64,000 nucleotides of DNA from Chordicoccus furentiruminis (GTDB lineage: Bacteria; Bacillota; Clostridia; Lachnospirales; Lachnospiraceae): positions 1,887,501 to 1,951,500 of the forward strand of contig NZ_CP048829.1 in assembly GCF_019355395.1 (NCBI RefSeq). The letters are read 5' to 3'. Of the stretch, positions 1-64,000 are shown one piece after another (within the stretch, counting starts at the first letter, position 1; each line of letters starts with the position of its first letter). The notes beneath the pieces were generated by a model that saw only the letters and a program-made list of their open reading frames with translations, was not told the origin of the DNA and searched no databases. Position numbers and translations under genes: made by a program.

Positions 1-1
1 G

Positions 2-2851
2 GATGGTAAAGCAGAGCAAGTCTACCTTGCCAGATTGAATTCTGAAATTCCTCAAGGCCGAGGCTATAATCTGACACCGGCTGGGGAGACGGACCTCGGT
101 GATCTGAACGCCTGGAAGGACAAAGTCGAAAACAGCAAGATCATCGTGGATAAAACCGCCAGCGTGGTCGACTATGACAACAGAATATATCAAATTGACT
201 TGAAGGCACTTTCCGATATCACGATTATATCCAACAAGATTGATCTGGAACTGATTGTCGATACTTCACGTTCGATGTATTTCCCCGCCAATCTGAGTCC
301 AGTATCCGGTTATTACTTTACAAGCATAATGGGCAATGATTCCCATAGTTTGGAAAAACAGCTATCGTGGCTGGATAAAAACCAGATCTATTATTTTATC
401 GGGAATGGGGAACAGGCGACAGTCTACGCCCTGTATTATGCGGCTTCCGGGACGAACCTGAATGATTACACTGGTGACCAATGCTGGAAGTTTGTTGACG
501 CGTCCTATATGAATCCGCCAGATGCGGGCAGCATGAACCAATCCGACAGGCTGAACAGGCTTGTGGGAGCACGTATCGACGATCTGGCCTATAATATCTG
601 CAATCAGAACAGCGATGGTGGCGGATGCAGGCTTTATACTGCGTCATCCTCCATCACACGCCTGGCGTATCTGAAAGAAGCTGTGCGTATTGCCAGCGAG
701 ATCGTATATGCCGTTGACAAGGACAATCGAATCGGTCTTGTGACCTTCAACAGCAGTGCAAAAGATCAGGGATTCTACGATTACAAAAACAGGACCGGGC
801 TATACGGCAAAATCAACAATATTTCCCTTGTGGGAGGCACCCGACAGGACCTTGGTCTTGAAACCGGCAAGAGCCAGCTTGACAGCAATGGCAGGGCGGA
901 TGCGCAAAAGATCGCCATACTGATTACTGACGGTGCACCGAACATGCAGGATAGCAATAAGAACCAAATTCCTAGTGATACGGCGTGGACGATGATTGGC
1001 GAAAAGGCCAGCGCCTTGAAGGGCACCAATTCCTCCAATGCCAAGCTTTATACGCTGGGGCTTAGCCTGGATATGGTTGGCGGCAATAACCAGCGCCATC
1101 TAGATGGTTTGGCTTCAGAAGAGGATGGCGTCACCCGGCATTTCAACGCCAGCAACGGGCCTGCTATTGTCAGGGCGGTCAAGGATTTGATCGATACACT
1201 GATGTACGATGTTACCTTAGAAGCGGAAGTCACGGATGTATTGGATCCTGCATTCTATCCCGTAGACAAAAACGGTAATCCGATTGCTGTCGGGGATTAC
1301 ACCGATGAGAACGGCAAGAGGTACAACTGGTCCATGGCTACTGTCGACGGCGCAGAATGCTGGAAGATCACATATTATGATCAGGAGGTTGGCCGCGGCG
1401 AGAAGAACGCAGATAATACCATCAAGACGCCGGGATGGCAGAAGTCGTTCTACGTTAAGGCGAAGGAGGACTTCCTGGGCGGCAATGATATCGAAACCAA
1501 CCGATATAAATCCAGCAACAATCGTGTCAAACCGATTAAATACGTCTACAAGGAACGCGGTACCAATGCGACCAAGAAGGTGGATCCTCCTTCGAACGCG
1601 CCGTGGGGCATATTTATAAATACCCCCACCGTCAATGTCGATGAGCTGCATCTTACGGAGCACAGCACCGAATGGACGGTCTACATGGGCATCGAAGTGA
1701 AGCCTGAGGATCAAGTGAAGGCGTTGTGGGACGAGATTAAGGTTAAGCAGGTCGTTAAGACAAACGGCACCGCGAACAATGGTACAACCATCACCAAAGG
1801 CGACAAGAAATGGTATTCCAAGACCGATACGAAGGATACCGCTGCGCCTGATAAAGAGTATTCCAGCCTGCCGATCAACCGGTATTTCACGGACGTAGAC
1901 TTCAACACGCTGCTCAACCAGCTGAAAACGCAAGACAGTGCAGAAAAGACCATAAACTACACGGCCTATGGACACCAGCCCGGTACGATCACGGTGAAGC
2001 TGGAAAAGAAAATCATCGATGGTGCGGTGGATGCCAACGTCAAGGCGCCCGGGCAGCACATCACTGACAAGGATGGCACCCCGGCAGAGAAATATACGAT
2101 CACGGTGACCTATACGCCTAACAAGACCGACACTGGCTGTAATATCGGACATGTCACGACCGGAACGGGACAAGACGAGGTCAAGAGCGCGAATGAACAT
2201 AAGATTAACGTATTCGTCAAAAAGTTGAAGCTCTTAAAAGCCGACCAGGGTGGTAATACGATCTCAAGCGATTCTGCTACATTTGTACTATACAGAAAGG
2301 CAACTAGTGATGAGATAGCTGATGAGTCTGTGGCAAAAACAGACCTGACCGGACTCTCAGGAAAGTATGTTACAGTACAGACTCTTACTACCAACGGTGG
2401 ATCAGTGATAACAGGTGCTCTGCCGTTGTTAGCTGATAACGAACCATATTATCTTGTGGAAACAAAGGCTCCTGCCGGTTATATTATGCTCACAGAGCCT
2501 CTGAAAGTAACTGTTGATATGACAGATCATAATACATGGACAAAGCTTGCTGACAATAGTACGTCGCAGACAAAACCAGATCCATATGTATTATCCAACT
2601 GGTTACAGGAAACAACAATAAAACTATTGAAGTTGAACGATACGGCATATGACCCTACACAAACGTCTACTTACAATCACAGCAATGACACAACGGATGC
2701 ATCGGTGACGTATCAGATCATAAATAACGCCGGTTATGAACTACCGTCTACCGGCGGCCCTGGTTCCAACCTGCTGTATCTTCTCGGCAGTCTGATGCTT
2801 GCTTTGGGAAGTGCCGGATTAGTGATGCGGAAGAGAAGACGGGTGGGATGA
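2..2851 (+). CDS. VWA-domain LPXTG pilus tip adhesin (5' end outside window)
   Basis: The reading frame is open from the first bases of the window, so the true start lies upstream; the TTG at 35 is only the first start-like codon. The protein has a von Willebrand factor A domain with the metal-site motif DTSRS near nt 260 and a conserved TDGAPN further on. It also has a Cna-B/SpaA-like domain (ETKAPAGY near nt 2460) and a C-terminal sorting signal of LPSTGG, a hydrophobic helix and the tail RKRRR. It is a surface protein joined to a pilus or to peptidoglycan by sortase, and VWA pilins usually sit at the tip and bind host ligands. It is the first gene of a locus followed by a class C sortase and a minor pilin. 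The family is clear; the ligand is unknown. Confidence 0.9.
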   Translation, partial: DGKAEQVYLARLNSEIPQGRGYNLTPAGETDLGDLNAWKDKVENSKIIVDKTASVVDYDNRIYQIDLKALSDITIISNKIDLELIVDTSRSMYFPANLSPVSGYYFTSIMGNDSHSLEKQLSWLDKNQIYYFIGNGEQATVYALYYAASGTNLNDYTGDQCWKFVDASYMNPPDAGSMNQSDRLNRLVGARIDDLAYNICNQNSDGGGCRLYTASSSITRLAYLKEAVRIASEIVYAVDKDNRIGLVTFNSSAKDQGFYDYKNRTGLYGKINNISLVGGTRQDLGLETGKSQLDSNGRADAQKIAILITDGAPNMQDSNKNQIPSDTAWTMIGEKASALKGTNSSNAKLYTLGLSLDMVGGNNQRHLDGLASEEDGVTRHFNASNGPAIVRAVKDLIDTLMYDVTLEAEVTDVLDPAFYPVDKNGNPIAVGDYTDENGKRYNWSMATVDGAECWKITYYDQEVGRGEKNADNTIKTPGWQKSFYVKAKEDFLGGNDIETNRYKSSNNRVKPIKYVYKERGTNATKKVDPPSNAPWGIFINTPTVNVDELHLTEHSTEWTVYMGIEVKPEDQVKALWDEIKVKQVVKTNGTANNGTTITKGDKKWYSKTDTKDTAAPDKEYSSLPINRYFTDVDFNTLLNQLKTQDSAEKTINYTAYGHQPGTITVKLEKKIIDGAVDANVKAPGQHITDKDGTPAEKYTITVTYTPNKTDTGCNIGHVTTGTGQDEVKSANEHKINVFVKKLKLLKADQGGNTISSDSATFVLYRKATSDEIADESVAKTDLTGLSGKYVTVQTLTTNGGSVITGALPLLADNEPYYLVETKAPAGYIMLTEPLKVTVDMTDHNTWTKLADNSTSQTKPDPYVLSNWLQETTIKLLKLNDTAYDPTQTSTYNHSNDTTDASVTYQIINNAGYELPSTGGPGSNLLYLLGSLMLALGSAGLVMRKRRRVG

Positions 2852-2923
2852 CCCTGCCCAGCCGGAGCTGTGACGTTTTTGAGCATAGCCGTATATATAA
2901 TAGTAGCAATAAATAACTTTATA

Positions 2924-2951
2924 TTGCAAAATTGTGCAAAAATGGTAAAGT
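2924..2951 (+). promoter_or_regulatory. Candidate promoter before the pilus sortase
   Basis: TTGCAA and TAAAGT are separated by 16 bases in the AT-rich 158-base gap between the VWA adhesin and the class C sortase. The gap holds no convincing terminator, so this may add to read-through from the adhesin. It is a consensus-like match only. Confidence 0.35.
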
Positions 2952-3009
2952 AGTCTTAAGTTGGGATATTGTTGTACCAATGCGATTTTGAAAGGGACTG
3001 CGTTATGTT

Positions 3010-3900
3010 ATGAGTTGGCTGAAAAAGAACGGTCTGACTCTGATCCTTCTGTTGATTCTGTTGATAGGAGCAGGGCTGATTGCTTATCCGTCTTTTGCTA
3101 ACTGGTGGAATTCATTTCATCAGTCACGAGCGGTGGCCTCCTATGCGGAGACAGCCGCAAACATGAATACGGAGGAGTACGAGCGAATCATCAGCAAAGC
3201 GCAGGCCTATAACAGGAAGCTGTCCCGTTCAGGGATCCAGTGGACGCTGGATGAAGATGAGGAGAAGGAATACAAAGAGCAGCTTGACATCGGTACATCG
3301 GGGATCATGGGATATATCGACATCCCGAAGATTGACGTGATGCTCCCGATCTACCATGGAATTGATGAAAGTATCCTTCAGGTGGCAGTCGGGCATATCC
3401 CGGGCACATCCCTTCCGGTAGGTGGGAAAGGAAGCCACTGTGTGGTATCCGGACACCGCGGACTTCCGTCAGCCAGACTCTTCACCGACATCGACAAACT
3501 GGTAGAGGGTGATACATTTACCATCACCGTACTGAACAAGACACTGACATATGAGGTAGACCAGATCCGTACTGTACTGCCGACAGATCTGTCTGATCTG
3601 CAGATCGAGAAAGGTAAGGACTATGTGACGCTGGTGACCTGTACGCCGTACGGGATCAATACACACCGGCTTCTGGTACGGGGACACCGTATAGAGAATG
3701 CCGATGGTGATGCCTCGGTAATCGCGGACGCGCTTCAGATCGAACCGATCTATATAGCTCCGTTTATCGCAGTACCTATACTGATACTGTTGATAATCGG
3801 TATGTTTATCATGACAGGGATGAGGACGCGGCGCCGCAGAGAGAAAAGACAGATCTATTCACAGATGAGGGTGAAGGATGACAAGACAGAGGACAGATGA
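3010..3900 (+). CDS. Class C sortase (pilus polymerase)
   Basis: This 296-residue transpeptidase joins pilin subunits through their LPXTG motifs outside the membrane. It has an N-terminal transmembrane helix (about residues 8-30), the sortase barrel with the catalytic His in SGHRGLPSARLFTD, the catalytic Cys in TLVTCTPYG, the Arg in RLLVRGHR, and a second C-terminal transmembrane segment followed by a basic tail. Two membrane helices and this motif set are typical of class C enzymes. The start ATG follows an AAAGGGA site. The gene overlaps the following minor pilin, which suggests translational coupling. It probably polymerises the pilins at 3.9 and 6.7 kb. Confidence 0.93.
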   Translation: MSWLKKNGLTLILLLILLIGAGLIAYPSFANWWNSFHQSRAVASYAETAANMNTEEYERIISKAQAYNRKLSRSGIQWTLDEDEEKEYKEQLDIGTSGIMGYIDIPKIDVMLPIYHGIDESILQVAVGHIPGTSLPVGGKGSHCVVSGHRGLPSARLFTDIDKLVEGDTFTITVLNKTLTYEVDQIRTVLPTDLSDLQIEKGKDYVTLVTCTPYGINTHRLLVRGHRIENADGDASVIADALQIEPIYIAPFIAVPILILLIIGMFIMTGMRTRRRREKRQIYSQMRVKDDKTEDR

Positions 3901-4663
3901 TATGCATAATTGCAGAAGAATGCTGATGAAACATATCTGGATCGTCCTGTTGGCTGTAATTGTGATGAGTTCGAATGCCGCAGCACAAGAGTTCCCGGAA
4001 ACACTGTGGGAGACGAGGTCGGACTGCTCGATCAATCTGCAGCTGGCATACACGGATTCCACGACCGGCAAACGCGTACAGCTCTCCGGCGGAAAAGTTG
4101 CAGTCTATAAGGTATCCGATGCGCTTGTTAGTAACGGCAACAGGTATTTCAATCCAAAGACGAGCGGACAGTTTCAGAAGCTGGCGAAACAGAATACGAG
4201 TGATGGAAAAGCGATAGCCGCCATTCGCGACTATGACAGCAATGAGCTGACGACGCGTAATGCCTCTCTGGCAAAGATACTGGCTGCAAATACGTCCGGT
4301 ATCAAGGGGATTACAGGGACGATCAAGAAAGGCTCCGTCACTGTCGGCGGCCTGATGTCGGGACTGTATCTGATGGTACAGACAAAGAAATCTCCGGAGA
4401 ATGCCAGCTTTGCTCCGTTCCTCTTCTCACTGCCGGATGCGGATGGGAATTACCAGGTAACGGCTAGTCCGAAGCCGAGTGTGACGGTATCAAAGAAGGA
4501 TAAACCCGACAAACCGTCCGGCGGCAATTCCGGACGACTGCCGCAGACCGGACAGCTGTGGTGGCCGGTTCCTGTATTGCTTCTGGCCGGACTTCTCCTG
4601 GTCATCATCGGTACAGTCATGCGAAGCCACGGCAGAATGCAGGAAGCAGCAGAGGGCAGTTAA
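3878..4663 (+). CDS. Minor LPXTG pilin
   Basis: This 261-residue secreted protein has a signal peptide (hydrophobic core around IWIVLLAVIV), an extracellular part and a C-terminal sorting signal LPQTG, hydrophobic helix and basic tail. The ectodomain carries the layout of small SpaB-like accessory pilins (YKVSDALVS near the N-terminus, then a segment ending VGGLMSGLYLMVQT). It overlaps the sortase gene by 23 bases. A second in-frame ATG at 3902, preceded by AGAGGA, gives a more usual signal peptide and may be the real start. It is probably the basal or accessory subunit of the pilus. Confidence 0.85.
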   Translation: MTRQRTDDMHNCRRMLMKHIWIVLLAVIVMSSNAAAQEFPETLWETRSDCSINLQLAYTDSTTGKRVQLSGGKVAVYKVSDALVSNGNRYFNPKTSGQFQKLAKQNTSDGKAIAAIRDYDSNELTTRNASLAKILAANTSGIKGITGTIKKGSVTVGGLMSGLYLMVQTKKSPENASFAPFLFSLPDADGNYQVTASPKPSVTVSKKDKPDKPSGGNSGRLPQTGQLWWPVPVLLLAGLLLVIIGTVMRSHGRMQEAAEGS

Positions 4664-4666
4664 CAG

Positions 4667-5344
4667 ATGATGCGCAGGTTTGGTACTCTGCTGACAGCGA
4701 TAGGGCTTCTGCTCATGGCAGGCGGGCTTGGACTGGTTATCTACAATATGTGGGACAATAACCGGGCAGGTGATGCTTCAGATGCGATCCTGAAACAGAT
4801 CGAGGAAGAGCAGGCGGATATGGGTGTTTCGAATGCCCCCGCGCCGCCATCCAGATCGGATAAAGATGTGGATGACCGGGTAACGGATAAGGATGCATGG
4901 CGTTACGGACAGACCATGCCGGTTACGTTGGTCGATGGTTTTCAGTATATCGGAATACTGGAGATTCCCAGCCTCGGGATCCGGCTTCCAGTCATGGATA
5001 CCTGGGATTATGACCGGCTGAGGATCAGCCCCTGCCTGTACAGCGGCAGCTACTATACAGATGACATGGTCATCTGCGGACACAATTATCAGAGACATTT
5101 TTCTCCCATCAAGGGAGTGGACATAGACGCAGATGTGTATTTCATAACTGCGGACAAGGTCATCTACCATTATACGGTAAGCAACCGGGAGACCGTACAG
5201 CCCACATCGGTGGAGCAGATGATCCGGAACATGAATAATCGTGATCCGGAGGACGGTGACATGGAAGACTGGGACCTGACCCTGTTCACCTGTAACACGG
5301 GCGGACAGACCCGGTGCGCTGTAAGGTGCATCCGGGCAGAGTAA
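4667..5344 (+). CDS. Second sortase, housekeeping or anchoring type
   Basis: This 225-residue sortase has a single N-terminal transmembrane segment. Its catalytic residues are visible as His in ICGHNYQRHF, Cys in TLFTCNTGG and Arg in the last residues (RCAVRC). It lacks the C-terminal membrane helix of the neighbouring class C enzyme, so it is a different class, closer to the B or D type; I cannot fix the class by eye. It starts three bases after the minor pilin stop. In two-sortase pilus loci the second enzyme commonly attaches the finished fibre to the wall, and that is the likely role here. Confidence 0.85.
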   Translation: MMRRFGTLLTAIGLLLMAGGLGLVIYNMWDNNRAGDASDAILKQIEEEQADMGVSNAPAPPSRSDKDVDDRVTDKDAWRYGQTMPVTLVDGFQYIGILEIPSLGIRLPVMDTWDYDRLRISPCLYSGSYYTDDMVICGHNYQRHFSPIKGVDIDADVYFITADKVIYHYTVSNRETVQPTSVEQMIRNMNNRDPEDGDMEDWDLTLFTCNTGGQTRCAVRCIRAE

Positions 5345-5359
5345 GATGGGAGATAAGGG

Positions 5360-5743
5360 ATGACAGATAAACAGCTTAAAAAACTCAGCAAACAGGAGCT
5401 TCTCTCGCTGCTTTTAACGCAGAGCAAAGAGATGGACCGGCTGAAGGAAGAGCTGGAGGAGACCAGAAAGCAGCTGGAAGATCGCAATATACAGATCAGT
5501 AAGTGCGGCTCCCTTGCGGAAGCATCCCTTGCGGTTTTCCATGTTCTGGAAGAAGCGCAGAAAGCAGCGGATTTGTATCTGGATAATGTTAAGAGCGGAC
5601 GCTTTGAACCGGACGAAGTGCCGGCAGACAAGGCTGAAGAAGTACACGAATTGTCTTCAGACAAGGCAAAAGAAGTACAGAAACATAAAGGATTTACTGC
5701 AAGCCAGTGCAGCCATTTTCGACAGAGCACAAATACGCAGTAA
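5360..5743 (+). CDS. Small coiled-coil protein of the pilus operon
   Basis: This soluble 127-residue protein has no signal peptide. Residues 1-45 form a strongly charged heptad-rich coiled coil (leucines in KKLSKQELLSLLL), followed by an alanine-rich helix (EEAQKAADLYLDNV). The helix resembles the C-terminal part of DivIVA-like scaffold proteins. It starts after a GGGAGATAAGGG ribosome binding site and is followed directly by signal peptidase I. Its place between sortase and signal peptidase suggests a cytoplasmic scaffold for secretion at the pilus assembly site; that is inference. No catalytic motif is visible. Confidence 0.75.
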   Translation: MTDKQLKKLSKQELLSLLLTQSKEMDRLKEELEETRKQLEDRNIQISKCGSLAEASLAVFHVLEEAQKAADLYLDNVKSGRFEPDEVPADKAEEVHELSSDKAKEVQKHKGFTASQCSHFRQSTNTQ

Positions 5744-5760
5744 GAGGAGAGGGGATACAA

Positions 5761-6351
5761 GTGAAAAAGAGCACATTTTCGCCTGAGGATCTTCCCTCGA
5801 CAGGACAACTGGAAACGGAGCTGAAACGTGTCACATACGCGAAGAATTACCGGACGGTGCTCCGAAGCACGATCTACACATTGATTACAGTGGCAGCGGT
5901 CGCTGCTCTGGTCGCGGTGTTGCTGCTTCCGGTACTCAGGATCTACGGATCAAGTATGAACCCGACGCTGACAGAAGAAGATATCGTTGTATCACTGAAA
6001 AGCAACGAATTCAAGACAGGTGACATCATAGCGTTTTACTACAACAACAAGATCCTGGTAAAACGGGTGATCGCGAACCCGGGCGACTGGGTGGACATCG
6101 ACAAAGAAGGCACTGTCTACGTCAATAACGAGAAACTGGAAGAACCATATCTGCAGACGAAGGCACTTGGGGACTGCAACATCAAACTTCCCTATCAGGT
6201 TCCGGAGTCCAGGATATTCGTCATGGGAGATAACCGGGATGTCTCGGTGGATTCCCGCAATACATCGGTCGGCTGCGTAGCAGAGGAGCAGATCGTAGGA
6301 AAGATCGTGTTTTGCATCTGGCCCTTCTCAAGATTCGGGAAGATCCAATGA
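5761..6351 (+). CDS. lepB: Signal peptidase I of the pilus locus
   Basis: This membrane-bound serine protease removes signal peptides from exported pilins. From the GTG start at 5761, placed after a GAGGAGAGGGG site, it is 196 residues long. An upstream in-frame start at 5707 would overlap the preceding gene and is less likely. It has one N-terminal transmembrane helix, the catalytic Ser in GSSMNPT, the catalytic Lys in ILVKRV, and the conserved MGDNRDVSVDSR box. Dedicated signal peptidases are known parts of Gram-positive pilus loci, where some are needed for pilus assembly. The N-terminal cytoplasmic segment contains LPSTGQ by chance. Confidence 0.93.
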   Translation: MKKSTFSPEDLPSTGQLETELKRVTYAKNYRTVLRSTIYTLITVAAVAALVAVLLLPVLRIYGSSMNPTLTEEDIVVSLKSNEFKTGDIIAFYYNNKILVKRVIANPGDWVDIDKEGTVYVNNEKLEEPYLQTKALGDCNIKLPYQVPESRIFVMGDNRDVSVDSRNTSVGCVAEEQIVGKIVFCIWPFSRFGKIQ

Positions 6352-6388
6352 AAACATATAAGAAACAAATGGAAGGAGGTGTGTTCGG

Positions 6389-6601
6389 TTGAGAGAGACA
6401 ACCTGTTGCAGCATACGAGGAAAGCCGGCCTGGGAAGCCGCTCGCGGTCGCTGGATGCGGATACCACGGAGCCAGTCAGAATTAATCTTAATACCGAAAA
6501 CATCCCCTTGCGGATACTTTCAAACAGAGACCTGCCGGGAGAGAGACGTCGGCAGAGTACTGAATATATTGGAAAGGAGGTATATTCCAGTACCTTCTTG
6601 A
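6389..6601 (+). CDS. Possible leader peptide before the major pilin
   Basis: A 70-codon frame starts with TTG eight bases after a strong GGAAGGAGG site and stops just before the extended -10 box of the pilin. The product is basic and Cys/Arg-rich, with no signal peptide and no family I recognise. It fills most of the 316-base gap between signal peptidase I and the major pilin. It could be a translated leader that links transcription from the upstream operon to the pilin gene, or non-coding leader RNA. The ribosome binding site is the main evidence. Confidence 0.35.
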   Translation: MRETTCCSIRGKPAWEAARGRWMRIPRSQSELILIPKTSPCGYFQTETCRERDVGRVLNILERRYIPVPS

Positions 6602-6609
6602 AAAATAAT

Positions 6610-6618
6610 TGGTATAAT
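6610..6618 (+). promoter_or_regulatory. Extended -10 promoter of the major pilin
   Basis: TGGTATAAT is an extended -10 (TGn-TATAAT) lying about 50 bases before the pilin start. A weak -35 candidate, TACCTT, lies 16 bases upstream of TATAAT. Its own promoter would allow the major pilin to be made in excess over the sortases. The second pilin copy at 36.8 kb lacks this box because an ISL3 element ends just downstream of where it should be. Confidence 0.45.
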
Positions 6619-6667
6619 GATAAAAATAAAGAACAAGATGATAGCAAATAAAAAGAGAGGACAAAAT

Positions 6668-8437
6668 ATGAAATCTTTAAAGAAGATGATGGCTTTGGCG
6701 CTTGCCATGGTAATGGTGCTTAGCGTGATGAGCATCACTGCATTTGCAGCGGTTGGTGATTATAATATCACCGTTACAAACGACAATGAGTCGATGAGTA
6801 TTAATGGTAAGCAGTATAAAGCTTACAAAGTTTTCAGTTTAACATTGGGTGGAAAAACTACAACTACCACAACTGACCCTGCAACAGGAGAGGAAACTTC
6901 GACCGATAGCTATAGTGCTTATGCGTACAGTATTAAGAATACTGATTGGGCTTGGGCCAAATTAACAACTGGTGCAACGACTGATGCTAAGGGTGTTATC
7001 ACGACAACATACGGAATCAAATTAACGCCTTCTGCTGCTGATCCTACTACTTATGTAGTGGATGGATCGACAATGTCTGCAGCAAATGCCCGTTCATTGG
7101 CAGATGCACTTCAGAGCGTTCTTCCTACTAGCGCAGATGGAACCGGCACAGGTGGTGAAGATGAAACTGCAACAATTCAGCTTTCTGATCCCGGTTACTA
7201 TGCTGTATATGGTGTTGTAATCCCGACTGATCCGGAGCTGGATCCTGCTGAAGAAGTTGTAGCAGCGGTGGCTCTTACCACCACAGATCCGAATGCGGAA
7301 GTGAAGCCGAAGGCTAGTGTTCCGACGATCGACAAGAAGATTAAGAAAGTGCAGGAAGGGACAACTGAAATCAGTGATGCTCTCCTGGATACTAAGGGTC
7401 AGGCTGCTGTTGCAAAAGTTGGTTCTACAGTAACTTATGAGATTACTGCTACTACTCCTGATCTGACGGGATATACAGATTATACCTATATCATCGGTGA
7501 TGATATCTCCGCAGGCCTTACTTATGATAAGTCAAGCTTTACCCTTACTATCAATGGAGCTGCAGCTACTTATGTTACCAGTACAACTGCTGCCACAGAT
7601 GACAATGAACTTATTTTCAAAACCGGTGATAAAGGCTTTGAATTAACTATTCCTTATAGTGTACTTCAGGCAGCCGGTGCTGGAAAGAATGTTGTTCTTA
7701 CATATTCGTGTACTGTGAATAGCAGCGCTCTTACATATGACTATGAGAACAATACTGCAGACCTTACGTATTCTAAGACACCGTATGACAATACTACAAA
7801 TAAGACTCCTGAAAAGAAAACTTATGTTATCGATTTGAATCTTGATGTAGATAAGATCGACGGAACTGATAGCACGAAGCATCTTGATGGAGCGACATTT
7901 AAACTTTATCGTGAAGTCAGCACGCCTGCAGCTGAGCCCGGCGGAGAAGCTACAACTTCTAAAGAGTATTATCAGTGGGATGCAACAAATGGAAAAGTCA
8001 CATGGGTTGCTACTCAGTCTGCTGGTGATAGTTTCACAACAGATTCAACTGGTAAGCTTTCACAGCAGGTAAGAGGTCTTGACAAAGGTACATATTACTT
8101 TGAAGAGACAGTAGCTCCTAAGGGTTACAATCTTCTTTCGGCTCCTGTAGCTGTAGTTATCAGTGTAGAAGAAGCAGCAAACGGCGAGAAAGTTACATAT
8201 TCTGCAACTTATGGTGGAAAAAATGCAACGATAACCAATGGTGAAGTTAATCTTGCATCTGAAACTCAGGCCAGTGGCAAACAGCCGGTTGCTACAGGAA
8301 CGATCGAGAACAATTCTGGTGCAGAACTTCCGAGCACTGGTGGCATCGGTACCACAATCTTCTACGTAATCGGTGCAATCCTTGTTCTTGGTGCTGGCAT
8401 CCTTCTGGTAACCCGCAGAAGAATGAACGCTAACTAA
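6668..8437 (+). CDS. Major LPXTG pilin (fimbrial backbone, isopeptide type)
   Basis: This 589-residue secreted subunit starts at the ATG after AGAGAGG; longer in-frame starts upstream lie in the leader. It has a signal peptide cleaved after about TAFA-A, an N-terminal pilin domain (YKAYKVFSL), a central fimbrial isopeptide-forming domain and a Cna-B-like domain with the E-box-like FEETVAPKGY. The C-terminus has LPSTGGIG, a hydrophobic helix and RRRMNAN. A class C sortase would link it into fibres. Its 5' leader and 3' anchor-coding DNA are nearly repeated at other pilin copies (21.2-21.8 and 36.8-40.4 kb) while the exposed parts differ. It ends at a clear terminator. Confidence 0.92.
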   Translation: MKSLKKMMALALAMVMVLSVMSITAFAAVGDYNITVTNDNESMSINGKQYKAYKVFSLTLGGKTTTTTTDPATGEETSTDSYSAYAYSIKNTDWAWAKLTTGATTDAKGVITTTYGIKLTPSAADPTTYVVDGSTMSAANARSLADALQSVLPTSADGTGTGGEDETATIQLSDPGYYAVYGVVIPTDPELDPAEEVVAAVALTTTDPNAEVKPKASVPTIDKKIKKVQEGTTEISDALLDTKGQAAVAKVGSTVTYEITATTPDLTGYTDYTYIIGDDISAGLTYDKSSFTLTINGAAATYVTSTTAATDDNELIFKTGDKGFELTIPYSVLQAAGAGKNVVLTYSCTVNSSALTYDYENNTADLTYSKTPYDNTTNKTPEKKTYVIDLNLDVDKIDGTDSTKHLDGATFKLYREVSTPAAEPGGEATTSKEYYQWDATNGKVTWVATQSAGDSFTTDSTGKLSQQVRGLDKGTYYFEETVAPKGYNLLSAPVAVVISVEEAANGEKVTYSATYGGKNATITNGEVNLASETQASGKQPVATGTIENNSGAELPSTGGIGTTIFYVIGAILVLGAGILLVTRRRMNAN

Positions 8438-8498
8438 TTGAATAGCTTTTAATGGAAGCGTCGTTCAGACGAATAGATTAAAGTGAATTAACAACCCG

Positions 8499-8535
8499 CT
8501 GCTTCCCTGGAATCATTCCGGGGAAGCAGTTTTTT
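8499..8535 (+). terminator. Rho-independent terminator after the major pilin
   Basis: CTGCTTCCC pairs with GGGAAGCAG with extra pairs inside, followed by six T. The downstream membrane protein starts only about 10 bases after the T-run with no ribosome binding site of its own, so some read-through must be needed for its expression. Confidence 0.9.
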
Positions 8536-8545
8536 ATAGTTGGAT

Positions 8546-9832
8546 ATGATTAAACGCCTGATAAAATATTCTGCAGTCTTTTTTCTAACGGTAGGTTTGC
8601 TATTAATTGCTCTGGTAGGTGTGGCGAAGATTCCAAAGAGTGCTATCCGCTCCAGAATGATAGAAACCGCTGAATATTTAAGCACAAAACCAGCAACACA
8701 CTTTGCGGTAAGTGGGATACGCTCGAGCTCGATTGATTGGTATGCTGATTCCTTGCTTCTAAATATTGCATATAATCTTGATGATCAGAACACACTGGAG
8801 TCCGTAATGTGGGCACCATTCTCTGGGTATACCAATCAACATGTAAGTCGGTATTTGTTGGAATCTGCAAGAGACGGATTAGAGCCAACGCAAGAATACC
8901 TTAGATATTGGCACGGTTCTGCAGTCATAGTCCGTTTAGAACACCTTTTCTTGAATATTCGACAAATTTACTTTCTGCATGCGTTGATTATAGCGGCTTT
9001 GTGCATTTGGCTTTTGCAAATGCTGATAAGTGAAGGCTTTAAGAAGGAAGGAATTGCCTTTCTGCTTTCGATTATTTGTGTAAGCATCTGGTTTGTCCCA
9101 TTCTGCCTTGAGTATACATGGGTATTTTTAGTAATGCTGGTCTTCTCTGTGATAACAATAAGGGCCGCATTGAGAAACCAGTATGATGGAATGGGCTCGT
9201 TGTTTCTTATTGTTGGAATGGTTACAGTGTATCTTGATTTTCTAAGCACAGAAACTGTGACGCTTCTAATCCCTCTCATATTTGTTCTTCGAATAAGAGA
9301 ACGGAACAATTCTTCAGACAACTGGGGATTTGTTTTAAAGAACTCGGCGCTTTGGCTGTTCGGGTATGCCGATATGTGGGCAATGAAATGGCTCATTGCG
9401 TCCATTGTTCTTCAGCAAAATGTCATGCCTTATGTCACTGGTCATATTGAAGAGCGGCTTGGAGGGAGTGTGCACTTGCCCTTATCTCAGTTTCTTATTC
9501 AGGCAATTACAAGGAACACATCAAGGCTTTTTCCCTTTGATTATGGAATAGCTGGATCTATCGTCTTTTTGCTTAGTGTACTGATATTTGTGGTGTATCC
9601 CATTTACGCTGGGAGAATTAGTATTTGTCGGGAGATAGATCAGAATCACATGTTGCTGTATCTGTCTTTATCCCTGGTACCTTATGTTAGATATTTGATA
9701 TTACATAACCATTCGTGGAGGCATTGCAACTTTACTTATCGTGCTCAAGCCTCTACGATATTCGCGTTGTGTCTTGTAGTGTTTGAGGTGATTGAGTTCG
9801 CTCCAAGAAAAGGGATGAAAAAAAGTGTATGA
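8546..9832 (+). CDS. Polytopic membrane protein linked to the pilin, possible glycosyl transfer partner
   Basis: I do not recognise the family. The protein (about 428 residues) has an N-terminal transmembrane helix, an extracellular segment of about 100 residues (IPKSAIRSRMIETAEYLS) and then about eight hydrophobic helices. That layout resembles GT-C type glycosyltransferases, but no decisive motif is seen. TTG at 8540 is an alternative start. It overlaps the following GT2 gene by 8 bases, so the pair is probably co-translated; a GT2 enzyme making a lipid-linked sugar with a polytopic partner that uses it is a common pairing. A truncated paralogue sits after another pilin at 40538, so pilin plus this gene is a repeated unit. 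Pilin glycosylation is a guess. Confidence 0.8.
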   Translation: MIKRLIKYSAVFFLTVGLLLIALVGVAKIPKSAIRSRMIETAEYLSTKPATHFAVSGIRSSSIDWYADSLLLNIAYNLDDQNTLESVMWAPFSGYTNQHVSRYLLESARDGLEPTQEYLRYWHGSAVIVRLEHLFLNIRQIYFLHALIIAALCIWLLQMLISEGFKKEGIAFLLSIICVSIWFVPFCLEYTWVFLVMLVFSVITIRAALRNQYDGMGSLFLIVGMVTVYLDFLSTETVTLLIPLIFVLRIRERNNSSDNWGFVLKNSALWLFGYADMWAMKWLIASIVLQQNVMPYVTGHIEERLGGSVHLPLSQFLIQAITRNTSRLFPFDYGIAGSIVFLLSVLIFVVYPIYAGRISICREIDQNHMLLYLSLSLVPYVRYLILHNHSWRHCNFTYRAQASTIFALCLVVFEVIEFAPRKGMKKSV

Positions 9833-10502
9833 TCTTACTGTTCTTATGCCCTGTCTGAACGAAGAAGAGAATATAGCGTATTGTATTGATGAGGCTCAGA
9901 GTTACTTGAAGTCCCAGGGGATGAGAGGGGAAATTCTTGTCGTGGATAACGACAGCACAGACCAGTCAGCTGAGATAGCGGTTGCGCATGGAGCCACCGT
10001 GATCAAGGAGCATCGCCGTGGTTACGGTCGTGCCCTTCGCACCGGCCTCGCTGCCGCAAAGAGTGAAGTGATCATCTTCGGTGATTGCGACAGTACATAT
10101 GATTTTGCCAATCTCGATCCAATCTATCTTCCTCTTGCAGAGAATAAAATAGACTTTATGACCGGTGACCGCTTCGGCGGTCAGATGGAAGATGGAGCCA
10201 TGAGCTGGTCACACAAGCTCGGTGTGCCGTTCCTGTCCTGGTGCGGTCGCGTGAAATTCGGAGTGAAGATCCACGACTGGCATTGTGGTATCCGGGGAAT
10301 CCAGAAGGATGCACTTCAGAAACTAAGTCTGCAAACCGATGGTATGGAGTTTGCCACGGAGATGATTGCGGAGGCATCGCGGAAGGGTCTGCGGATCGGA
10401 GAAGTAAGTGTGCCGCTGAAAAAGGCGCAGAACGAGCGGCAGGAGAAACTACGGACGATCCGGGACGGGTTCCGGCATCTCTGGTATATAGTAAGAGCGT
10501 AG
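9825..10502 (+). CDS. Family 2 glycosyltransferase, dolichol-phosphate-mannose-synthase-like
   Basis: This 225-residue enzyme of the GT-A fold starts with GTG inside the preceding gene. Its motifs are LMPCLNEEENI at the N-terminus, VVDNDSTDQS for nucleotide-sugar binding, GYGRALRTGL, and the acidic metal-binding GDCDSTYDF. The order and the lack of a long C-terminal membrane region match DPM1-like synthases that move a sugar from a nucleotide carrier to polyprenyl phosphate. The likely acceptor is undecaprenyl phosphate, with the adjacent membrane protein using the product. The sugar cannot be predicted. Confidence 0.88.
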   Translation: MYDLTVLMPCLNEEENIAYCIDEAQSYLKSQGMRGEILVVDNDSTDQSAEIAVAHGATVIKEHRRGYGRALRTGLAAAKSEVIIFGDCDSTYDFANLDPIYLPLAENKIDFMTGDRFGGQMEDGAMSWSHKLGVPFLSWCGRVKFGVKIHDWHCGIRGIQKDALQKLSLQTDGMEFATEMIAEASRKGLRIGEVSVPLKKAQNERQEKLRTIRDGFRHLWYIVRA

Positions 10503-10517
10503 GGTCAGTGGCAATTG

Positions 10518-10535
10518 AGGCCGCTGGCCTTTTTT
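10518..10535 (+). terminator. Short terminator after the glycosyltransferase
   Basis: AGGCC-GCT-GGCCT is a 5 bp stem with a three-base loop followed by TTTTT. It is short but well placed, 16 bases after the stop codon, and it separates the pilus region from the defence island. Confidence 0.6.
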
Positions 10536-10556
10536 CTTTGTAGAAACGAGTTCTTG

Positions 10557-10585
10557 TTGAAAAAGGTAGCTTTTTGATGTATGAT
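10557..10585 (+). promoter_or_regulatory. Promoter of the restriction island
   Basis: TTGAAA and TATGAT are separated by exactly 17 bases, 41 bases before the first start codon of the restriction-modification operon. Confidence 0.6.
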
Positions 10586-10625
10586 ATTTGAGTAAAAGTT
10601 TAGCTATTACTATGAGGTGAAATCT

Positions 10626-10853
10626 ATGGCACGCCAAAAGAAAAACGGACAGTATTTGAACGTAAAAATCGATGTGAATGTGTACCAGAGATTAGAGGAA
10701 TTTTGCGAAGAAACCGGGTACACAAAAACGGCTGCCGTAGAGAGAGCTCTTACAACCTTGATGAATAACCACGAAGCTGATCAGGAGACCCTTCGGAGAA
10801 TCGCGGACGGATCAGTAAAACTGGTAGAGACCGGGGGTGATGTGCATGCCTAA
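10626..10853 (+). CDS. Ribbon-helix-helix small protein of the type I RM operon
   Basis: The 75-residue protein has the pattern QYLNVKIDVNVYQRLEEF followed by TGYTKTAAVERALTTL, a beta strand plus two helices typical of Arc/MetJ/CopG-like ribbon-helix-helix DNA-binding proteins. The ATG at 10626 follows TGAGGTGA at good spacing; a GTG at 10617 lies inside that site. It overlaps hsdR by 8 bases, so it is co-translated with it. The likely role is autoregulation of the restriction operon; an antitoxin role is less likely because no toxin gene is adjacent. Confidence 0.75.
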   Translation: MARQKKNGQYLNVKIDVNVYQRLEEFCEETGYTKTAAVERALTTLMNNHEADQETLRRIADGSVKLVETGGDVHA

Positions 10854-13602
10854 GACGCCGGAGCAGATTGCGCGGGAGGCGATCGATCGAAGGCTAAATG
10901 ATGCCGGATGGGTCATTCAGGATATGAACAAAATCAATCTCTCGGCAGCTCTTGGAGTCGCAATCCGCGAATTTCCGACGAGTACCGGGCCGGTAGACTA
11001 TGCCCTTTTTGTGGCTGGAAAACCCGTGGGAGTTGTCGAAGCAAAGAAAGATACTGAAGCCCAGAATATCACTGTGGTTGAAGGTCAGTCCTTTAGGTAC
11101 GCAAATAGCACATTTAAATATCTGGATGACGGATATGAGATCCGGTTTGCCTATGAGGCCACCGGTACCTTGACGCGCTTTACAGATTTTCATGATATCA
11201 AATATCGGTCTCGTTCTGTCTTTTCCTTTCACCAACCGGAAACTCTCCGGGACTGGATTGCCGCTCCAGACACTGTGCGGAACAACCTGAAGCATATGCC
11301 GGAGCTGGATACAACCGGTTTCCGCAAGTGCCAGGAGATCGCCATTAAGAATCTGGACACATCCTTTGCCGAGAACAGGCCGAAAGCACTTGTTCAGATG
11401 GCCACCGGTGCGGGAAAGACCTTTACTGCAATTACAGAGTCTTACCGACTGCTTACTTACGGGAAGATGACCAGGATTCTTTTTCTCGTGGATACAAAAT
11501 CCCTCGGAGTACAGGCAGAGCAGGAATTCCGAGCATATGTGCCTAATGGGGAGCAGCGGGTCTTCTCGGATATTTTCGGCGTCCGCCTTCTGAAGAAGTC
11601 TGTCATGTCTCCCTCCAATCAGGTTTATATCAGCACAATTCAGAGAATGTACTCTATCTTGAAGGGTGAGGAACTGTCCGAAGAAGACGAAGATATAGAA
11701 GATGAGATCGACCGTGATCAGGAGAACAGGCCGCCGGTCAGTGTTGTTTATAATAAAAAGTATCCGCCGGAATTCTTCGATTGCATTATCGTCGATGAGT
11801 GTCACCGGTCGATTTACAATGTGTGGTCGCAGGTCTTGGAGTATTTTGATGCCTTTATCATTGGCCTGACCGCAACGCCGGAGAAGAGGACATTTGCGTT
11901 CTTTAATCAGAACGTGGTCAGCGAATATTCCCGTGAGAAGGCAATTATTGACCGGGTGAACGTCGGCGAGGACATCTATCTGATTAATACAGAAATCACC
12001 CAGAACGGCGCTATGATCATGAAGCGTCTGGCGGAATACCGGGATCGTCTGACCCGGGCAAAGCGCTGGCGGCAGATGGATGAGGATATGGCCTATAATC
12101 CGGGAATGCTGGATGTGGATGTTGTGAATCCGAGCCAGATCCGTGCCGTCATCCAGACATATCGGGATAAGGTCTTTACTGAGCTGTTCCCGCGCAGGAA
12201 GAACGTACCGAAGACGCTGATCTTTGCTAAAAATGACAGCCATGCCGATGATATTGTTCAGATTGTCAGAGAGGTCTTTGGTGAGGGAAACGAATTCTGC
12301 CAGAAGATTACCTGTAAGGCGAAGAAGGCGGACGAGGCTCTGAGCAATTTCCGTAACCAGTTCTATCCACGTATTGCAGTGACTGTCGAAATGATCGCCA
12401 CCGGAACGGACGTGAAGCCTCTGGAGTGTCTGATCTTTATGCGTGATGTCCGGAGCAAGGGCCACTACGAGCAGATGCTCGGTCGTGGAACCAGGGTGCT
12501 GAAGCTGGAAGACCTGAAGATGGTCTCCGGTGATGATGCCACAGAGAAGGATCACTTTGTCGTGATAGATGCTGTCGGCGTAACGAAATCCAAGAAGACG
12601 GAAACAAGGCCGCTGGAGTACAAGCCCCATGTAAGTCTGACAGAGCTCATGAAGCGGGCATCGCTCGGTACAAAAGATCCGGAGATCCTTACGTCATTGG
12701 CAAATCGTCTTATACGGCTGAGCAATAAACTCAAGCCAGAGGAACTGGATGAGTTTGAAGCCAAAGTAGGGAAGCCAATTAGTACTGTTGCTGAAGATCT
12801 GCTCAACGCCTTCGATGAAGATGTGGTTGCTGCAAGGGCCGGTGTCACGCTTGACCCGGACAGAGAGCCAAGTCCGGAAGAAAAGACAAAGTTAGATGCT
12901 GCTCAGGAGGAACTAATCAAAGAAGCAGAGCAGCCATTTAGTGTTCCGGACAACCGAGATTATATTGAGGATGTCCGCAAGAAGCATGATCAGATCATTG
13001 ACAATGTGAACATCGATTCTGTAACTTATGCTGGCTGGGATAAAGATCGTGAAAGCAACGCTGATCAGGTGATCAAGAGCTTTCATGAATTTATCGAAGA
13101 GAACAAGGATGAGATCCTTGCCCTGCGGATCATTTATGATCAGAGGTACGCAGATCGTCCGATGGCGATCAAGAAGCTGAAGGAGCTGTACGAAAAGCTG
13201 CAGCAGGAACATATCACCATTGAACGGCTCTGGGATTGTTATGCCATTAAGAAGCCGGACAAAGTGAAGCGTGGCACGATCGGACAGCTGGCGGATCTGA
13301 TTTCCATTATTCGGTTCGAGATGGGCTATGCCGATAACCTGCAGCCGTTTGCGGACAAAGTGAATTATAACTTCATGCAGTGGACGTTGAAACGGAACGC
13401 CGGTGCCGTTCATTTCACGGATGAGCAGATGGAATGGTTGCGGATGGTGAAAGATCACATCGCCGCGAGTCTGAGCATCAGCGCGGATGATCTGGATTAT
13501 ACGCCATTTGACCGGAAGGGTGGGCTCGGCAGATTTTATGAAGTGTTCGGTGATCAGTATCTGGAGATACTTGATGAGATGAATATAGAATTGGTGGCGT
13601 AA
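10846..13602 (+). CDS. hsdR: Type I restriction enzyme, R (motor and nuclease) subunit
   Basis: This about 918-residue subunit translocates and cuts unmethylated DNA. A PD-(D/E)XK nuclease site lies near the N-terminus (E65-A-K67 in VGVVEAKKD). The superfamily 2 helicase core has Walker A MATGAGKT (residues 185-192) and Walker B DECHR (317-321). Later helicase motifs include the arginine-finger-type QMLGRGTR, and the C-terminal region resembles the EcoEI R type. I chose the ATG at 10846, seven bases after GGGGGTG; ATG at 10840 is also possible. It is followed by hsdS four bases downstream, giving the order R-S-M, which is less common than R-M-S. It appears intact. Confidence 0.93.
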   Translation: MPKTPEQIAREAIDRRLNDAGWVIQDMNKINLSAALGVAIREFPTSTGPVDYALFVAGKPVGVVEAKKDTEAQNITVVEGQSFRYANSTFKYLDDGYEIRFAYEATGTLTRFTDFHDIKYRSRSVFSFHQPETLRDWIAAPDTVRNNLKHMPELDTTGFRKCQEIAIKNLDTSFAENRPKALVQMATGAGKTFTAITESYRLLTYGKMTRILFLVDTKSLGVQAEQEFRAYVPNGEQRVFSDIFGVRLLKKSVMSPSNQVYISTIQRMYSILKGEELSEEDEDIEDEIDRDQENRPPVSVVYNKKYPPEFFDCIIVDECHRSIYNVWSQVLEYFDAFIIGLTATPEKRTFAFFNQNVVSEYSREKAIIDRVNVGEDIYLINTEITQNGAMIMKRLAEYRDRLTRAKRWRQMDEDMAYNPGMLDVDVVNPSQIRAVIQTYRDKVFTELFPRRKNVPKTLIFAKNDSHADDIVQIVREVFGEGNEFCQKITCKAKKADEALSNFRNQFYPRIAVTVEMIATGTDVKPLECLIFMRDVRSKGHYEQMLGRGTRVLKLEDLKMVSGDDATEKDHFVVIDAVGVTKSKKTETRPLEYKPHVSLTELMKRASLGTKDPEILTSLANRLIRLSNKLKPEELDEFEAKVGKPISTVAEDLLNAFDEDVVAARAGVTLDPDREPSPEEKTKLDAAQEELIKEAEQPFSVPDNRDYIEDVRKKHDQIIDNVNIDSVTYAGWDKDRESNADQVIKSFHEFIEENKDEILALRIIYDQRYADRPMAIKKLKELYEKLQQEHITIERLWDCYAIKKPDKVKRGTIGQLADLISIIRFEMGYADNLQPFADKVNYNFMQWTLKRNAGAVHFTDEQMEWLRMVKDHIAASLSISADDLDYTPFDRKGGLGRFYEVFGDQYLEILDEMNIELVA

Positions 13603-13606
13603 GGGT

Positions 13607-14731
13607 ATGGAATGGAAGAGATATAAACTTGGTGACATGCTTTCATATGAACAGCCAACACCATTTATTGTAGAATCCACAGACTATAATGATTCCTATG
13701 AAACACCGGTATTGACAGCCGGAAAGTCATTTATCATAGGATATACGGATGAGACTTCGGGAATATATGATCAATTGCCAGTCATTATTTTTGATGATTT
13801 TACTACCTCGACCCAGTTTGTTAACTTTCCGTTCAAAGTGAAATCTTCGGCAATGAAAATACTCACGGCAAATGAAAAACTTGTTTTGCCAAAGTTTATT
13901 TATTACCGTATGCAGATTATTGAGTTCGACCACAGCACTCATAAGCGTTATTGGATTCAGCAATATTCTAAGATTCAAGTTGATTTGCCACCAATCGACG
14001 AACAGCGGCGTATCGTTTCTCGAATCGAGGAAATGTTTTCTGAACTGGACAATAGCGTTAGCACATTGCAGAAGACAAAGGAGCAGTTGAAGGTTTACAG
14101 GCAGGCGGTGCTGAAAGATGCTTTTAAAGGTGTTGTTGAAAAAAAGCCTATTCGACAAATGTCAGAGTTTGTTACGAGTGGATCAAGGGGATGGGCAAAA
14201 TACTATGCTGATGAAGGAGCAAGGTTTATCCGCATCACAGATCTTACGAGAGACAAGATTATTCTAAAGAACGATAGTATTCAGCGAGTTAATCTTCCTG
14301 AAGAGACAGAAGGAAAACGAAGTAGGTTGAATCCTTTCGATGTTTTGGTTTCTATTACTGCAGACTTGGGCAGTATTGCTCTTATTCCGGAAGACATAGA
14401 GGAAGCCTATATAAATCAGCATATTGCAATGATCCGATTTGAAAATCCACAGCTGGGTGAGTTCATGGCGTGGTATCTGAAGAGCGATTATGGGCAAAAA
14501 GATTTATTGAAGAACAAGCGCGGCGGAGGAAAACTCGGGTTAGGGTTGGACGATATTAGAGATACGCCTGTACCTGATGTGTCTGATGCTACTTCAAAGA
14601 AAATTGTATCAGAAATCGAATCCCGCCTCTCCGTCTGCGATTCCATCGAACACACCGTGGACACCGCACTCCAGCAGGCGGAAGCGATGCGTCAGTCCAT
14701 TCTGAAACAGGCATTCGAAGGGAGATTATAA
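13607..14731 (+). CDS. hsdS: Type I restriction-modification specificity subunit
   Basis: This 374-residue subunit carries two target recognition domains, one per half-site, each followed by a conserved coiled-coil spacer. The first spacer (PPIDEQRRIVSRIEEMFSEL near residue 130) and the second (SDATSKKIVSEIESRL near residue 330) are visible. Each ends in a similar LKQAFEGRL / LKDAFKGVV segment. Its base use is more AT-rich than that of hsdR and hsdM, as is common for recognition domains exchanged by recombination. The DNA target cannot be read from the sequence. Confidence 0.93.
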   Translation: MEWKRYKLGDMLSYEQPTPFIVESTDYNDSYETPVLTAGKSFIIGYTDETSGIYDQLPVIIFDDFTTSTQFVNFPFKVKSSAMKILTANEKLVLPKFIYYRMQIIEFDHSTHKRYWIQQYSKIQVDLPPIDEQRRIVSRIEEMFSELDNSVSTLQKTKEQLKVYRQAVLKDAFKGVVEKKPIRQMSEFVTSGSRGWAKYYADEGARFIRITDLTRDKIILKNDSIQRVNLPEETEGKRSRLNPFDVLVSITADLGSIALIPEDIEEAYINQHIAMIRFENPQLGEFMAWYLKSDYGQKDLLKNKRGGGKLGLGLDDIRDTPVPDVSDATSKKIVSEIESRLSVCDSIEHTVDTALQQAEAMRQSILKQAFEGRL

Positions 14732-14734
14732 ATC

Positions 14735-16240
14735 ATGGCCGAATTATCGACACAAACCAGTTCTATCGTATCAAAGGTCTGGGGCCTTTGTAATCCTCTT
14801 CGGGATGATGGCGTTTCCTATGGCGACTATCTGGAGCAGCTGACCTATCTCATTTTCCTGAAGATGGCGGATGAGTATTCCAAACCGCCCTACAACCGTG
14901 ACAGCGGGATTCCCGCCGGATGCACTTGGCAGGATATGCGGACGCTCAAGGGCACAGAGTTGGAAGACAAATACAAAGCCATACTGGAGACCCTCGGAAA
15001 GCAGAGCGGCCTCCTTGGCAGCATCTTTTTCCAGTCGTCTAATAAGATCAGCAAGGCAGCCATCCTGAAGCGTGTCGTAGACATGATCGACGGCGAGAAA
15101 TGGGTGTCTATGTCCTCGGATGTAAAGGGCGACATCTACGAGGGGCTTCTTCAGAAGAACGCTGAAGACACCAAGAGCGGTGCCGGGCAGTATTTCACTC
15201 CGAGATCGCTGATACGGACGATGGTTCGCTGCATGCGTCCGGAGCCGGGAAAGACCATCGCAGATCCCTGCTGCGGCAGTGGCGGCTTTTTCCTTGCCTC
15301 ACAGGATTTCATCGCAAATGAATACAGGGAGACACTTGACCGGGAGCAGAAGGAGTTCCTGAAGAATAAGACTTTCTACGGAACGGAGCTGGTTCCGACT
15401 ACCTTTAAGCTCTGCCTGATGAATCTGTATCTGCACAATATCGGCGATATCTATGGAGATGTACCGGTCAAGCAGGCGGATGCATTGCTGACAGATCCCG
15501 GGTATCGTGTGGACTATGTGCTCACGAATCCGCCCTTCGGGAAAAAATCCTCCATTACTTTTACGAATGAGGAAGGAGAGACCGAGGACGAGGATCTTGT
15601 CTATAACCGCTCTGAGTTCTGGACGACCAGCTCCAACAAGCAGCTGAACTTTGTACAGCATATTTACACGATTTTGAATTCTACCGGAAAGGCGGCAGTC
15701 GTCGTGCCGGATAACGTGCTCTTTGAAGGCGGTGCAGGGGAAACGGTGCGGGAGCAGCTTCTGCAGAACACCGATCTGCATACGATCCTGCGTCTGCCGA
15801 CCGGCATCTTCTACAAGCAGGGCGTTAAGGCGAATGTGATCTTCTTTGACAAGCGGCCTGCCAGCCCGGAGCGTCAGACAAGGGAGGTCTGGATTTATGA
15901 CTTCCGGACAAACATACATTTCACATTGAAGCAGAATCCGATGAAGGAGAGCGATCTCGATGATTTTGTCGCTTGCTTCAATCCTGAGAACCGATATCAG
16001 AGGAAGGAAACCTGGTCGGAGGAGAATCCGGACGGCAGATGGAGAAAGTTTACTGTTGATGAGATCTGGAAGCGGGACAAGAAGAGCCTGGACATTTTCT
16101 GGGTGAAGGACAAGAGCCTCGCCGATCTTGATAACCTTCCGGAGCCGGATGTGCTGGCGGAGGATATCATTGAAAACCTGCAGAGTGCGCTGGAAGGATT
16201 TCAGGCGCTGCAGGCTAAGCTGAGCAAGAAGAGCCAATAA
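14735..16240 (+). CDS. hsdM: Type I restriction-modification DNA methyltransferase (N6-adenine)
   Basis: This 501-residue methyltransferase has an N-terminal helical domain of the HsdM_N type. The S-adenosylmethionine site DPCCGSGGFF starts at residue 177 and the catalytic NPPFGK starts at residue 265, so it modifies adenine N6. It follows hsdS by three bases with a GGGAG site. Modification needs two copies of this subunit with one HsdS; HsdR joins for cutting. Length and motifs are normal and the gene appears intact. Confidence 0.95.
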   Translation: MAELSTQTSSIVSKVWGLCNPLRDDGVSYGDYLEQLTYLIFLKMADEYSKPPYNRDSGIPAGCTWQDMRTLKGTELEDKYKAILETLGKQSGLLGSIFFQSSNKISKAAILKRVVDMIDGEKWVSMSSDVKGDIYEGLLQKNAEDTKSGAGQYFTPRSLIRTMVRCMRPEPGKTIADPCCGSGGFFLASQDFIANEYRETLDREQKEFLKNKTFYGTELVPTTFKLCLMNLYLHNIGDIYGDVPVKQADALLTDPGYRVDYVLTNPPFGKKSSITFTNEEGETEDEDLVYNRSEFWTTSSNKQLNFVQHIYTILNSTGKAAVVVPDNVLFEGGAGETVREQLLQNTDLHTILRLPTGIFYKQGVKANVIFFDKRPASPERQTREVWIYDFRTNIHFTLKQNPMKESDLDDFVACFNPENRYQRKETWSEENPDGRWRKFTVDEIWKRDKKSLDIFWVKDKSLADLDNLPEPDVLAEDIIENLQSALEGFQALQAKLSKKSQ

Positions 16241-16251
16241 AGGAAATAAGC

Positions 16252-17256
16252 ATGAGTAATCAAGTACCAGAGACTGAAGAAAAAAGAGTCTGGGGCATCC
16301 ATACGAAAGACGACAATCTATTCTTGAAGGAAAATGTCATCGCTTTGGGATGGCAGCAGATTGGCGACCTGAGTCTTATTGCTTCTGATAGAGAAGCGTT
16401 CAAAGAAAAATACATAGCCGCTTATCCTGATGCAAAGAAGGGATCGATTCCCACCGGTGTCGGCATGCTGTTTCGGTTTTGCCATGAAGTGCAGATCGGG
16501 GATTACATCATCTATCCTTCAAAGATCGACCGCATGATCAATATCGGGGAGGTCACCGGAGACTATAAGTATGTTCCGGATGCGAGCGAATATGTGCAGC
16601 AGCGGAGCGTCAAGTGGCTGAAGCACTTGCCGCGTATGTCTTTCTCGCAGGGTGCCCTATACGAGATCGGATCGGCTATGTCATTCTTTATGGTGAAGAA
16701 TTATGCTGATGAATTCTTGGCAGCTCTGGATAAGGGCTTTGCGAAGAACCTATCTGAAGGAGAAGAGGATGACACGGTTGGTGCCACCGCAGATGACATT
16801 ATTGAAAGCACCAAGGATTTCATCCTGAAGGAGTTGAGCCGTCAATTAAAAGGATATGATCTGGAACAATTCGTCGCTGATCTGTTACAGGCGATGGGCT
16901 ACCGGACAACTGTGTCTCCGCATGGTGGTGATAGCGGAATCGATATCACCGCTTATAAAGATGAGCTGCCGCCGCGAATCCTTGTGCAGGTAAAAAGCCA
17001 GGACAGCGATATCAAGGAGACAACAATCCAATCTTTGAAGGGTGCCATGCGCGAGGGTGATTATGGCCTGTTTGTCACGCTGTCAAACTACACGAAGAAA
17101 GCGCAGAAGTATCTGGAGAATACACCGATCATACGAGGCATCAATGGCACAGAGTTGGTGGATCTGATTCTGAAATACTATGATGATCTGAGCGAAAAGT
17201 ACAGGAGAATGATCCCTCTGAAGATGGTCTATATTCCGGTTCCGAAAGAGGAGTGA
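16252..17256 (+). CDS. Mrr-like restriction endonuclease with an N-terminal modified-DNA-sensor-like domain
   Basis: This 334-residue protein has a C-terminal Mrr-cat nuclease domain: LEQFVADLLQAMGY, then the catalytic Asp in GGDSGIDI and the Q-x-K pair in ILVQVKS. Residues 5-160 (starting RVWGIHTK, with IGDYIIYPSKI and IGEVTGDY) resemble the N-terminal domain found in several modification-dependent nucleases related to EVE/PUA folds; this is a weaker assignment. It starts 12 bases after hsdM with AAAGGAAAT, so it is in the same transcript. It could act as a type IV enzyme against modified phage DNA, beside either the type I system or the ABC-3C genes that follow. Confidence 0.8.
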   Translation: MSNQVPETEEKRVWGIHTKDDNLFLKENVIALGWQQIGDLSLIASDREAFKEKYIAAYPDAKKGSIPTGVGMLFRFCHEVQIGDYIIYPSKIDRMINIGEVTGDYKYVPDASEYVQQRSVKWLKHLPRMSFSQGALYEIGSAMSFFMVKNYADEFLAALDKGFAKNLSEGEEDDTVGATADDIIESTKDFILKELSRQLKGYDLEQFVADLLQAMGYRTTVSPHGGDSGIDITAYKDELPPRILVQVKSQDSDIKETTIQSLKGAMREGDYGLFVTLSNYTKKAQKYLENTPIIRGINGTELVDLILKYYDDLSEKYRRMIPLKMVYIPVPKEE

Positions 17257-17265
17257 TCAGCACGC

Positions 17266-17361
17266 ATGAAGCTGATGATCAAGTTCAATGTCGGTGTATC
17301 AGCCGATCATGTATATGAAGTCAAAAGAATCGATACTGACTTCTTCAATGAAGGTCTGTGA
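17266..17361 (+). CDS. Very short ORF between the nuclease and the ABC-3C system
   Basis: A 31-codon ATG frame begins nine bases after the nuclease stop and ends 32 bases before the next gene. The product is a short mixed-charge peptide of no known family. It may be a remnant of a larger gene or chance. Confidence 0.2.
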   Translation: MKLMIKFNVGVSADHVYEVKRIDTDFFNEGL

Positions 17362-17393
17362 TAAAAGATACTGCCGGGAAGAAGGTGCGTTAG

Positions 17394-18392
17394 GTGCGGG
17401 TGATATTAAATTATAAGTCGCTTTATGAGGCAGTGAAGGTAGGCGTAACCAATGACGGCTATACGCCTGTTACCCGCATGCTCTTTTTCCCTGTTTTCGA
17501 TCCCAAGGGAGATATCCAACCGTGCGATGAGAACGGCGTCCCCTATGCAGTTGACACCAAGAACGCTAATGCATGGTGTAAGGGAGAAGATAACATTCCT
17601 GTTAATATCAAAACAGCTGTCGGCAAGAAATCCACGCTGGAATCCCTCATCAAGTATTACAAATCAAAAGCTTTCACGGATAATCTGTACGAGGCTACCG
17701 AAGATGAAATGTATGAAGCAGTGGTAGCCCTCGTGAAGGATTGCGAAGATGTCAGCGATACAGCTAAGAAAGCGCTTCTGAAAGTATACAATTCGGGAGA
17801 AAAACTGGAGTTTCTTGCCAGAGTGTTTCAGAGAGCTGTTCGCGGTGAGAATAAGGTTGTATCCAAGAGCAGGAAGAAAAAAGCAGCGGATACAGACGCT
17901 GATTCCGTCACAGAATTTAATACGCTGGTAAGGAAAAAGAAACCTCGGGTCAAAGTACCAAAGAAAGTACAGCCACCCGAGCTGAACTATGTAACCCAAC
18001 TTTATCTTGCATATCAATCGGCGACGGGGAAAGCTGTTACAAAGCCGGAAGATCTTGATCCGTTAGACTATAGAGAGCATTTCGAGCATCAACGGAAGAC
18101 TTTTTACATGGCGGAGACTGTGCATAGCGAAATCAGAGATTCGGTCATGCCAAATGAGCCAGACCCATTTGATGAATTGAAGGAAGAAATCGATACGGGG
18201 ATTTTCGAGGTAAAGAGAGCACCCTATAAAAATGCTGTTCTGAAAATAGATGCCGTAGTTGGAAAGGCTGCTGAACTGTCGATCTCATCTATGGTAGACG
18301 ACGCAACCAATCACTGGATCGGCGTAGGGGAGAAGAAGGGTGTCTGTCATATGCTCGTGAATGAAGAAAGGCTGAAATGGGTGGAAGTATGA
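17394..18392 (+). CDS. ABC-three-component (ABC-3C) system effector/C-terminal-domain protein
   Basis: This 332-residue protein has a conserved C-terminal block containing YREHFEHQRKTFYMAETVHS, FDELKEEIDTGI and a final GVGEKKGVCHMLVNEERLKW. I recognise this layout from the partner protein of ABC-3C conflict systems, where it accompanies a small middle component and an SMC/ABC-like ATPase. Exactly those two genes follow, with overlapping start and stop codons. Residues 1-160 (helical, unknown) would be the effector or its adapter; a Lys-rich linker lies at about 160-200. The GTG start is eight bases after GAAGG. ABC-3C systems are predicted, not fully characterised, defence systems. Confidence 0.65.
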   Translation: MRVILNYKSLYEAVKVGVTNDGYTPVTRMLFFPVFDPKGDIQPCDENGVPYAVDTKNANAWCKGEDNIPVNIKTAVGKKSTLESLIKYYKSKAFTDNLYEATEDEMYEAVVALVKDCEDVSDTAKKALLKVYNSGEKLEFLARVFQRAVRGENKVVSKSRKKKAADTDADSVTEFNTLVRKKKPRVKVPKKVQPPELNYVTQLYLAYQSATGKAVTKPEDLDPLDYREHFEHQRKTFYMAETVHSEIRDSVMPNEPDPFDELKEEIDTGIFEVKRAPYKNAVLKIDAVVGKAAELSISSMVDDATNHWIGVGEKKGVCHMLVNEERLKWVEV

Positions 18393-18841
18393 CGAATAAC
18401 ATTTTCAATTCCACTTTTGAGTTTGAGTTGCGGGTATTGTTGTTATTATCCGCAGTGAGAAAAAAGGCGTTTGCCATTGAAAGAATTGTGTCCCTTGATT
18501 TCATAGTCTGTTATGCCGGAAATTTCCAAATGCCATATTTGAATCCACAGGGGGATAACCAGTATATGTTTTCAGAACTGGCGAGCCGCCGGGAGCATAT
18601 CAGGGATGCCATTAAGAGCCTTGTTATGCAGGGATTGATAGAGGTATCCCTCGATAATGGGTATGTTTTCAATATTTCTGAGGCCGGGAGCACTTTTATC
18701 AGAAAACTGAAAAGCGAATATGCAACACAGTATAAGAAGATCGCTGCCGATGCAATAAAACAGTTTAAAAACTATGATGACTTGCAATTGGATCACATGC
18801 TGCATGAAAGTTCCGTGAAGGCAATAGAGGGAGGCCGCTGA
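18389..18841 (+). CDS. ABC-3C middle component (winged-helix-like)
   Basis: The 150-residue protein starts at the ATG of an ATGA overlap with the preceding gene; an ATG at 18377 is an alternative. It begins NNIFNSTFEFELRVLLLLSA and contains SRREHIRDAIKSLVMQGLIEV, which looks like a winged helix-turn-helix. Size, start and gene order match the middle component group found between the effector and the ATPase in ABC-3C systems. Its stop overlaps the ATPase start by one base. It probably couples the ATPase to the effector. Confidence 0.65.
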   Translation: MTNNIFNSTFEFELRVLLLLSAVRKKAFAIERIVSLDFIVCYAGNFQMPYLNPQGDNQYMFSELASRREHIRDAIKSLVMQGLIEVSLDNGYVFNISEAGSTFIRKLKSEYATQYKKIAADAIKQFKNYDDLQLDHMLHESSVKAIEGGR

Positions 18842-20106
18842 TGTATTACATTAAGAAAATCATGATCACCAGCGAAGGGAAAGACGGAGAGAAAGTTAAA
18901 TCAGAGCTGCCTCTCAAGCCCGGTCTTAATATCGTTTATGGCCCTTCCAATACAGGCAAGACGCATGTTCTGGATTGCATTGATTTCATGCTTGGCGGTG
19001 ACGCGAAGAGATTATACAAAAAAGAGCTGAAGATAATAGCTGTTTCCATGTTTATTGATTCTGATGGTGCAGAGCTTACGATGTACCGCGAACTGGCAGA
19101 GGAGACGAAATCGGATATTATTGTATCCAGTAAAGTTCCGGGAATAGCACCCGGAACCTATACGGCAAATAATCAGCCCACAAAAGAGAAAGAGACCATT
19201 GGCTCCCTCTGGCTGAAGCTCATGGGCATCCATGAAGAAGTCAAGATTATTAAGCAAATTGAGGATGCTCAGCAGCAGCGCCTGACAGTCCGGACGTTTT
19301 ACCATATGTTTGTCATTAATGAGAACAGGATATCGGGAGAAAACAGCATCCTGAAAAGCGGGACGACTTGGACAAACAACATCCCTGTTCCGACTATTAC
19401 GGCTTTGATCTATCTCCTGACGGAGAAAAATTATATTACTCCCGGTGAGAAGCAACAGACGCCTAAAGCAACTGTAAAAATAAAACGTGCTGCGGCTAAG
19501 CAAATAGTCGATGGAAGCATGGAGGCTATAAAGGAAAAGGAGTCTCTCGGAATTCAGGAAGAGGAAACCTTGTCTGCGGCTGAGATTCAACAGGAAATCA
19601 ATAACCTTCTTGAGGAGATCAGTGCGGCGGAGGATTCCCTGAAGCAGACAACACAGCATGATGAAGAAATCTCTGAACTGATCATAGGTCTGACCAAGAG
19701 TATATCGGAAAGCACGGTACTAAAAGGACGATATGACGCATTGCGCACCAGGTATGAGGCGGACATGCGCAGGCTGACATTTATCGCAGAAGCAGACTTC
19801 CATAAGGGGACACTGAGGGAAATGCTGGAAGAACTGGATAAGGTTCAGCTGCTGATCGTGGATGAACTTTCGTATTTAAAAATGGACAGGGAAAGAGAGA
19901 GCCTTTTTTTCCAGGTGATCCGACATCGGTACGAAAAAAGCTCCCTCATTATTACGACCAACCTGCCGATGGGCAGATGGGACGAACTGTTTACCGGCAA
20001 GCTCGCGGCTACGGCGATCCTGGACCGCCTGGTGCATCACTGCCATATCCTGAGTATAACGGGTGACAGCTACCGTGTCAAAGGGTCAAAACAGAGTGTT
20101 AAATGA
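18841..20106 (+). pseudogene. ABC-3C ATPase truncated and fused in frame to an IstB remnant
   Basis: Residues 1 to about 320 are the N-terminal part of an SMC/RecN-like ABC ATPase: Walker A GPSNTGKTHVLD, a long charged coiled coil (EIQQEINNLLEEIS), and a second coil ending RYDALRTRYEADMRR. Around nt 19810 the frame switches to the C-terminal half of an IS21-family IstB ATPase (LLIVDELSYL, RYEKSSLIITTNLP, LDRLVHHCHIL). The ABC signature and Walker B half of the original ATPase are missing. The chimera of 421 residues is still open. The conflict system is therefore probably dead here, unless the hybrid has been kept for some use. Confidence 0.75.
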
Positions 20107-20120
20107 AAGGTATACTCGAA

Positions 20121-20594
20121 ATGAAAATAAGCAAAGAAAAAAGGCAGTTTCTTAAGAAAGAACTGAAGGAATACGAGAAGATCACGCCTATGACAGCGGC
20201 CGAAAGAAAAGTCCTGCACGAATGGGTGGCTGCGGGATACAGTGTACATGAAAACAGCTCTATGGCTGTTTATGAAGGCGGCAGGCCTGTGGATTTCCTG
20301 GACGTATACCGTGAGGAAGAAGATATCCGACGCGCATTGAATACAATGAACTATGAGGAAGGGAGCAAATATCTCCTTGAAGAGTATGGTATCGACCGTG
20401 ACAGTATCATGACGCCGAAGCCTCCCTCTTATGAAGAACTGAAGAAGAAAGCGAACCGCCTTTATCGTACATGCCTCCTGTATTGGGAAGTACTTGTTGC
20501 CAATGATTTACGTGATGAAGCATATGAATACGTACGCGAACATATCGATGAAGAATTGCCTTTCGATTCCTTCGATTGGGATATCGCACAGTAG
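20121..20594 (+). CDS. Small soluble protein inside the IS21 remnant (unknown)
   Basis: I do not recognise this protein. It is about 157 residues, highly charged and helical, with the segment MTAAERKVLHEWVAAGYSVHENSSM and a C-terminal acidic tail. The ATG at 20103 overlaps the IstB stop; the ATG at 20121 is equally possible. It lies between the IstB remnant and the repeated IS end, so it travels with the element as a passenger or accessory gene. No catalytic motif is seen. Confidence 0.5.
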   Translation: MKISKEKRQFLKKELKEYEKITPMTAAERKVLHEWVAAGYSVHENSSMAVYEGGRPVDFLDVYREEEDIRRALNTMNYEEGSKYLLEEYGIDRDSIMTPKPPSYEELKKKANRLYRTCLLYWEVLVANDLRDEAYEYVREHIDEELPFDSFDWDIAQ

Positions 20595-20604
20595 GAGGCC
20601 TGGC

Positions 20605-21048
20605 ATGGGAAAAACAATCATTGGGGAAGATGCATTTCCGAAGATCATTGAACAGTATAATTCCGGAGGTAAAACAGCAGCGTACGAGTATCTCAGACGT
20701 CAGTACGGGATCAAACATCCATACTTTGTAATGAATCGGATCAAGGAATGTGGAAAGTATTCATACAATGAAGATACAGACCGGTTTTCCAGGACTGACG
20801 CAGGCTCAGGAGACGGTGTATTTATGGATCTTGATGAGTTATGTGACAGGACGGCGCTATCAACAGCACACAAGATAGAGCCAGTTACAGATCCTCGGCC
20901 AGCAGCGATGGAACGTTTGGTTCATGAGCTGATTAGTGACCGTCTGCTGACGCTAAGCAGATACATAACCTTGGATTCATCAACGAGAACGATCCTGATT
21001 GATCAGACATCGCTGTCGGCTGATGGATATCAGGTAGTAACTCATTAA
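20605..21048 (+). CDS. Putative helix-turn-helix-like protein inside the IS21 remnant
   Basis: This 147-residue product starts at the ATG after GTAGGAGGCC; a longer frame upstream is not supported. Its N-terminal part (AAYEYLRRQYGIKHPYFVMN) looks like a helix-turn-helix that could bind DNA, and the rest is not recognised. It follows the previous unknown gene by 10 bases and ends just before the repeated IS end. The two appear to be co-transferred. A role in regulating or targeting the element is speculative. Confidence 0.5.
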   Translation: MGKTIIGEDAFPKIIEQYNSGGKTAAYEYLRRQYGIKHPYFVMNRIKECGKYSYNEDTDRFSRTDAGSGDGVFMDLDELCDRTALSTAHKIEPVTDPRPAAMERLVHELISDRLLTLSRYITLDSSTRTILIDQTSLSADGYQVVTH

Positions 21049-21156
21049 CAGGGTGGATCAATTCACAGTGTAAAAATCGGGATTGACAGAAAGAATTGAC
21101 CCGCCTTAGCAATCCGTTTAGCCGGGTACTAAGGTGGGTCAACATTCAACGTAAAA

Positions 21157-21843
21157 GTGGGTCAATTCTACTTGACAATCAACAAGGGTGATGCTACATT
21201 CACAATTGCATTTGATAATGATTATATTGCAAGCTTAGCTGATAATACACAGATTACACTTAACTATAGTGGCCTGATTACATCTGATGCACTTTCTGTT
21301 GATCCTGCAACAAACAAAGCTACCCTTATATCTGGAGAAGGAAATAAGACAGAATCTGATACGATTAAAGTTTACAATGCAAAGATTACTGTAAATAAAG
21401 TTGATGATAAAGAAGCTCCTCTTGCTGGTGCAAAGTTCAAACTTAAGAACTCTGATGGACTCTATTATGCTGGTTCTGGGACAAATGGAACTGCAAACTG
21501 GACAGCAGATGGTGTCGAGGTTGAAGCTGTTGAAGTAACTGCAGAAGATGGAACTAAGACATATACAGCAGAATTCAAGGGCCTCAAAGATGGTACATAT
21601 ACTCTTGAAGAGAGTACTGTACCGACTGGCTACAATAAGGCAGCTGATGAGACAATTACAATTTCTGCAAATAATACTTCAGAAACCAATCTTAACCAGA
21701 CCAAAACAATTAAGAATGAGACAGGTACAGTACTTCCTTCCACTGGTGGCATCGGTACCACAATCTTCTACATCATCGGTGCAATCCTTGTAATCGGTGC
21801 TGGAATTGTTCTGGTAACTCGCCGTCGCATGAACGCGAACTAA
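21157..21843 (+). pseudogene. Pilin fragment without N-terminus
   Basis: From about 21173 the frame encodes the C-terminal half of an LPXTG pilin. It starts in the middle of a fimbrial isopeptide domain, continues through a Cna-B-like domain (APLAGAKFKLKNSDG, EESTVPTGYN) and ends LPSTGGIG, helix and RRRMNAN, like the major pilins at 6.7 and 38.8 kb. The start-like GTG at 21157 belongs to the IS21 end. There is no signal peptide, so the product could not be exported. It is either a dead remnant or a silent donor for recombination with the expressed pilin. Confidence 0.85.
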
Positions 21844-21926
21844 GTAGTAGCGACCAATACAAAACAGTGGTCTAAATCAGGTAATTCACCTGACCCGACC
21901 ATACTGAATTAACAAATGAACCCCAA

Positions 21927-21960
21927 CAAAAAGGGAGCCTGGCCATCAGGTCAGGCTCCC
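21927..21960 (-). terminator. Hairpin terminator read on the minus strand
   Basis: GGGAGCCTG and CAGGCTCCC form a perfect 9 bp stem with a 10-base loop. The five A before it on the plus strand become a T-run on the minus strand, so it would stop transcription coming leftward from the IS91-type transposase. Confidence 0.7.
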
Positions 21961-22083
21961 CGGGGAAATCATTTACCTACACAATCACATAGCATAAAGC
22001 GGAACGAATATGCCGGGTTGAACACCCGATCCAGACTTGGTTCCGACTACTGTCACGACCATACTAAATCGTTAAGGAAAGAA

Positions 22084-22160
22084 TCGAAGGTGGTGCAAAC
22101 GAAAAAGCAGCATTGCGCTTTCCGATAACTGCCCTTTCGTTTGCAACAATTTCGATTTTT
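22084..22160 (+). repeat. Long imperfect hairpin with a T-run between the pilin fragment and the IS91-type element
   Basis: A 21-base arm at 22084-22104 (core GTGCAAACGAAA) pairs with 22135-22155 (core TTTCGTTTGCAAC) with about 18 of 21 matches, around a 30-base loop, followed by TTTTT. It may be a terminator or a structured end of the neighbouring rolling-circle element. The rest of the 500 bases between 21843 and 22343 shows no gene. Confidence 0.5.
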
Positions 22161-22342
22161 CCTGGTTGAACAAAGCGCGTCCGGGTTGCCTGTATATATG
22201 GACTTTCAATCAGACCGCTTTTGCTCAGAGTGTAGCATGGATCCTCTGATAAATGTACTGTTTTGTACAAGAAAACCACGATGATCGCATCAGAAATAAG
22301 CCTTTAAAAGGCTTCACAGAATCCGTATTCATTTTTAAGAAA

Positions 22343-23518
22343 TCAACAGAGCAGATGTGGCTCTGGCCGGAACAAAGATGGATCAGCACCTATCGGAATG
22401 ATCCTTCCGCCACAGGACGAGCATTTACAGACATCCTTGTTATAGAGAAGGCGGATGATTGCCGGTCCATCCAGATTCTTCAATCGGGACAGATATTTTT
22501 TACCACCAAGAAGATTCCGGCAAAGAGTAATCTTCCGGTTTTTGTTCCGTGAAGAAAGAAGTCCATAGTGCCTGATCCGTACGAACCTTTTGGGCGGGAC
22601 ATGCATCAGAAACCGGCGCATGAATTCTTCACCGGTGATGGTGACTTCTTTCCATTGTCCCTGGTTTTTGTAATCTTTTGCAGTAAAGGTGACAGTGCTG
22701 TCCGTCATGCTTTTAATACGATAGTTGCTGATCGCGATCCGGTGGGTATACTTCCCGAGATATTTGATAACGGACTCAGCGCCATCAAACGGTTTCTTGC
22801 AGTAAGGGATCCACTCTTTTTTATAACAGGAGTCCAGCAGATCCTTGAACGCATAGTGGTTTTTGAAGCACTCTGCGCTGCCGTGGAATTCAAGCTTTCC
22901 GTCTTCCCAAAGGTGTTTCAGCTCCGCAAGATACTTGCCGCGGAATAGGCGTGAAACAACCCGGATGGGAAGGAAGAACTCTTCTCCGGTATCTTTCCAC
23001 TGGTTTTTGGGGTCGAGACCGCCGCCCAGCACAACGGCATGGATATGCGGATGGAAGTTCATCTCACTCCCCCATGTATGGAGGATGCAAATATAACCAA
23101 TGTCAGCACCAAGATATTTGCTGTCGGAAGCCAGTTCCCGCAGTGTATCGGATGAAGCATGATAAAGGGCATCATACAGGAGTTTCTGGTTGCTGTAGAT
23201 GACAGGATTCAACTCCTCCGGGACAGTGAAGACCACATGGAAGTATGGCGCATCCAGTACATCTTCCCGACGGGCATCCACCCACTTTTCCTTTGGGAAC
23301 TCCTGGCACATGGGACAGCATCGGTCACGGCAGGAATTGTAGTGGACCGAAATGCAGCCGCAGTCTTCGCAGACACTGATATTGATACCGAATGCACCGG
23401 TTTTACAGTTCCTGATATGATAAGCCACTTTTCGTTGAGCCGCAGAGAGTTCATGTGTTTTCACGTAATCAGGGTAAAAACGGTTAAAGACATCCTGGAT
23501 TGTACATTCAGTACTCAT
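22343..23518 (-). CDS. IS91-family (HUH) transposase
   Basis: This 391-residue rolling-circle transposase has an N-terminal zinc-binding cluster (C-E-D-C-G-C, CRDRCCPMC), the metal-binding HUH motif in FHPHIHAVV, and the catalytic tyrosine region KYLGKYTHRIAISNYR. A C-terminal CSSCGG zinc knuckle follows. IS91-like elements move as single strands and can carry along flanking genes. It overlaps the upstream tyrosine recombinase gene by 4 bases, the known arrangement for IS91 relatives in Clostridia and Bacteroidetes. It appears intact. Confidence 0.93.
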   Translation of the reverse strand: MSTECTIQDVFNRFYPDYVKTHELSAAQRKVAYHIRNCKTGAFGINISVCEDCGCISVHYNSCRDRCCPMCQEFPKEKWVDARREDVLDAPYFHVVFTVPEELNPVIYSNQKLLYDALYHASSDTLRELASDSKYLGADIGYICILHTWGSEMNFHPHIHAVVLGGGLDPKNQWKDTGEEFFLPIRVVSRLFRGKYLAELKHLWEDGKLEFHGSAECFKNHYAFKDLLDSCYKKEWIPYCKKPFDGAESVIKYLGKYTHRIAISNYRIKSMTDSTVTFTAKDYKNQGQWKEVTITGEEFMRRFLMHVPPKRFVRIRHYGLLSSRNKNRKITLCRNLLGGKKYLSRLKNLDGPAIIRLLYNKDVCKCSSCGGRIIPIGADPSLFRPEPHLLC

Positions 23519-24363
23519 GCTTCACCGCCTTTATGCAGATCGTAAGGGCTGCGGATCCCAAGAAGGCTCTTGTTGCTGACATGGATATAGACTTCTGTCG
23601 ATTTTGGATCCACATGTCCAAGCAATGCCTGAATGTATTTAATGTCAACACCATCCTCAAACAGATGACTGGCAAAGCTGTGGCGGCAGCAATGACTGGT
23701 GACCTTTTTAGTAATACCGGCTCTTTCTGCACTTTTCTTGAAATACTGATTGATGCTGTTCTTGTCAAGATAAGTTCCGGTCCATGAGCTTGGGAAAAGA
23801 ATGTCTCTGGGCTTGCCACACTTAAACCAGTATTCGGTCAGTAAATCAAGGTTGCGATCAGAAAGAATCGTATATCGGTCCCGTCGGCTCTTGCTTTCGC
23901 GGACATGAATGGTTCTGTTAGCTCGGGATATATCGTCATAATGAAGATGTACGACTTCAGACACTCTCAGGCCGGAAGAATACATGGTGGCAATAATCGC
24001 TTTGTGTTTAAGGTTGGGCGTATGATCAATAATGCTCTGTATTTCATCCCTTGAAAGAACAGTAGGCAATGAGCGGTCAAGCTTCATCCTGGGAATGTCT
24101 TCATCGTCCCAGTTCATCTTCAGGATCCGTTTATAGAAAAATCGGATTGAGGAATGATAATGATTATAAGTCCGAGGCGCCAATCCGCTGAGCCGCTTTT
24201 CTGTCAGGAATGCATCAACGTCATCTGTTGTGAGGGCAGAAACATCTTTGTTTATAGTGCGCAGGAAGTAGTCTACGGAATTGCAGTAAGCGTTGATAGT
24301 ACTTTCTTTTAAGTTCCGCTTTTGAGCTTCATTACGGATCGGGGTAAAAATATCTTCGTACAT
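23515..24363 (-). CDS. Tyrosine recombinase associated with the IS91-type element
   Basis: This 282-residue XerD-like integrase has an N-terminal SAM-like core-binding domain (residues 1-95). Its catalytic domain shows the first Arg in SSGLRVSEVVHL, HCCRHSFASHLF for the His-x-x-Arg box, LLGHVDPKSTEVYIHV for the late His/Trp position and the catalytic Tyr. It is translated first, with the transposase following by a 4-base overlap. Its ribosome binding site AAGGAGG lies within a hairpin (see next feature). Its job in IS91 transposition is not settled; resolution of intermediates is a common proposal. Confidence 0.9.
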   Translation of the reverse strand: MYEDIFTPIRNEAQKRNLKESTINAYCNSVDYFLRTINKDVSALTTDDVDAFLTEKRLSGLAPRTYNHYHSSIRFFYKRILKMNWDDEDIPRMKLDRSLPTVLSRDEIQSIIDHTPNLKHKAIIATMYSSGLRVSEVVHLHYDDISRANRTIHVRESKSRRDRYTILSDRNLDLLTEYWFKCGKPRDILFPSSWTGTYLDKNSINQYFKKSAERAGITKKVTSHCCRHSFASHLFEDGVDIKYIQALLGHVDPKSTEVYIHVSNKSLLGIRSPYDLHKGGEA

Positions 24364-24368
24364 AAAAA

Positions 24369-24413
24369 CCTCCTTGATAGTAGTGTCTTCAGATACAACT
24401 ACCTATCAGGAGG
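24369..24413 (-). promoter_or_regulatory. Hairpin masking the ribosome binding site of the IS91-type operon
   Basis: On the minus strand CCTCCTGATAGGTAGT pairs with the sequence around ACTACTATCAAGGAGG, burying the AAGGAGG that sits just before the integrase ATG. Translation would start only when the hairpin is opened. This kind of structure keeps transposase levels low when the element is read from an outside promoter. Confidence 0.6.
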
Positions 24414-24783
24414 TGCGTTGGCATCATAATTCCGATTGCGGAAGACGCCTGTAAATGCTATTGTTTTCATAGGCAGTGGGGCTTTCCGTATTCAGTTGTT
24501 TTGTGTGGTAACTTAACAATACCGAATTACGAAAAGCATTTCCACTGCTTTTTTGTTAGTCAATAACGTAAAACTGCGCCACAGCCCAGGCAGGCCATCG
24601 CGCAGCGATTTTGTTCAACCTGAATTATTCATGACGTTAGATTCCAACTGGAAATCTCGTCAGATAATTGTTTGATGATGGCATCTCATTCGCAAAAGCA
24701 GAGAGTTATCCACAAAAAGGGCAAATTATCCCCTTGTTTATGAGTGGTTGCGTTTGAGATTGTCAAGGTTCACGAATTACTGC
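24414..24783. other. Gap between IS91-type and IS1380-type elements
   Basis: No gene is visible in these 370 bases. The region contains the left terminal inverted repeat of the IS1380-type element at 24612-24631, and the sequence on both sides of it is leader or end DNA of the two elements. Confidence 0.6.
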
Positions 24784-26281
24784 TTATTCCAGCAGTGGTT
24801 GTAGCTGCCTGATATTTAAGAGCGTTTCATTAAACTCTTTCTTGTAAGGGCAGCTGCTGCACAGCTTGAATATGATATATCTTGCTGAATGAACCGCTTT
24901 CGCGGCGATCTTCAGCAACTTCAAACGAACGGTATTGATCCGCTGCTTTCTCATGCCTGCGGGTAATACCAGTCGTCGAAACCAATTGAACAGGTTATAG
25001 GCAAGAGCATGTACTTGCAGGCGGTTTGCATTGACCACCTTGGAACGACTGCTCACAGAAGAGAAATCGAACCCAGATTTTCCTTCTTTGATGAAGTTCT
25101 CCATCTTGCCCCGGCCACAGTAAAACTTAATGACCTGATATGGAGCTGTTTCCATCGTTGTGACGATAAAGGTATACAGATGGACCATCTGGTTATAGGG
25201 TTTCTCAATCTTAAAGACAACCCTTCTCGGATGAGGCCAACTGCCGGCCTGATATTCAAACTCGCCGTATTCCACAGCGTAATCAACCTGGTTTTCACGA
25301 GTAGCCCGGTAAAGGTCTTCATCCGCATCGGATGCATACTTGATTAATGTCGAGTTCTGTTTCAGGCGGATCGCATACTTGCAGTCGTTTTCTTCACAGG
25401 CTTTATACAGTTCCGGCGAGGCAAAACCGCTGTCACCACGCAGATACAAGGGCAATGATGGATATTTTATCCTGTACTCCTGCATCAGTGGAATCATGAA
25501 CTGATCGGCATCCTTGCTGCAATACTGTGTACCATCACGCAGCTCCGATTTCAGCAGATCTCCGGTCAGCCCATCGCAGCAAAGCAGCGGGTGATAGCCG
25601 TGGGCTTGATAATGAAAGTTGAAGCCTTCACCTTCCTGGCCGCCATATGTGTTCAGTAGGGTGGAGTCCAGATCAAACAGCATAAACTCTGGCATTTTAC
25701 TGGAATAAACAACATCTCTCATTTTTGACTGGATCATCGCCAACTGAGCGAGCGTATCTTCATCCATGCGGTTCCAGAAACGGGACAGTGTAGGCTGTGA
25801 AGCAAGTATATCTTTATCAAGGATTGCGGTCAGTACTGGATCGTTTGTCAGTTCATCGGCACAATCATCTTCGAAATAAGCAGCTATGATCTGATAGACC
25901 ATCTGCATCAGGTTATCAGGGTCCGTGTGAATGCGGCAGTTCGTATGATCGTTGGTCTTAAAAAGCTGTTTTACAAGCTTTGTCAGGCCGATCTTTGAGG
26001 CGAATTCTTTGATCAGAAGCAATCCGCCGTCAGAGGAAAGGTCGCCGCCGTCAAAATTTATTTTGATTTGCTTATTGCTTTCAAGTGAAATGGTGTTTAG
26101 AATTGTCATAGAGGACCTCTTTCTCTTGGTAATTGACTGATTCGACACCTTGATTTTGCCAAGAATAGGGTCCTTTTTCTATTCACTTTTCAAGTGAAAG
26201 CAGGAAAGCTGTGTAACCATAGTAACCATGCGACTTTTAGTCGCAATCACCGCCTTGCGGTGAATAATTCAAGTTTAACGA
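24612..26281 (-). mobile_element. IS1380-family insertion sequence
   Basis: The inverted ends are TTGTTCAACCTGAATTATTC at 24612-24631 and, read inward on the other strand, CGTTAAACTTGAATTATTC at about 26262-26281, with about 80 percent identity. They enclose a single transposase gene on the minus strand. The outermost bases and the target duplication are not certain. The right end lies about 95 bases before the start codon of the giant adhesin, so the IS replaces or separates its native promoter. Confidence 0.7.
24784..26109 (-). CDS. IS1380-family transposase (DDE)
   Basis: This about 441-residue transposase has an N-terminal segment (FDGGDLSSDGGLLLIKEFA) and the DDE core with LDSTLLNTYGGQEG, YLRGDSGFASPEL and the final acidic residue in RGKMENFIKEGKSGFD. 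All are typical of the IS1380 group. I chose the ATG eight bases after AAAGAGG; an upstream in-frame start at 26148 would add 13 residues. The gene appears complete and may be active. Confidence 0.93.
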   Translation of the reverse strand: MTILNTISLESNKQIKINFDGGDLSSDGGLLLIKEFASKIGLTKLVKQLFKTNDHTNCRIHTDPDNLMQMVYQIIAAYFEDDCADELTNDPVLTAILDKDILASQPTLSRFWNRMDEDTLAQLAMIQSKMRDVVYSSKMPEFMLFDLDSTLLNTYGGQEGEGFNFHYQAHGYHPLLCCDGLTGDLLKSELRDGTQYCSKDADQFMIPLMQEYRIKYPSLPLYLRGDSGFASPELYKACEENDCKYAIRLKQNSTLIKYASDADEDLYRATRENQVDYAVEYGEFEYQAGSWPHPRRVVFKIEKPYNQMVHLYTFIVTTMETAPYQVIKFYCGRGKMENFIKEGKSGFDFSSVSSRSKVVNANRLQVHALAYNLFNWFRRLVLPAGMRKQRINTVRLKLLKIAAKAVHSARYIIFKLCSSCPYKKEFNETLLNIRQLQPLLE

Positions 26282-26374
26282 AGCGGCGTATCGAACGGAT
26301 TGGCATTTCCGTATATTCGTACAGCGCGCAGCTTCGTTTTACTGAGGGCAGTCAGTGATGAGAGGTTTTGCGAT

Positions 26375-29300
26375 ATGAGGCGTTCGTTCGAGGGGAAAAG
26401 GCATCAGCCGGCGAAATCAGAAGAAAAAAGAAAAAGATGTGACAGAAAGCACAGAGGCTTCGGCTTTTTCTGCGCCTTTTTGCTGTGCGCGGGATTGATC
26501 TCCGGCGGCGCGGCAGTTTCCGGCGAGTCGGGCGCGCAGGAGGCGGTGAACGCCGAAGCGCCCGCCGATGACGCGGTTCAGCCGGAGGTTCCGGCACAGC
26601 CGGTGGAAGAGGCGCAGCAGAATACGCCCGCTCCGGAGGATACGGAAGGCGGAGGAGAGGCGGGTCAGCAGCAGGAAGAGACGCCGGATCAGCAGCAGGA
26701 AGAGCTGTATCCTGAGGATGACGGAAACGGGGAAGAGTCCGTTCCGTCGGTTTCCCGGCCGGATGCCGGATCCGCTGAAAGCAGCGCCGCGCCGGTCGGA
26801 ACGACGGCGGAGCCGCTCACCGTTTCCGTCACGACAGCGATGAAGTACGCCTTCGCGGGCGAGAACGCGCTGACGTTTGAGACGCAGATTACCGGCGGCA
26901 CGGAGCCGTTTGAAACTTCCTATGAGATTGATCGGGACGGAACGCCGGTCTGGTCGGCTCGGGAGTATCAGCCGGAGTTGACGTATATGCCCGAAGAGGC
27001 GGGCGGCTATGAGCTCGTGCTGAGCGTCACGGATGCCGCCGGTCAGGCGGCGTCCGGCCGCTGCGCCATTCCGGTGGCGGTGCGCCACGAGGAGAGCCCG
27101 TCGGACTGGGAGCCGGCATTGAAGGAAGTCCGGATGACCGGCCGCTACGCGGAGGACCTGCTCGCGATCGCGCGCACGCAGCTGGGCTACACGGAGAGCG
27201 CGGACAATTTCATTGTGACAGAGGAAGGCGCCCGTCAGGGCTACACCCGGTACGGGCAGTGGCAGGGGGACGCCTATGAGCCGTGGGACGCCGCGTTCGC
27301 GGCCTTCTGCCTCTACTACGCGGGCGTCCGGGACGTGCCGGCCGACACGAAAGCGGAGAAGTGGGCCGATGAACTGAAGCGGCGCGGGATGTACCGCGAT
27401 CTGACGGCGGAGAACCGCCCGGAGGAGGGGGATTTCCTTTTCACCCGGGACGGGGAAGTGACGCGGATCGGACTGGTCGAAAAGACGGATGATACGGGCG
27501 TGACCGCCATCGAAGGCGACGTCGGCGGCGCAGTCGCCCGCGTGACATACGGCTGGGACGACGCGCGGCTTGCGGGCTTCGGCGATCCGCGGACGACGCT
27601 GACGGACGAGGCGGCGGGCGTCACCGTCACCGGCATTTTTCCGGAGGGCGCGACCCTTACGGTTCAGCTGCTCGCGGAGGACGCGGACGGCTTCACGGAG
27701 GCGCAGGACCGGATTCACGCGGCGCTCTCTCCGCTCTACGACCGGTATGCGGTCAATCTCGCGGATGTGACGGAGACAGCGGTGTACGTCCCGTCTCTGA
27801 CCGTGAACGGGGAGGTGGTCTCCCCGTGCAAAAAGGTACGGGTCGGCGTCTCGGCATGCGGCGGACGGTTCGCGGGTCACGGCGATGTCCGCGTCCTGAC
27901 GTTTTCGGACGAGCAGACGGAGCTTCTTTCGGCGGAAGAAAAAGACGGCGGGGACGGAGCGGACGCGATTGTGAGTGCGTCGTTCCGCACGGACCGTCTG
28001 TCGGAATTTGCGCTGACGGCGGTGGCGCCGGACAGGCTCACGATGCGCCGGACCGCGGCGGACGGCGATGCGAAGGTGACGGTGACGTACGGCACCGGCG
28101 CGGGCGTGCCGGAGTCGGCGGAGCTCAGGGTGAGGCAGATTCGCGGCGACGGAGACGACGCGGATCGCGCGGAATATCAGAAGCGTCAGGCGGAGGCGGC
28201 CGCCCTTCTCGAAACGGAAGCGGGCGGTGAAAACGCGGCTTCTCAGCCGGATACCGCGGCCTCCGGTTCGCCGGGGAACGCAGAAAATGCAGACGTCAGC
28301 CGGCAGACGGATCAGAATGCGGAGAATGCAGCCGCCGATCAGCAGGCAGACCAGAACGCGGAGAATGTAGCCGCCGATCAGACTGAAGATTCCAAAGAAT
28401 ATGCTGCCTATATGGAGGAAGTCGAAGCGGCACTGGCATCCGGTCGCAAAGTCCAGATGGCGAAGCTTTTTGACATCACAATTTTGGACAAGGAAGGAAA
28501 TGAGGTTGAGCCCCTCACCCCTGTGTGCGCCAATATCGAGTTTGTGCCGAAGGAAGTTCAGGAAGGAACAGATCTCGAACTCTACCAATTCCAGACAGAG
28601 GGCGAGAAGCCCCAGGTCATGGAGAATGTGGAAGTGCTCACTGACGATGACAACATCGTGAATGGAATCGAGTTCGAGACAGACGGATTCTCAGTATATG
28701 GCATTGTCGGAACTGTCATCGAGAAGTATGTACTGGCCAGCGATGGACGGAATTACAGGATAACGGCCACCTACGGCCCGGAAACCGGAGTTCCGGAAGA
28801 CGCACAGCTGAAGGTTTCTGAAATACTGCCGCCGGAAAGCGATGAAACCATTGCCGGAAGCGAAGAGCCGCTTGATTCCTCTCTGTATGACGAATACGTT
28901 GCCAGAACCGAAGATGCCCTGGGCTGGGCAGAGGGCAGCGCTTCTTACGTGCGCCTGTTTGATATCAAGATCACGGATGAATACGGAAACAAGATCGACA
29001 TTGCCGCTCCGGTGGATGTGAGGATTGAACTGGCGGATAAGGACAGCAGCGAGGAAGGCCTTCTGGGTACGCAGGTGGTGCATTTTGCGGACGGCGCGGA
29101 AGTACCGGATGTGGTGCAGAATTTAAGTTTTGACGAAACGAAAACGGAAAGCGAAGGAATGACGCTCTCCTTTACAGCGGCAGGATTTTCGGTATATGCC
29201 ATAGTGGACGCACCGGAACCTGCGGTTGTTGAAATCGACTATGTGGATTCCCTGGAGGAACTGGCTGGACAAACCGGAAAAGAATTCTATCTTTCCTACG

Positions 29301-32300
29301 GTACACCTCCGAAATATTTTACAAATGAGCTGAACACGAACAGTGCTTTCATAGAAAACACAAGTTCCGGTCAGGCGGACGGCTGGTATTTTGAACCGAC
29401 CGGAGTTGACAATCAGTATTATATTTACACTTACGTTGAGGGAGTCAAGAAATACATCACGAATCCCTCCGGCAATCTGGCCGGCCTGGCTGATACAAAC
29501 GGAACAAAATTTGATCTCGAAGATGCCGGAAACGGGAAATTCTATTTCAAAAAAGCCGGAGCTAGTCTTTGGCTGCAGCATTCCGGCAGCGGCTCAGGGA
29601 TCCGGTTTTATACGGACAATAAAAATGCAGCAAACAGCCAGATTTCCATTGCCTACGCATCCTCTTTTGTTCTGCCAGATGATCCCTACGGCCTTAATGG
29701 CAAGACCTATGGCATTGCCTATCACAATGACACGGCAACATCGGCAGCGTTGACAGCAGAAGGTGTGACGACCAGTGGTCAGCAGAGACTGAAGGGATTA
29801 GATATGCTCATGCGGCCGGATGTGCTGGATCATGACGGAATCCTGCTTGTTGCGGAAAACAGCGATATCCAGGAATGGACTTTCCAGAATGTTTCAGAAG
29901 ATAAATACTATCTGAAAACAACCGTTGACGGCGTGACAAAATATCTGACTATAAATGGAAACAATGTTACGCTTATGGATACTCCGGATGAAACGTATTC
30001 CCTGATCAAGGCCATTCCGGGTACGGGAGCCAACAGCGGGAAATGGCACTTTAGTGTGGGTAATTATTCTCTGAACTTCAATAATACAGCGAATAACGGA
30101 TTCAACGGGACAACCGGTACCGGAGCAACTACCTGGATGAATCTTGTGGAGAAGTCATCCTTCCCGGAGGAAGATTTTACCTATTACAACGCCAAAAAGG
30201 TCAGTGTTTCCGATACGAGTCAGGTTCCCGATAAAAAACAGGTGATTATCTATACCCGTGTCTGGAACGATACGAAGAAAAAGTACGAGTTTTTCGCCAT
30301 CGACCACGACGGTTCCCTGATCCCCTGTTATGATACAGGCGACGGCATCGAGTGGATCGGCACGAATGTCAATACCGCGCTGTGGGAACTCACAGAGGGA
30401 ACGAATCCGGATGGCTCCCTGAGCTATTATTACTGGCTTCGGAATACGCAGTATGGTAATACCTTTATTACTCCGCAGCTGTCAAATGACCAGGTCATTT
30501 ATACAAGTCCGGGCAGCGATGTGCAGGATTTAAACGCCAGTGTCAATCTGAACGGACGGCGTTATGAAGAGAATTATACAACGATCATCAGATGGGATGA
30601 CGATCAGTATGGCTATTCCGGCCTGAAGGTGGAAAATGGTCATTTGGTTCCGTGTGCGTTGTCAGAGACAGAAGATTTTTACTTTGCCATCATGGAAGAA
30701 AAGCAGCATGCGGAGGATGTGACGACCGTTGAAACGGTCGACAGCAAGGCTTACGGCATCACCATGAAGATGGTTGATTTTAATAACGATGTGCAAAAAT
30801 ATTCTACAGGTGATCGTGATGTGGTACAGACCGAGGTTATGGGGACTCCGGACGGAGGTGCAGGGTTGCTTTCTACCTGTCTGGATCCTGTCACAGGTTA
30901 TCCAGTCGTGAACAGTAATTCGAACTCGTTGTCTCAACTGTTCGACAGTACTAAGGAGATGGATGCCAATCATCTGTTCCTTCAGAACATCTACAACGAA
31001 AGCGGGTACTTTGAGTATGACAGTACGCAGAACTTTGCGCATCTGAACCCGGACGGCACCTTTACGGTATATGATCAGCTCGGCGCGATCACAGGTGATG
31101 CTGAGCATAAAACTACCAGGGAACATGGCCAGTTCATGCCGTACAATGACATTTCCCCGGATAAAGGATACGCATATGATAAAGATGGCCACATCATCAC
31201 CAATCAGACGGATGTGTTGGCACATGAACTTCCGGATACCAATGCCCGCAAGGGAGAAAACCTTTACCTGATCGGCAATAATAAAAAGGGTATGAGGGAT
31301 ACAACTGGAGACGGTGTCGATTACTTCTTCGGGATGGAGCTGGAAGCAAGCTTCACACAGACAGCGAATGGTCTGGACGCCTGGGGCCATGACATCATCT
31401 TTGAATTTTCAGGAGACGACGACTTCTGGCTGTACGTAGATGGCCAGCTGGTTCTCGACCTCGGTGGAGTGCATTCTGCACAGGTCGGTTCGGTTAATTT
31501 CCGAACAGGCCTGATTACCAGCTCGAACGGAAACTCAACGCTGTACAACACCTTCAAGAACAATTACAAAGATCAGCACCCGGAGGCTACCGACGAAGAG
31601 GTTAATCAATACCTGGATGATATATTTGAACGGAACGAAGAGGGCAATTATGTGTTCAAGGATTATACCAAACACACCATGCGTATGTTCTACATGGAGC
31701 GCGGCGCAGGCGCCTCCAATCTGCACATGCGTTTTAACCTGGCAGCGGTTAAGCCGGGTACCGTGGTGCTGAGTAAACAGCTCTCCGGCACCAACAGCGG
31801 ATCCAACAGTCTGCTGGAATATCCGTATCAGATTTACTATAAAATTCGAGGGGATGGGGAAAGCGAAGAGCATCTTCTGAATGATCCCTCCAAGGTAACG
31901 TATAAGGATTCGACCAAGCAGGTGAAGTACGAAGAGCATCTTACGCTTGAACAGCAGACTTACGACAACGTATTCTTCCTGAAAGCCGGTGAGTCGGCGG
32001 TGATCGAGCTGCCGGAGGATACAGTCAATTACCGAATCGTCGAGTGCGGTATAAGCACAGCAACTTATGATGTTGTCAAAGCCAACGGAGAAACACTTGC
32101 TCCTACAGATACACAGAATCCAGGGAGAAAGGATTATAAAACCTCCTTGGATACAATGACGAACCGGGATACGGTCCTGTTTGATAATCATGTCAAAGAA
32201 GGCGCGATGAGAACGCTGTCCATTACAAAGCAGCTTTATGATTCCAATGGACAGGATCGGCTGCATTATGATGCTGCCGAAGGTGAGAAAGAGGATAAAA

Positions 32301-34483
32301 CACTGTTCTCTTACCGTCTGTATTTAGGAAATGCCTTTACGAGTGAAGATGATATTCCTCCGGCTAATCTATATTCTTACTTTGTTAAAAACAGAGATAA
32401 ATATTACTGCCGCTGGGATCTTGCACAGAAGAAGTTTGTATCGTTGGGCATAAATAACTACAGTGATCTGGAAACATATCTGGCACCCATGACAGACACG
32501 CAGAAGGAATCGATTATATTTAAAACCTCTCCGAGCGGCGCTATTTCCAAGATTCCTGCAGATTATACAGTGGAAGTCCGGGATCTGATCGACGGCGTTC
32601 ACTGGAAGGTGGAAGAGCGCGACGATGAAATTCCAAAGGGATATACCCTGCGTCTGTCGGACGGTTATACACGTACGGATATTATTCCGGAAGAACCACA
32701 TGGAACCACGCCGATCAGCGATACGATCGAAGGGGAGGTGGATCCTGAAGTAGATGTGCGAAATCAGAAAGGCTGGGGTCTGACCGTGCAGAAAGTATGG
32801 ACAGATGAAGATTTCATTGACCATGATCCTATCTATTTCGCGGTATACTACGAAAAAGAAGGGCAAGCTCCGGAACTGATTGAAGGATCCGTTCGTTCGA
32901 TGATGAACGGCAATAAGGAGATTTACTATTTCTTCAACCAGGAACAGATGGCCGGCAGGGATTTCAGTGAATACAGGGTTTATGAGGTGAAACTCACGAA
33001 TCCCGAAATTGATCCGGCAACAGGAGAAATTCATTATGACAGCATCACCCCCATCCCGGATAGTGGAAAACTGACCGTAGGCGGAACACCGAAGGGTACC
33101 ACTGTGCATCAGGAGAATGAATACACAGTGACTTATCAGATCGGGGAACCGACGACCCAGAATGAAAACGTCCGTACCGATGTCGTGACCAACTCACGGC
33201 CGGGCATTAAACTGTTTAAGATGCGGTGGGATTACGAGACTCCTCTTGCCGGAGCCGTCTTTACACTGAAGGATTCGGAAGGACAGGATGTTGCAGCGGA
33301 AAGCTACACGTCGCGAAGCGAGGACGGTCTGATTACCATCGCTTACCTGAATCCGGGCATTTACACACTGACGGAGGTTGAGACTCCCAAAGGGTATGTG
33401 GTACTGCCTGAACCGATCACGATCACAGTCTCGGATGATTCTATTACGGTTGGACCAGAAGAACTGAAAAATAAATATTATATATTTGAACCGGCGAAAG
33501 AGGCTACGGAAACCCAGGAAGCGGACATGGCAACCGTTACCATCCGGGACCGGGAGACCGAACTGCATGTGAAAAAGGTGGATGCGGTTACAAAGGATCC
33601 GCTCGCAGGCGCTCATTTCGCTCTTTACAATCAGGTGACGGATGCACAGGGAAATAAGAGAAAAGACTATCAGCCAATTACCGGCTATGAAAATCTTATC
33701 TCCAATGCGGAAGGCATTCTTACTTTCCCGGACACCAATGTGGAAGCAGTGACAATTGAAAACCTGACCTGGGGCAACACTTATTACCTGACTGAGACGC
33801 AGGCGGTAACGGATTACGATCTGTTGAAAGAGGATCTGTGCTTCACTGTGAACAAGGATGGTACCATAACCATTGAAAATGCAGAGCATTCCGGATGGCT
33901 GACAACATCGACAGATACTGATAAGGGAAAATATTCTTCACTTATTCAGATACCTAACGGAAAACTGCAGTATGTTTCTGTTTGGAAGACCGATGATGGC
34001 TATACGACGATCACTACCGGTGCATCCTTCGCCCTCTACAAGGCAGAGGACTATGATGATGCTGCAGGCAGACCGAAAGAGGGTGCTGTTCCGGTTCTTA
34101 CCGGAACCACCGGTGCAAACGGTATCCTGGCGCTGGGGACACTTCCTGCGGGTACAGAGTACCGGTTAGTGGAGACGAAAGCTCCGGACGGATATTATCC
34201 GCCTACTTCCGCAATTAAGATTTTCGTAAATGCAGACAAGGTAACTGCTATGCAGGCAGGTAGTCCAGCGGAAGTATCTAGAAAAGGTGATGAGCACTGG
34301 GTACCTGATCAGCCGGAAGCCACCTGGCAGATCCGAGTCTGGAACAGTCAGGGGTATGCACTTCCTTCCACCGGCGGATCCGGGACTGCGCTGTTCTATC
34401 TCCTTGGCGGCATTCTTCTGAGCGGGGCAGGCATACTGCTGCTGACCCGTCTTCGCATGAAGAGGAAGCATTCCGAGCGGTAA
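26375..34483 (+). CDS. Giant LPXTG adhesin with degenerate CHAP-like domain, fibro-slime/PA14-like domain and Cna-B repeats
   Basis: This surface protein of about 2,702 residues starts at the ATG after GAGAGG; an in-frame start at 26300 lies closer to the IS end. It has a signal peptide (core GFFCAFLLCAGLISGG) and an acidic Glu/Gln/Pro-rich stalk. Residues about 249-410 are an amidase-like (CHAP) domain whose catalytic Cys is Asp305 (PWDAAFAAF) and whose His is lost. Two repeated modules follow (TYGTGAGVPESAEL, TYGPETGVPEDAQL). The middle holds a carbohydrate-binding-like domain (GDDDFWLYVDGQLVLDLGG), then several Cna-B domains with E-boxes such as TEVETPKGY and VETKAPDGY. LPSTGGSG, a helix and a basic tail end the protein. 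GC-rich codons up to about 28390 change abruptly to moderate-GC codons, so the gene is a mosaic. Confidence 0.9.
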   Translation: MRRSFEGKRHQPAKSEEKRKRCDRKHRGFGFFCAFLLCAGLISGGAAVSGESGAQEAVNAEAPADDAVQPEVPAQPVEEAQQNTPAPEDTEGGGEAGQQQEETPDQQQEELYPEDDGNGEESVPSVSRPDAGSAESSAAPVGTTAEPLTVSVTTAMKYAFAGENALTFETQITGGTEPFETSYEIDRDGTPVWSAREYQPELTYMPEEAGGYELVLSVTDAAGQAASGRCAIPVAVRHEESPSDWEPALKEVRMTGRYAEDLLAIARTQLGYTESADNFIVTEEGARQGYTRYGQWQGDAYEPWDAAFAAFCLYYAGVRDVPADTKAEKWADELKRRGMYRDLTAENRPEEGDFLFTRDGEVTRIGLVEKTDDTGVTAIEGDVGGAVARVTYGWDDARLAGFGDPRTTLTDEAAGVTVTGIFPEGATLTVQLLAEDADGFTEAQDRIHAALSPLYDRYAVNLADVTETAVYVPSLTVNGEVVSPCKKVRVGVSACGGRFAGHGDVRVLTFSDEQTELLSAEEKDGGDGADAIVSASFRTDRLSEFALTAVAPDRLTMRRTAADGDAKVTVTYGTGAGVPESAELRVRQIRGDGDDADRAEYQKRQAEAAALLETEAGGENAASQPDTAASGSPGNAENADVSRQTDQNAENAAADQQADQNAENVAADQTEDSKEYAAYMEEVEAALASGRKVQMAKLFDITILDKEGNEVEPLTPVCANIEFVPKEVQEGTDLELYQFQTEGEKPQVMENVEVLTDDDNIVNGIEFETDGFSVYGIVGTVIEKYVLASDGRNYRITATYGPETGVPEDAQLKVSEILPPESDETIAGSEEPLDSSLYDEYVARTEDALGWAEGSASYVRLFDIKITDEYGNKIDIAAPVDVRIELADKDSSEEGLLGTQVVHFADGAEVPDVVQNLSFDETKTESEGMTLSFTAAGFSVYAIVDAPEPAVVEIDYVDSLEELAGQTGKEFYLSYGTPPKYFTNELNTNSAFIENTSSGQADGWYFEPTGVDNQYYIYTYVEGVKKYITNPSGNLAGLADTNGTKFDLEDAGNGKFYFKKAGASLWLQHSGSGSGIRFYTDNKNAANSQISIAYASSFVLPDDPYGLNGKTYGIAYHNDTATSAALTAEGVTTSGQQRLKGLDMLMRPDVLDHDGILLVAENSDIQEWTFQNVSEDKYYLKTTVDGVTKYLTINGNNVTLMDTPDETYSLIKAIPGTGANSGKWHFSVGNYSLNFNNTANNGFNGTTGTGATTWMNLVEKSSFPEEDFTYYNAKKVSVSDTSQVPDKKQVIIYTRVWNDTKKKYEFFAIDHDGSLIPCYDTGDGIEWIGTNVNTALWELTEGTNPDGSLSYYYWLRNTQYGNTFITPQLSNDQVIYTSPGSDVQDLNASVNLNGRRYEENYTTIIRWDDDQYGYSGLKVENGHLVPCALSETEDFYFAIMEEKQHAEDVTTVETVDSKAYGITMKMVDFNNDVQKYSTGDRDVVQTEVMGTPDGGAGLLSTCLDPVTGYPVVNSNSNSLSQLFDSTKEMDANHLFLQNIYNESGYFEYDSTQNFAHLNPDGTFTVYDQLGAITGDAEHKTTREHGQFMPYNDISPDKGYAYDKDGHIITNQTDVLAHELPDTNARKGENLYLIGNNKKGMRDTTGDGVDYFFGMELEASFTQTANGLDAWGHDIIFEFSGDDDFWLYVDGQLVLDLGGVHSAQVGSVNFRTGLITSSNGNSTLYNTFKNNYKDQHPEATDEEVNQYLDDIFERNEEGNYVFKDYTKHTMRMFYMERGAGASNLHMRFNLAAVKPGTVVLSKQLSGTNSGSNSLLEYPYQIYYKIRGDGESEEHLLNDPSKVTYKDSTKQVKYEEHLTLEQQTYDNVFFLKAGESAVIELPEDTVNYRIVECGISTATYDVVKANGETLAPTDTQNPGRKDYKTSLDTMTNRDTVLFDNHVKEGAMRTLSITKQLYDSNGQDRLHYDAAEGEKEDKTLFSYRLYLGNAFTSEDDIPPANLYSYFVKNRDKYYCRWDLAQKKFVSLGINNYSDLETYLAPMTDTQKESIIFKTSPSGAISKIPADYTVEVRDLIDGVHWKVEERDDEIPKGYTLRLSDGYTRTDIIPEEPHGTTPISDTIEGEVDPEVDVRNQKGWGLTVQKVWTDEDFIDHDPIYFAVYYEKEGQAPELIEGSVRSMMNGNKEIYYFFNQEQMAGRDFSEYRVYEVKLTNPEIDPATGEIHYDSITPIPDSGKLTVGGTPKGTTVHQENEYTVTYQIGEPTTQNENVRTDVVTNSRPGIKLFKMRWDYETPLAGAVFTLKDSEGQDVAAESYTSRSEDGLITIAYLNPGIYTLTEVETPKGYVVLPEPITITVSDDSITVGPEELKNKYYIFEPAKEATETQEADMATVTIRDRETELHVKKVDAVTKDPLAGAHFALYNQVTDAQGNKRKDYQPITGYENLISNAEGILTFPDTNVEAVTIENLTWGNTYYLTETQAVTDYDLLKEDLCFTVNKDGTITIENAEHSGWLTTSTDTDKGKYSSLIQIPNGKLQYVSVWKTDDGYTTITTGASFALYKAEDYDDAAGRPKEGAVPVLTGTTGANGILALGTLPAGTEYRLVETKAPDGYYPPTSAIKIFVNADKVTAMQAGSPAEVSRKGDEHWVPDQPEATWQIRVWNSQGYALPSTGGSGTALFYLLGGILLSGAGILLLTRLRMKRKHSER

Positions 34484-34598
34484 GGCCGTTGCTGTAACCG
34501 GTATGTGGTTTTATTACAGTAAAGCCGCGTTTGTGAATAGTATGCTGTTTTATTACGATAAGGCCATTACTGTAACCACTATAAAGTTTCATTATAAA
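34482..34598 (+). repeat. Three tandem 39-base repeats
   Basis: Copies at 34482-34520, 34521-34559 and 34560-34598 each begin AAGGCC or AAAGCC and share a middle TGTAACC or TGTGAAT and an end close to GTTTTATTACAGT. They start on the stop codon of the giant adhesin and run up to its terminator. Confidence 0.75.
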
Positions 34599-34600
34599 TG

Positions 34601-34634
34601 AAGGTTTTGGGAGATTCTCCCGGAACCTTTTTTT
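34601..34634 (+). terminator. Terminator of the giant adhesin gene
   Basis: AAGGTTTTGGGAG pairs with CTCCCGGAACCTT around a three-base loop, followed by a run of seven T. Confidence 0.85.
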
Positions 34635-34744
34635 AAATAATCAGAATAAAAACAGTTGCAGGTACGGCGTACGGATTTCGCCGGCATCGGTTTCCATATT
34701 CTTGCCTCCATGCGATCTGCAAATCCATCTGCAAAGAGTTTTCA

Positions 34745-34917
34745 TCACGCAATTTGCAAAGAAACAATTGTGTTTAGGCCTGCGTAATATGGGCTATTAC
34801 CATGGCTATAAGGGATATCGGTTTATAAATAAACCGGTGAATGCTATTCCTTACAGTGCTTTTGAAGAACTGTCTGCTATATATGATTTCGATGCGAAAC
34901 TCGTAAGCGGTTTATAA
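34745..34917 (+). pseudogene. Fragment of an Abi-family (abortive infection) protein
   Basis: The frame encodes LRNMGYYHGYKGYRFI and then IPYSAFEELSAIYDFDAKL. This matches the conserved start of Abi_2/AbiD-like abortive-infection proteins, in which an 'IGYYHGYKGYRF' block is followed by a region reading 'YDFDAKLKAL'. After about 50 residues homology stops and the frame ends at 34917; there is no proper N-terminus or catalytic C-terminus. The product is a dead remnant, lying between the adhesin terminator and the ISL3 element. Confidence 0.6.
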
Positions 34918-34964
34918 AACCCCGTGGTTTCTGAGTGGAACTGAAAAATGATAGTAAATTACTC

Positions 34965-35147
34965 TCATTTTTTCGGTTCCATTTCTTTTTCGATCTTATC
35001 AACCTTCGAACATCTTGCCCTCATAAACTCCGACCATGGCATCATATCTTCTATGCCATCGGGCTCATTTTGGTAGTCCGGCATATATAGCGGGTCAATC
35101 ACTTTTCTTATGGGATAGGTGGTATCCCAGGTAATTTCAGGTAGCAC
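34965..35147 (-). pseudogene. C-terminal remnant of an unknown gene
   Basis: A minus-strand 60-codon frame (containing PIRKVIDPLYMPDYQN and a Lys/Glu-rich end) has coding-like codon use but no credible start; it runs into the ISL3 leader region at about 35150. I do not recognise the family. It looks like the tail of a gene cut by the insertion. Confidence 0.3.
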
Positions 35148-35149
35148 CT

Positions 35150-36807
35150 GGCTGTACCAGTGTCAAGGTCATCCGGCCATTTATCCCTCCCGCCCAAAGG
35201 GCGTGAGCATAAAAGGCCTTCTTCCCCTGACACTGCTCCATCCAGGAGCGGCAGGGTAATCAAGGGGCGTAAGGACGCCCCGGCCCTTAAACCGGGCCAA
35301 AAACAGTTGCATAGAAAAAGGACCATCGTCTATAGTTGAGACTGTATTTCCTGGCAGAAGTGTACAAACTCAACAAGGCGGTGGCCCGTACATGAATTAT
35401 ACACATACTGAGTCCGATGGACAACTGGCATTCTCTGAAAACAGATATACTTTTTTAAGCATCCCCTCCCGGCTGGAAGGCTTTAATAATTCTGACACAA
35501 GCGTACACCGGGCAGCTTCCGGCCGCGAAGTGTTGTGCTTTAACGGCAAGCTCGATCTGGCGGATGCTGACCGCAGATGTCCAAAGTGTGGAAGCCGTAT
35601 GCACATCAACGGTCACCGGGATCTTACGCTCCGGCATCTTTGCTTTGGCGGAAGCCTCAGTGCGATCCATTTTGACCGCGTGCAGCTCATCTGCAAATGC
35701 GGACATTCCCATATGCAGTCTGTTCCGTTCAAAGCAGACGGCCATCAGATATCTGTGGAACTGTACCAGTATACCAGGGATCTGTTGGCACTTGGCACTT
35801 ACACGCTCAAGCAGGTAGCTGAGATCACCGGGCTCGGAAAGAACACGGTCAAAGCCTTAGACCTTAAGCGCCTGAAGGAGCTCTATACCATCGACGGCAC
35901 GAAACTGATCAGACCGGAGCAGCCGGCAAAAATGCTTGCCATTGATGAGTTCAAGCTCCACAACGGCCACCGCTATGCCACCCACATCATAGATCTTGAT
36001 ACCGGCCATATCCTCTGGATCTCCCATGGGAAGAAAAAGCAGGTGGTCTATGACTTCATCGACCATGTCGGCCTGGAATGGATGGACTCTGTCGAGGCCG
36101 TCGCCTGCGACATGAACTCCGATTTCCAGGAGGCTTTTGAGGAAAAATGCCCCTGGATACAGCCGGTGTTCGATTACTTCCACATCGTAAAGAACTTCAA
36201 CGACAAGGTGGTCAGTGAAGTCCGCAAGGACGAGCAGCGCCGCCTGTATGAGGAAGGCCTTATGGAGGAGGCAAGGGCTTTAAAAAAGACCCGTTACATC
36301 CTGATGTCAAGTCGATCAACGCTTCAGGCGAAAGATGCGCAAGCCAGGACAGGTGAGCCGATCAGCCGGTCCGGTTCCATCTTTCCCAAGGAAGAGTACG
36401 TCCGGAAAGAGGGTTATGAAGCAAGATATGACGAACTTCTCAGTCAGAACAAGCTTCTGTTCACGCTTGATCTGATTAAGGAGCGTCTGTCTCTTTCCTA
36501 CACCCGCACTGATGAAGCCCGTATGGCGGATGACATCACCTGGATCATGGATACCTGCAGTGCATCCGGAAACAGTCATCTTCAGTGGTTCGGAAGACTC
36601 CTTGGAAACCACTTTGAGGGCATCATAGCCCATGCAACTTATAAAATCTCCTCTGGCAAGATGGAGGGCATCAACAACAAGATCAAAGTCTTACGGCGAC
36701 AGGCCTACGGACTTCCGGATGACGATTATTTCTTCCTCAGGCTGTTTGACGCCAGCAGGAAGGGTTATATTCGCAACCCCTTATCCCATAAGATTTGTGA
36801 TTGAAGC
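35150..36807 (+). mobile_element. ISL3-family element, right end missing
   Basis: About 240 bases of leader with hairpins (for example CGGCCC...GGGCCA at 35281-35299) precede a full transposase gene. On the right, only three bases separate the transposase stop from DNA that is identical to the leader of the major pilin, so there is no room for a terminal inverted repeat. The right end was lost by deletion or recombination. The left limit is uncertain. Confidence 0.55.
35392..36804 (+). CDS. ISL3-family transposase
   Basis: This 470-residue transposase has an N-terminal zinc finger (CPKCGSRMHINGH, then CKCGH), a helix-turn-helix (TLKQVAEITGLGKNTVKAL) and the ISL3 DDE core. The core shows LAIDEFKLHNGHRYATHI for the first Asp, AVACDMNSDFQEAF for the second and MEGINNKIKVLRRQAYG for the final Glu. 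The frame is complete, but the element has lost its right end, so it probably cannot move by itself. It points toward the split pilin gene and its outward reading could drive it. Confidence 0.92.
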   Translation: MNYTHTESDGQLAFSENRYTFLSIPSRLEGFNNSDTSVHRAASGREVLCFNGKLDLADADRRCPKCGSRMHINGHRDLTLRHLCFGGSLSAIHFDRVQLICKCGHSHMQSVPFKADGHQISVELYQYTRDLLALGTYTLKQVAEITGLGKNTVKALDLKRLKELYTIDGTKLIRPEQPAKMLAIDEFKLHNGHRYATHIIDLDTGHILWISHGKKKQVVYDFIDHVGLEWMDSVEAVACDMNSDFQEAFEEKCPWIQPVFDYFHIVKNFNDKVVSEVRKDEQRRLYEEGLMEEARALKKTRYILMSSRSTLQAKDAQARTGEPISRSGSIFPKEEYVRKEGYEARYDELLSQNKLLFTLDLIKERLSLSYTRTDEARMADDITWIMDTCSASGNSHLQWFGRLLGNHFEGIIAHATYKISSGKMEGINNKIKVLRRQAYGLPDDDYFFLRLFDASRKGYIRNPLSHKICD

Positions 36808-36866
36808 AAAATAAAGAACAAGATGATAGCAAATAAAAAGAGAGGACAAAATATGAAATCTTTAAA
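36808..36866 (+). repeat. Second copy of the pilin leader and first four codons
   Basis: These 59 bases are identical to 6623-6681 before and at the start of the major pilin, including the AGAGAGG site and ATGAAATCTTTAAA. The upstream -10 box is not included. The last six bases, TTTAAA, are the target duplication of the IS1634-type insertion that follows. Confidence 0.95.
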
Positions 36867-38770
36867 TAGTACTTTCCCAACCAGTTAGACTATACGGGGT
36901 ACAGTCAGCGGTTATTGGTGAGTGCCGACCGGCAGAGCGTCAGCTCTGACCGGTGGCGGTGTCGTTTGATTTCGGTTTATTTTTGCTTCCCTTTGGCCGG
37001 CCGCGTTTGCGTTTGCCTTCCACAGGGATCGCTTCCTGCTCTTTTATAACAGATTTGTTTTTACTCCCCTTGGGGCGACCCGGCTTCTTCTTTGGCGGCT
37101 CTTCCGGTCTCGGAATAAGCCCCAGCTCCTGCAGGATCTCCTCATAAGACGGATTCAGCCTGATCAGCTGCCATGTTTCTCCATCTGAGCGTACCTTCTT
37201 GGCACGGGTCAGAACGGACATGATCTTCTTATAAGTCCGATCTTCCAGCAACTTAGCATTGTCAAATGCCTTGATCAGACGGAACGTCAGAAGCGTGGAC
37301 AGGAAGTCACAGAACTCGCTTCCTATAACGGAATAGTCATCCTGCACCCGGGTCTCATCGAACTCACAGGCGGATTTATAGAACCTCATGACGATCTCGA
37401 TCTCCCAGCGCTTTTCGTAGGCTTTATAAGCAGTCTCGGCAGGAAGATTCAGGTCGCATTCCAAAACGATCGTTCCGAAGGTCTTCTGCTTTTCCCGGAG
37501 CGCTTCAAGGCTGTAGGTCTTGCTCTTCTTTGCCCGGCGCAGCCAGTCCCGTTCTTCTTTGGATGCCTTATAGCTGTCACGGTAGGAGTAAAGCCATTTA
37601 TCCGTCCCGGTACACTTTTCCTTCCGAAAGGTGATCCCTTCATATCCAGGAAGGATGCCGGTAAAATCCTGCATGTGGTGCCGTTCAATAAGCTTCGAGT
37701 TGCGTTTGATCGGGTTCAGGTAATGAAGATCTTCGTTCGCCTCAAAGTGTTCATGCGCCGCCGACTCGGGAAATCCCTTGTCCCCGACGATGATCCCTTT
37801 CGTGATCCTGTTCTCCGGGATGAAGGCGCTGTAGGATGTGGCATCCAGCATGTTTCCGGGAAAGCACTTGGAACACACAGGCTCCATCGCCTCAAGGTCA
37901 AAAGCATACAGGACTGAGATGTCGCGGGTTCCTTTTGTCCTTGCTTTTCGCGAGAAGTCGGAGAGCGAGTTGACTCTTGACCCGTCGGATTTCAGTGTGC
38001 CGTCGATCAGGAGATGATGATCCATGGATACGGCGGAGGCACGGTTCTGCATGAAGCGGACGATCTTTGAGACCGACTTCCCCATATCATTCAGGAAAGA
38101 TGAGACCGTGTTCTTCGACAGTGCGATCCTGGGATAGAGCTCCGAGAGGAAACTGGTCTCATATGCCTCCTTCAGTTCGTAGTTCTTAACGCCCGGATCA
38201 CAGACCCGCAGGATGGAGATACAATACATCTTCATCACGTCCGTCTGGCTATAGACGGCAGACAGTTCCTTGCGGATATCAGAAAACAATCGGTCGCACA
38301 GGACGACGTTGGCCCAGTCCTTTAAGTCGACCGATGAGGCTGAGACACGGTCAGGCGCTTCCTTGTCAATAGGTACGTAGACACCATCGATGATGTGCCC
38401 GATGGTCGGGCCGTTGACCGGCAGATGGCGGCCGTTGTCATTCCTGCAGCCGATGCGTTGCCGGACAGCATACAGGGATTTGTCCTTGCCGTAAGCGATG
38501 ACGACCGTATTCTTCGGCCTTGGTACAGAGAGTATATCCTGTGGTATGGGCATATGAGCACCTCCATATATAGTCTAATTATACCACTTAATTAGACTAT
38601 ATTCAAGAAAAATCATGCTGAATATGTTGACATTTTTCAGGGTGCAAATGGGCCAAAACCGTGGAATCACAGGTATTTCGGCGGTTGATCCAACCGCTTG
38701 AGTTGTCAAAAGACTCATTCCGGTGAAAACTATAGGCTTTTATATAGTCTCACTGGTTGGGAAAGTTATA
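36867..38770 (-). mobile_element. IS1634-family (IS4-like) insertion within a pilin gene
   Basis: The 28-base ends at 36867-36894 and 38743-38770 are inverted repeats with the shared core ACTTTCCCAACCAGT and about 24 of 28 matches. TTTAAA is duplicated on both sides (36861-36866 and 38771-38776). The element sits after codon 4 of a pilin gene whose start at 36854 matches that of the major pilin. This is a textbook recent insertion. Confidence 0.92.
36940..38553 (-). CDS. IS1634-family transposase with two C-terminal AT-hooks
   Basis: This 537-residue DDE transposase of the IS4 superfamily has the first Asp in HHLLIDGTLKSDG, the second in IIVGDKGFPES and the Y-x-x-R-W-x-I-E box in YEKRWEIEIVMRFYK. 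The C-terminal tail has two copies of an AT-hook core (KKPGRPKGSKNK and KRGRPKGSKNK), which bind the minor groove of AT-rich DNA. The start ATG follows GGAGGTG at ideal spacing. The AT-hooks fit an insertion target such as TTTAAA in AT-rich pilin leaders; that link is inference. Confidence 0.92.
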   Translation of the reverse strand: MPIPQDILSVPRPKNTVVIAYGKDKSLYAVRQRIGCRNDNGRHLPVNGPTIGHIIDGVYVPIDKEAPDRVSASSVDLKDWANVVLCDRLFSDIRKELSAVYSQTDVMKMYCISILRVCDPGVKNYELKEAYETSFLSELYPRIALSKNTVSSFLNDMGKSVSKIVRFMQNRASAVSMDHHLLIDGTLKSDGSRVNSLSDFSRKARTKGTRDISVLYAFDLEAMEPVCSKCFPGNMLDATSYSAFIPENRITKGIIVGDKGFPESAAHEHFEANEDLHYLNPIKRNSKLIERHHMQDFTGILPGYEGITFRKEKCTGTDKWLYSYRDSYKASKEERDWLRRAKKSKTYSLEALREKQKTFGTIVLECDLNLPAETAYKAYEKRWEIEIVMRFYKSACEFDETRVQDDYSVIGSEFCDFLSTLLTFRLIKAFDNAKLLEDRTYKKIMSVLTRAKKVRSDGETWQLIRLNPSYEEILQELGLIPRPEEPPKKKPGRPKGSKNKSVIKEQEAIPVEGKRKRGRPKGSKNKPKSNDTATGQS

Positions 38771-40445
38771 TTTAAAGAAGATGATGGCCTTAGTCATTGC
38801 TATGGTAATGATGGTGGCGATGGCGAGTACTGCGATGGCAGCAGTAAACATTACGGTTAATCGTGACAGTACTTATGAAACTGGTGGTACGGAGGAAACC
38901 GGAAATCGTGCGTACACTTATAAACAGATTTTCCGTGCAACGGAAAGCGAGAATCATACATCCACAGGTGGCGGATATGATGCAGATGGCACCCCGGGTA
39001 ACGTAACAACCTCTCCAGAGGATGGCGTTAGCTACTACCTTCTTTCTACCGATACCACTCAGATTGGTCAGTTGGGAACGTGGACTGATGGAACTCCGGG
39101 TACTTGGACAAAAGCTTCTGGTAATAACTGGTTCAAGCTTACAAAATCTGCTGACGGAAGCAAATATATTGTAGAATGGGATAATGCCAATACTGATACT
39201 GACACAGCTCAGGCTGCTGCCCGTTGGTTAGACGCAAACTACACAGCTCTTGTATCTGAAAGCTTGACCGCAGCTGCTGATGGAAAATCCTGGACTGCTT
39301 CAGATCTTCCGGAAGGCTATTACCTGCTGAAGAGTGAGACCGGCGAGAACCTTATCGCTGCTACAGCTGATGTCACTGTAAACGAAAAGAACAGCTATCC
39401 TACAGTTGACAAAAAGCAGAAAGATTCGGCTGCTGCGGAAACCTACACTGACGATGCCATCAACGTAAAAGTTGGCGACACTGTTTACTATCAGGTGGAA
39501 GTCGCAGTTCCTGCTAATGCAAACGAAGATATCGTTGTGACTGATACCATGAGTGCAGGCCTGACCTTCGACACAACGACTGATCCGGAAGTCAAAGTAG
39601 GAACAACTGCACTTACCGCTGATGCTGGTGAGACAAAGAACGATTATGTCATCGGTACCAAGACAGCTCAGAGCTGGACTGTCACCATTCATCCGACGAC
39701 AGCCACTAAGGGACAGACCGTTGTTATTACATTCGCAGCGACTGTGAACAGCTCTGCTCTGACAACCATTGATCGTAAGAACGACGTTGAACTGACCTAT
39801 GGCAATTATCATCAGAAAGATACCGTAGAGCATGATATCGGTGCTGCTGCAATCATCAAGTATGACGGCGCAACTGCTGATCTGGATGCCTCTGCTAATA
39901 CGCTTTCTGCTAAAACCGGTAAGACCCTCAAATACCTTGAGGCAACCTTTACACTTACCGATGCTGACGGCAATGCAGTTAATGTTTCTCCCAAGACCTC
40001 TGGTGGTAAGGGTGTGTATTATGTCGATGCATCAAGCACATCCAACTCTGTTACCTCTGACAAGACCAACAACGGTGTAATCCTTATCTACGGCCTTGAT
40101 CCGGATGTGACTTATACTCTTACTGAGACAGCTACTGAGGATGGATACAATCTGTTAGACGGAACCACCTCTATCACACCTACTGTAGTAGTAAATGGCA
40201 CCGCAAACGCCACAAAGGTTACTGTTGCTGAAGCGACTGGAGTGTCTGCTGGTAACGATAGTGCAGAGGCAGCGAATACTATGCAGTTGTCTGCAAAACA
40301 GGTAACTAAGATTGAGAACAACCAGGGTTCCGTTCTGCCGAGCACTGGTGGTATCGGTACCACAATCTTCTACGTAATCGGTGCGATCCTTGTTCTTGGT
40401 GCTGGCATCCTGCTGGTGACTCGCAGAAGAATGAACGCAAACTAA
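38757..40445 (+). CDS. LPXTG major pilin with IS-derived N-terminus
   Basis: Apart from the first codons this is a full pilin: signal peptide core (MMALVIAMVMMVAMAS), pilin D1 region (YTYKQIFRATES), fimbrial isopeptide domain (VEVAVPANANEDIVVTDTM), Cna-B-like domain, LPSTGGIG, helix and RRRMNAN. Its original start (36854) is cut off by the IS1634-type element. The open frame now starts at a TTG within the right inverted repeat, giving MGKLYLKKMMA in place of MKSLKKMMA. No good ribosome binding site precedes the TTG. It is either silent or weakly expressed from the IS; it ends at its own terminator. Confidence 0.75.
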   Translation: MGKLYLKKMMALVIAMVMMVAMASTAMAAVNITVNRDSTYETGGTEETGNRAYTYKQIFRATESENHTSTGGGYDADGTPGNVTTSPEDGVSYYLLSTDTTQIGQLGTWTDGTPGTWTKASGNNWFKLTKSADGSKYIVEWDNANTDTDTAQAAARWLDANYTALVSESLTAAADGKSWTASDLPEGYYLLKSETGENLIAATADVTVNEKNSYPTVDKKQKDSAAAETYTDDAINVKVGDTVYYQVEVAVPANANEDIVVTDTMSAGLTFDTTTDPEVKVGTTALTADAGETKNDYVIGTKTAQSWTVTIHPTTATKGQTVVITFAATVNSSALTTIDRKNDVELTYGNYHQKDTVEHDIGAAAIIKYDGATADLDASANTLSAKTGKTLKYLEATFTLTDADGNAVNVSPKTSGGKGVYYVDASSTSNSVTSDKTNNGVILIYGLDPDVTYTLTETATEDGYNLLDGTTSITPTVVVNGTANATKVTVAEATGVSAGNDSAEAANTMQLSAKQVTKIENNQGSVLPSTGGIGTTIFYVIGAILVLGAGILLVTRRRMNAN

Positions 40446-40484
40446 ATAACCAAAACTATTTGCTCTGAGCAAACAAGTGAAATC

Positions 40485-40520
40485 GGCAGGTCGTTCTCCT
40501 ACAGGGCGGCCTGCCTTTTT
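40485..40520 (+). terminator. Terminator after the IS-interrupted pilin
   Basis: GGCAGGTCG pairs with CGGCCTGCC with one mismatch, followed by TTTTT. Its position copies that of the terminator after the pilin at 8.4 kb. Confidence 0.85.
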
Positions 40521-40537
40521 AATGAAGGTGATCGGGT

Positions 40538-40771
40538 ATGAAGAGAAATACATTTCACTGGGCTAAGGGGGTCGCAACTATTGTTGTCGTCTTCTTTGCC
40601 GCGCTCTCTATCATGACACTGTTTCTTGTTTGTTCTTCAAAAGTCCCTCGTAGTGCCATACAGACTAAAATGGAAGAGTCAGCTGAATTCATAAGCAGAA
40701 GTTCGCAGATAGAATATGCCTTACCAGGTGTGTTAGGAACCCTGCATTTTGCGGAGGGCGGCGGCCACTGA
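40538..40771 (+). pseudogene. Truncated paralogue of the pilin-linked membrane protein
   Basis: The first 65-70 residues (one transmembrane helix, then KVPRSAIQTKMEESAEFIS) align with residues 1-60 of the protein at 8546 (KIPKSAIRSRMIETAEYLS). It has a ribosome binding site GAAGGTG and starts just after a pilin terminator, as its paralogue does. After IEYALPGV the frame runs into the end of an IS21 element and stops. The remaining membrane helices and the glycosyltransferase partner are lost. Confidence 0.8.
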
Positions 40772-40811
40772 TGCGGAACCCAGCGGCCACCCGGCGGACC
40801 AGAACGGCCAC
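40762..40811. repeat. Repeated end of an IS21 element
   Basis: CGGCCAC occurs at 40762, 40784 and 40805, a spacing of 21-22 bases, in the stretch between the cut membrane protein gene and istB. Multiple short terminal repeats of about two helical turns are typical of IS21-family ends, where the transposase binds. Confidence 0.6.
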
Positions 40812-40822
40812 CCTCTATTGCC

Positions 40823-41563
40823 TTACTCTTTGTGCTTAATCATGATGGTGTAGTGTTTCGTAACGCGTTTGTTGATTGCGTCAGCTGATACAGCGTCGTT
40901 CATGATCATTGCCTGCCATTTATCCGGTTCTCTCTGGGAACAAACAATAGTGCTCCTTGACAACTCAAGCCGTTTCTCAAGCACCTCTAGAAGTACCTTG
41001 ACCTGACGCTCGTCGGTAACGGTGTTCAGAAGAAAATCGTCGATGATTAGCAGATGGAAGTTCAGTACTTTCCTGATCTTTCTCTCGTACTTCGGATAAT
41101 CGCTCTGTTTCAGATCCACAAGGGCGGTCAGGAACTCATCGCACCGATTGTAGCTTACGCGATATTTCTCGCAGGCTACTGTGCCAAGTGCTTTCGCCAG
41201 ATAAGTTTTCCCGCTGTCTGAAGCACCAAGAATACAGAGGTTCAAGCCGTCCTCGATAAATTTCAGCGAGGACAGCAGCTTAGGTGCACCTGCCGGTGTA
41301 TACTGCCGTGCGGTACTGTCAACGCATTTGCTGATATCGCACGGCGTGCCGATCAATCTGGCGTTTTTCAGTCTGTTGTTGAGTCTCTTGGTCGTTCTGT
41401 CCTGATATTCCGGTGCAAGGATCTCGGATACCAGGTCCAGCTTGTCCATGCCGAGATAGTTTGGTGAGCGGTAGATCTCATCCAGCTTCTTTGCCATAAA
41501 GGCCAGCCCGATATCTTGCATCTGTGCTTCAAGATCGAGGAGGGTGGTTTCACCGTTATTCAT
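40823..41563 (-). CDS. istB: IS21-family transposition helper ATPase
   Basis: This full-length 246-residue AAA+ ATPase has Walker A GASDSGKT, Walker B LLIIDDF and a sensor/arginine region ending in INKRVTKHYTIMI. It selects target DNA and activates IstA. The ATG follows GGAGG and overlaps the end of istA by 8 bases, the normal arrangement. It differs clearly from the IstB fragments at 19.8 and 42.6 kb, so at least two IS21 lineages have entered here. Confidence 0.9.
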   Translation of the reverse strand: MNNGETTLLDLEAQMQDIGLAFMAKKLDEIYRSPNYLGMDKLDLVSEILAPEYQDRTTKRLNNRLKNARLIGTPCDISKCVDSTARQYTPAGAPKLLSSLKFIEDGLNLCILGASDSGKTYLAKALGTVACEKYRVSYNRCDEFLTALVDLKQSDYPKYERKIRKVLNFHLLIIDDFLLNTVTDERQVKVLLEVLEKRLELSRSTIVCSQREPDKWQAMIMNDAVSADAINKRVTKHYTIMIKHKE

Positions 41564-42410
41564 CAGCGCTGCCTCCTTCCTGTTCCATCAGGTTCCGGCT
41601 TTTCGCCAGAAGACTGTCAATACTGGAAGCAGAGGCATCGCGGAGATATGCTCCTTGATTCTTCTCTTCGTTTACCTTGGCGGTATCGGCGGGAGACATG
41701 ACTTCGGCAGCGATACCGGGTATGGAATTCTTGATGAAAGTATAATTCGCCCTGCCTGTCGAGACTGCCTGTCTACAGCAAGCCTCAAGAACTTTCCGGC
41801 TGTATTTCTTAGCGAAGCCGAGAATGCCTATACATTGGCGATAGGACTGAACCTCATACTTCCGACTGGCGAGCACATGGTTGATCACATCCTCCGTATA
41901 TGGGCCAATTGCTGCGGCTTTCTGCTTGAAATACGGCCCGTTCCATTCCATTGTCCCCTTGTAGCCGGCGGGCAGATGATCCGGATTTGTCTGCCACTGG
42001 CCCTTATATTTCGCTCTCGGCCATTCACAGAGCTTTTCTCCGGAGCGTGCCGAGATAGTCACCAGGCTGGTCGTCGCAGCTATCAGGACAGGCTTATGCC
42101 CATACTGGTGCGGGACGCTATAATAAGCATTGTCAAAGCGGACATGGAAGTCGCTGGACACCTTAGCCTCTTTCCTCTCCGTGTACTGATACTGCACGGA
42201 GGGAAGGGGCATTAACGTCTGTTTCTCTTCCAGCCACCGGTCATACCTGCTGTAAGTTTTGCCTTTCAGCTCCTTTTCGTTGAGATCGTCCAGCTTCTCT
42301 CGGAGGATCGAATTAAAATCCTCTATGCTGAAGAAGATCATATCTTCGAGTTCGTGAAAGAATCCCTTCTCAAGAATGCCTACGGAGTTTTCCACAGAGC
42401 TTGAATATTC
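41556..42410 (-). pseudogene. istA: IS21-family transposase, N-terminal half missing
   Basis: From VENSVGILEKGFF onward the frame (about 285 residues) matches the C-terminal part of IstA, ending in the usual Glu/Arg-rich tail that contacts IstB. It lacks the N-terminal helix-turn-helix and most of the DDE core. Upstream of about 42410 the sequence no longer matches and comes from a structured insert. The open frame extends to 42530 but those residues are not transposase. The element cannot transpose alone. Confidence 0.8.
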
Positions 42411-42548
42411 CGGTGCGCCGGAGGCGCCTGTCCGGTAACCCGGGAAGCAAGAGTCCGGCAGAATGGGAAGCATAGGACCTCTCATGTGCGGCGGAGCCGC
42501 CAGCACAGTCACGAAGGACTGTGCCAGCAATGATCACCACCTTTGCGG
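42411..42548. other. Unidentified structured insert between two IS21 remnants
   Basis: About 138 bases carry several hairpins: GCACAGTC...GACTGTGC at 42493-42525, GGCGG-AGCCGCC beside it, and CCGGTAACCCGGG. It matches neither IS21 lineage and encodes no recognisable protein. It could be an end of a small element or a group II intron scrap; I cannot identify it. Confidence 0.4.
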
Positions 42549-42770
42549 TTACTGAGCAAGCTTGGGATCCAGGCCGTAGACTTCCCTCATGGAGATGTCT
42601 TTGTCCGGATTGATACTTTCGATCACGATCTTATAAGAGTCATATGATATCCGATCCATGATAGCATCGGACAGAGGGCTGTCCTTGCCTCCAAGTTTGT
42701 TGTACCAGCCTTCCTCTCTGAACTGGGAGCAGAAGATGGTGGATGAGTTCCAGAAGATTCGGGGCGTCAT
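42549..42770 (-). pseudogene. C-terminal fragment of a different IstB
   Basis: The frame contains STIFCSQFREEGWYNKLGG, then LSDAIMDRISYDSYKI and a final DISMREVYG, which is the conserved C-terminal third of an IS21 IstB. It differs from the complete IstB 1 kb away (which reads STIVCSQREPDKW). The N-terminal two thirds are absent; it is joined directly to an IstA fragment. Confidence 0.75.
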
Positions 42771-42781
42771 CCTCGGAAAGC

Positions 42782-43066
42782 TTAGCTTAGAGGACGGAGC
42801 CCGTCCACAGTCCCGACAGCATTGTATTTCTGCCAGAGATGTTTAAGGGTCTCTCCTTTGCGAGCCAGCGCCTTGTATACAGTCTCCTTATCGAAATCCC
42901 GGTAAAGTTCATCAGCAGACGGGCCGGATTTCTTGTACAGGAGCTTTTCAATGTACTCATTGGTAATCTCGTCTGCAAGAGGGAAGGAAAGATCGGCGTA
43001 GTCTCTGAACCGTCTCAGAAACTCGTTTACGGAAGTCTTTCCACATCCCGTTGATGCCGCGATATC
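42782..43066 (-). pseudogene. N-terminal fragment of a second IstA
   Basis: On the minus strand the sequence reads DIAASTGCGKTSVNEF, then KETVYKALARKGETLKHLWQ and NAVGTVDGLRPLS before a stop at 42782. This is the helix-turn-helix region of an IS21 IstA. Its first residues are missing, cut at the junction with the adhesin gene at about 43066, and its core was deleted when it was joined to the istB fragment. Confidence 0.75.
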
Positions 43067-45342
43067 AGTATAATGCGAATACCGGCTACTATTACTACGA
43101 CAGCATGAAGAACGCGGCGACCTATAATCGTTCGGCCGGCCGGTTCTACGTGTACAATTTTCGTGAGGGAGCGGCTCCGTCCCAAGATGTGGATGACAGC
43201 GACTTCCTGCCGTTCAACACGGGCTGCTCACCCGGCCAGTATTTCAGCAACAAGAATAAGTTTCAGGTCAATTACTGGTTCGGCATGAGCAGTGAGGTGA
43301 AATTCTTCCTGCCGAACAATGCAGGAGAGAAAGACGCATCCGGCAATTACGGAAACCAGTCCACGAACGGAGATGATATGGTCTTCAAGTTCTCCGGCGA
43401 CGACGTCGTCTGGGTCCTCGTGGACGGGAAGACCCTGCTGGATCTGGGCGGCGTGCACGACGTCGTCTACGGCGAGATCGACTTCTCGAGAGGAGAAGTG
43501 ACCGTCGTACAGGGTGCGAACGGTCAGTCGGCCTATCTGAAGGTGAAGGAAATGAGCGACGGCACGCTGGGCTACGATCACGGCGGATTGAAAACGACTG
43601 CCACCTTTGACTTGTCCTCCGGCGAGCATACGCTGACGCTTTATTATCTGGAGCGCGGCGGCTCCCAGTCGAACGCGGCGATCTATTTCAATCTCGCGCC
43701 GCGGTATTCGCTGACGCTGAACAAGCGGGACGAGAATACGACTACGAAGCTGCAGGGAGCGAAGTTCGGCGTGTACACCGACGAGAACTGCTCGGTTCCA
43801 GCTCTTCTCTGGAGAACGGACGGGACACAGACCAACCTCTTTACGACGGATCAGAGCGGACAGATTCAGTGCAACGGGCTCGGCGCGGGCCGGACCTATT
43901 ATCTGAAGGAGCTGACACCTCCGGACGGTTATCCGGATGTATCGGACCATACGATCATTCTGAAGATCGACCAGCAGGGAACCGCTTCGGTCAGCACGGC
44001 GGACAGCGGCGGAAGCTGGATGGTGGACGAGGAAAACAGTCAGATCTCATCGGAGCAGAACGCGGGGACCAAAGGCACCTTCCACCTCACACTGAACGTG
44101 GACAACCAGAAGACGACGCGCGTCACGGTTCGGAAGATCTGGAAGGACGCGGACGGAAACACGATCGACGGAAGCGCGCTTGGCGGGTACGCCGCTTCCT
44201 TCGAGCTCTGGCGGAGAACAGCCGGCTCGTCGGGAGGATCGTCCTCTCAGAATACGACGCATACGGTCACGTTCCGGACGCAGTACTTCGGAAGCGACAA
44301 TGGAACCAACAGGGATACCGCTCCGATCCGTCAGGGCGGGACGCAGACCGTCACGGTGAAGGACGGCGATACCCTGCCATTTGATGTGGCGGTGGACGCG
44401 GACAATATGGGAATTTACTCCGTGGCGGCCAACAGCGTTCCTCTGACTGGTACGATGAGCGACTCCACCGGAAATGATAAGTTTCAGGTCAGCGGGAAAT
44501 GGGTCAGCCTTTACCGGAAGGGTCGGTATCAGCTGAGCAACATCAGGCGGGATCAGACGGTCGTCGTCACCTTCCTCGGCTATCTGCAGTACGACGGCGG
44601 TTCGCCTTCCATCGCGAAGTCCGTGACGGTCACGCCGGGGACGGCGGCAGCGGGCGGCGGATCCGGGGCCGGCGGGACTACGGAGCCGGCGACGAACGAG
44701 AAGGTGCCGGGCCTGACGGAAAATCCGGTTACGCTGAATGGCGGAACCTGGAGCTACACCTGGGAGAATCTTCCGACCGCGGACAGCAGCAATCAGGCAT
44801 ACTACTACTATGTGAAGGAAACCGGGTCGACGCCGGGTTATACCGTCTCGATGGACAACAATGACGGCATCACCGACGGGACCATCAAGGCGACAAACAC
44901 GCAGGAGGCGGTTTCCGTCCCGGTTGCAAAGAAGTGGGTGGACGGCGACAACCGGAAAAAGATCCGCCCGAACGAGGTACAGATCCGGCTCTATCAGGAT
45001 GAGCAAATGACAGAAAAGACCGTCACGCTGAGCGCGGCCAGAAACTGGCAGGGCGCCTTCAACGGTCTTCCGAAATACCGCTATACCGCTTCGGGCGGTA
45101 CGCTGACGGCGGAGGAGATTCAGTATACGGTGAAGGAGGAAAACGTTCCGGACGGATACTGGTCTTCTGTCGATGGCTCCGTGGCGACGGGCTATGCCGT
45201 CACCAACCATCTCACGTACGAGCTGCCGAACTCCGGCGGCCCGGGTACTTACCTGTTTACCTTCAGCGGAGCGGCGGCTCTGGCGGCCGCGCTGCTGTTC
45301 ACCATCAAAGCCAGACGAAAGGAGGAGAGGGGAGAGCCGTAA
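43051..45342 (+). pseudogene. LPXTG pilus adhesin missing its N-terminus
   Basis: From about 43066 the frame encodes an adhesin starting in mid-domain (NANTGYYYYDSMKNAATYN). The same block occurs deep inside the giant adhesin as ESGYFEYDSTQNFAHLN. It continues with the fibro-slime/PA14-like GDDVVWVLVDGKTLLDLGG, several Cna-B domains (KELTPPDGY, KETGSTPGY) and a sorting signal LPNSGG, helix and KARRKEERG. There is no signal peptide: the start-like TTG/ATG at 43051 lies in IS21 DNA. It is the first gene of the GC-rich pilus locus and is inactivated by IS21. About 720 residues of coding sequence remain open. Confidence 0.85.
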
Positions 45343-45572
45343 GGACTGGCTGACAGTTCCCGAAAAGGGAGCAGTTAAAAAGGATCGGAAAGCACAGGCG
45401 GAGCCGTCCCTGCGGCTGCGCTCCTGCGCCGGACAAATCAGACGACAGGAGGAGGATAAGACTGAACGTAGGAGAGGAGGAGAGGCCCATCAGAGCGGGC
45501 GAAAGAGCCTGAACAGCAGAAACAGAACCATTTTCAGCAAGCAAGAAACCAGGAAGAAAAGGAGAACGAAGT

Positions 45573-47203
45573 ATGAAACAGCTGTGGAAAAAACTGGGGG
45601 GGGACTGCTGATCGCCGCAGTAATGATCCTCGCGATGGCGGTTCCGGCGATGGCAGCAGACACGGGTACGGACACGAAGAAAAATGCAGAACTCACCATC
45701 ACCGGTCTTGCGGCAGGAGATACCGTGAAGCTCTATCAGATCGGCACTTCCGATGCGAACGGAGAGCTCACGCTCATCCCGGACAAAGACAGCAAACCGA
45801 TTTTTAACGATTCTGTGAATCCGACCGTACAGGAGATCACGGCGGTTGCGAACCAGATTCAATCCGGGGCGATCAAACCGACACTCGTGCAAACCAGGAC
45901 GCTGACCGGGGAAAACTATACATACAGCGCAGCCGCGGCGGGCGTCTATCTCGCGCTGATCACATCGGTCGACGGGAACACGGTCTACAATCCGATCCTT
46001 CTGTCCGCCAACCTCACGGAGGACGGCCTCACGGGCGGATCAGTCGATGCGTTAAATTCGTACATGAACTCGGCGGTCGCGAAATCCTCGCATCCCGATG
46101 TCAACAAGGACGAGGACACGGTCAGGAAAGACAGGGATAATGACGGTGGCACCATCCAGACCGGATCCGTCGGCGAGCGGGTGAACTATACGGTTACGCC
46201 GGCTCTCCCAGTTTATCCGGACAATGCCGTCAACCAGACCGTTTACCTCGCGGATACGATGGAGGCAGGTCTTACCTTCGAGTATGATACTTTGACGATT
46301 AAGTGGAACGGTAAGTCTTTGACCAACGACGGCAGCGGCGCCTTCAAGGACGGAGCCATCGTGATCGCGAATGCGCAGAAGGCGGATAACGGATTCCGTA
46401 TGAGCTTCGTCTACAACAATCTGAAGAACATAGGGCCGGTTGTGACGTACAGCGCGGTCATCAACGACAGGGCGAAGATCGGTTCGGAGGGCAACAAGAA
46501 CAACGTCCGGTATTACTACGCGAGCAATCCGACCGGCGGAAACACGTACGATACCCTCGATAAGGAGCCGCAGGAAAGCGAGAATATCAGGAAGAAGAAG
46601 GATCAGGAAATCGTCTATACCTACGAAATCAAGTTCAGAAAGACCGACGACAGCGACACGTCGAAGGGACTCTCCGGTGCGGTGTACGGGCTGTATGCGG
46701 ATCACGACTGCACGAAGCTGGTCGACAGGATCGAGACGAACAAGTACGGGGACGGTGCTTCTTCCAAGGTGGGCGTAGGAACCTATTATCTGAAGGAGCT
46801 GGTGCCGCCGAAGGGGTATTCGCTTGACAAGACCACAGTGACGCCGGTCGAGGCGAGATGGACAACGGCGACGGCGACCACGACGGTCTCAACGGAGCGG
46901 AGCGAATATACGTCCAAGAAGCCCGAAGAGAATGCGGTTCAGGTCGGCTGGCTGAAGGACAACGTCTTCTACGCGATGGATTTGTATTCGGCGGAGACGG
47001 ACACGGTTAAGCCGGCTTATCTCTCATCCAACACGAAGACTGCGGACACGGTCACCTTCACCGAGAAGAACACTGCCGGAAGCGGCGTGGTGGTGGCGGC
47101 CGATCTCAAGGATACAAAGCTGGGTCTGCTCCCGTCCACCGGCGGTCCGGTCCGCTTCGGGGCTTCGCGGAGGCTTTCCGGTGACGGCGGTGTGGAGAGA
47201 CGT
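45573..47203 (+). pseudogene. Major pilin, frameshifted at a G8 tract and lacking its membrane anchor
   Basis: The ATG at 45573 follows AAGGAG, and its first codons (MKQLWKKLGG) are a signal peptide start, but the frame stops at 45609. The rest of the signal peptide (LLIAAVMILAMAVPAMAA) and the whole pilin lie in another frame, which would be joined if the G8 tract had nine (or six) G. The pilin shows the D1 region (VKLYQIGTSDANGEL), the isopeptide domain (LADTMEAGLTFEYD), a Cna-B domain (KELVPPKGY) and LPSTGG. After LPSTGG the usual helix is missing: 28 residues on, the frame runs straight into the sortase. This may be phase OFF plus a deletion. Confidence 0.75.
45596..45603 (+). repeat. G8 homopolymer in the pilin signal peptide
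   Basis: Eight G lie in codons 8-11 of the pilin frame. Slippage by one base gained, or two lost, would restore the reading frame, so the tract could act as an on/off switch. Confidence 0.85.
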
Positions 47204-48070
47204 ATGAGAAAACAGGGAAGAAAAAAACGCGTCGGGCGGGTCATCCTCTTTCTGACAGGTCTGTCCATACTGCTTTACCCCGCGGTCAGCGGGCGCTGGA
47301 ACGCGTGGCGGGCCGACCGGCTTCGGAGCGGCTATCAGGAGACCGTCCGCAACACCGATACGTCCGAGACGGACGAAATGCGAAAGGCGGCCGAGGCGTA
47401 CAACCGGACTCTGTACGTGCCGTCCGTGCCGGATGCATTTTCCATCCGGGACGGCGTGAAGGATAAGACGTACGAGTCGCTGCTCAACCCGAACGGGGAC
47501 GGCGTGATGGGCTATCTCGAGATTCCGGCAATCGACGTGTCGCTGCCGATCGGGCATTATACGACGAAGGAAACGCTGGAGAAGGGCGCGGGTCATCTCT
47601 TCGGGAGCAGTCTTCCGGTCGGGGGGAAGGGAACTCATTCCGTGATCTCGGCGCACCGGGGGCTTCCTTCCGCGAAGCTGTTCACGGACCTCAATCTGCT
47701 GAAGAAGGGCGATCACTTCTTTCTGCATGTGCTCGACGAGACGCTGGCCTATGAGGTGGACCAGATCCTGACCGTGGAACCGGACCAGACGGAATCGCTG
47801 GCGATCGACCGGTCGAAGGACTATGTGACGCTGGCCACCTGTACGCCCTATGCGGTCAATACGCAGCGGCTTCTCGTGCGGGGACACCGGGTGCCGTACA
47901 CGGACGAGGTGTACCGGAGCGAGGAGGCGCAGCCGGTCCGTCAGGATAAGACGAGGCTTCTGATCCAGCTCCTCTGCGCGGCGGCGGGCGTCGCGATCGC
48001 GGCGGTGATCGTCCGGATCGTGACGTTGATTGAGAACAGGCGGGGAGGCGGGCCGAAGCATGGCGGATGA
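47204..48070 (+). CDS. Class C sortase of the GC-rich pilus locus
   Basis: This 288-residue sortase starts at the ATG after GGAGAG. It has an N-terminal helix (VGRVILFLTGLSILLYP), the catalytic His in SAHRGLPSAKLFTD, the Cys in TLATCTPYAVN, the Arg in RLLVRGHR and a C-terminal membrane helix. The same frame is open upstream through the pilin, so a pilin-sortase fusion would result if the pilin were in frame. It closely resembles the sortase at 3010, with GC-rich codons. It overlaps the next sortase by 11 bases and appears intact. Confidence 0.9.
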   Translation: MRKQGRKKRVGRVILFLTGLSILLYPAVSGRWNAWRADRLRSGYQETVRNTDTSETDEMRKAAEAYNRTLYVPSVPDAFSIRDGVKDKTYESLLNPNGDGVMGYLEIPAIDVSLPIGHYTTKETLEKGAGHLFGSSLPVGGKGTHSVISAHRGLPSAKLFTDLNLLKKGDHFFLHVLDETLAYEVDQILTVEPDQTESLAIDRSKDYVTLATCTPYAVNTQRLLVRGHRVPYTDEVYRSEEAQPVRQDKTRLLIQLLCAAAGVAIAAVIVRIVTLIENRRGGGPKHGG

Positions 48071-48476
48071 AAGCGGAAAGAAGACCGGAGTGCGCACCCG
48101 GCTGTACCAGCTGACGATCGCGGTCCTGCTTCTCGTCGGAGCGGGCGGCCTCCTCTATCCGCTGGTCAGTGCCGCGTGGAACGCGTACCGTGAGCAGCGG
48201 CTGATCTCGTCCTACTCCGAGACGGTGAAGAAGCTGGATGACCGGCGAAACCGGGAAATCTGGGAGGACGCGCTCGCCTACAACCGGCAGCACCGGGTGA
48301 ACGCGCCGACGGATGCCTTCGGCAAAGAGAAGGAAGCGGATCTGCCGCATCCGTACGCGGATCTTCTGAATCCGAACGGGGACGGCGTGATGGGGTACAT
48401 CGAGATCCCGAAGATCGCGCTTTCGATTCCGATCGGGCACGGCACCGGGCCGGACGTGCTGGAGCGGGGCTGCGGG
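48060..48476 (+). pseudogene. Second class C sortase, truncated before its active site
   Basis: The first 139 residues match a class C sortase (membrane helix, YADLLNPNGDGVMGYIEIPKI, PIGHGTGPDVLERG). Directly after, where the conserved 'GHLEGTSLPVGG' block and then His, Cys and Arg should follow, the sequence passes into the start of the next pilin gene. A deletion of about 450 bases is implied. The frame runs on to 48665 without homology. It cannot be active. Confidence 0.85.
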
Positions 48477-48489
48477 GCGCGTAAGACGG

Positions 48490-49224
48490 ATGAGGGTTCT
48501 TGCGCTTCTTCTCGCGCTTCTCTGTCTGACGGCGGTTTGTCCGGCGGCGTCCGCGGAGTCCTTCACGGAGGAGAAAAAGGGAAGTCTCCGGATCACGGTC
48601 CTTCTCGAGACGGTGGAGAAGGATCAGAACGATCAGTGGAAGAGCGTGCCGGTGCCGGGGCTTAAGGTGCGGCTCTACCGGACGGCGGATCTTGACGTGA
48701 AGGACAACGGAGAGGCGGCCTACCGGTCTGTTCCGGCCTTCGCCGGCGCCGGGGTCGCCTATGACGGGGCGATGGACGCGGAACAGTCGATGAAGGCCGC
48801 GGAGAAGCTGGCGGCATCGGCCGGCGGAGCACAGCCGGACGCGGAGGGCGTGACGGACCAGAACGGCGTGCTATCGTTTGCGGATCTGGCGCCGGGGATG
48901 TATCTGGCGGTGCAGCAGGGAACCGCGGAGACGGCCGACGGCCGGATCGTCATCTCGCCGGCTCTCTGGCAGGTTCCGATGCCCGAAAGGGAGTCTTCCG
49001 GGGAATACCGGTGGACGTATCAGGTGGAGGTCTTCCCAAAGGCGGGCACGCTGCATGTGCAGCCGGCCGTACAGGCGATCGCCAAGCCGACGCCGCCCGG
49101 AGGACCTGTTTCGGGCCGTCCGGTGAAGACAGGCGATCCGGGCCATCCGGTCCTGTGGGCCGTGACCGCTCTTCTCGCACTGCTCGTGATCGGAGCGGCG
49201 CTGGGACGGCGGAAGCGGACGTGA
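48490..49224 (+). CDS. Minor pilin with VKTGD sorting motif
   Basis: This 244-residue secreted protein has a signal peptide (VLALLLALLCLTAVCPAASA), a SpaB-like ectodomain (VPGLKVRLYRTADLDV; FADLAPGMYLAVQQG) and a C-terminal anchor PVKTGDPG, helix and GRRKRT. VKTGD in place of LPXTG is a known sortase substrate variant in Clostridia. The minor pilin at 3878 has the same domain plan. Its start is only 14 bases after the sortase truncation point, with no good ribosome binding site, so the deletion may also have removed its translation signal. It ends at a strong terminator. Confidence 0.82.
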   Translation: MRVLALLLALLCLTAVCPAASAESFTEEKKGSLRITVLLETVEKDQNDQWKSVPVPGLKVRLYRTADLDVKDNGEAAYRSVPAFAGAGVAYDGAMDAEQSMKAAEKLAASAGGAQPDAEGVTDQNGVLSFADLAPGMYLAVQQGTAETADGRIVISPALWQVPMPERESSGEYRWTYQVEVFPKAGTLHVQPAVQAIAKPTPPGGPVSGRPVKTGDPGHPVLWAVTALLALLVIGAALGRRKRT

Positions 49225-49264
49225 CCGGGACGCGCGGCCGGATCTCTGCACGGGAATAAAACAA

Positions 49265-49312
49265 TCGGGGGAACCGCTGTACGGGAAAAAGTACGGCGGC
49301 TCCCCCGGTTTT
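49265..49312 (+). terminator. Strong terminator of the GC-rich pilus locus
   Basis: CGGGGGAACCGCTGTAC pairs with GTACGGCGGCTCCCCCG around an eight-base loop, followed by GGTTTT. Confidence 0.9.
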
Positions 49313-49319
49313 ACGGTTC

Positions 49320-49338
49320 CGGAACAAATATTGTTCCG
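49320..49338. promoter_or_regulatory. Palindromic operator candidate upstream of the RpiR-type gene
   Basis: CGGAACAA-ATA-TTGTTCCG has two perfect 8-base arms around a three-base centre. It lies just after the pilus terminator and about 110 bases before a candidate promoter of the regulator gene. The rest of the 300-base gap (49225-49525) holds only the terminator, this dyad and the promoter. Confidence 0.5.
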
Positions 49339-49447
49339 CCCGGGTGACCGCTTCGCCGGCTGCGGAATCTTCCGCCGGCCCTGCGGCTGATCCGGCGGGC
49401 GATGAGCCGCTCCGTCTGATTTCCTTACGCGCAGGATGTCTTCGGGC

Positions 49448-49476
49448 TTGCAAACAGGGCGGAATTTGAGTACATT
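49448..49476 (+). promoter_or_regulatory. Promoter of the RpiR-type regulator gene
   Basis: TTGCAA and TACATT are separated by 17 bases, about 50 bases before the GTG start of the regulator. Confidence 0.5.
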
Positions 49477-49525
49477 TTCCTTATCAGTGCGCGGGAAGCG
49501 GACCAATCCCGCGCCGGGAAAGGAA

Positions 49526-50413
49526 GTGAAACAGCAAAGGATGAGCGGATCGAACGGAAAAAAGGAAGGGATCCGGACGGTGGAGGATCTGATTCACCGC
49601 ATGCTTTCCGTCTCGGAGGACTCGCCGGTTTACCGGCGGATCGCCGTCTACATTGAGCAGCATTATCTTCAGGTGATTTTCATGACGGCGGAGAATCTCG
49701 CGTCCGCGCTGGGCGTCAGTCAGGGCAGCGTCTCGAAATTCTGCATCGCGCTCGGATACAGGGGATACGCGGATTTTCTGCGCAGCCTGCAGCAGATCGT
49801 GGGCAGGGAATTCACGGCGCCGAACCGCTACCATTATACGGCGTCCAGCACGCACCATACGGATGACGTGATCGAAAAGGAGATCGAAAACATCCGTTCT
49901 CTCAAGGAAACCACGCAGAGCCGGGAATATCAGACGCTGGTCGGGGATATGGCGTCCGCCGGGCATCTGCTCCTTCTCTCGGCCCGGATGTCGGCCACGC
50001 TGCTTCCGTATCTGAAATACATTCTCGACAAGCTCCGCGACAATGTGGATGTGATCACGCCGGGCGGAGAGTTCGATCTGGTGTCGTTTCACTATGATCC
50101 AACCCGGGCGCTGGTGCTGGCGATCGGACTGCCACGGTACCCGAAGGTTCTCGTCGACAAGATGAAGGAGCTGAAGAAGGCCGGATTCCGGATCGACGCG
50201 ATCACGGACAGCCGGTTCTCGCCGCTTTGCGAGGCGGCAGATCATTTTGTGCTGATCCCCACGACGGTCGCTTCGATCTTTGACATCTACAGCACACCGA
50301 TCATGTTTCTGAATCTGCTGGCGTCGGATCTGTCCCAGAAGATTCCCGGTGTCGAGGAAAGACTCTCGAAAATCGAGCGGTACGAACGGGAGAGCGGAGT
50401 CTACACGGGATAA
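49526..50413 (+). CDS. RpiR/MurR-family transcription regulator (HTH plus SIS domain)
   Basis: The protein has an N-terminal helix-turn-helix (FMTAENLASALGVSQGSVSKF) and a C-terminal sugar-isomerase-like SIS domain (LLLLSARMSATLLPYLKYIL to LIPTTVASIFDIYSTPI), 295 residues from the GTG at 49526; the ATG at 49541 is an alternative. SIS domains bind small phosphorylated or charged effectors. It is followed after 130 bases by the catabolic operon in the same direction, whose promoter region carries a palindrome, so it probably controls that operon in response to substrate or an intermediate. RpiR proteins can repress or activate. Confidence 0.88.
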   Translation: MKQQRMSGSNGKKEGIRTVEDLIHRMLSVSEDSPVYRRIAVYIEQHYLQVIFMTAENLASALGVSQGSVSKFCIALGYRGYADFLRSLQQIVGREFTAPNRYHYTASSTHHTDDVIEKEIENIRSLKETTQSREYQTLVGDMASAGHLLLLSARMSATLLPYLKYILDKLRDNVDVITPGGEFDLVSFHYDPTRALVLAIGLPRYPKVLVDKMKELKKAGFRIDAITDSRFSPLCEAADHFVLIPTTVASIFDIYSTPIMFLNLLASDLSQKIPGVEERLSKIERYERESGVYTG

Positions 50414-50418
50414 AGTGA

Positions 50419-50447
50419 TTGACAAGCTCCGGAAACGATGCTATACC
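50419..50447 (+). promoter_or_regulatory. Upstream promoter P1 of the catabolic operon
   Basis: TTGACA and TATACC are separated by exactly 17 bases, a near-consensus sigma-A promoter, starting six bases after the regulator stop codon. A dyad followed by seven T (TGTCAGA with TCTGGCA at 50465-50499) lies just downstream and could stop transcripts from P1 or from the regulator gene. Confidence 0.6.
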
Positions 50448-50475
50448 TCTTTGCATGACGAAGGTGTCAGACGGT

Positions 50476-50526
50476 TTGAAAGCCATCTGGCATTTTTTTA
50501 TACTCCGATAGTAATGAAATTATTAC
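50476..50526 (+). promoter_or_regulatory. Promoter P2 and operator of the catabolic operon
   Basis: TTGAAA (50476-50481) and TATACT (50499-50504) are 17 bases apart. At the predicted start of transcription lies GTAATGAAATTATTAC (50511-50526), with perfect GTAAT/ATTAC arms. A repressor bound here would block P2. The strong ribosome binding site GGAAAGGAGTG follows directly. Confidence 0.6.
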
Positions 50527-50542
50527 GGAAAGGAGTGATGGA

Positions 50543-51853
50543 ATGAACACAGCACTGAACACGGCGGAAGTTCCGATGGCGGTTCGGGACGGCGGAGAAG
50601 GACGTCTCCGGATCTGTATGGAGCGGTTTATGGCGGACTTCAACGCGATGGCGTCATTCGGCCGGAATCAGAACGGCGGAATTGACCGGTCCTTCGCGTC
50701 GCCTGAGGACAGGCGGGTGAGACAGTGGATCCTCGGACGCTGGCGGGCGATGGGACTCGAGGTTTCCGTTGACCCGATCGCCAATCTCTGGGGAAGACTT
50801 GAGGGGGAGGAAAATCTTCCGCCGATCGTGATCGGATCGCATCACGACGCGGTTCCGGACGGAGGCAGGTACGACGGCGCGATGGGCGTCATGATGGCCA
50901 CGGAGGCGGCGAGAACCCTCATCGAAAACGGCGTCCGTCTCCGCCATCCGCTCTGCCTGATCTCCTTCACAGCAGAGGAACCGAATACGTTCAACCTCTC
51001 GACGCTCGGAAGCAAGGTGGTCTGCGGGAGGCTGAAGAAGGAGGATCTGGCGGAGGTCAGGGACCGGAGCGGTCAGATCAGGCTGACCGACGCGCTGAAG
51101 GAGCTGGGCGGGGATCCGGACCATCTGGAACGCGCACGGATCCGGCCGGGCGGGATTTCCTGTTTCCTCGAAGCGCACAACGAGCTCGGCCGGCAGCTCG
51201 AAAGCGCCGGGAGACGGATCAGCGGCGTGTCCATGATCACCGGACTCTACCGTGAGAAAGTCCGAATCACGGGGGAAGCCAATCACGCGGGCACCACGAT
51301 GATGCAGGACCGGAGGGACGCGTCCCTCGCGCTCGACGAGATGGCGCTGGCGCTGGAGAGGGCGGCGCGCGAGCGCCGTTCCCCGAACGTCACCGCGACG
51401 ATGGGCTATGTGAAGCTCAGTCCCAACGAGGCGAACATCATCCCGGGGAGCGCGGAAGGCGTGATCGATATCCGGACCTCGAAGGAGGAGGACCTGAACG
51501 CGCTGCTTGCGGCGCTCGACGCCGCTTCGGCGGAATGCGGCAGGAAGCGGAAGGTCCGGGTGGAAAGGGAGTGCATTCTTTCCCAGAAGGCGCAGCCGAT
51601 GGACGGAGAAATCGCGGAGGCGGTTCAGAGAGGCATCCGGGCTGTGGACGAACCGCCGGGCTCCGTGATCAGTATGGCGGGCCATGACGCCGCCAATATG
51701 CAGCGCATCGCGCCGTCCGGCATGATCTTTGTGAGGAGCGTCGGGGGGTACGGCCACTGCCGCAGGGAATACTGCAGGGAAGAGGACATGGAGAAAGCGG
51801 CCAACGCGATGCTGGAAACGATTCGGATTCTGGATGAGCAGATGGAGGACTGA
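50543..51853 (+). CDS. M20-family amidohydrolase (N-carbamoyl-L-amino acid hydrolase / allantoate amidohydrolase type)
   Basis: This 436-residue zinc-dependent hydrolase opens the N-carbamoyl (ureido) group of its substrate. The metal ligands of the family are all visible: His in GSHHDAV, Asp in GRYDGAMG, Glu in AEEPNTFN, His in FLEAHNE and the last His in GYGHCRREY. The dimerisation lid domain lies between (ITGEANHAGTTMM). It starts after GGAAAGGAGTG and is the first gene of the operon. Beside the lyase and urocanase homologues the best guess is N-carbamoyl-L-glutamate as substrate, giving glutamate, CO2 and ammonia. Allantoate is the alternative; no allantoin genes are seen. Confidence 0.85.
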   Translation: MNTALNTAEVPMAVRDGGEGRLRICMERFMADFNAMASFGRNQNGGIDRSFASPEDRRVRQWILGRWRAMGLEVSVDPIANLWGRLEGEENLPPIVIGSHHDAVPDGGRYDGAMGVMMATEAARTLIENGVRLRHPLCLISFTAEEPNTFNLSTLGSKVVCGRLKKEDLAEVRDRSGQIRLTDALKELGGDPDHLERARIRPGGISCFLEAHNELGRQLESAGRRISGVSMITGLYREKVRITGEANHAGTTMMQDRRDASLALDEMALALERAARERRSPNVTATMGYVKLSPNEANIIPGSAEGVIDIRTSKEEDLNALLAALDAASAECGRKRKVRVERECILSQKAQPMDGEIAEAVQRGIRAVDEPPGSVISMAGHDAANMQRIAPSGMIFVRSVGGYGHCRREYCREEDMEKAANAMLETIRILDEQMED

Positions 51854-51856
51854 AGG

Positions 51857-53869
51857 ATGAACGAAAACGCAATGACGATCACACTGGATGACGAACTCCC
51901 CGAGATGCCGAAGTTTGTGGAGGGGATTCGCAGAGCGCCGTCGAGAGGCTTCCGGCTGACGGAGGCGCAGACGGAAATCGCGCTGAAGAATGCGCTGCGC
52001 TATATCAATCCGAAATATCATGAACAGCTGATTCCGGAGTTCCTCGACGAGCTCTACACGAGAGGCCGCATCTACGGCTACCGGTTCCGCCCGGAGGGCC
52101 GGATCTACGGAAAGCCGATCGACGAGTACAAGGGCAAGTGTATCGAGGGCAAGGCCTTCCAGGTGATGATCGACAACAATCTTGATTTTGAGGTCGGTCT
52201 GTATCCCTACGAACTTGTCACCTACGGCGAGACCGGAAGCGTCTGTCAGAACTGGATGCAATACCGGCTCATCAAAAAATATCTCGAGAACCTCACACAG
52301 GACACGACGCTGGTGGTGGAGAGCGGCCATCCGCTGGGGCTGTTCCGTTCGAGACCGGAAGCGCCGAGAGTCACGATCACCAACGCGCTGATGGTCGGTG
52401 AATTTGACAATCTGCATGACTGGGAAATCGCCGAGGAGATGGGATGCGCCAATTACGGCCAGATGACCGCCGGCGGGTGGATGTACATCGGGCCGCAGGG
52501 AATCGTTCACGGCACCTACAACACGCTGCTGAATGCCGGCCGTCTGAAGCTCGGGATTCCGAATGAGGGAGATCTCGCCGGAAGGCTCTTCATCTCGTCG
52601 GGACTCGGCGGGATGAGCGGCGCGCAGCCCAAGGCCATCGAGATCGCCAAGGGCGTCGGCATCATCGCGGAGGTGGATTTTTCAAGGATCCAGACACGGC
52701 TGGATCAGGGCTGGGTTTCCGAGTGGTCGGACGATCTTGAGAGCTGCTTCGCCACGGCACGGAAGTATATGGAGGAGAAAAAGCCCCGTTCCATCGCCTA
52801 TTACGGCAACATCGTCGACCTGCTTCAGTACGCAGTGGATCATGAGATTCACGTTGATCTCTGTTCCGACCAGACATCCTGCCACGCGGCGTATGAAGGC
52901 GGCTACTGTCCGCAGGGGCTGACGTTCGAGGAACGCACGGCGATGCTTTCCGAGAATCCTGAGAAATACCGTGAGCTGGTGGATCTTTCTCTCCGCAGGC
53001 ATTATGCGCTGATCAAGACGCTGGTGAACCGCGGCACCTATTTCTTTGACTACGGCAACTCCTTCCTCAAATCCGTGTATGATGCCGGCGTGAAGGAGAT
53101 TTCGAAGAACGGCGTGGACGACAAGGACGGTTTCATCCTTCCTTCCTATGTGGAGGACATCATGGGACCGCAGCTGTTTGACTACGGGTACGGCCCGTTC
53201 CGCTGGGTCTGCCTGTCCGGCAAGCAGTCGGATCTGATCAAGACGGATCACGCGGCGATGGCCTGCATCGACGTGAACCGCCGCTATCAGGACCGTGATA
53301 ACTACAACTGGATCAGGGAGGCGGAGGACAATCATCTCGTCGTCGGCACACAGGCGAGAATCCTCTATCAGGATGCCGTGGGCCGCGTCAACATCGCTCT
53401 CAAATTCAACGAGATGGTCCGGAACCGCGAGATCGGCCCGGTGATGATGGGACGTGACCACCACGATGTCTCGGGTACGGATTCGCCGTTCCGCGAAACC
53501 TCGAACATCAAGGACGGCTCCAACGTGATGGCGGATATGGCCGTACAGTGCTATGTCGGCAATGCGGCCCGCGGCATGAGCCTTGTGGCGCTTCATAACG
53601 GCGGCGGCGTCGGGATCGGCAAGGCGGTCAACGGCGGCTTCGGACTCGTTCTGGACGGCTCCGAGCGCGTCGATCAGGTGATCCGGAGCGGACTGCTATG
53701 GGACGTCATGGGCGGCGTGGCCAGAAGAAACTGGGCGCGGAACGAGCACTCCATGGAGACATCGGTCGAATACAACCGGAAATATGAGGGACAGAGTCAG
53801 ATCACCATTCCGTATCTGGCGGATGATGAGATGGTTCATGACGCGGTGAAGAAGCACTTCGCGCAGTGA
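51857..53869 (+). CDS. hutU: Urocanase-family hydratase, long form (urocanate or thiourocanate hydratase)
   Basis: This 670-residue enzyme of the urocanase family uses tightly bound NAD+ as an electrophile to add water across the imidazole acrylate. The NAD-binding loop SSGLGGMSGAQPKA and the C-terminal blocks GPVMMGRDHHDVSGTDSPF and VALHNGGGVGIGKAVNGGFG are intact. It is about 110 residues longer than the common bacterial HutU (about 555), as in a clade found in some Firmicutes and spirochaetes. It lies three bases after the M20 gene. Because the lyase in this operon lacks the histidine-ammonia-lyase cofactor triad, the substrate may be thiourocanate rather than urocanate. Family certain, substrate not. 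Confidence 0.88.
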   Translation: MNENAMTITLDDELPEMPKFVEGIRRAPSRGFRLTEAQTEIALKNALRYINPKYHEQLIPEFLDELYTRGRIYGYRFRPEGRIYGKPIDEYKGKCIEGKAFQVMIDNNLDFEVGLYPYELVTYGETGSVCQNWMQYRLIKKYLENLTQDTTLVVESGHPLGLFRSRPEAPRVTITNALMVGEFDNLHDWEIAEEMGCANYGQMTAGGWMYIGPQGIVHGTYNTLLNAGRLKLGIPNEGDLAGRLFISSGLGGMSGAQPKAIEIAKGVGIIAEVDFSRIQTRLDQGWVSEWSDDLESCFATARKYMEEKKPRSIAYYGNIVDLLQYAVDHEIHVDLCSDQTSCHAAYEGGYCPQGLTFEERTAMLSENPEKYRELVDLSLRRHYALIKTLVNRGTYFFDYGNSFLKSVYDAGVKEISKNGVDDKDGFILPSYVEDIMGPQLFDYGYGPFRWVCLSGKQSDLIKTDHAAMACIDVNRRYQDRDNYNWIREAEDNHLVVGTQARILYQDAVGRVNIALKFNEMVRNREIGPVMMGRDHHDVSGTDSPFRETSNIKDGSNVMADMAVQCYVGNAARGMSLVALHNGGGVGIGKAVNGGFGLVLDGSERVDQVIRSGLLWDVMGGVARRNWARNEHSMETSVEYNRKYEGQSQITIPYLADDEMVHDAVKKHFAQ

Positions 53870-53902
53870 ACGGCATCAGATGCATTTCCAATGCGGTACA
53901 AA

Positions 53903-53933
53903 GACGTACCCGTGCAGAACGGGTGCGCCTTTT
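53903..53933 (+). terminator. Hairpin with short T-run between hydratase and transporter genes
   Basis: GACGTACCCGT pairs with ACGGGTGCGCC with one mismatch, then TTTT. It lies 34 bases after the hydratase stop and may lower expression of the downstream genes or split the operon. Confidence 0.6.
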
Positions 53934-53970
53934 GCCATATACAAGACAGGCAAACAAGGGGGTACATGAT

Positions 53971-54981
53971 ATGAGAGAGAAGAAACTGGCTGCCCTGGGG
54001 CTCGCATTCATCACCGCGTTTTCTCTTGCCGGATGCGGAAGCGCCGCTGCCACCGGCACGGCGTCATCGTCTGTCGCTTCGTCCGCGGCCGGCAAAACCG
54101 CCGCGTCCGGGAAATCCTCCGGAGATGACAAGGCTCCTCTGATCGTGGGCTCGAAGGACTTCACGGAATCCATTGTGCTGGGCGAAATTTACGCGGAGGC
54201 TTTTGAGGATAACGACGTTCCCGTCAAGCGGCAGCTGAAGCTCGGCTCCCAGGTGATCCATGATTCCATCAAGGCCGGCGACGTGGAGTTCTATCCCGAA
54301 TACACCGGAACCGGACTGAATTACCTTCACTCGGAGTTCCCGAAGAACAAGGACTACGATATTGTATTTGATCCGCAGAAAATCTACGACAACACCAAAG
54401 CCGGGTATGAGAAGGAATACGGCATCACATGGCTGAAGCCGTCTGACGTCAATGATTCGGAGGGGCTCGCGGCCTCCAGGAGCGCGGTGAAGAAGTACGG
54501 GCTTTCCACCTTCTCTGACGCGTGGGAACACTCGGCGGATCTGAAGCTCGCCGGGAACGGAGAGTTCTTCGACGAGGAATCAACCTATCCGCATCTTGTG
54601 GAGGTGTACGGAAAGGATCAGTTCAAGCACGTCACGATGGACCATACGCTTGAGTTCCAGGCCGCGAAGAGCGGGGACGTGGATGTGATTTCCGTCTACA
54701 CAACCGAGGGCAATCTCGAGTCGGACGATTACGTTGTGCTGAAGGACGACAAGCAGGCGTGGTGCACCTACTGGATCTGCCCGATCATCCGCGACGACGC
54801 GCTGGCGCGCTGGCCGAAGGCCCAGGCGATCGCGGATGCCGTCACGGCGACCCTCACCGACAAAAACGTGATCAAGATGAACGCCGATGTGGATATCGAC
54901 GGCGAGGATTACGAGGACGTCGCGCACGACTACTATGACTCCATCAAGGACAAGGTTGCGAAGGCAGTCGCCGATGAATGA
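53971..54981 (+). CDS. Quaternary-amine ABC transporter substrate-binding lipoprotein (OpuC/ProX-like)
   Basis: This 336-residue lipoprotein has the lipobox SLAGCGS, a low-complexity Ala/Ser/Gly linker and a type F solute-binding domain. The domain starts IVGSKDFTESIVLGEIYAEAF and has VEFYPEYTGTGLNYL, both hallmarks of the OpuC/OsmF family that binds betaine, carnitine, choline and related cations through aromatic residues. It starts after AAGGGGG. Two permeases and an ATPase of the same importer follow 2.5 kb later, with the lyase between. Ergothioneine is a trimethylated betaine of histidine and is carried by relatives of this group; that is my favoured substrate. Confidence 0.88.
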   Translation: MREKKLAALGLAFITAFSLAGCGSAAATGTASSSVASSAAGKTAASGKSSGDDKAPLIVGSKDFTESIVLGEIYAEAFEDNDVPVKRQLKLGSQVIHDSIKAGDVEFYPEYTGTGLNYLHSEFPKNKDYDIVFDPQKIYDNTKAGYEKEYGITWLKPSDVNDSEGLAASRSAVKKYGLSTFSDAWEHSADLKLAGNGEFFDEESTYPHLVEVYGKDQFKHVTMDHTLEFQAAKSGDVDVISVYTTEGNLESDDYVVLKDDKQAWCTYWICPIIRDDALARWPKAQAIADAVTATLTDKNVIKMNADVDIDGEDYEDVAHDYYDSIKDKVAKAVADE

Positions 54982-55912
54982 CGCATTTTCTGAGATCTTC
55001 GGTGTTCCGGAAGCAGCAGAGCCGTTTCTTTCCCTGATGGTTCCGGAACCCTTCCGGAGACTGATCGCTTCCCTCGGCGCGTCGTTTACGGAGGCGGACG
55101 CGGCCGGATTCCTGAGGGTTCCTCAGGAGGAAGCGGGCCGTGTTCTTGAGGAAGGCTATCATCTGAGTATTCTGGACCGGGACCCGGAGCGGCCGGACCT
55201 CTTCAGAGCCGGAAGCTTCTATGACCGGCTCGGGGTGTTCTGCCAGTACGAACCGGAGAAGTGGTATTCCGTTCCGCGCGTATTCCGCGATCAGATCAAC
55301 CGCTGGTATATGGACGAATACATCCGCCGGAACCAGCCGCTGTTTGAGAACGGAACGCGGAAGGATCTGGCGCTTCCGCTTGAGGAGACGCTGGCCTTCA
55401 TCGACCGGCTGGACGGCCCGTTCACGGTGCGTCCCTGCGACTGCCGGAACATTTTCGACAACTGCCGTCATATGCGGGAGACATGCATCGGGATCGGACC
55501 GGCGGGCGTCAATTCCTCCGCGGACCGGGGACAGGCGCGTGAGATCACGAAGGAAGAGGCGAAGGAGCTTGTCCGGGCCTGCGACAAAGACGGGCTGATG
55601 CATACGGTGGACGCTTCCGGACACGCAATCTGCAACTGCTGCGGGGACTGCTGCTTCGAATACCGGTCCGCGCTCGAGACGGGAAAGATCGGTCCCGGAC
55701 CGGGCAGCTATATCACGACGCTCTATATCGCGGAATGGGACCGGACGCGATGCGTGAACTGCGGGCTGTGCGCGAAGCGGTGTCATCTCGCCGCCTTCAC
55801 GAAGCTCGACGGAGAGGTGGCGTTTCATCCGGAGCGGTGCGCGGGATGCGGAATCTGCTCGACGGCCTGTCCGAAGAAAGCCATTGTCATGAAACGGCGT
55901 GATGAGGAGTGA
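54974..55912 (+). CDS. Multi-cysteine 4Fe-4S protein
   Basis: This 312-residue soluble protein overlaps the lipoprotein gene by 8 bases. Its C-terminus carries two ferredoxin motifs (CVNCGLCAKRC and CAGCGICSTACPKKA), so two [4Fe-4S] clusters. Before them are further cysteine groups (CDCRNIFDNC, later HAICNCCGDCCFEY) that could hold another cluster or bind a substrate; HTVDASGHAICNCCGDCC is a motif seen in Fe-S proteins linked to reductive pathways. The N-terminal 130 residues look like a winged helical domain. It probably passes electrons to or from an oxidoreductase in this pathway, perhaps the molybdoenzyme or a thiourocanate-linked reductase. The exact role is unknown. Confidence 0.75.
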   Translation: MNDAFSEIFGVPEAAEPFLSLMVPEPFRRLIASLGASFTEADAAGFLRVPQEEAGRVLEEGYHLSILDRDPERPDLFRAGSFYDRLGVFCQYEPEKWYSVPRVFRDQINRWYMDEYIRRNQPLFENGTRKDLALPLEETLAFIDRLDGPFTVRPCDCRNIFDNCRHMRETCIGIGPAGVNSSADRGQAREITKEEAKELVRACDKDGLMHTVDASGHAICNCCGDCCFEYRSALETGKIGPGPGSYITTLYIAEWDRTRCVNCGLCAKRCHLAAFTKLDGEVAFHPERCAGCGICSTACPKKAIVMKRRDEE

Positions 55913-55918
55913 TGCGTG

Positions 55919-57475
55919 ATGAAGCTTCCGGCTGCGATGTGTCAGGATGTCATACTGGATGAACGGGATCTGACGCCGGAACAGTATATAGCGGTCGTGC
56001 TCGGCGGCGCACGGCTCGGATTCGGAGAGCAATTCGTTTCGAGGATCCAGGCGTCGCGTGACATTGTGGAACGCTTTCTCAGGGAGGAGCGGCCGGTCTA
56101 CGGCGTGACGACCGGCGTCGGCGCGAACGTCCGGTATTCCGTGCCGGAGGAAGAGGCAGCGAAGCTGCAGGAAAACATCATCCGCACGCACGCGGTGTCC
56201 GTCGGCTCCCCGATGTCCGAGGAAGAGACGAGGGGCATGATTCTCTCCATCATCTGCAATCTGGGACACGGATGCTCGGGTGTGCGTCCCGTGCTCATCG
56301 AGAGACTGAGGGATTATCTGAATCTCCGCCTTGTGCCGTATGTGCCGCGCGACGGTTCGGTCGGTTATCTCGCGCCGGAGGCGCATATGGCGCTGACCCT
56401 GGTCGGAGAGGGATCGTTCCTTCGGGACGGAAAGAGAACTCCGGCGCGGGAGGTCCTCCGGGAGCGGCATCTTCCTCCGCTTACGCTGGGATGCAAGGAG
56501 GGACTGGCACTGATTACGGGGACCACCTCGGCGGACGCGTACGGGCTGACGGCCGTGTACAGGGCGCAGCTGGCGCTCGGGAACGCGGTGATCGCCGGGT
56601 GCATGACCTTCGAGGCGCTTCACGCGACCGTCAACGCACTCGACGCGGAGGCGCAGAGCCGGAAGCGGTATCCGGAGCAGCAGCACGCGGCAGCTCTGAT
56701 GAGAAGCATCCTCTCCGGAAGCGGGATCTGCGGGAAATATCGGGACAGCCATGTGCAGGACGCCTGCGCGGTCCGCACGATGCCGCAGATCTTCGGCGCG
56801 GCGGAGCGGACGTTCTCGGACGCCGAGAAGACGTTTGTTCAGGAAATGCAGTCCTGCTCCGATAACCCGCTGATTCTTCCCACGGAGGACGGAAGCGGAA
56901 GAGCGGCGATGAACGGCAATTTTGACGGATCCTTCATCGCGATGTACGCGGATCTCTTATCCATCGGCATCGCGAAAACAGCGGGGCTTGCCGAGCGCCT
57001 CACGGACCGGCTGATGAATTTCCATCTGAATGAGGGGCTTCCGGCGTTTCTTGTGCCGGATCCGGGCGTCAACAACGGCTTTATGATCGTGCAGTACACG
57101 CAGGCCGCGCTCGTCTCCGAGCTGAAGCTTCTCGCGGTGCCGGCGTCGGTCGATTCGGTCAGCACCTGCGCCGGCCAGGAGGACCCGGTTTCGATGGCGT
57201 ACCGGGCATGCCAGAAAGCGTATGAAGCTTCGGACAAGCTGCTTGACATCGTCGCGATGTGGATTCTCTGCGCGGCGCAGGCAGAGGATCTGAGAGCGGA
57301 TGAGGAAAAAGGATCGGCTGTTCTCGAAGCCGTCCGGAAGAAAATCCGGGAATGCATTCCTTTCGTCACAGAAGATGTCAGTCTGTATCCGATGATCGAG
57401 TCGGCGCAGCGTCTTGTCCGGAGCGGCGCGCTGATCGAAGAGGTGCAGAAGAGGATCGGACCGATGACGCTGTAG
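55919..57475 (+). CDS. MIO-less histidine-ammonia-lyase homologue, candidate ergothionase
   Basis: This 518-residue protein is of the aromatic amino acid lyase fold. Normal enzymes have GSVGASGDLAPLAHM, in which Ala-Ser-Gly cyclises to the MIO electrophile; here it reads GSVGYLAPEAHM (residues 146-157) and the triad is gone. The usual Asn of the NGT box is Thr (LITGTT) and the VQDPYSLR box is VQDACAVR (Gln280 kept, Tyr lost). The general base Tyr61 (YGVTTGVG), His91 and the Glu in GQEDPVSM remain. An enzyme without MIO should not deaminate histidine, but a trimethylammonium group is a good leaving group and needs no MIO, as in ergothionase. It lies between importer genes. ATG at 55919 follows GGAGTG. 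Confidence 0.8.
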   Translation: MKLPAAMCQDVILDERDLTPEQYIAVVLGGARLGFGEQFVSRIQASRDIVERFLREERPVYGVTTGVGANVRYSVPEEEAAKLQENIIRTHAVSVGSPMSEEETRGMILSIICNLGHGCSGVRPVLIERLRDYLNLRLVPYVPRDGSVGYLAPEAHMALTLVGEGSFLRDGKRTPAREVLRERHLPPLTLGCKEGLALITGTTSADAYGLTAVYRAQLALGNAVIAGCMTFEALHATVNALDAEAQSRKRYPEQQHAAALMRSILSGSGICGKYRDSHVQDACAVRTMPQIFGAAERTFSDAEKTFVQEMQSCSDNPLILPTEDGSGRAAMNGNFDGSFIAMYADLLSIGIAKTAGLAERLTDRLMNFHLNEGLPAFLVPDPGVNNGFMIVQYTQAALVSELKLLAVPASVDSVSTCAGQEDPVSMAYRACQKAYEASDKLLDIVAMWILCAAQAEDLRADEEKGSAVLEAVRKKIRECIPFVTEDVSLYPMIESAQRLVRSGALIEEVQKRIGPMTL

Positions 57476-57497
57476 AGTTCCGCGAGGGAGGTTTACT

Positions 57498-58145
57498 ATG
57501 TTCAGTCAGATTTACGGCTACTATCTGGAGCATATCGGCGAATACTGGTCGGATGTCGCGGCCCATCTCGAGATTTCCTTCGGTGTGGCGGCGCTGGCGG
57601 CGCTGATCGGGATTCCGCTCGGCATTGTCTGCGCCCTGTATCCGAAGCACTCGGGCTGGATCACCGGTCTTGTGAACGTGATGCGGATCATTCCTTCGCT
57701 GGCGCTGATGCTGCTGATGATCCCGCTGATCGGGATCGGACGGGTGCCCGCGTTCATCGCGCTGATGATCATCGCGATTCCGCCGGTTCTGATCAACACG
57801 ACGGCCGGGTTCCTGAAAACGGATTCCGCGCTTCTGGAGACGGCCGGCGGGATGGGGATGGATCAGAAGCAGATCTTCAGAAAGGTTCAGTTTCCGCTTG
57901 CGATCCCGCTGATTTTCACGGGGATCCGCACCTCGATCGTCGAGACGATCGCCTCCGCGACCATCGCGACGTATATCGGGGCCGGCGGCCTCGGAAATCT
58001 GGTGTTTACCGGCCTTGGCACAAGCCGCACCTATATCACGCTGCTCGGCGGTCTGACGATCGCGCTGATCTCGATCGTGACAGACTGTATTTTGGCGGTG
58101 GTTCAGAGCCGTCTGGTGCGGCGCTTTGGAATGGAGGAGGTATGA
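57498..58145 (+). CDS. Quaternary-amine ABC transporter permease 1 (OpuCB-like)
   Basis: This 215-residue inner-membrane permease has about five to six transmembrane helices. The ATPase-coupling EAA loop of the betaine family reads ETAGGMGMDQKQIFRKVQFPLAIPLIFTG, with IGAGGLGNLVFTGL after it. It starts after GGGAGG, 22 bases after the lyase, and its end overlaps the ATPase start region. It pairs with the second permease at 59122 to form the channel. Confidence 0.9.
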   Translation: MFSQIYGYYLEHIGEYWSDVAAHLEISFGVAALAALIGIPLGIVCALYPKHSGWITGLVNVMRIIPSLALMLLMIPLIGIGRVPAFIALMIIAIPPVLINTTAGFLKTDSALLETAGGMGMDQKQIFRKVQFPLAIPLIFTGIRTSIVETIASATIATYIGAGGLGNLVFTGLGTSRTYITLLGGLTIALISIVTDCILAVVQSRLVRRFGMEEV

Positions 58146-58147
58146 CG

Positions 58148-59116
58148 ATGTCCGAAACAGCGATCTCTTTTCAGCATGTGTACAAACGGTTTCCCGGAAT
58201 GGAGAACTACGCCGTGGAGGATGTTTCACTCGACATTCACGACGGGGAGTTTGTCACGATCCTCGGGACGTCCGGTTCCGGCAAGACAACCATGATGAAG
58301 ATGGTCAATCAGCTCTACAGCATCACGTCCGGGGACATCATCTTCTGCGGGCAGAGCATCAGGAAGCTGGATCCCGTGGAGCAGAGGCGGAAGATCGGAT
58401 ACGTCGTGCAGGCCGGCGGGCTGTTTCCGCATATGACCGTGGAGGACAACATCGCGGTCGTCCCGAATATCCTCAAATGGGATGCGGCCAGAATCAGCAG
58501 CCGGGTCGATGAGCTGCTCAGGATGGTCAATCTTGATCCCGCGACGTACCGGAAACGCTTCCCGAGACAGCTGTCCGGAGGCCAGCAGCAGCGGGTCGGC
58601 ATCGCCCGGGCGATGGCGGCCGACCCGAGCATTATGCTGATGGACGAGCCATTCGGCGCGATCGACGCGATCACGAGAAATACGCTTCAGCAGGAGGTTC
58701 TGAGGCTCCAGAAGCAGACCGGCAAGACGATCCTCTTCGTGACGCACGACATCGAGGAGGCGTTCCTCCTCGGCACCCGCGTGATCATCATGGACGCGGG
58801 CAAGCTCCAGCAGTTCGATACGCCGGATCAGATCATGATGCATCCGGCGAACGATTTCGTGAGGAAGTTTGTCGCAGCGGATGATCCGATCACCCGGATG
58901 AAGAGAATTCATGTGTCCGCCGTCATGAAGGAGACGGATACGATGCCGTCCGGCGCGGCCGTCGTGGCTTCGGACGCGTCGCTTGAGGATCTGATGATTC
59001 TCTTCCTCGAGGACCGCGGAAGAACCGTCTATGTGAAGGATGACCGGAACGATCAGATCCGGGGCAAGGTGACATGGAATGATCTGGCCGCGCTTGCGGG
59101 AGAAGAGACGAGGTAA
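58148..59116 (+). CDS. Quaternary-amine ABC transporter ATPase (OpuCA-like)
   Basis: The ATP-binding subunit shows Walker A GTSGSGKTT, the Q-loop VVQAGGLFPHM, signature LSGGQQQRVGIARA, Walker B IMLMDEPFGAID and the switch His in FVTHDIEEA. The C-terminal 80 residues are a shortened regulatory (CBS-like) domain. I chose the ATG at 58148, seven bases after GGAGGAGG; the ATG at 58142 overlaps the permease stop as ATGA. It energises uptake through the two permeases with the lipoprotein at 53971. Confidence 0.92.
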   Translation: MSETAISFQHVYKRFPGMENYAVEDVSLDIHDGEFVTILGTSGSGKTTMMKMVNQLYSITSGDIIFCGQSIRKLDPVEQRRKIGYVVQAGGLFPHMTVEDNIAVVPNILKWDAARISSRVDELLRMVNLDPATYRKRFPRQLSGGQQQRVGIARAMAADPSIMLMDEPFGAIDAITRNTLQQEVLRLQKQTGKTILFVTHDIEEAFLLGTRVIIMDAGKLQQFDTPDQIMMHPANDFVRKFVAADDPITRMKRIHVSAVMKETDTMPSGAAVVASDASLEDLMILFLEDRGRTVYVKDDRNDQIRGKVTWNDLAALAGEETR

Positions 59117-59121
59117 CCGCT

Positions 59122-59772
59122 ATGGAGAAATTTCTGCGCTATGGTTCCCGTCACTGGGACGATATGATTCAGGATGTCCTCGACCATCTGGAGCTCTGCG
59201 GGCTGTCGCTTCTGATCGGGCTTGCGATCGCGGTTCTGATCTGCCTTCTGCTGATGAAGCTCCGCTGGCTGAGAAAGCCGGTTGTGGCGGTGCTCGGCGC
59301 GCTCTACGCGATCCCGAGCATGGCGTTTTTCGCGATTCTGATCCCGATTCTGGGGCTCGGCAAGCCGAACGCAATCGTGGTGCTCGTGATCTATTCCCAG
59401 TTCGTGCTGGTGCGCAATATCCTCGCGGGTTTCGACGGCGTGGACCGGTCCACCCTGGAGGCGGCCAGAGGAATGGGGATGACCGGCACGCAGATGTTTC
59501 TCCGGGTGCAGCTTCCGCTTGCGCTTCCGGTGATCATCAGCGGGATCCGGATCGCCGCGATCGTTACGATCAGCAGCGCGACGATTGCCCAGACCATCAA
59601 TGCCGGCGGGCTCGGCGTTCTGCTTTTCGACGGACTGCGGACCGTCAACGTCGGGATCATTCTCTGGGGGACGATTCTGACCGGCGCGCTGGCGCTGATC
59701 GTGAACATGCTGCTGAGCCGGCTTGAGCGGTATTCCTACCGCCGCGCCAGAGGCGAGATTGTCAGTGTATGA
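59122..59772 (+). CDS. Quaternary-amine ABC transporter permease 2 (OpuCD-like)
   Basis: This 216-residue membrane permease is related to the first one, with its EAA loop EAARGMGMTGTQMFLRVQLPLALPVIISG and an INAGGLGVLLFDG segment. It is separated from the ATPase by five bases. Together the four genes make a full OpuC-type importer (binding protein, two permeases, ATPase). Confidence 0.9.
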   Translation: MEKFLRYGSRHWDDMIQDVLDHLELCGLSLLIGLAIAVLICLLLMKLRWLRKPVVAVLGALYAIPSMAFFAILIPILGLGKPNAIVVLVIYSQFVLVRNILAGFDGVDRSTLEAARGMGMTGTQMFLRVQLPLALPVIISGIRIAAIVTISSATIAQTINAGGLGVLLFDGLRTVNVGIILWGTILTGALALIVNMLLSRLERYSYRRARGEIVSV

Positions 59773-59787
59773 AAGGATGGACAGGCC

Positions 59788-60384
59788 ATGAATTATACCA
59801 TCACGATAACGAGACAGTTCGGCTCGCTGGGCCGTCCGATCGCGCGGGAGATCGCCGACGCCCTGAAGATTCACTATTATGACCGCGACATCGTGGAGCA
59901 GGTTTCCCAGAAGCTTCATTATCCCGTGCGGCTGATCAGCGACGAGGAAGAGCGGGCGAAGACGAAATTCTGGCGGATGAAGTATCCGCTTGGCCGGGGC
60001 ACTACGGCCAGACAGGATGAGATTTTTGCGGTGGAACGGGATATCATCACGGACATCGCCCGCACGGAAAGCTCCGTGATCGTCGGCCGCTGCAGCGACT
60101 ATATTCTGGAGAACCAGCCCGGCTGTCTGCATGTCTATATCTACGCTCCGTACCGGGACCGGATCCGGAACTGCATCGAGACGCTTCATATGCAGGAAGA
60201 GGAAGCCATTGACATGATCCGGAGCGTGGATGAAGCCAGAGAATCCTTCCATCTCCGCTACGCCCGGTACAAGCCGGAGGACATTCTGCACAAGGATCTT
60301 CTGATCAACAGCAGTGTGCTGGGTGTGGACGGAACCGCGAAGCATATCGTGGAAATCGCGGAGGACGCCTTCGGATTACGGTGA
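59788..60384 (+). CDS. Cytidylate-kinase-like family protein
   Basis: This 198-residue protein of the cytidylate_kin2 family has the start ITITRQFGSLGRPIAREIADAL, where the usual P-loop is altered, then YDRDIVEQVSQ and SSVIVGRCSDYIL. Members are common near transport or regulatory genes in Clostridia and their substrate is mostly not known. It sits between the importer and the molybdoenzyme genes and is translated from ATG after AAAGGATGG. Its job in this operon is unknown; a nucleotide-linked kinase or a regulator is possible. Confidence 0.8.
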   Translation: MNYTITITRQFGSLGRPIAREIADALKIHYYDRDIVEQVSQKLHYPVRLISDEEERAKTKFWRMKYPLGRGTTARQDEIFAVERDIITDIARTESSVIVGRCSDYILENQPGCLHVYIYAPYRDRIRNCIETLHMQEEEAIDMIRSVDEARESFHLRYARYKPEDILHKDLLINSSVLGVDGTAKHIVEIAEDAFGLR

Positions 60385-60404
60385 GAAACGCCGGGAGCGG
60401 GAGC

Positions 60405-62717
60405 ATGCGGGAGTATCGGTATATCGGAAAAGCGACATCGAATGACCGCGCGTACGGCAAGGTGACGGGACACGCGGTCTATACGTCGGACATGCAGTCG
60501 GTGGACATGCTGTATCTGGCTTATAAACCGTCTGCGGTCGGACACGGCCTCATCGCGTCGATCGACGCCTCCGGCGCGTGGCTTCCCGGCGTCCGGGCGA
60601 TTTATACGTATCAGAATACGCCGGACCGGTACTTTGACAGAGGACGGGTCAGCCGGGCAGAGGCGGACAGCGTTCCGAATCAGGAGAAGCTGTTTGACCG
60701 GGAAGTGCGCTTCTTCGGGGAGCGGGTCGCCGCGGTCGTCGCGGAATCGGAAGAGACCGCGCGCAGAGCGTGCCGGCTGATCCGGGTTGAGTATCAGCCT
60801 CTGCCGCTTGTCATGACGCAGGACGAAGCCCGGTCGGACGGAGCGCCGAAGCTCCACCGCGATGGCAATCTGTATCCGGCTGACGGCAAACCGTACCGGA
60901 GAACTCTGGGAAACTATGACGGGGCGAAGGCGGATGTCGTGGTCCGGACGGCGATGCACGCCGGGCGGATGACGCATATGTGCATGGAGACGCAGTCCGT
61001 GCGCGCCCGGTTTGACAAGAGCGACGGGCGTCTTACCGTCTGGAGCGGATGCCAGACGGCCTACGGCGTCCGTTCTACCGTCGCGGATCTGCTCGGCCTT
61101 CCGTACAACCGAGTCTGTGTCGTCAAGGCGCTGATGGGAGGGTCCTTCGGCGTCAAGCAGGAGATGGTTCTGGAACCTCTTGTCGCCTTCGCGGCCTTTG
61201 ATCTCCGGGCCGACGTCCTCTGTCACTTCACCAGGGAGGAGCAGATCACCGGAACGCTGCTCCGGCATGACCTCGACTGCACGGTTGAGACGAAATGGAC
61301 GAGGGACGGGACGATTCAGGGACTTAAGGTGGAGATGAACCTTGATGCGGGCGCGTATCAGACCGTAAGCCCGTCCTACCTCCGGGGGATCGGAAACAAG
61401 CTCACGAAGACCTACCGGATTCCCAACGTGGAATATCTGGGACAGTCCTACTGCACCACCACACCCTGCAACGGCAGCTTCCGGAGCTGGGGCACAGCGG
61501 AGCTCGCGATCGGTCTTGAGCCGAACCTGAACGAGGCGGCCCGGATCCTCGGCATCGACCCGGTGGAGCTGAGGCTGCGCAACGTGCATCAGCCGTTTGA
61601 CCGGGACAGGATGAACCGGGCTTCCGTATCGAACGCAAGATTCAGGGATGTGCTGGAGAAGGGCAGGGAGCGGTTCGGATGGGATCAGAAAGTGGCCGCC
61701 TGCAGGGAGAGGAACAGACAGGGCGGACGGTACCGCTACGGCTGCGGGATGGCCTTATGTTCCCACACCAGCTCCTTTTATCCGTATCTGAACGAGCGGG
61801 CCGACTGCATTCTCCGTATGGCGGACGACGGATCGGCGATCCTCACGATGCCGATCCATGACCATGGCGGCGGCACCGTGACGGCGATGAAGAAGATCTG
61901 CGCGGAAGCGCTGCAGATCGATCCCGGCCGGATCGAGGTGCATGAGGCTGACACCGATGTGACGGGCTACGATTACGGATGCTACGCGAGCCGGTCCGTC
62001 TATGTGTTCGGTCAGGCGGTCATCCGGTGCGCGGAAGAGATGATCGAAAAGGGACGGACGCTGGCCTCGATGCTTCTCAAATGCCATCCGGAGACGATCC
62101 GTTATACGGACGGCTTCTTCTCCTCCGAAATGAACCCGAAGATCCGGAAGGAATGGCGTGAAATCTGGGAATACGCGGTTTTTTCACGGGGGGAAGATTT
62201 GTTCTGCGCCGTCACGGGTCATGCTTCGGCCAATCCGGGGACCGCGGCCGCTCATTTTACCGAGGTCCGGGTCGATACGTACACAGGGCAGGTGAAGGTG
62301 CTTCATTGTCTCTCGGTTCATGACATCGGGAAGAGGATCAATCCGGATCTCTGCTTCGGCCAGATCGGCAGCGGAATCCAGCAGGGAATCGGCTGGGCTC
62401 TCCGTGAAGAGATCAAGATCGATCCGAAGACCGGACAGACACTGATCACAGGGTTCAGGAACTATGAGATGTGCAATGCAGCCGATATGCCGGCATACGA
62501 CGCGCTGTTTATCGAGGACGCGGAGCCGACCGGCCCGTTCGGCGCGAAGGGGCTCGGCGAAGTGGTGACGGCGCCGGTGGCGCCGGCCTGCGTCGAGGCG
62601 GTGAATCAGGCTCTCGGGCTGCATCTCAACCGCTGCCCGCTGACGCCTCCGGTGATTCTTGAGGCTCTCGCGGGCCGGCCGGATCCGGAGGCGGCCGGAT
62701 TCCGGACCGCGGACTGA
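60405..62717 (+). CDS. Molybdenum hydroxylase large (molybdopterin) subunit, xanthine-dehydrogenase family
   Basis: This 770-residue subunit binds the molybdopterin cofactor. Visible motifs are the substrate-domain start RAYGKVTGHAVYTSDM, GGSFGVKQEM for the first cofactor loop, NGSFRSWGTAELAIG for the second and the catalytic Glu in GAKGLGEVVTAP near the C-terminus. The ATG at 60405 follows GGGAGCGGGAG; a GTG at 60381 overlaps the previous stop. The enzyme hydroxylates an N-heterocyclic or aldehyde carbon using water and passes electrons to the [2Fe-2S] and FAD subunits that follow. In this operon it could oxidise or desulfurise the (thio)imidazole ring product; purine oxidation is the alternative. 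Confidence 0.88.
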   Translation: MREYRYIGKATSNDRAYGKVTGHAVYTSDMQSVDMLYLAYKPSAVGHGLIASIDASGAWLPGVRAIYTYQNTPDRYFDRGRVSRAEADSVPNQEKLFDREVRFFGERVAAVVAESEETARRACRLIRVEYQPLPLVMTQDEARSDGAPKLHRDGNLYPADGKPYRRTLGNYDGAKADVVVRTAMHAGRMTHMCMETQSVRARFDKSDGRLTVWSGCQTAYGVRSTVADLLGLPYNRVCVVKALMGGSFGVKQEMVLEPLVAFAAFDLRADVLCHFTREEQITGTLLRHDLDCTVETKWTRDGTIQGLKVEMNLDAGAYQTVSPSYLRGIGNKLTKTYRIPNVEYLGQSYCTTTPCNGSFRSWGTAELAIGLEPNLNEAARILGIDPVELRLRNVHQPFDRDRMNRASVSNARFRDVLEKGRERFGWDQKVAACRERNRQGGRYRYGCGMALCSHTSSFYPYLNERADCILRMADDGSAILTMPIHDHGGGTVTAMKKICAEALQIDPGRIEVHEADTDVTGYDYGCYASRSVYVFGQAVIRCAEEMIEKGRTLASMLLKCHPETIRYTDGFFSSEMNPKIRKEWREIWEYAVFSRGEDLFCAVTGHASANPGTAAAHFTEVRVDTYTGQVKVLHCLSVHDIGKRINPDLCFGQIGSGIQQGIGWALREEIKIDPKTGQTLITGFRNYEMCNAADMPAYDALFIEDAEPTGPFGAKGLGEVVTAPVAPACVEAVNQALGLHLNRCPLTPPVILEALAGRPDPEAAGFRTAD

Positions 62718-62732
62718 GGGGGGAGGCCCGGT

Positions 62733-63200
62733 ATGAGGATTTCGTTTGTACTGAATGGAAAAAAGAGGACGGACGACGTGGACCCCGCCAGACGGCTCCT
62801 TGACTATCTCCGGGAGGATCTCCATCTGACCGGAACAAAGGAAGGGTGCGGCGAAGGCGAATGCGGCGCCTGCACGGTGATTCTGAACGGCAGGGCGGTT
62901 CACGCGTGTCTGACGCTGACCGGTCAGATCGACGGCTGCGAGCTTCTGACGATCGAAGGGCTGGAAGCGGAAGACGGCAGCCTGAGCCCGCTTCAGCAGT
63001 CCTTTGCCGATCACGGGGCGATCCAGTGCGGATTCTGCACGCCGGGGATGGTGATGTCCGCCCAGGCGCTGCTGATGGAAAATCCGCATCCGGATGAGGC
63101 GGAGATCCGGAACGCGATTGCGGGCAATATCTGCCGCTGTACCGGTTACCGCGAGGTGATCCGGGCGATCCAGGCTGTCAGCGGCCCGGAGGACGGATAA
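62733..63200 (+). CDS. Molybdenum hydroxylase [2Fe-2S] subunit
   Basis: The 155-residue protein carries two clusters. The N-terminal plant-ferredoxin type shows CGEGECGACTVIL with a further Cys in HACLTL. The C-terminal four-helix type shows QCGFCTPGMVMSAQAL and NICRCTGYREV. It is separated from the large subunit by 15 bases and passes electrons between molybdenum and the FAD subunit. The length is typical. Confidence 0.95.
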   Translation: MRISFVLNGKKRTDDVDPARRLLDYLREDLHLTGTKEGCGEGECGACTVILNGRAVHACLTLTGQIDGCELLTIEGLEAEDGSLSPLQQSFADHGAIQCGFCTPGMVMSAQALLMENPHPDEAEIRNAIAGNICRCTGYREVIRAIQAVSGPEDG

Positions 63201-63212
63201 GGAGGCGTCGGT

Positions 63213-64000
63213 ATGGAGGTGAAAACGTATCTGCAGCCACAGAGTCTCGCCGGTTTATCGGACGCGCTTCTTCAGATGGAGGAGGGTTCGAAGATACTGG
63301 CCGGCGGTACGGATCTCATCATCCGGATCCGGAACCGCGAGGGGACGATCCCGTTACTGCTCTCTGTCTGCAGAGTCCGGGAACTGTACGGCATCTTCGG
63401 AGAAGCGGACGGACTCGTGATCGGCGCGATGGAAAATTTCGCTTCGATCGCGTCGGACAGCCGGGTGAGAAACGAGCCGTATCTTGAGGCGCTGGGGATG
63501 GCATGCGCCCGTGTCGGATCCCGTCAGATCCGGAACAAGGGCACAATCGGCGGAAATCTCGGCAACGCTTCAGTGGCCGGCGACATGATCCCGGTTCTGA
63601 CCATGTACCACGCGGAGGCGGAGATTATGAGGGGAGGCGGCGCTCTCCGCCGCCTCCCGGTTGAAGCGCTGATCACGGGCGTTTCAAGGACGGCGCTGAG
63701 GCCGGATGAGATCATCACAAGGATCCGGATTCCGATGAGGCCCGGACGGCGGAGCTGCTTTCTGAAGCTGGGCGGAAGAGAGGCAGTCACGGTCGCGGAG
63801 CTGTCCCTCTGCATGACATGGCGGACGGAGAAGGGTGTGTTTGCCGGCGTGGAGGGCGTGCTCGGGGCGGTCGACGCGCATCCGGTCGTGCTGGATGAGG
63901 CGGCGGAGATCGTCGACGGCACGGCAGGGGGAGGGCAGGTATGGGGCCGGCTGGCGGATTCTCTGTCCGGCCGGATTTCAGCCATCCGGATGAAACGGAC
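63213..64000 (+). CDS. Molybdenum hydroxylase FAD-binding subunit (3' end outside window)
   Basis: The frame is open from ATG after AAGGAGG to the last base of the window. The FAD-binding motifs ILAGGTDLIIRIR near residue 30 and GTIGGNLGNAS near residue 113 are intact, followed by the start of the CO-dehydrogenase flavoprotein C-terminal domain (LKLGGREAVTVAELSLC). It follows the [2Fe-2S] subunit by 12 bases. The order large, [2Fe-2S], FAD is complete, and the rest of the pathway may lie just beyond the window. Confidence 0.9.
   Translation, partial: MEVKTYLQPQSLAGLSDALLQMEEGSKILAGGTDLIIRIRNREGTIPLLLSVCRVRELYGIFGEADGLVIGAMENFASIASDSRVRNEPYLEALGMACARVGSRQIRNKGTIGGNLGNASVAGDMIPVLTMYHAEAEIMRGGGALRRLPVEALITGVSRTALRPDEIITRIRIPMRPGRRSCFLKLGGREAVTVAELSLCMTWRTEKGVFAGVEGVLGAVDAHPVVLDEAAEIVDGTAGGGQVWGRLADSLSGRISAIRMKR

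Follow-up and report, generated by a model that had tools for sequence, protein, structure and literature searches.

A MIO-less histidine-ammonia-lyase homologue in a candidate operon for Hut-type breakdown of a histidine betaine, most likely hercynine

The window analysed here, a stretch of 64,000 nucleotides probably derived from a gut bacterium, contains an operon that appears to serve Hut-type catabolism of a histidine betaine, with hercynine the likeliest candidate, by elimination of trimethylamine to urocanate; we put the probability of this reading at roughly 0.57. Gene content, protein families, loss of MIO, clade membership and gene neighbourhoods are observed, and from these we infer every reaction and substrate. 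An OpuC-type ABC importer would take up trimethylated histidine, most likely hercynine (N-alpha-trimethylhistidine), from which the MIO-less lyase would remove trimethylamine by 1,2-elimination, leaving urocanate; with so good a leaving group as trimethylamine, the lyase would not need MIO. HutU would convert urocanate to imidazolonepropionate, HutI would open the ring to give formiminoglutamate, the HutF-like amidohydrolase would remove ammonia and the M20 amidase would free glutamate. The role of XdhABC is the least certain step, and may be sulfur removal from an ergothioneine-type substrate or oxidation of an amidine or imidazole carbon.

Comparison of open reading frames with profiles placed the named genes on the + strand, each matching its family (Table 1), in agreement with the co-directional cluster of the preliminary description. 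Operon neighbours overlap by at most 8 bases or are separated by at most 22, with two exceptions, namely 129 bases before the M20 amidase gene and about 100 before the OpuAC binding protein gene. The RpiR-type protein upstream is a possible regulator, judging by its position only. The operon continues for about 5 kb beyond the window into a downstream stretch (L002), where a gene on the opposite strand comes after the acetolactate-synthase-like (ALS-like) gene. The preliminary description had placed hydantoin-ring opening tentatively beyond 64 kb; the ring opener encoded there is HutI. Composition does not support a recent transfer: G+C content is 60.5% in the operon and likewise in L002:7055-19500, against 45-53% in 4-kb blocks over the initial 44 kb of the window. 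XdhABC, the 4Fe-4S protein and the kinase-like and ALS-like genes are unexplained by the hercynine reading.

Table 1. Genes of the operon and its upstream neighbour. L002 positions lie outside the window (window position = L002 + 62000).
Feature	Position	Strand	Profile match
RpiR-type protein (HTH_6 + SIS)	49436..50413	+	Pfam HTH_6, SIS
M20 hydantoinase/carbamoylase-type amidase	50543..51853	+	TIGR01879
HutU, long-type urocanate hydratase, 670 aa	51857..53869	+	TIGR01228
OpuAC substrate-binding protein, quaternary-amine ABC importer	about 53971..54981	+	PF04069, 173 bits
4Fe-4S protein	54974..55912	+	Fer4
MIO-less histidine-ammonia-lyase homologue	55916..57475	+	PF00221, 491 bits
ABC permease, choline/ProW-like	57498..58145	+	PF00528, 88 bits
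ABC ATPase, ProV-like	58142..59116	+	TIGR01186, 298 bits, below cut-off 326.6
Second ABC permease, ProW-like	59122..59772	+	PF00528, 74 bits
Cytidylate-kinase-like protein	59788..60384	+	PF13189, 144 bits
XdhA, molybdenum subunit, xanthine-dehydrogenase-type enzyme	60381..62717	+	MoCoBD_1, MoCoBD_2
XdhC, [2Fe-2S] subunit	62733..63200	+	Fer2_2, 117 bits
XdhB, FAD subunit	63213..64000 (cut by window end; stop at L002:2124)	+	FAD_binding_5, 124 bits
HutF-like amidohydrolase	L002:2131-3477		
Imidazolonepropionase HutI	L002:3474-4718		TIGR01224, 439 bits
HutD	L002:4715-5320		
ALS-like protein	L002:5317-6981		

The lyase is the sole PF00221 match in a profile search of the genome. Its top profile scores are to histidine ammonia-lyase (HAL) models, true HALs are its closest relatives of solved structure (278 bits; 34-35% identity to the best PDB matches) and its structure model (pLDDT 89.4) has the HAL fold. 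Against TIGR01225 (HutH) it reaches 460 bits, under the cut-off of 539, and it lacks the MIO-forming Ala-Ser-Gly of HutH: the motif reads GSVGYLAP, as against GS(V/L)GASGDLAP in true lyases, with the MIO triplet and the following Asp replaced by a single Tyr in the window lyase and its clade. The preliminary description had recognised the loss of MIO, and a leaving group better than ammonia is indeed plausible. In the lyase tree the window protein falls within a clade of 30 rows (support 100/100), all of which lack the triplet and retain the true-lyase residues Tyr62, His92, Gln281, Arg287, Met390 and Glu422 (window numbering); most of the HAL pocket residues checked are, to judge by sequence, kept in the clade. 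The His and Glu of HAL serve the imidazole of the substrate. HutH, the closest known system by sequence, has the fold and most checked pocket residues in common with the window lyase; the difference, besides the replaced triplet, is that Tyr 284 and His 337 are lost in the latter.

Following the NF motif, residue 337 is a His throughout the 91/91 MIO lyases, Asp (29) or Glu (1) among clade members and Glu in 6/6 ergothionases. Position 394 is Tyr in the window and in 30/30 clade members and, in all six ergothionase genes, Lys, the active-site Lys384 of ergothionase. Ergothionase of the Treponema denticola type (PDB 6s7j, 6s7q) resembles the window lyase in its HAL fold (TM 0.83 by query length), in its lack of MIO, in the acid after the NF motif and in trimethylamine elimination, which we propose for the window lyase too. 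However, identity is 23-24%, the MIO triplet is replaced differently, the product proposed for the window lyase is urocanate, and the ergothionase (6s7j) and window-lyase clades are separate in the tree; this separation, together with Tyr in place of Lys, tells against the earlier suggestion of an ergothionase. In the best tree the two clades lost MIO independently, but an AU test does not reject a single joint origin (p 0.357) and we do not claim two losses. The branch of the window lyase is long (1.32) and its pocket contains the odd residues Cys284 and Thr201, suggesting that its substrate may differ from those of its relatives. We know of no activity or ligand for any clade member. A literature search, weak in subscription journals and thus not proof of absence, found no published description of the clade, no hercynine lyase among the papers listed and nothing linking ergothionase with xanthine dehydrogenase.

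Betaine transporter genes are enriched around relatives of the lyase. A BCCT transporter is encoded within 5 kb of 11/28 clade lyases but only 1/63 MIO lyases, and this one shares its locus with a clade lyase. Counted by locus, the figures are 9/24 and 0/62 (Fisher p 2.8e-6), for BCCT queries that were drawn from clade and ergothionase loci and may favour their kin. Neither BCCT nor OpuAC was found within 5 kb of 17 of the 28, and OpuAC near none of them (the window lyase is not among the 28). HutU or HutI is within 5 kb of only 5/28 clade lyases, compared with 30/63 (HutU) and 27/63 (HutI) MIO lyases; in L050, L060, L062 and L063, every HutU encoded in one locus with a clade lyase passes the hutU model and fails both thiourocanate models. 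A single stretch of L060 encodes a true lyase, BCCT, the MIO-less lyase, HutU and HutI, together with a HutG-like protein that scores 184 bits against a cut-off of 229. One lyase from each of two subclades is found in L055, L058 and L111, an indication that there is more than one substrate, and four genomes (G130, G175, G252, G430) contain both a window-clade lyase and an ergothionase, which suggests that these two have different substrates. Homologues of the 4Fe-4S protein could be aligned from the vicinity of clade lyases in L038, L061, L111 and L218. MttB-like genes lie near the clade lyase in L038 and L218, although MttB is not enriched within 5 kb (1/28 clade, 3/63 MIO lyases); as a consumer of the released trimethylamine it was discarded, having no match in the genome.

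The later genes fit a Hut route. The urocanase passes TIGR01228 (hutU; 431 bits, cut-off 375) and its best solved relative is the urocanate hydratase 6uek (578 bits). It fails the S-methyl-thiourocanate hydratase model (331 bits, cut-off 880) and also the thiourocanate hydratase model NF058530 (292 bits, cut-off 930, compared without a known thiourocanate hydratase as positive control), contrary to the latter function previously suggested for it. By profile score, the ring opener of the operon is the imidazolonepropionase HutI (cut-off 298 for TIGR01224) and not a hydantoin-ring opener; hydantoinase models give the top score for no operon protein, and the broad TIGR01879 is passed by the M20 amidase only (302 bits, cut-off 204). 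The top equivalog model of this amidase is ErtE, N-carbamyl-L-glutamate amidohydrolase (NF058540; 352 bits, under the cut-off of 520), and the amidase scores 372 bits against allantoate amidohydrolase PRK09290.1-5 (cut-off 399). We propose that it performs the last step, from N-formyl- or N-carbamoyl-glutamate to glutamate. FTCD was rejected as the next step after a genome profile search returned no match. The presence of a carbamoyl hydrolase had been held to argue against a histidine operon, a point weakened both by the score below the ErtE cut-off and by L062 (Microbacteriaceae), whose HutU-M20-HutF-HutI cluster also includes an M20 amidase. With that cluster the window operon has HutU, M20 amidase, HutF-type protein and HutI in common; it differs in the addition of the MIO-less lyase, quaternary-amine importer and molybdoenzyme, in a genome without true HutH, and in a HutF-like protein below the HutF cut-offs (PRK09229.1-2, 244 of 362 bits; TIGR02022, 194 of 413), the best model for which is 5'-deoxyadenosine deaminase (283 bits, under the cut-off of 522).

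The importer belongs to the quaternary-amine family, as first described. Its binding protein has no strong OpuAC competitor elsewhere in the genome (runner-up 23 bits) and scores 115-117 bits against EgtUC chains, placing it in the same family as the ergothioneine ABC transporter EgtU; binding protein and permease are, however, separate in the window. The ergothioneine determinants of EgtU are G244 and F293, plus a cage and R379, according to PMC9732360. With positions counted from that text by way of alignments with Lmo1422 and with sensor chains, not EgtUC itself, the window protein has Phe and Tyr at G244 and F293 and Asp/Glu/Glu at N339, Y341 and R379, and retains K242, E375, Y419 and Y443. 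On these alignments the published ergothioneine-specificity residues are absent, at odds with the earlier suggestion of an ergothioneine-type binding protein. Hercynine does not account for the Glu that the window protein has at ligand positions 341 and 379 (EgtU numbering).

An ergothioneine operon with a Hut ending, in which the lyase is an ergothionase or XdhABC acts first, and XdhABC desulfurates so that urocanate reaches HutU and HutI, seems to us rather unlikely, although several observations favour it. A molybdenum-hydroxylase gene lies no further than about 2 kb from the lyase gene in 8/8 ergothionase-clade loci examined (L040, L041, L043, L044, L045, L046, L187, L223); XdhA, B and C are present in six, L187 has XdhA and B with XdhC not among its listed ORFs, and L043 has a fused, distant XdhA. 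L223 combines BCCT-like, ergothionase, XdhCBA and hutU-type urocanase genes in one stretch, the set required if desulfuration were to precede hydration. A review (PMC13405746) describes H2S release by a thiourocanate desulfhydrase from gut anaerobes. Our candidate for this enzyme is the ergothionase-linked XdhABC. Phylum-wide XdhA matches scored above ergothionase-linked ones and were added to the final XdhA tree, where the window sequence belongs to a group of five, sister to seven ergothionase-linked rows (union of 12 at 100/100), and because of this sister relationship ergothioneine is still a possible substrate. Yet the seven form one clade excluding the window (100/99), and an AU test against the window XdhA alone joining them gave p 0.0002, so that membership was rejected. 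The tree for that test was built without gen_L138 (wrong frame) and the distant gen_L143, gen_L145, gen_L155 and ERGfused_L043; gen_L142 and gen_L149 were also left out of the final tree. An initial tree that included gen_L138 did not resolve the relationships. Furthermore, the stretches read around the XdhA rows nearest the window's (L186, L219, L220, L222) contain no lyase, and the active-site loops of the window and ergothionase-linked types differ (YGCYASR vs SAGTQASR). The position of the lyase outside the ergothionase clade, its Tyr394, the four genomes with both lyase types and the altered binding protein also speak against this alternative.

That the lyase acts on a different betaine, or on a histidine betaine whose ring is modified, for example S-methyl-ergothioneine, releasing trimethylamine or another good leaving group, is improbable; the co-occurring subclades and the pocket changes Cys284 and Thr201 would suit it, but HutU fails the S-methyl model and the His and Glu that serve imidazole in HAL are kept in 30/30. 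Ordinary histidine use, with a degenerate or inactive HAL and an importer for an unrelated compound, would account for the true HALs among the best solved relatives and for the later Hut genes. We regard it as very unlikely: loss of MIO is fixed in the clade alongside conserved Tyr62, Gln281, Arg287 and Glu422, unlike decay, and the L060 stretch has kept a true lyase as well. The Burkholderia route put forward in the preliminary description, through thiourocanate, thiohydantoin and hydantoin propionate and N-carbamoylglutamate to glutamate, draws on ErtE as the top equivalog of the M20 amidase; with the ErtE cut-off missed, HutU failing the thiourocanate-hydratase model, HutI well above its own cut-off and no best-scoring hydantoinase, it is scarcely credible.

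Fungi make hercynine and ergothioneine, and mushrooms bring both into the diet. Hercynine occurs in Agaricus, according to PMC9103826. There is perhaps an even chance that the clade represents a second widespread MIO-free lyase of the HAL fold besides ergothionase, a hercynine trimethylamine-lyase that feeds urocanate into the Hut route and ranges from Bacillaceae and Actinomycetota to Lachnospiraceae. Dietary histidine betaines would in that case yield trimethylamine by way of a source not recorded so far. If clade members do release trimethylamine, current lists of gut enzymes that form it are incomplete; searches can pass the clade over, because the highest scores of the window lyase are to histidine ammonia-lyase models. 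GSVGYL without ASG, with an acid after NF, would then provide a sequence mark for re-annotation, and the betaine used by each clade member would be directly testable.

The co-directional cluster that the preliminary description placed from position 50543 onwards is indeed present on a single strand, and the operon runs beyond the window (bases 1887501-1951500 of one 3.27-Mb contig) to a point where an opposite-strand gene starts; its last gene overlaps HutD. G+C in 4-kb blocks is 45-53% over window positions 1-44000 and 58-62% over the rest, with the downstream chromosome similar. The first 44 kb also carries transposase-, restriction- and pilin-like genes (by eye on ORF starts), so that part may be an acquired island.

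Operon genes in order, with positions in the window or in downstream DNA (L002; window position = L002 + 62000), followed by one lyase from a separate contig; scores are bits, with curated model cut-offs in brackets
Feature	Position	Match
(RpiR-type protein)		
M20 amidase		
HutU		TIGR01228, 431 (375)
OpuAC binding protein		ProX/OpuC type
4Fe-4S protein, cysteine-rich N-terminal part	54974-55912	
MIO-less lyase, 519 aa	55916-57475	PF00221, 491
Permease		
ATPase		
Permease		
Cytidylate_kin2		
XdhA		
XdhC		
XdhB		
HutF-like protein		5'-deoxyadenosine deaminase, 283 (522); formimidoylglutamate deiminase, 244 (362)
HutI		TIGR01224, 439 (298)
HutD		Pfam, 79
ALS-like (acetolactate-synthase-like) enzyme	L002:5317-6981	783 (509)
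Operon end	L002:6981	
GTIGGL-type lyase	L048:5723-7258	

The lyase is the sole PF00221 match in its genome, and none of 36 other genomes of the genus has a match. Relatives, taken from 393 genomes of the class plus 80 loci kept of at least 584, fall into ASG/SSG lyases and GS(V/L)(G/A)YL lyases, plus one outlier contig labelled as phage (L048, GTIGGL). An alignment of 137 pieces and the window lyase (133 rows once identical ones were dropped) comprises 91 MIO lyases, 30 GSVGYL-type lyases (the clade, window included), 11 ergothionase-like rows representing six genes, and one other. The divergent lyases of the class are ergothionase relatives: that of L044 matches 6s7j along its length (859 bits), and L040 ends in a fragment that shares 68-70% identity with two ergothionase-clade members. 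Tyr62, His92, Gln281, Arg287 and Glu422 are identical in all 91 MIO lyases, 30 clade lyases and six distinct ergothionase genes. Met390 is constant in the MIO and clade lyases and Gly or Ala in the six ergothionases; position 394 is Tyr in 84 MIO lyases (Val in seven) and all 30 clade lyases, and Lys in the ergothionases. At position 284, the counterpart of Tyr280 in P. putida HAL, all MIO lyases have Tyr, the ergothionases Leu, and the clade Leu (23), Tyr (5), Ile (1) or Cys (1); position 201 is correspondingly Asn, Ser, and Ser (17), Asn (12) or Thr (1), the sole Cys and sole Thr belonging to the window lyase. Position 337, His in every MIO lyase, is Asp in 29 clade lyases and Glu in the other and in all six ergothionases, an acid that we infer assists in holding the trimethylammonium group.

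A 59-row tree took in all 30 clade lyases, the six ergothionases, 22 MIO lyases chosen from the 91 to cover their diversity, and L048. In it one 100/100 branch sets off the clade and another the ergothionases, the two groups lie apart, and the window lyase, formerly proposed as an ergothionase, belongs to the clade. Constraining both groups and L048 to be one is not rejected (AU p 0.357), so one and two losses of MIO are not distinguishable. The window branch is long (1.32), its nearest rows being L058 (47% identity) and genome G175. An AlphaFold2 model (22 sequences; pLDDT 89.4, pTM 0.91) has HAL structures as its top PDB matches (TM 0.88) and ergothionase 6s7j at rank 19 (TM 0.83). Clade lyase and ergothionase co-occur in four genomes (G130, G175, G252, G430); G300 has a clade lyase and one HAL-like match. 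The L048 lyase, a third MIO-less form, adjoins an SSF symporter; L047 and L048 are labelled Bacteriophage sp., yet appear to be bacterial DNA.

Genes within 5 kb were counted for 28 clade lyases in wide loci and 63 MIO lyases. BCCT transporters are enriched near clade lyases (11/28 vs 1/63, the single case being L060, which also carries a clade lyase); HutU (5/28 vs 30/63) and HutI (4/28 vs 27/63) are scarcer there, and MttB is not enriched (1/28 vs 3/63). Sigma-54 activators lie near ten clade lyases and one MIO lyase, and clade neighbours also include SolA-like oxidases (5), 4Fe-4S homologues (4), SSF (3) and XdhA (2); OpuAC is within 5 kb of none of the 28 or the 63. Outside that count are seven further clade lyases in five family genomes, among whose loci L214 and L215 have BCCT, and L218 has a 4Fe-4S protein, a weak SSF match, a pair of MttB-like genes scoring 220 and 217 bits against a cut-off of 525, and aconitase-X-like sequence, for which the cis-3-hydroxyproline dehydratase model gives 143 bits (cut-off 700). 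By eye only, aconitase-X-like genes were also seen near the lyase in L213, farther away in L217 and on the same stretch in L063. Five Bacillaceae loci (L049-L053) have a SolA-type N-methyl-amino-acid oxidase within 5 kb (476 in L050, cut-off 257) and an MFS-like transporter adjoining the lyase. The window 4Fe-4S protein recurs near the lyase in L038, L061, L111 and L218. Two clade lyases share a locus in L055, L058, L064, L111 and L215; those of L055, L058 and L111 are one per subclade, which may reflect two substrates or a hetero-oligomer. Gene by gene, L215 (family genome G689) shares 83-100% protein identity with L064, the contig of 'Candidatus Blautia merdipullorum', which makes Lachnospiraceae the probable source of the window.

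Judged by its gene families, the cluster would run a Hut route that starts at urocanate and ends at glutamate. The hydratase had been taken as thiourocanate-type; HutU instead passes the urocanate hydratase model, is closest among solved structures to 6uek, a long urocanate hydratase (578 bits), and fails the thiourocanate (292 bits, cut-off 930) and S-methyl-thiourocanate hydratase (331, cut-off 880) models. For each of the six HutU proteins scored from clade or ergothionase genomes (L043, L050, L060, L062, L063, L223), the score clears the hutU cut-off and stays below those of the thiourocanate models. Where a hydantoin-ring opener was thought possible past 64 kb, the genes include HutI, an imidazolonepropionase that solved imidazolonepropionases also match. 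The HutF-like protein is ambiguous, and a search of the genome for FTCD gave no match. Among the best 25 of 27 models, the M20 amidase exceeds a broad hydantoinase/carbamoylase cut-off and falls below the others, that of ErtE (N-carbamyl-L-glutamate amidohydrolase) included; such an amidase can be part of a Hut cluster, because the Microbacteriaceae locus L062 has one together with HutF, HutI and HutU, each above a cut-off, near a clade lyase.

Ergothioneine, which would yield thiourocanate, is an unlikely substrate, and what speaks for it is the molybdoenzyme. A molybdenum-hydroxylase gene lies close by in all eight ergothionase-clade loci examined, which also carry BCCT genes (Pfam for L040 and L041, BLAST for L187 and L223) or genes resembling them by eye only (L043 to L046); the review PMC13405746 names a thiourocanate desulfhydrase, citing Feng et al. 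2025, and the ergothionase-linked XdhABC may be that enzyme. The best other match to the window XdhA in the 393 class genomes is in G430 (L186, 551 bits), beside molybdate-transport- and molybdopterin-like genes (by eye), followed by G195, G175, G153 and G130 (485-462 bits), each adjoining an ergothionase. Phylum-wide matches reach 533 bits; L223 has an ergothionase, and the stretches read of L219-L222 and L224 hold no lyase. In a 25-row tree the window XdhA groups with those of L186, L219, L220 and L222 (97/97), and the sister of this group is the set of seven ergothionase-linked rows (100/99; union 100/100), with the purine-type rows, so classed by eye, outside. One loop is SAGTQASR in those ergothionase-linked rows that were compared (L044: DAAGTQASR) and YGCYASR in the window. 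Overall, the window XdhABC is kin to the ergothionase-linked enzyme, whose activity it may or may not share. By eye, genes of corrinoid and mutase type occur in L220 and L222; near its XdhA, L220 also has a relative of the window 4Fe-4S protein (40% over a part).

Against ergothioneine stand the lyase's place apart from the ergothionases and the binding protein. Residues of the ergothioneine transporter EgtU, from PMC9732360, were placed on the latter by our own alignment mapping: Lys242, Thr296, Glu375, Tyr419 and Tyr443 are kept, and Ile243 is changed to Asp, Gly244 to Phe, Phe293 to Tyr, Asn339 to Asp, Tyr341 to Glu, Arg379 to Glu and Asp381 to Ser. That paper gives Gly244 and the Phe/Tyr switch as ergothioneine determinants; the transporter comparison called for earlier thus finds Gly244 and Phe293 replaced, and high-affinity EgtU-type binding is unsupported.

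We read the whole, from its gene families and residues, as a putative Hut-type histidine-betaine operon in a bacterium whose home would be the gut, with a lyase from a MIO-less clade for which the literature searched offered no description. This lyase probably (about 0.8) eliminates trimethylamine from some histidine betaine, and hercynine, which would give urocanate, is by a little over even odds its main substrate.
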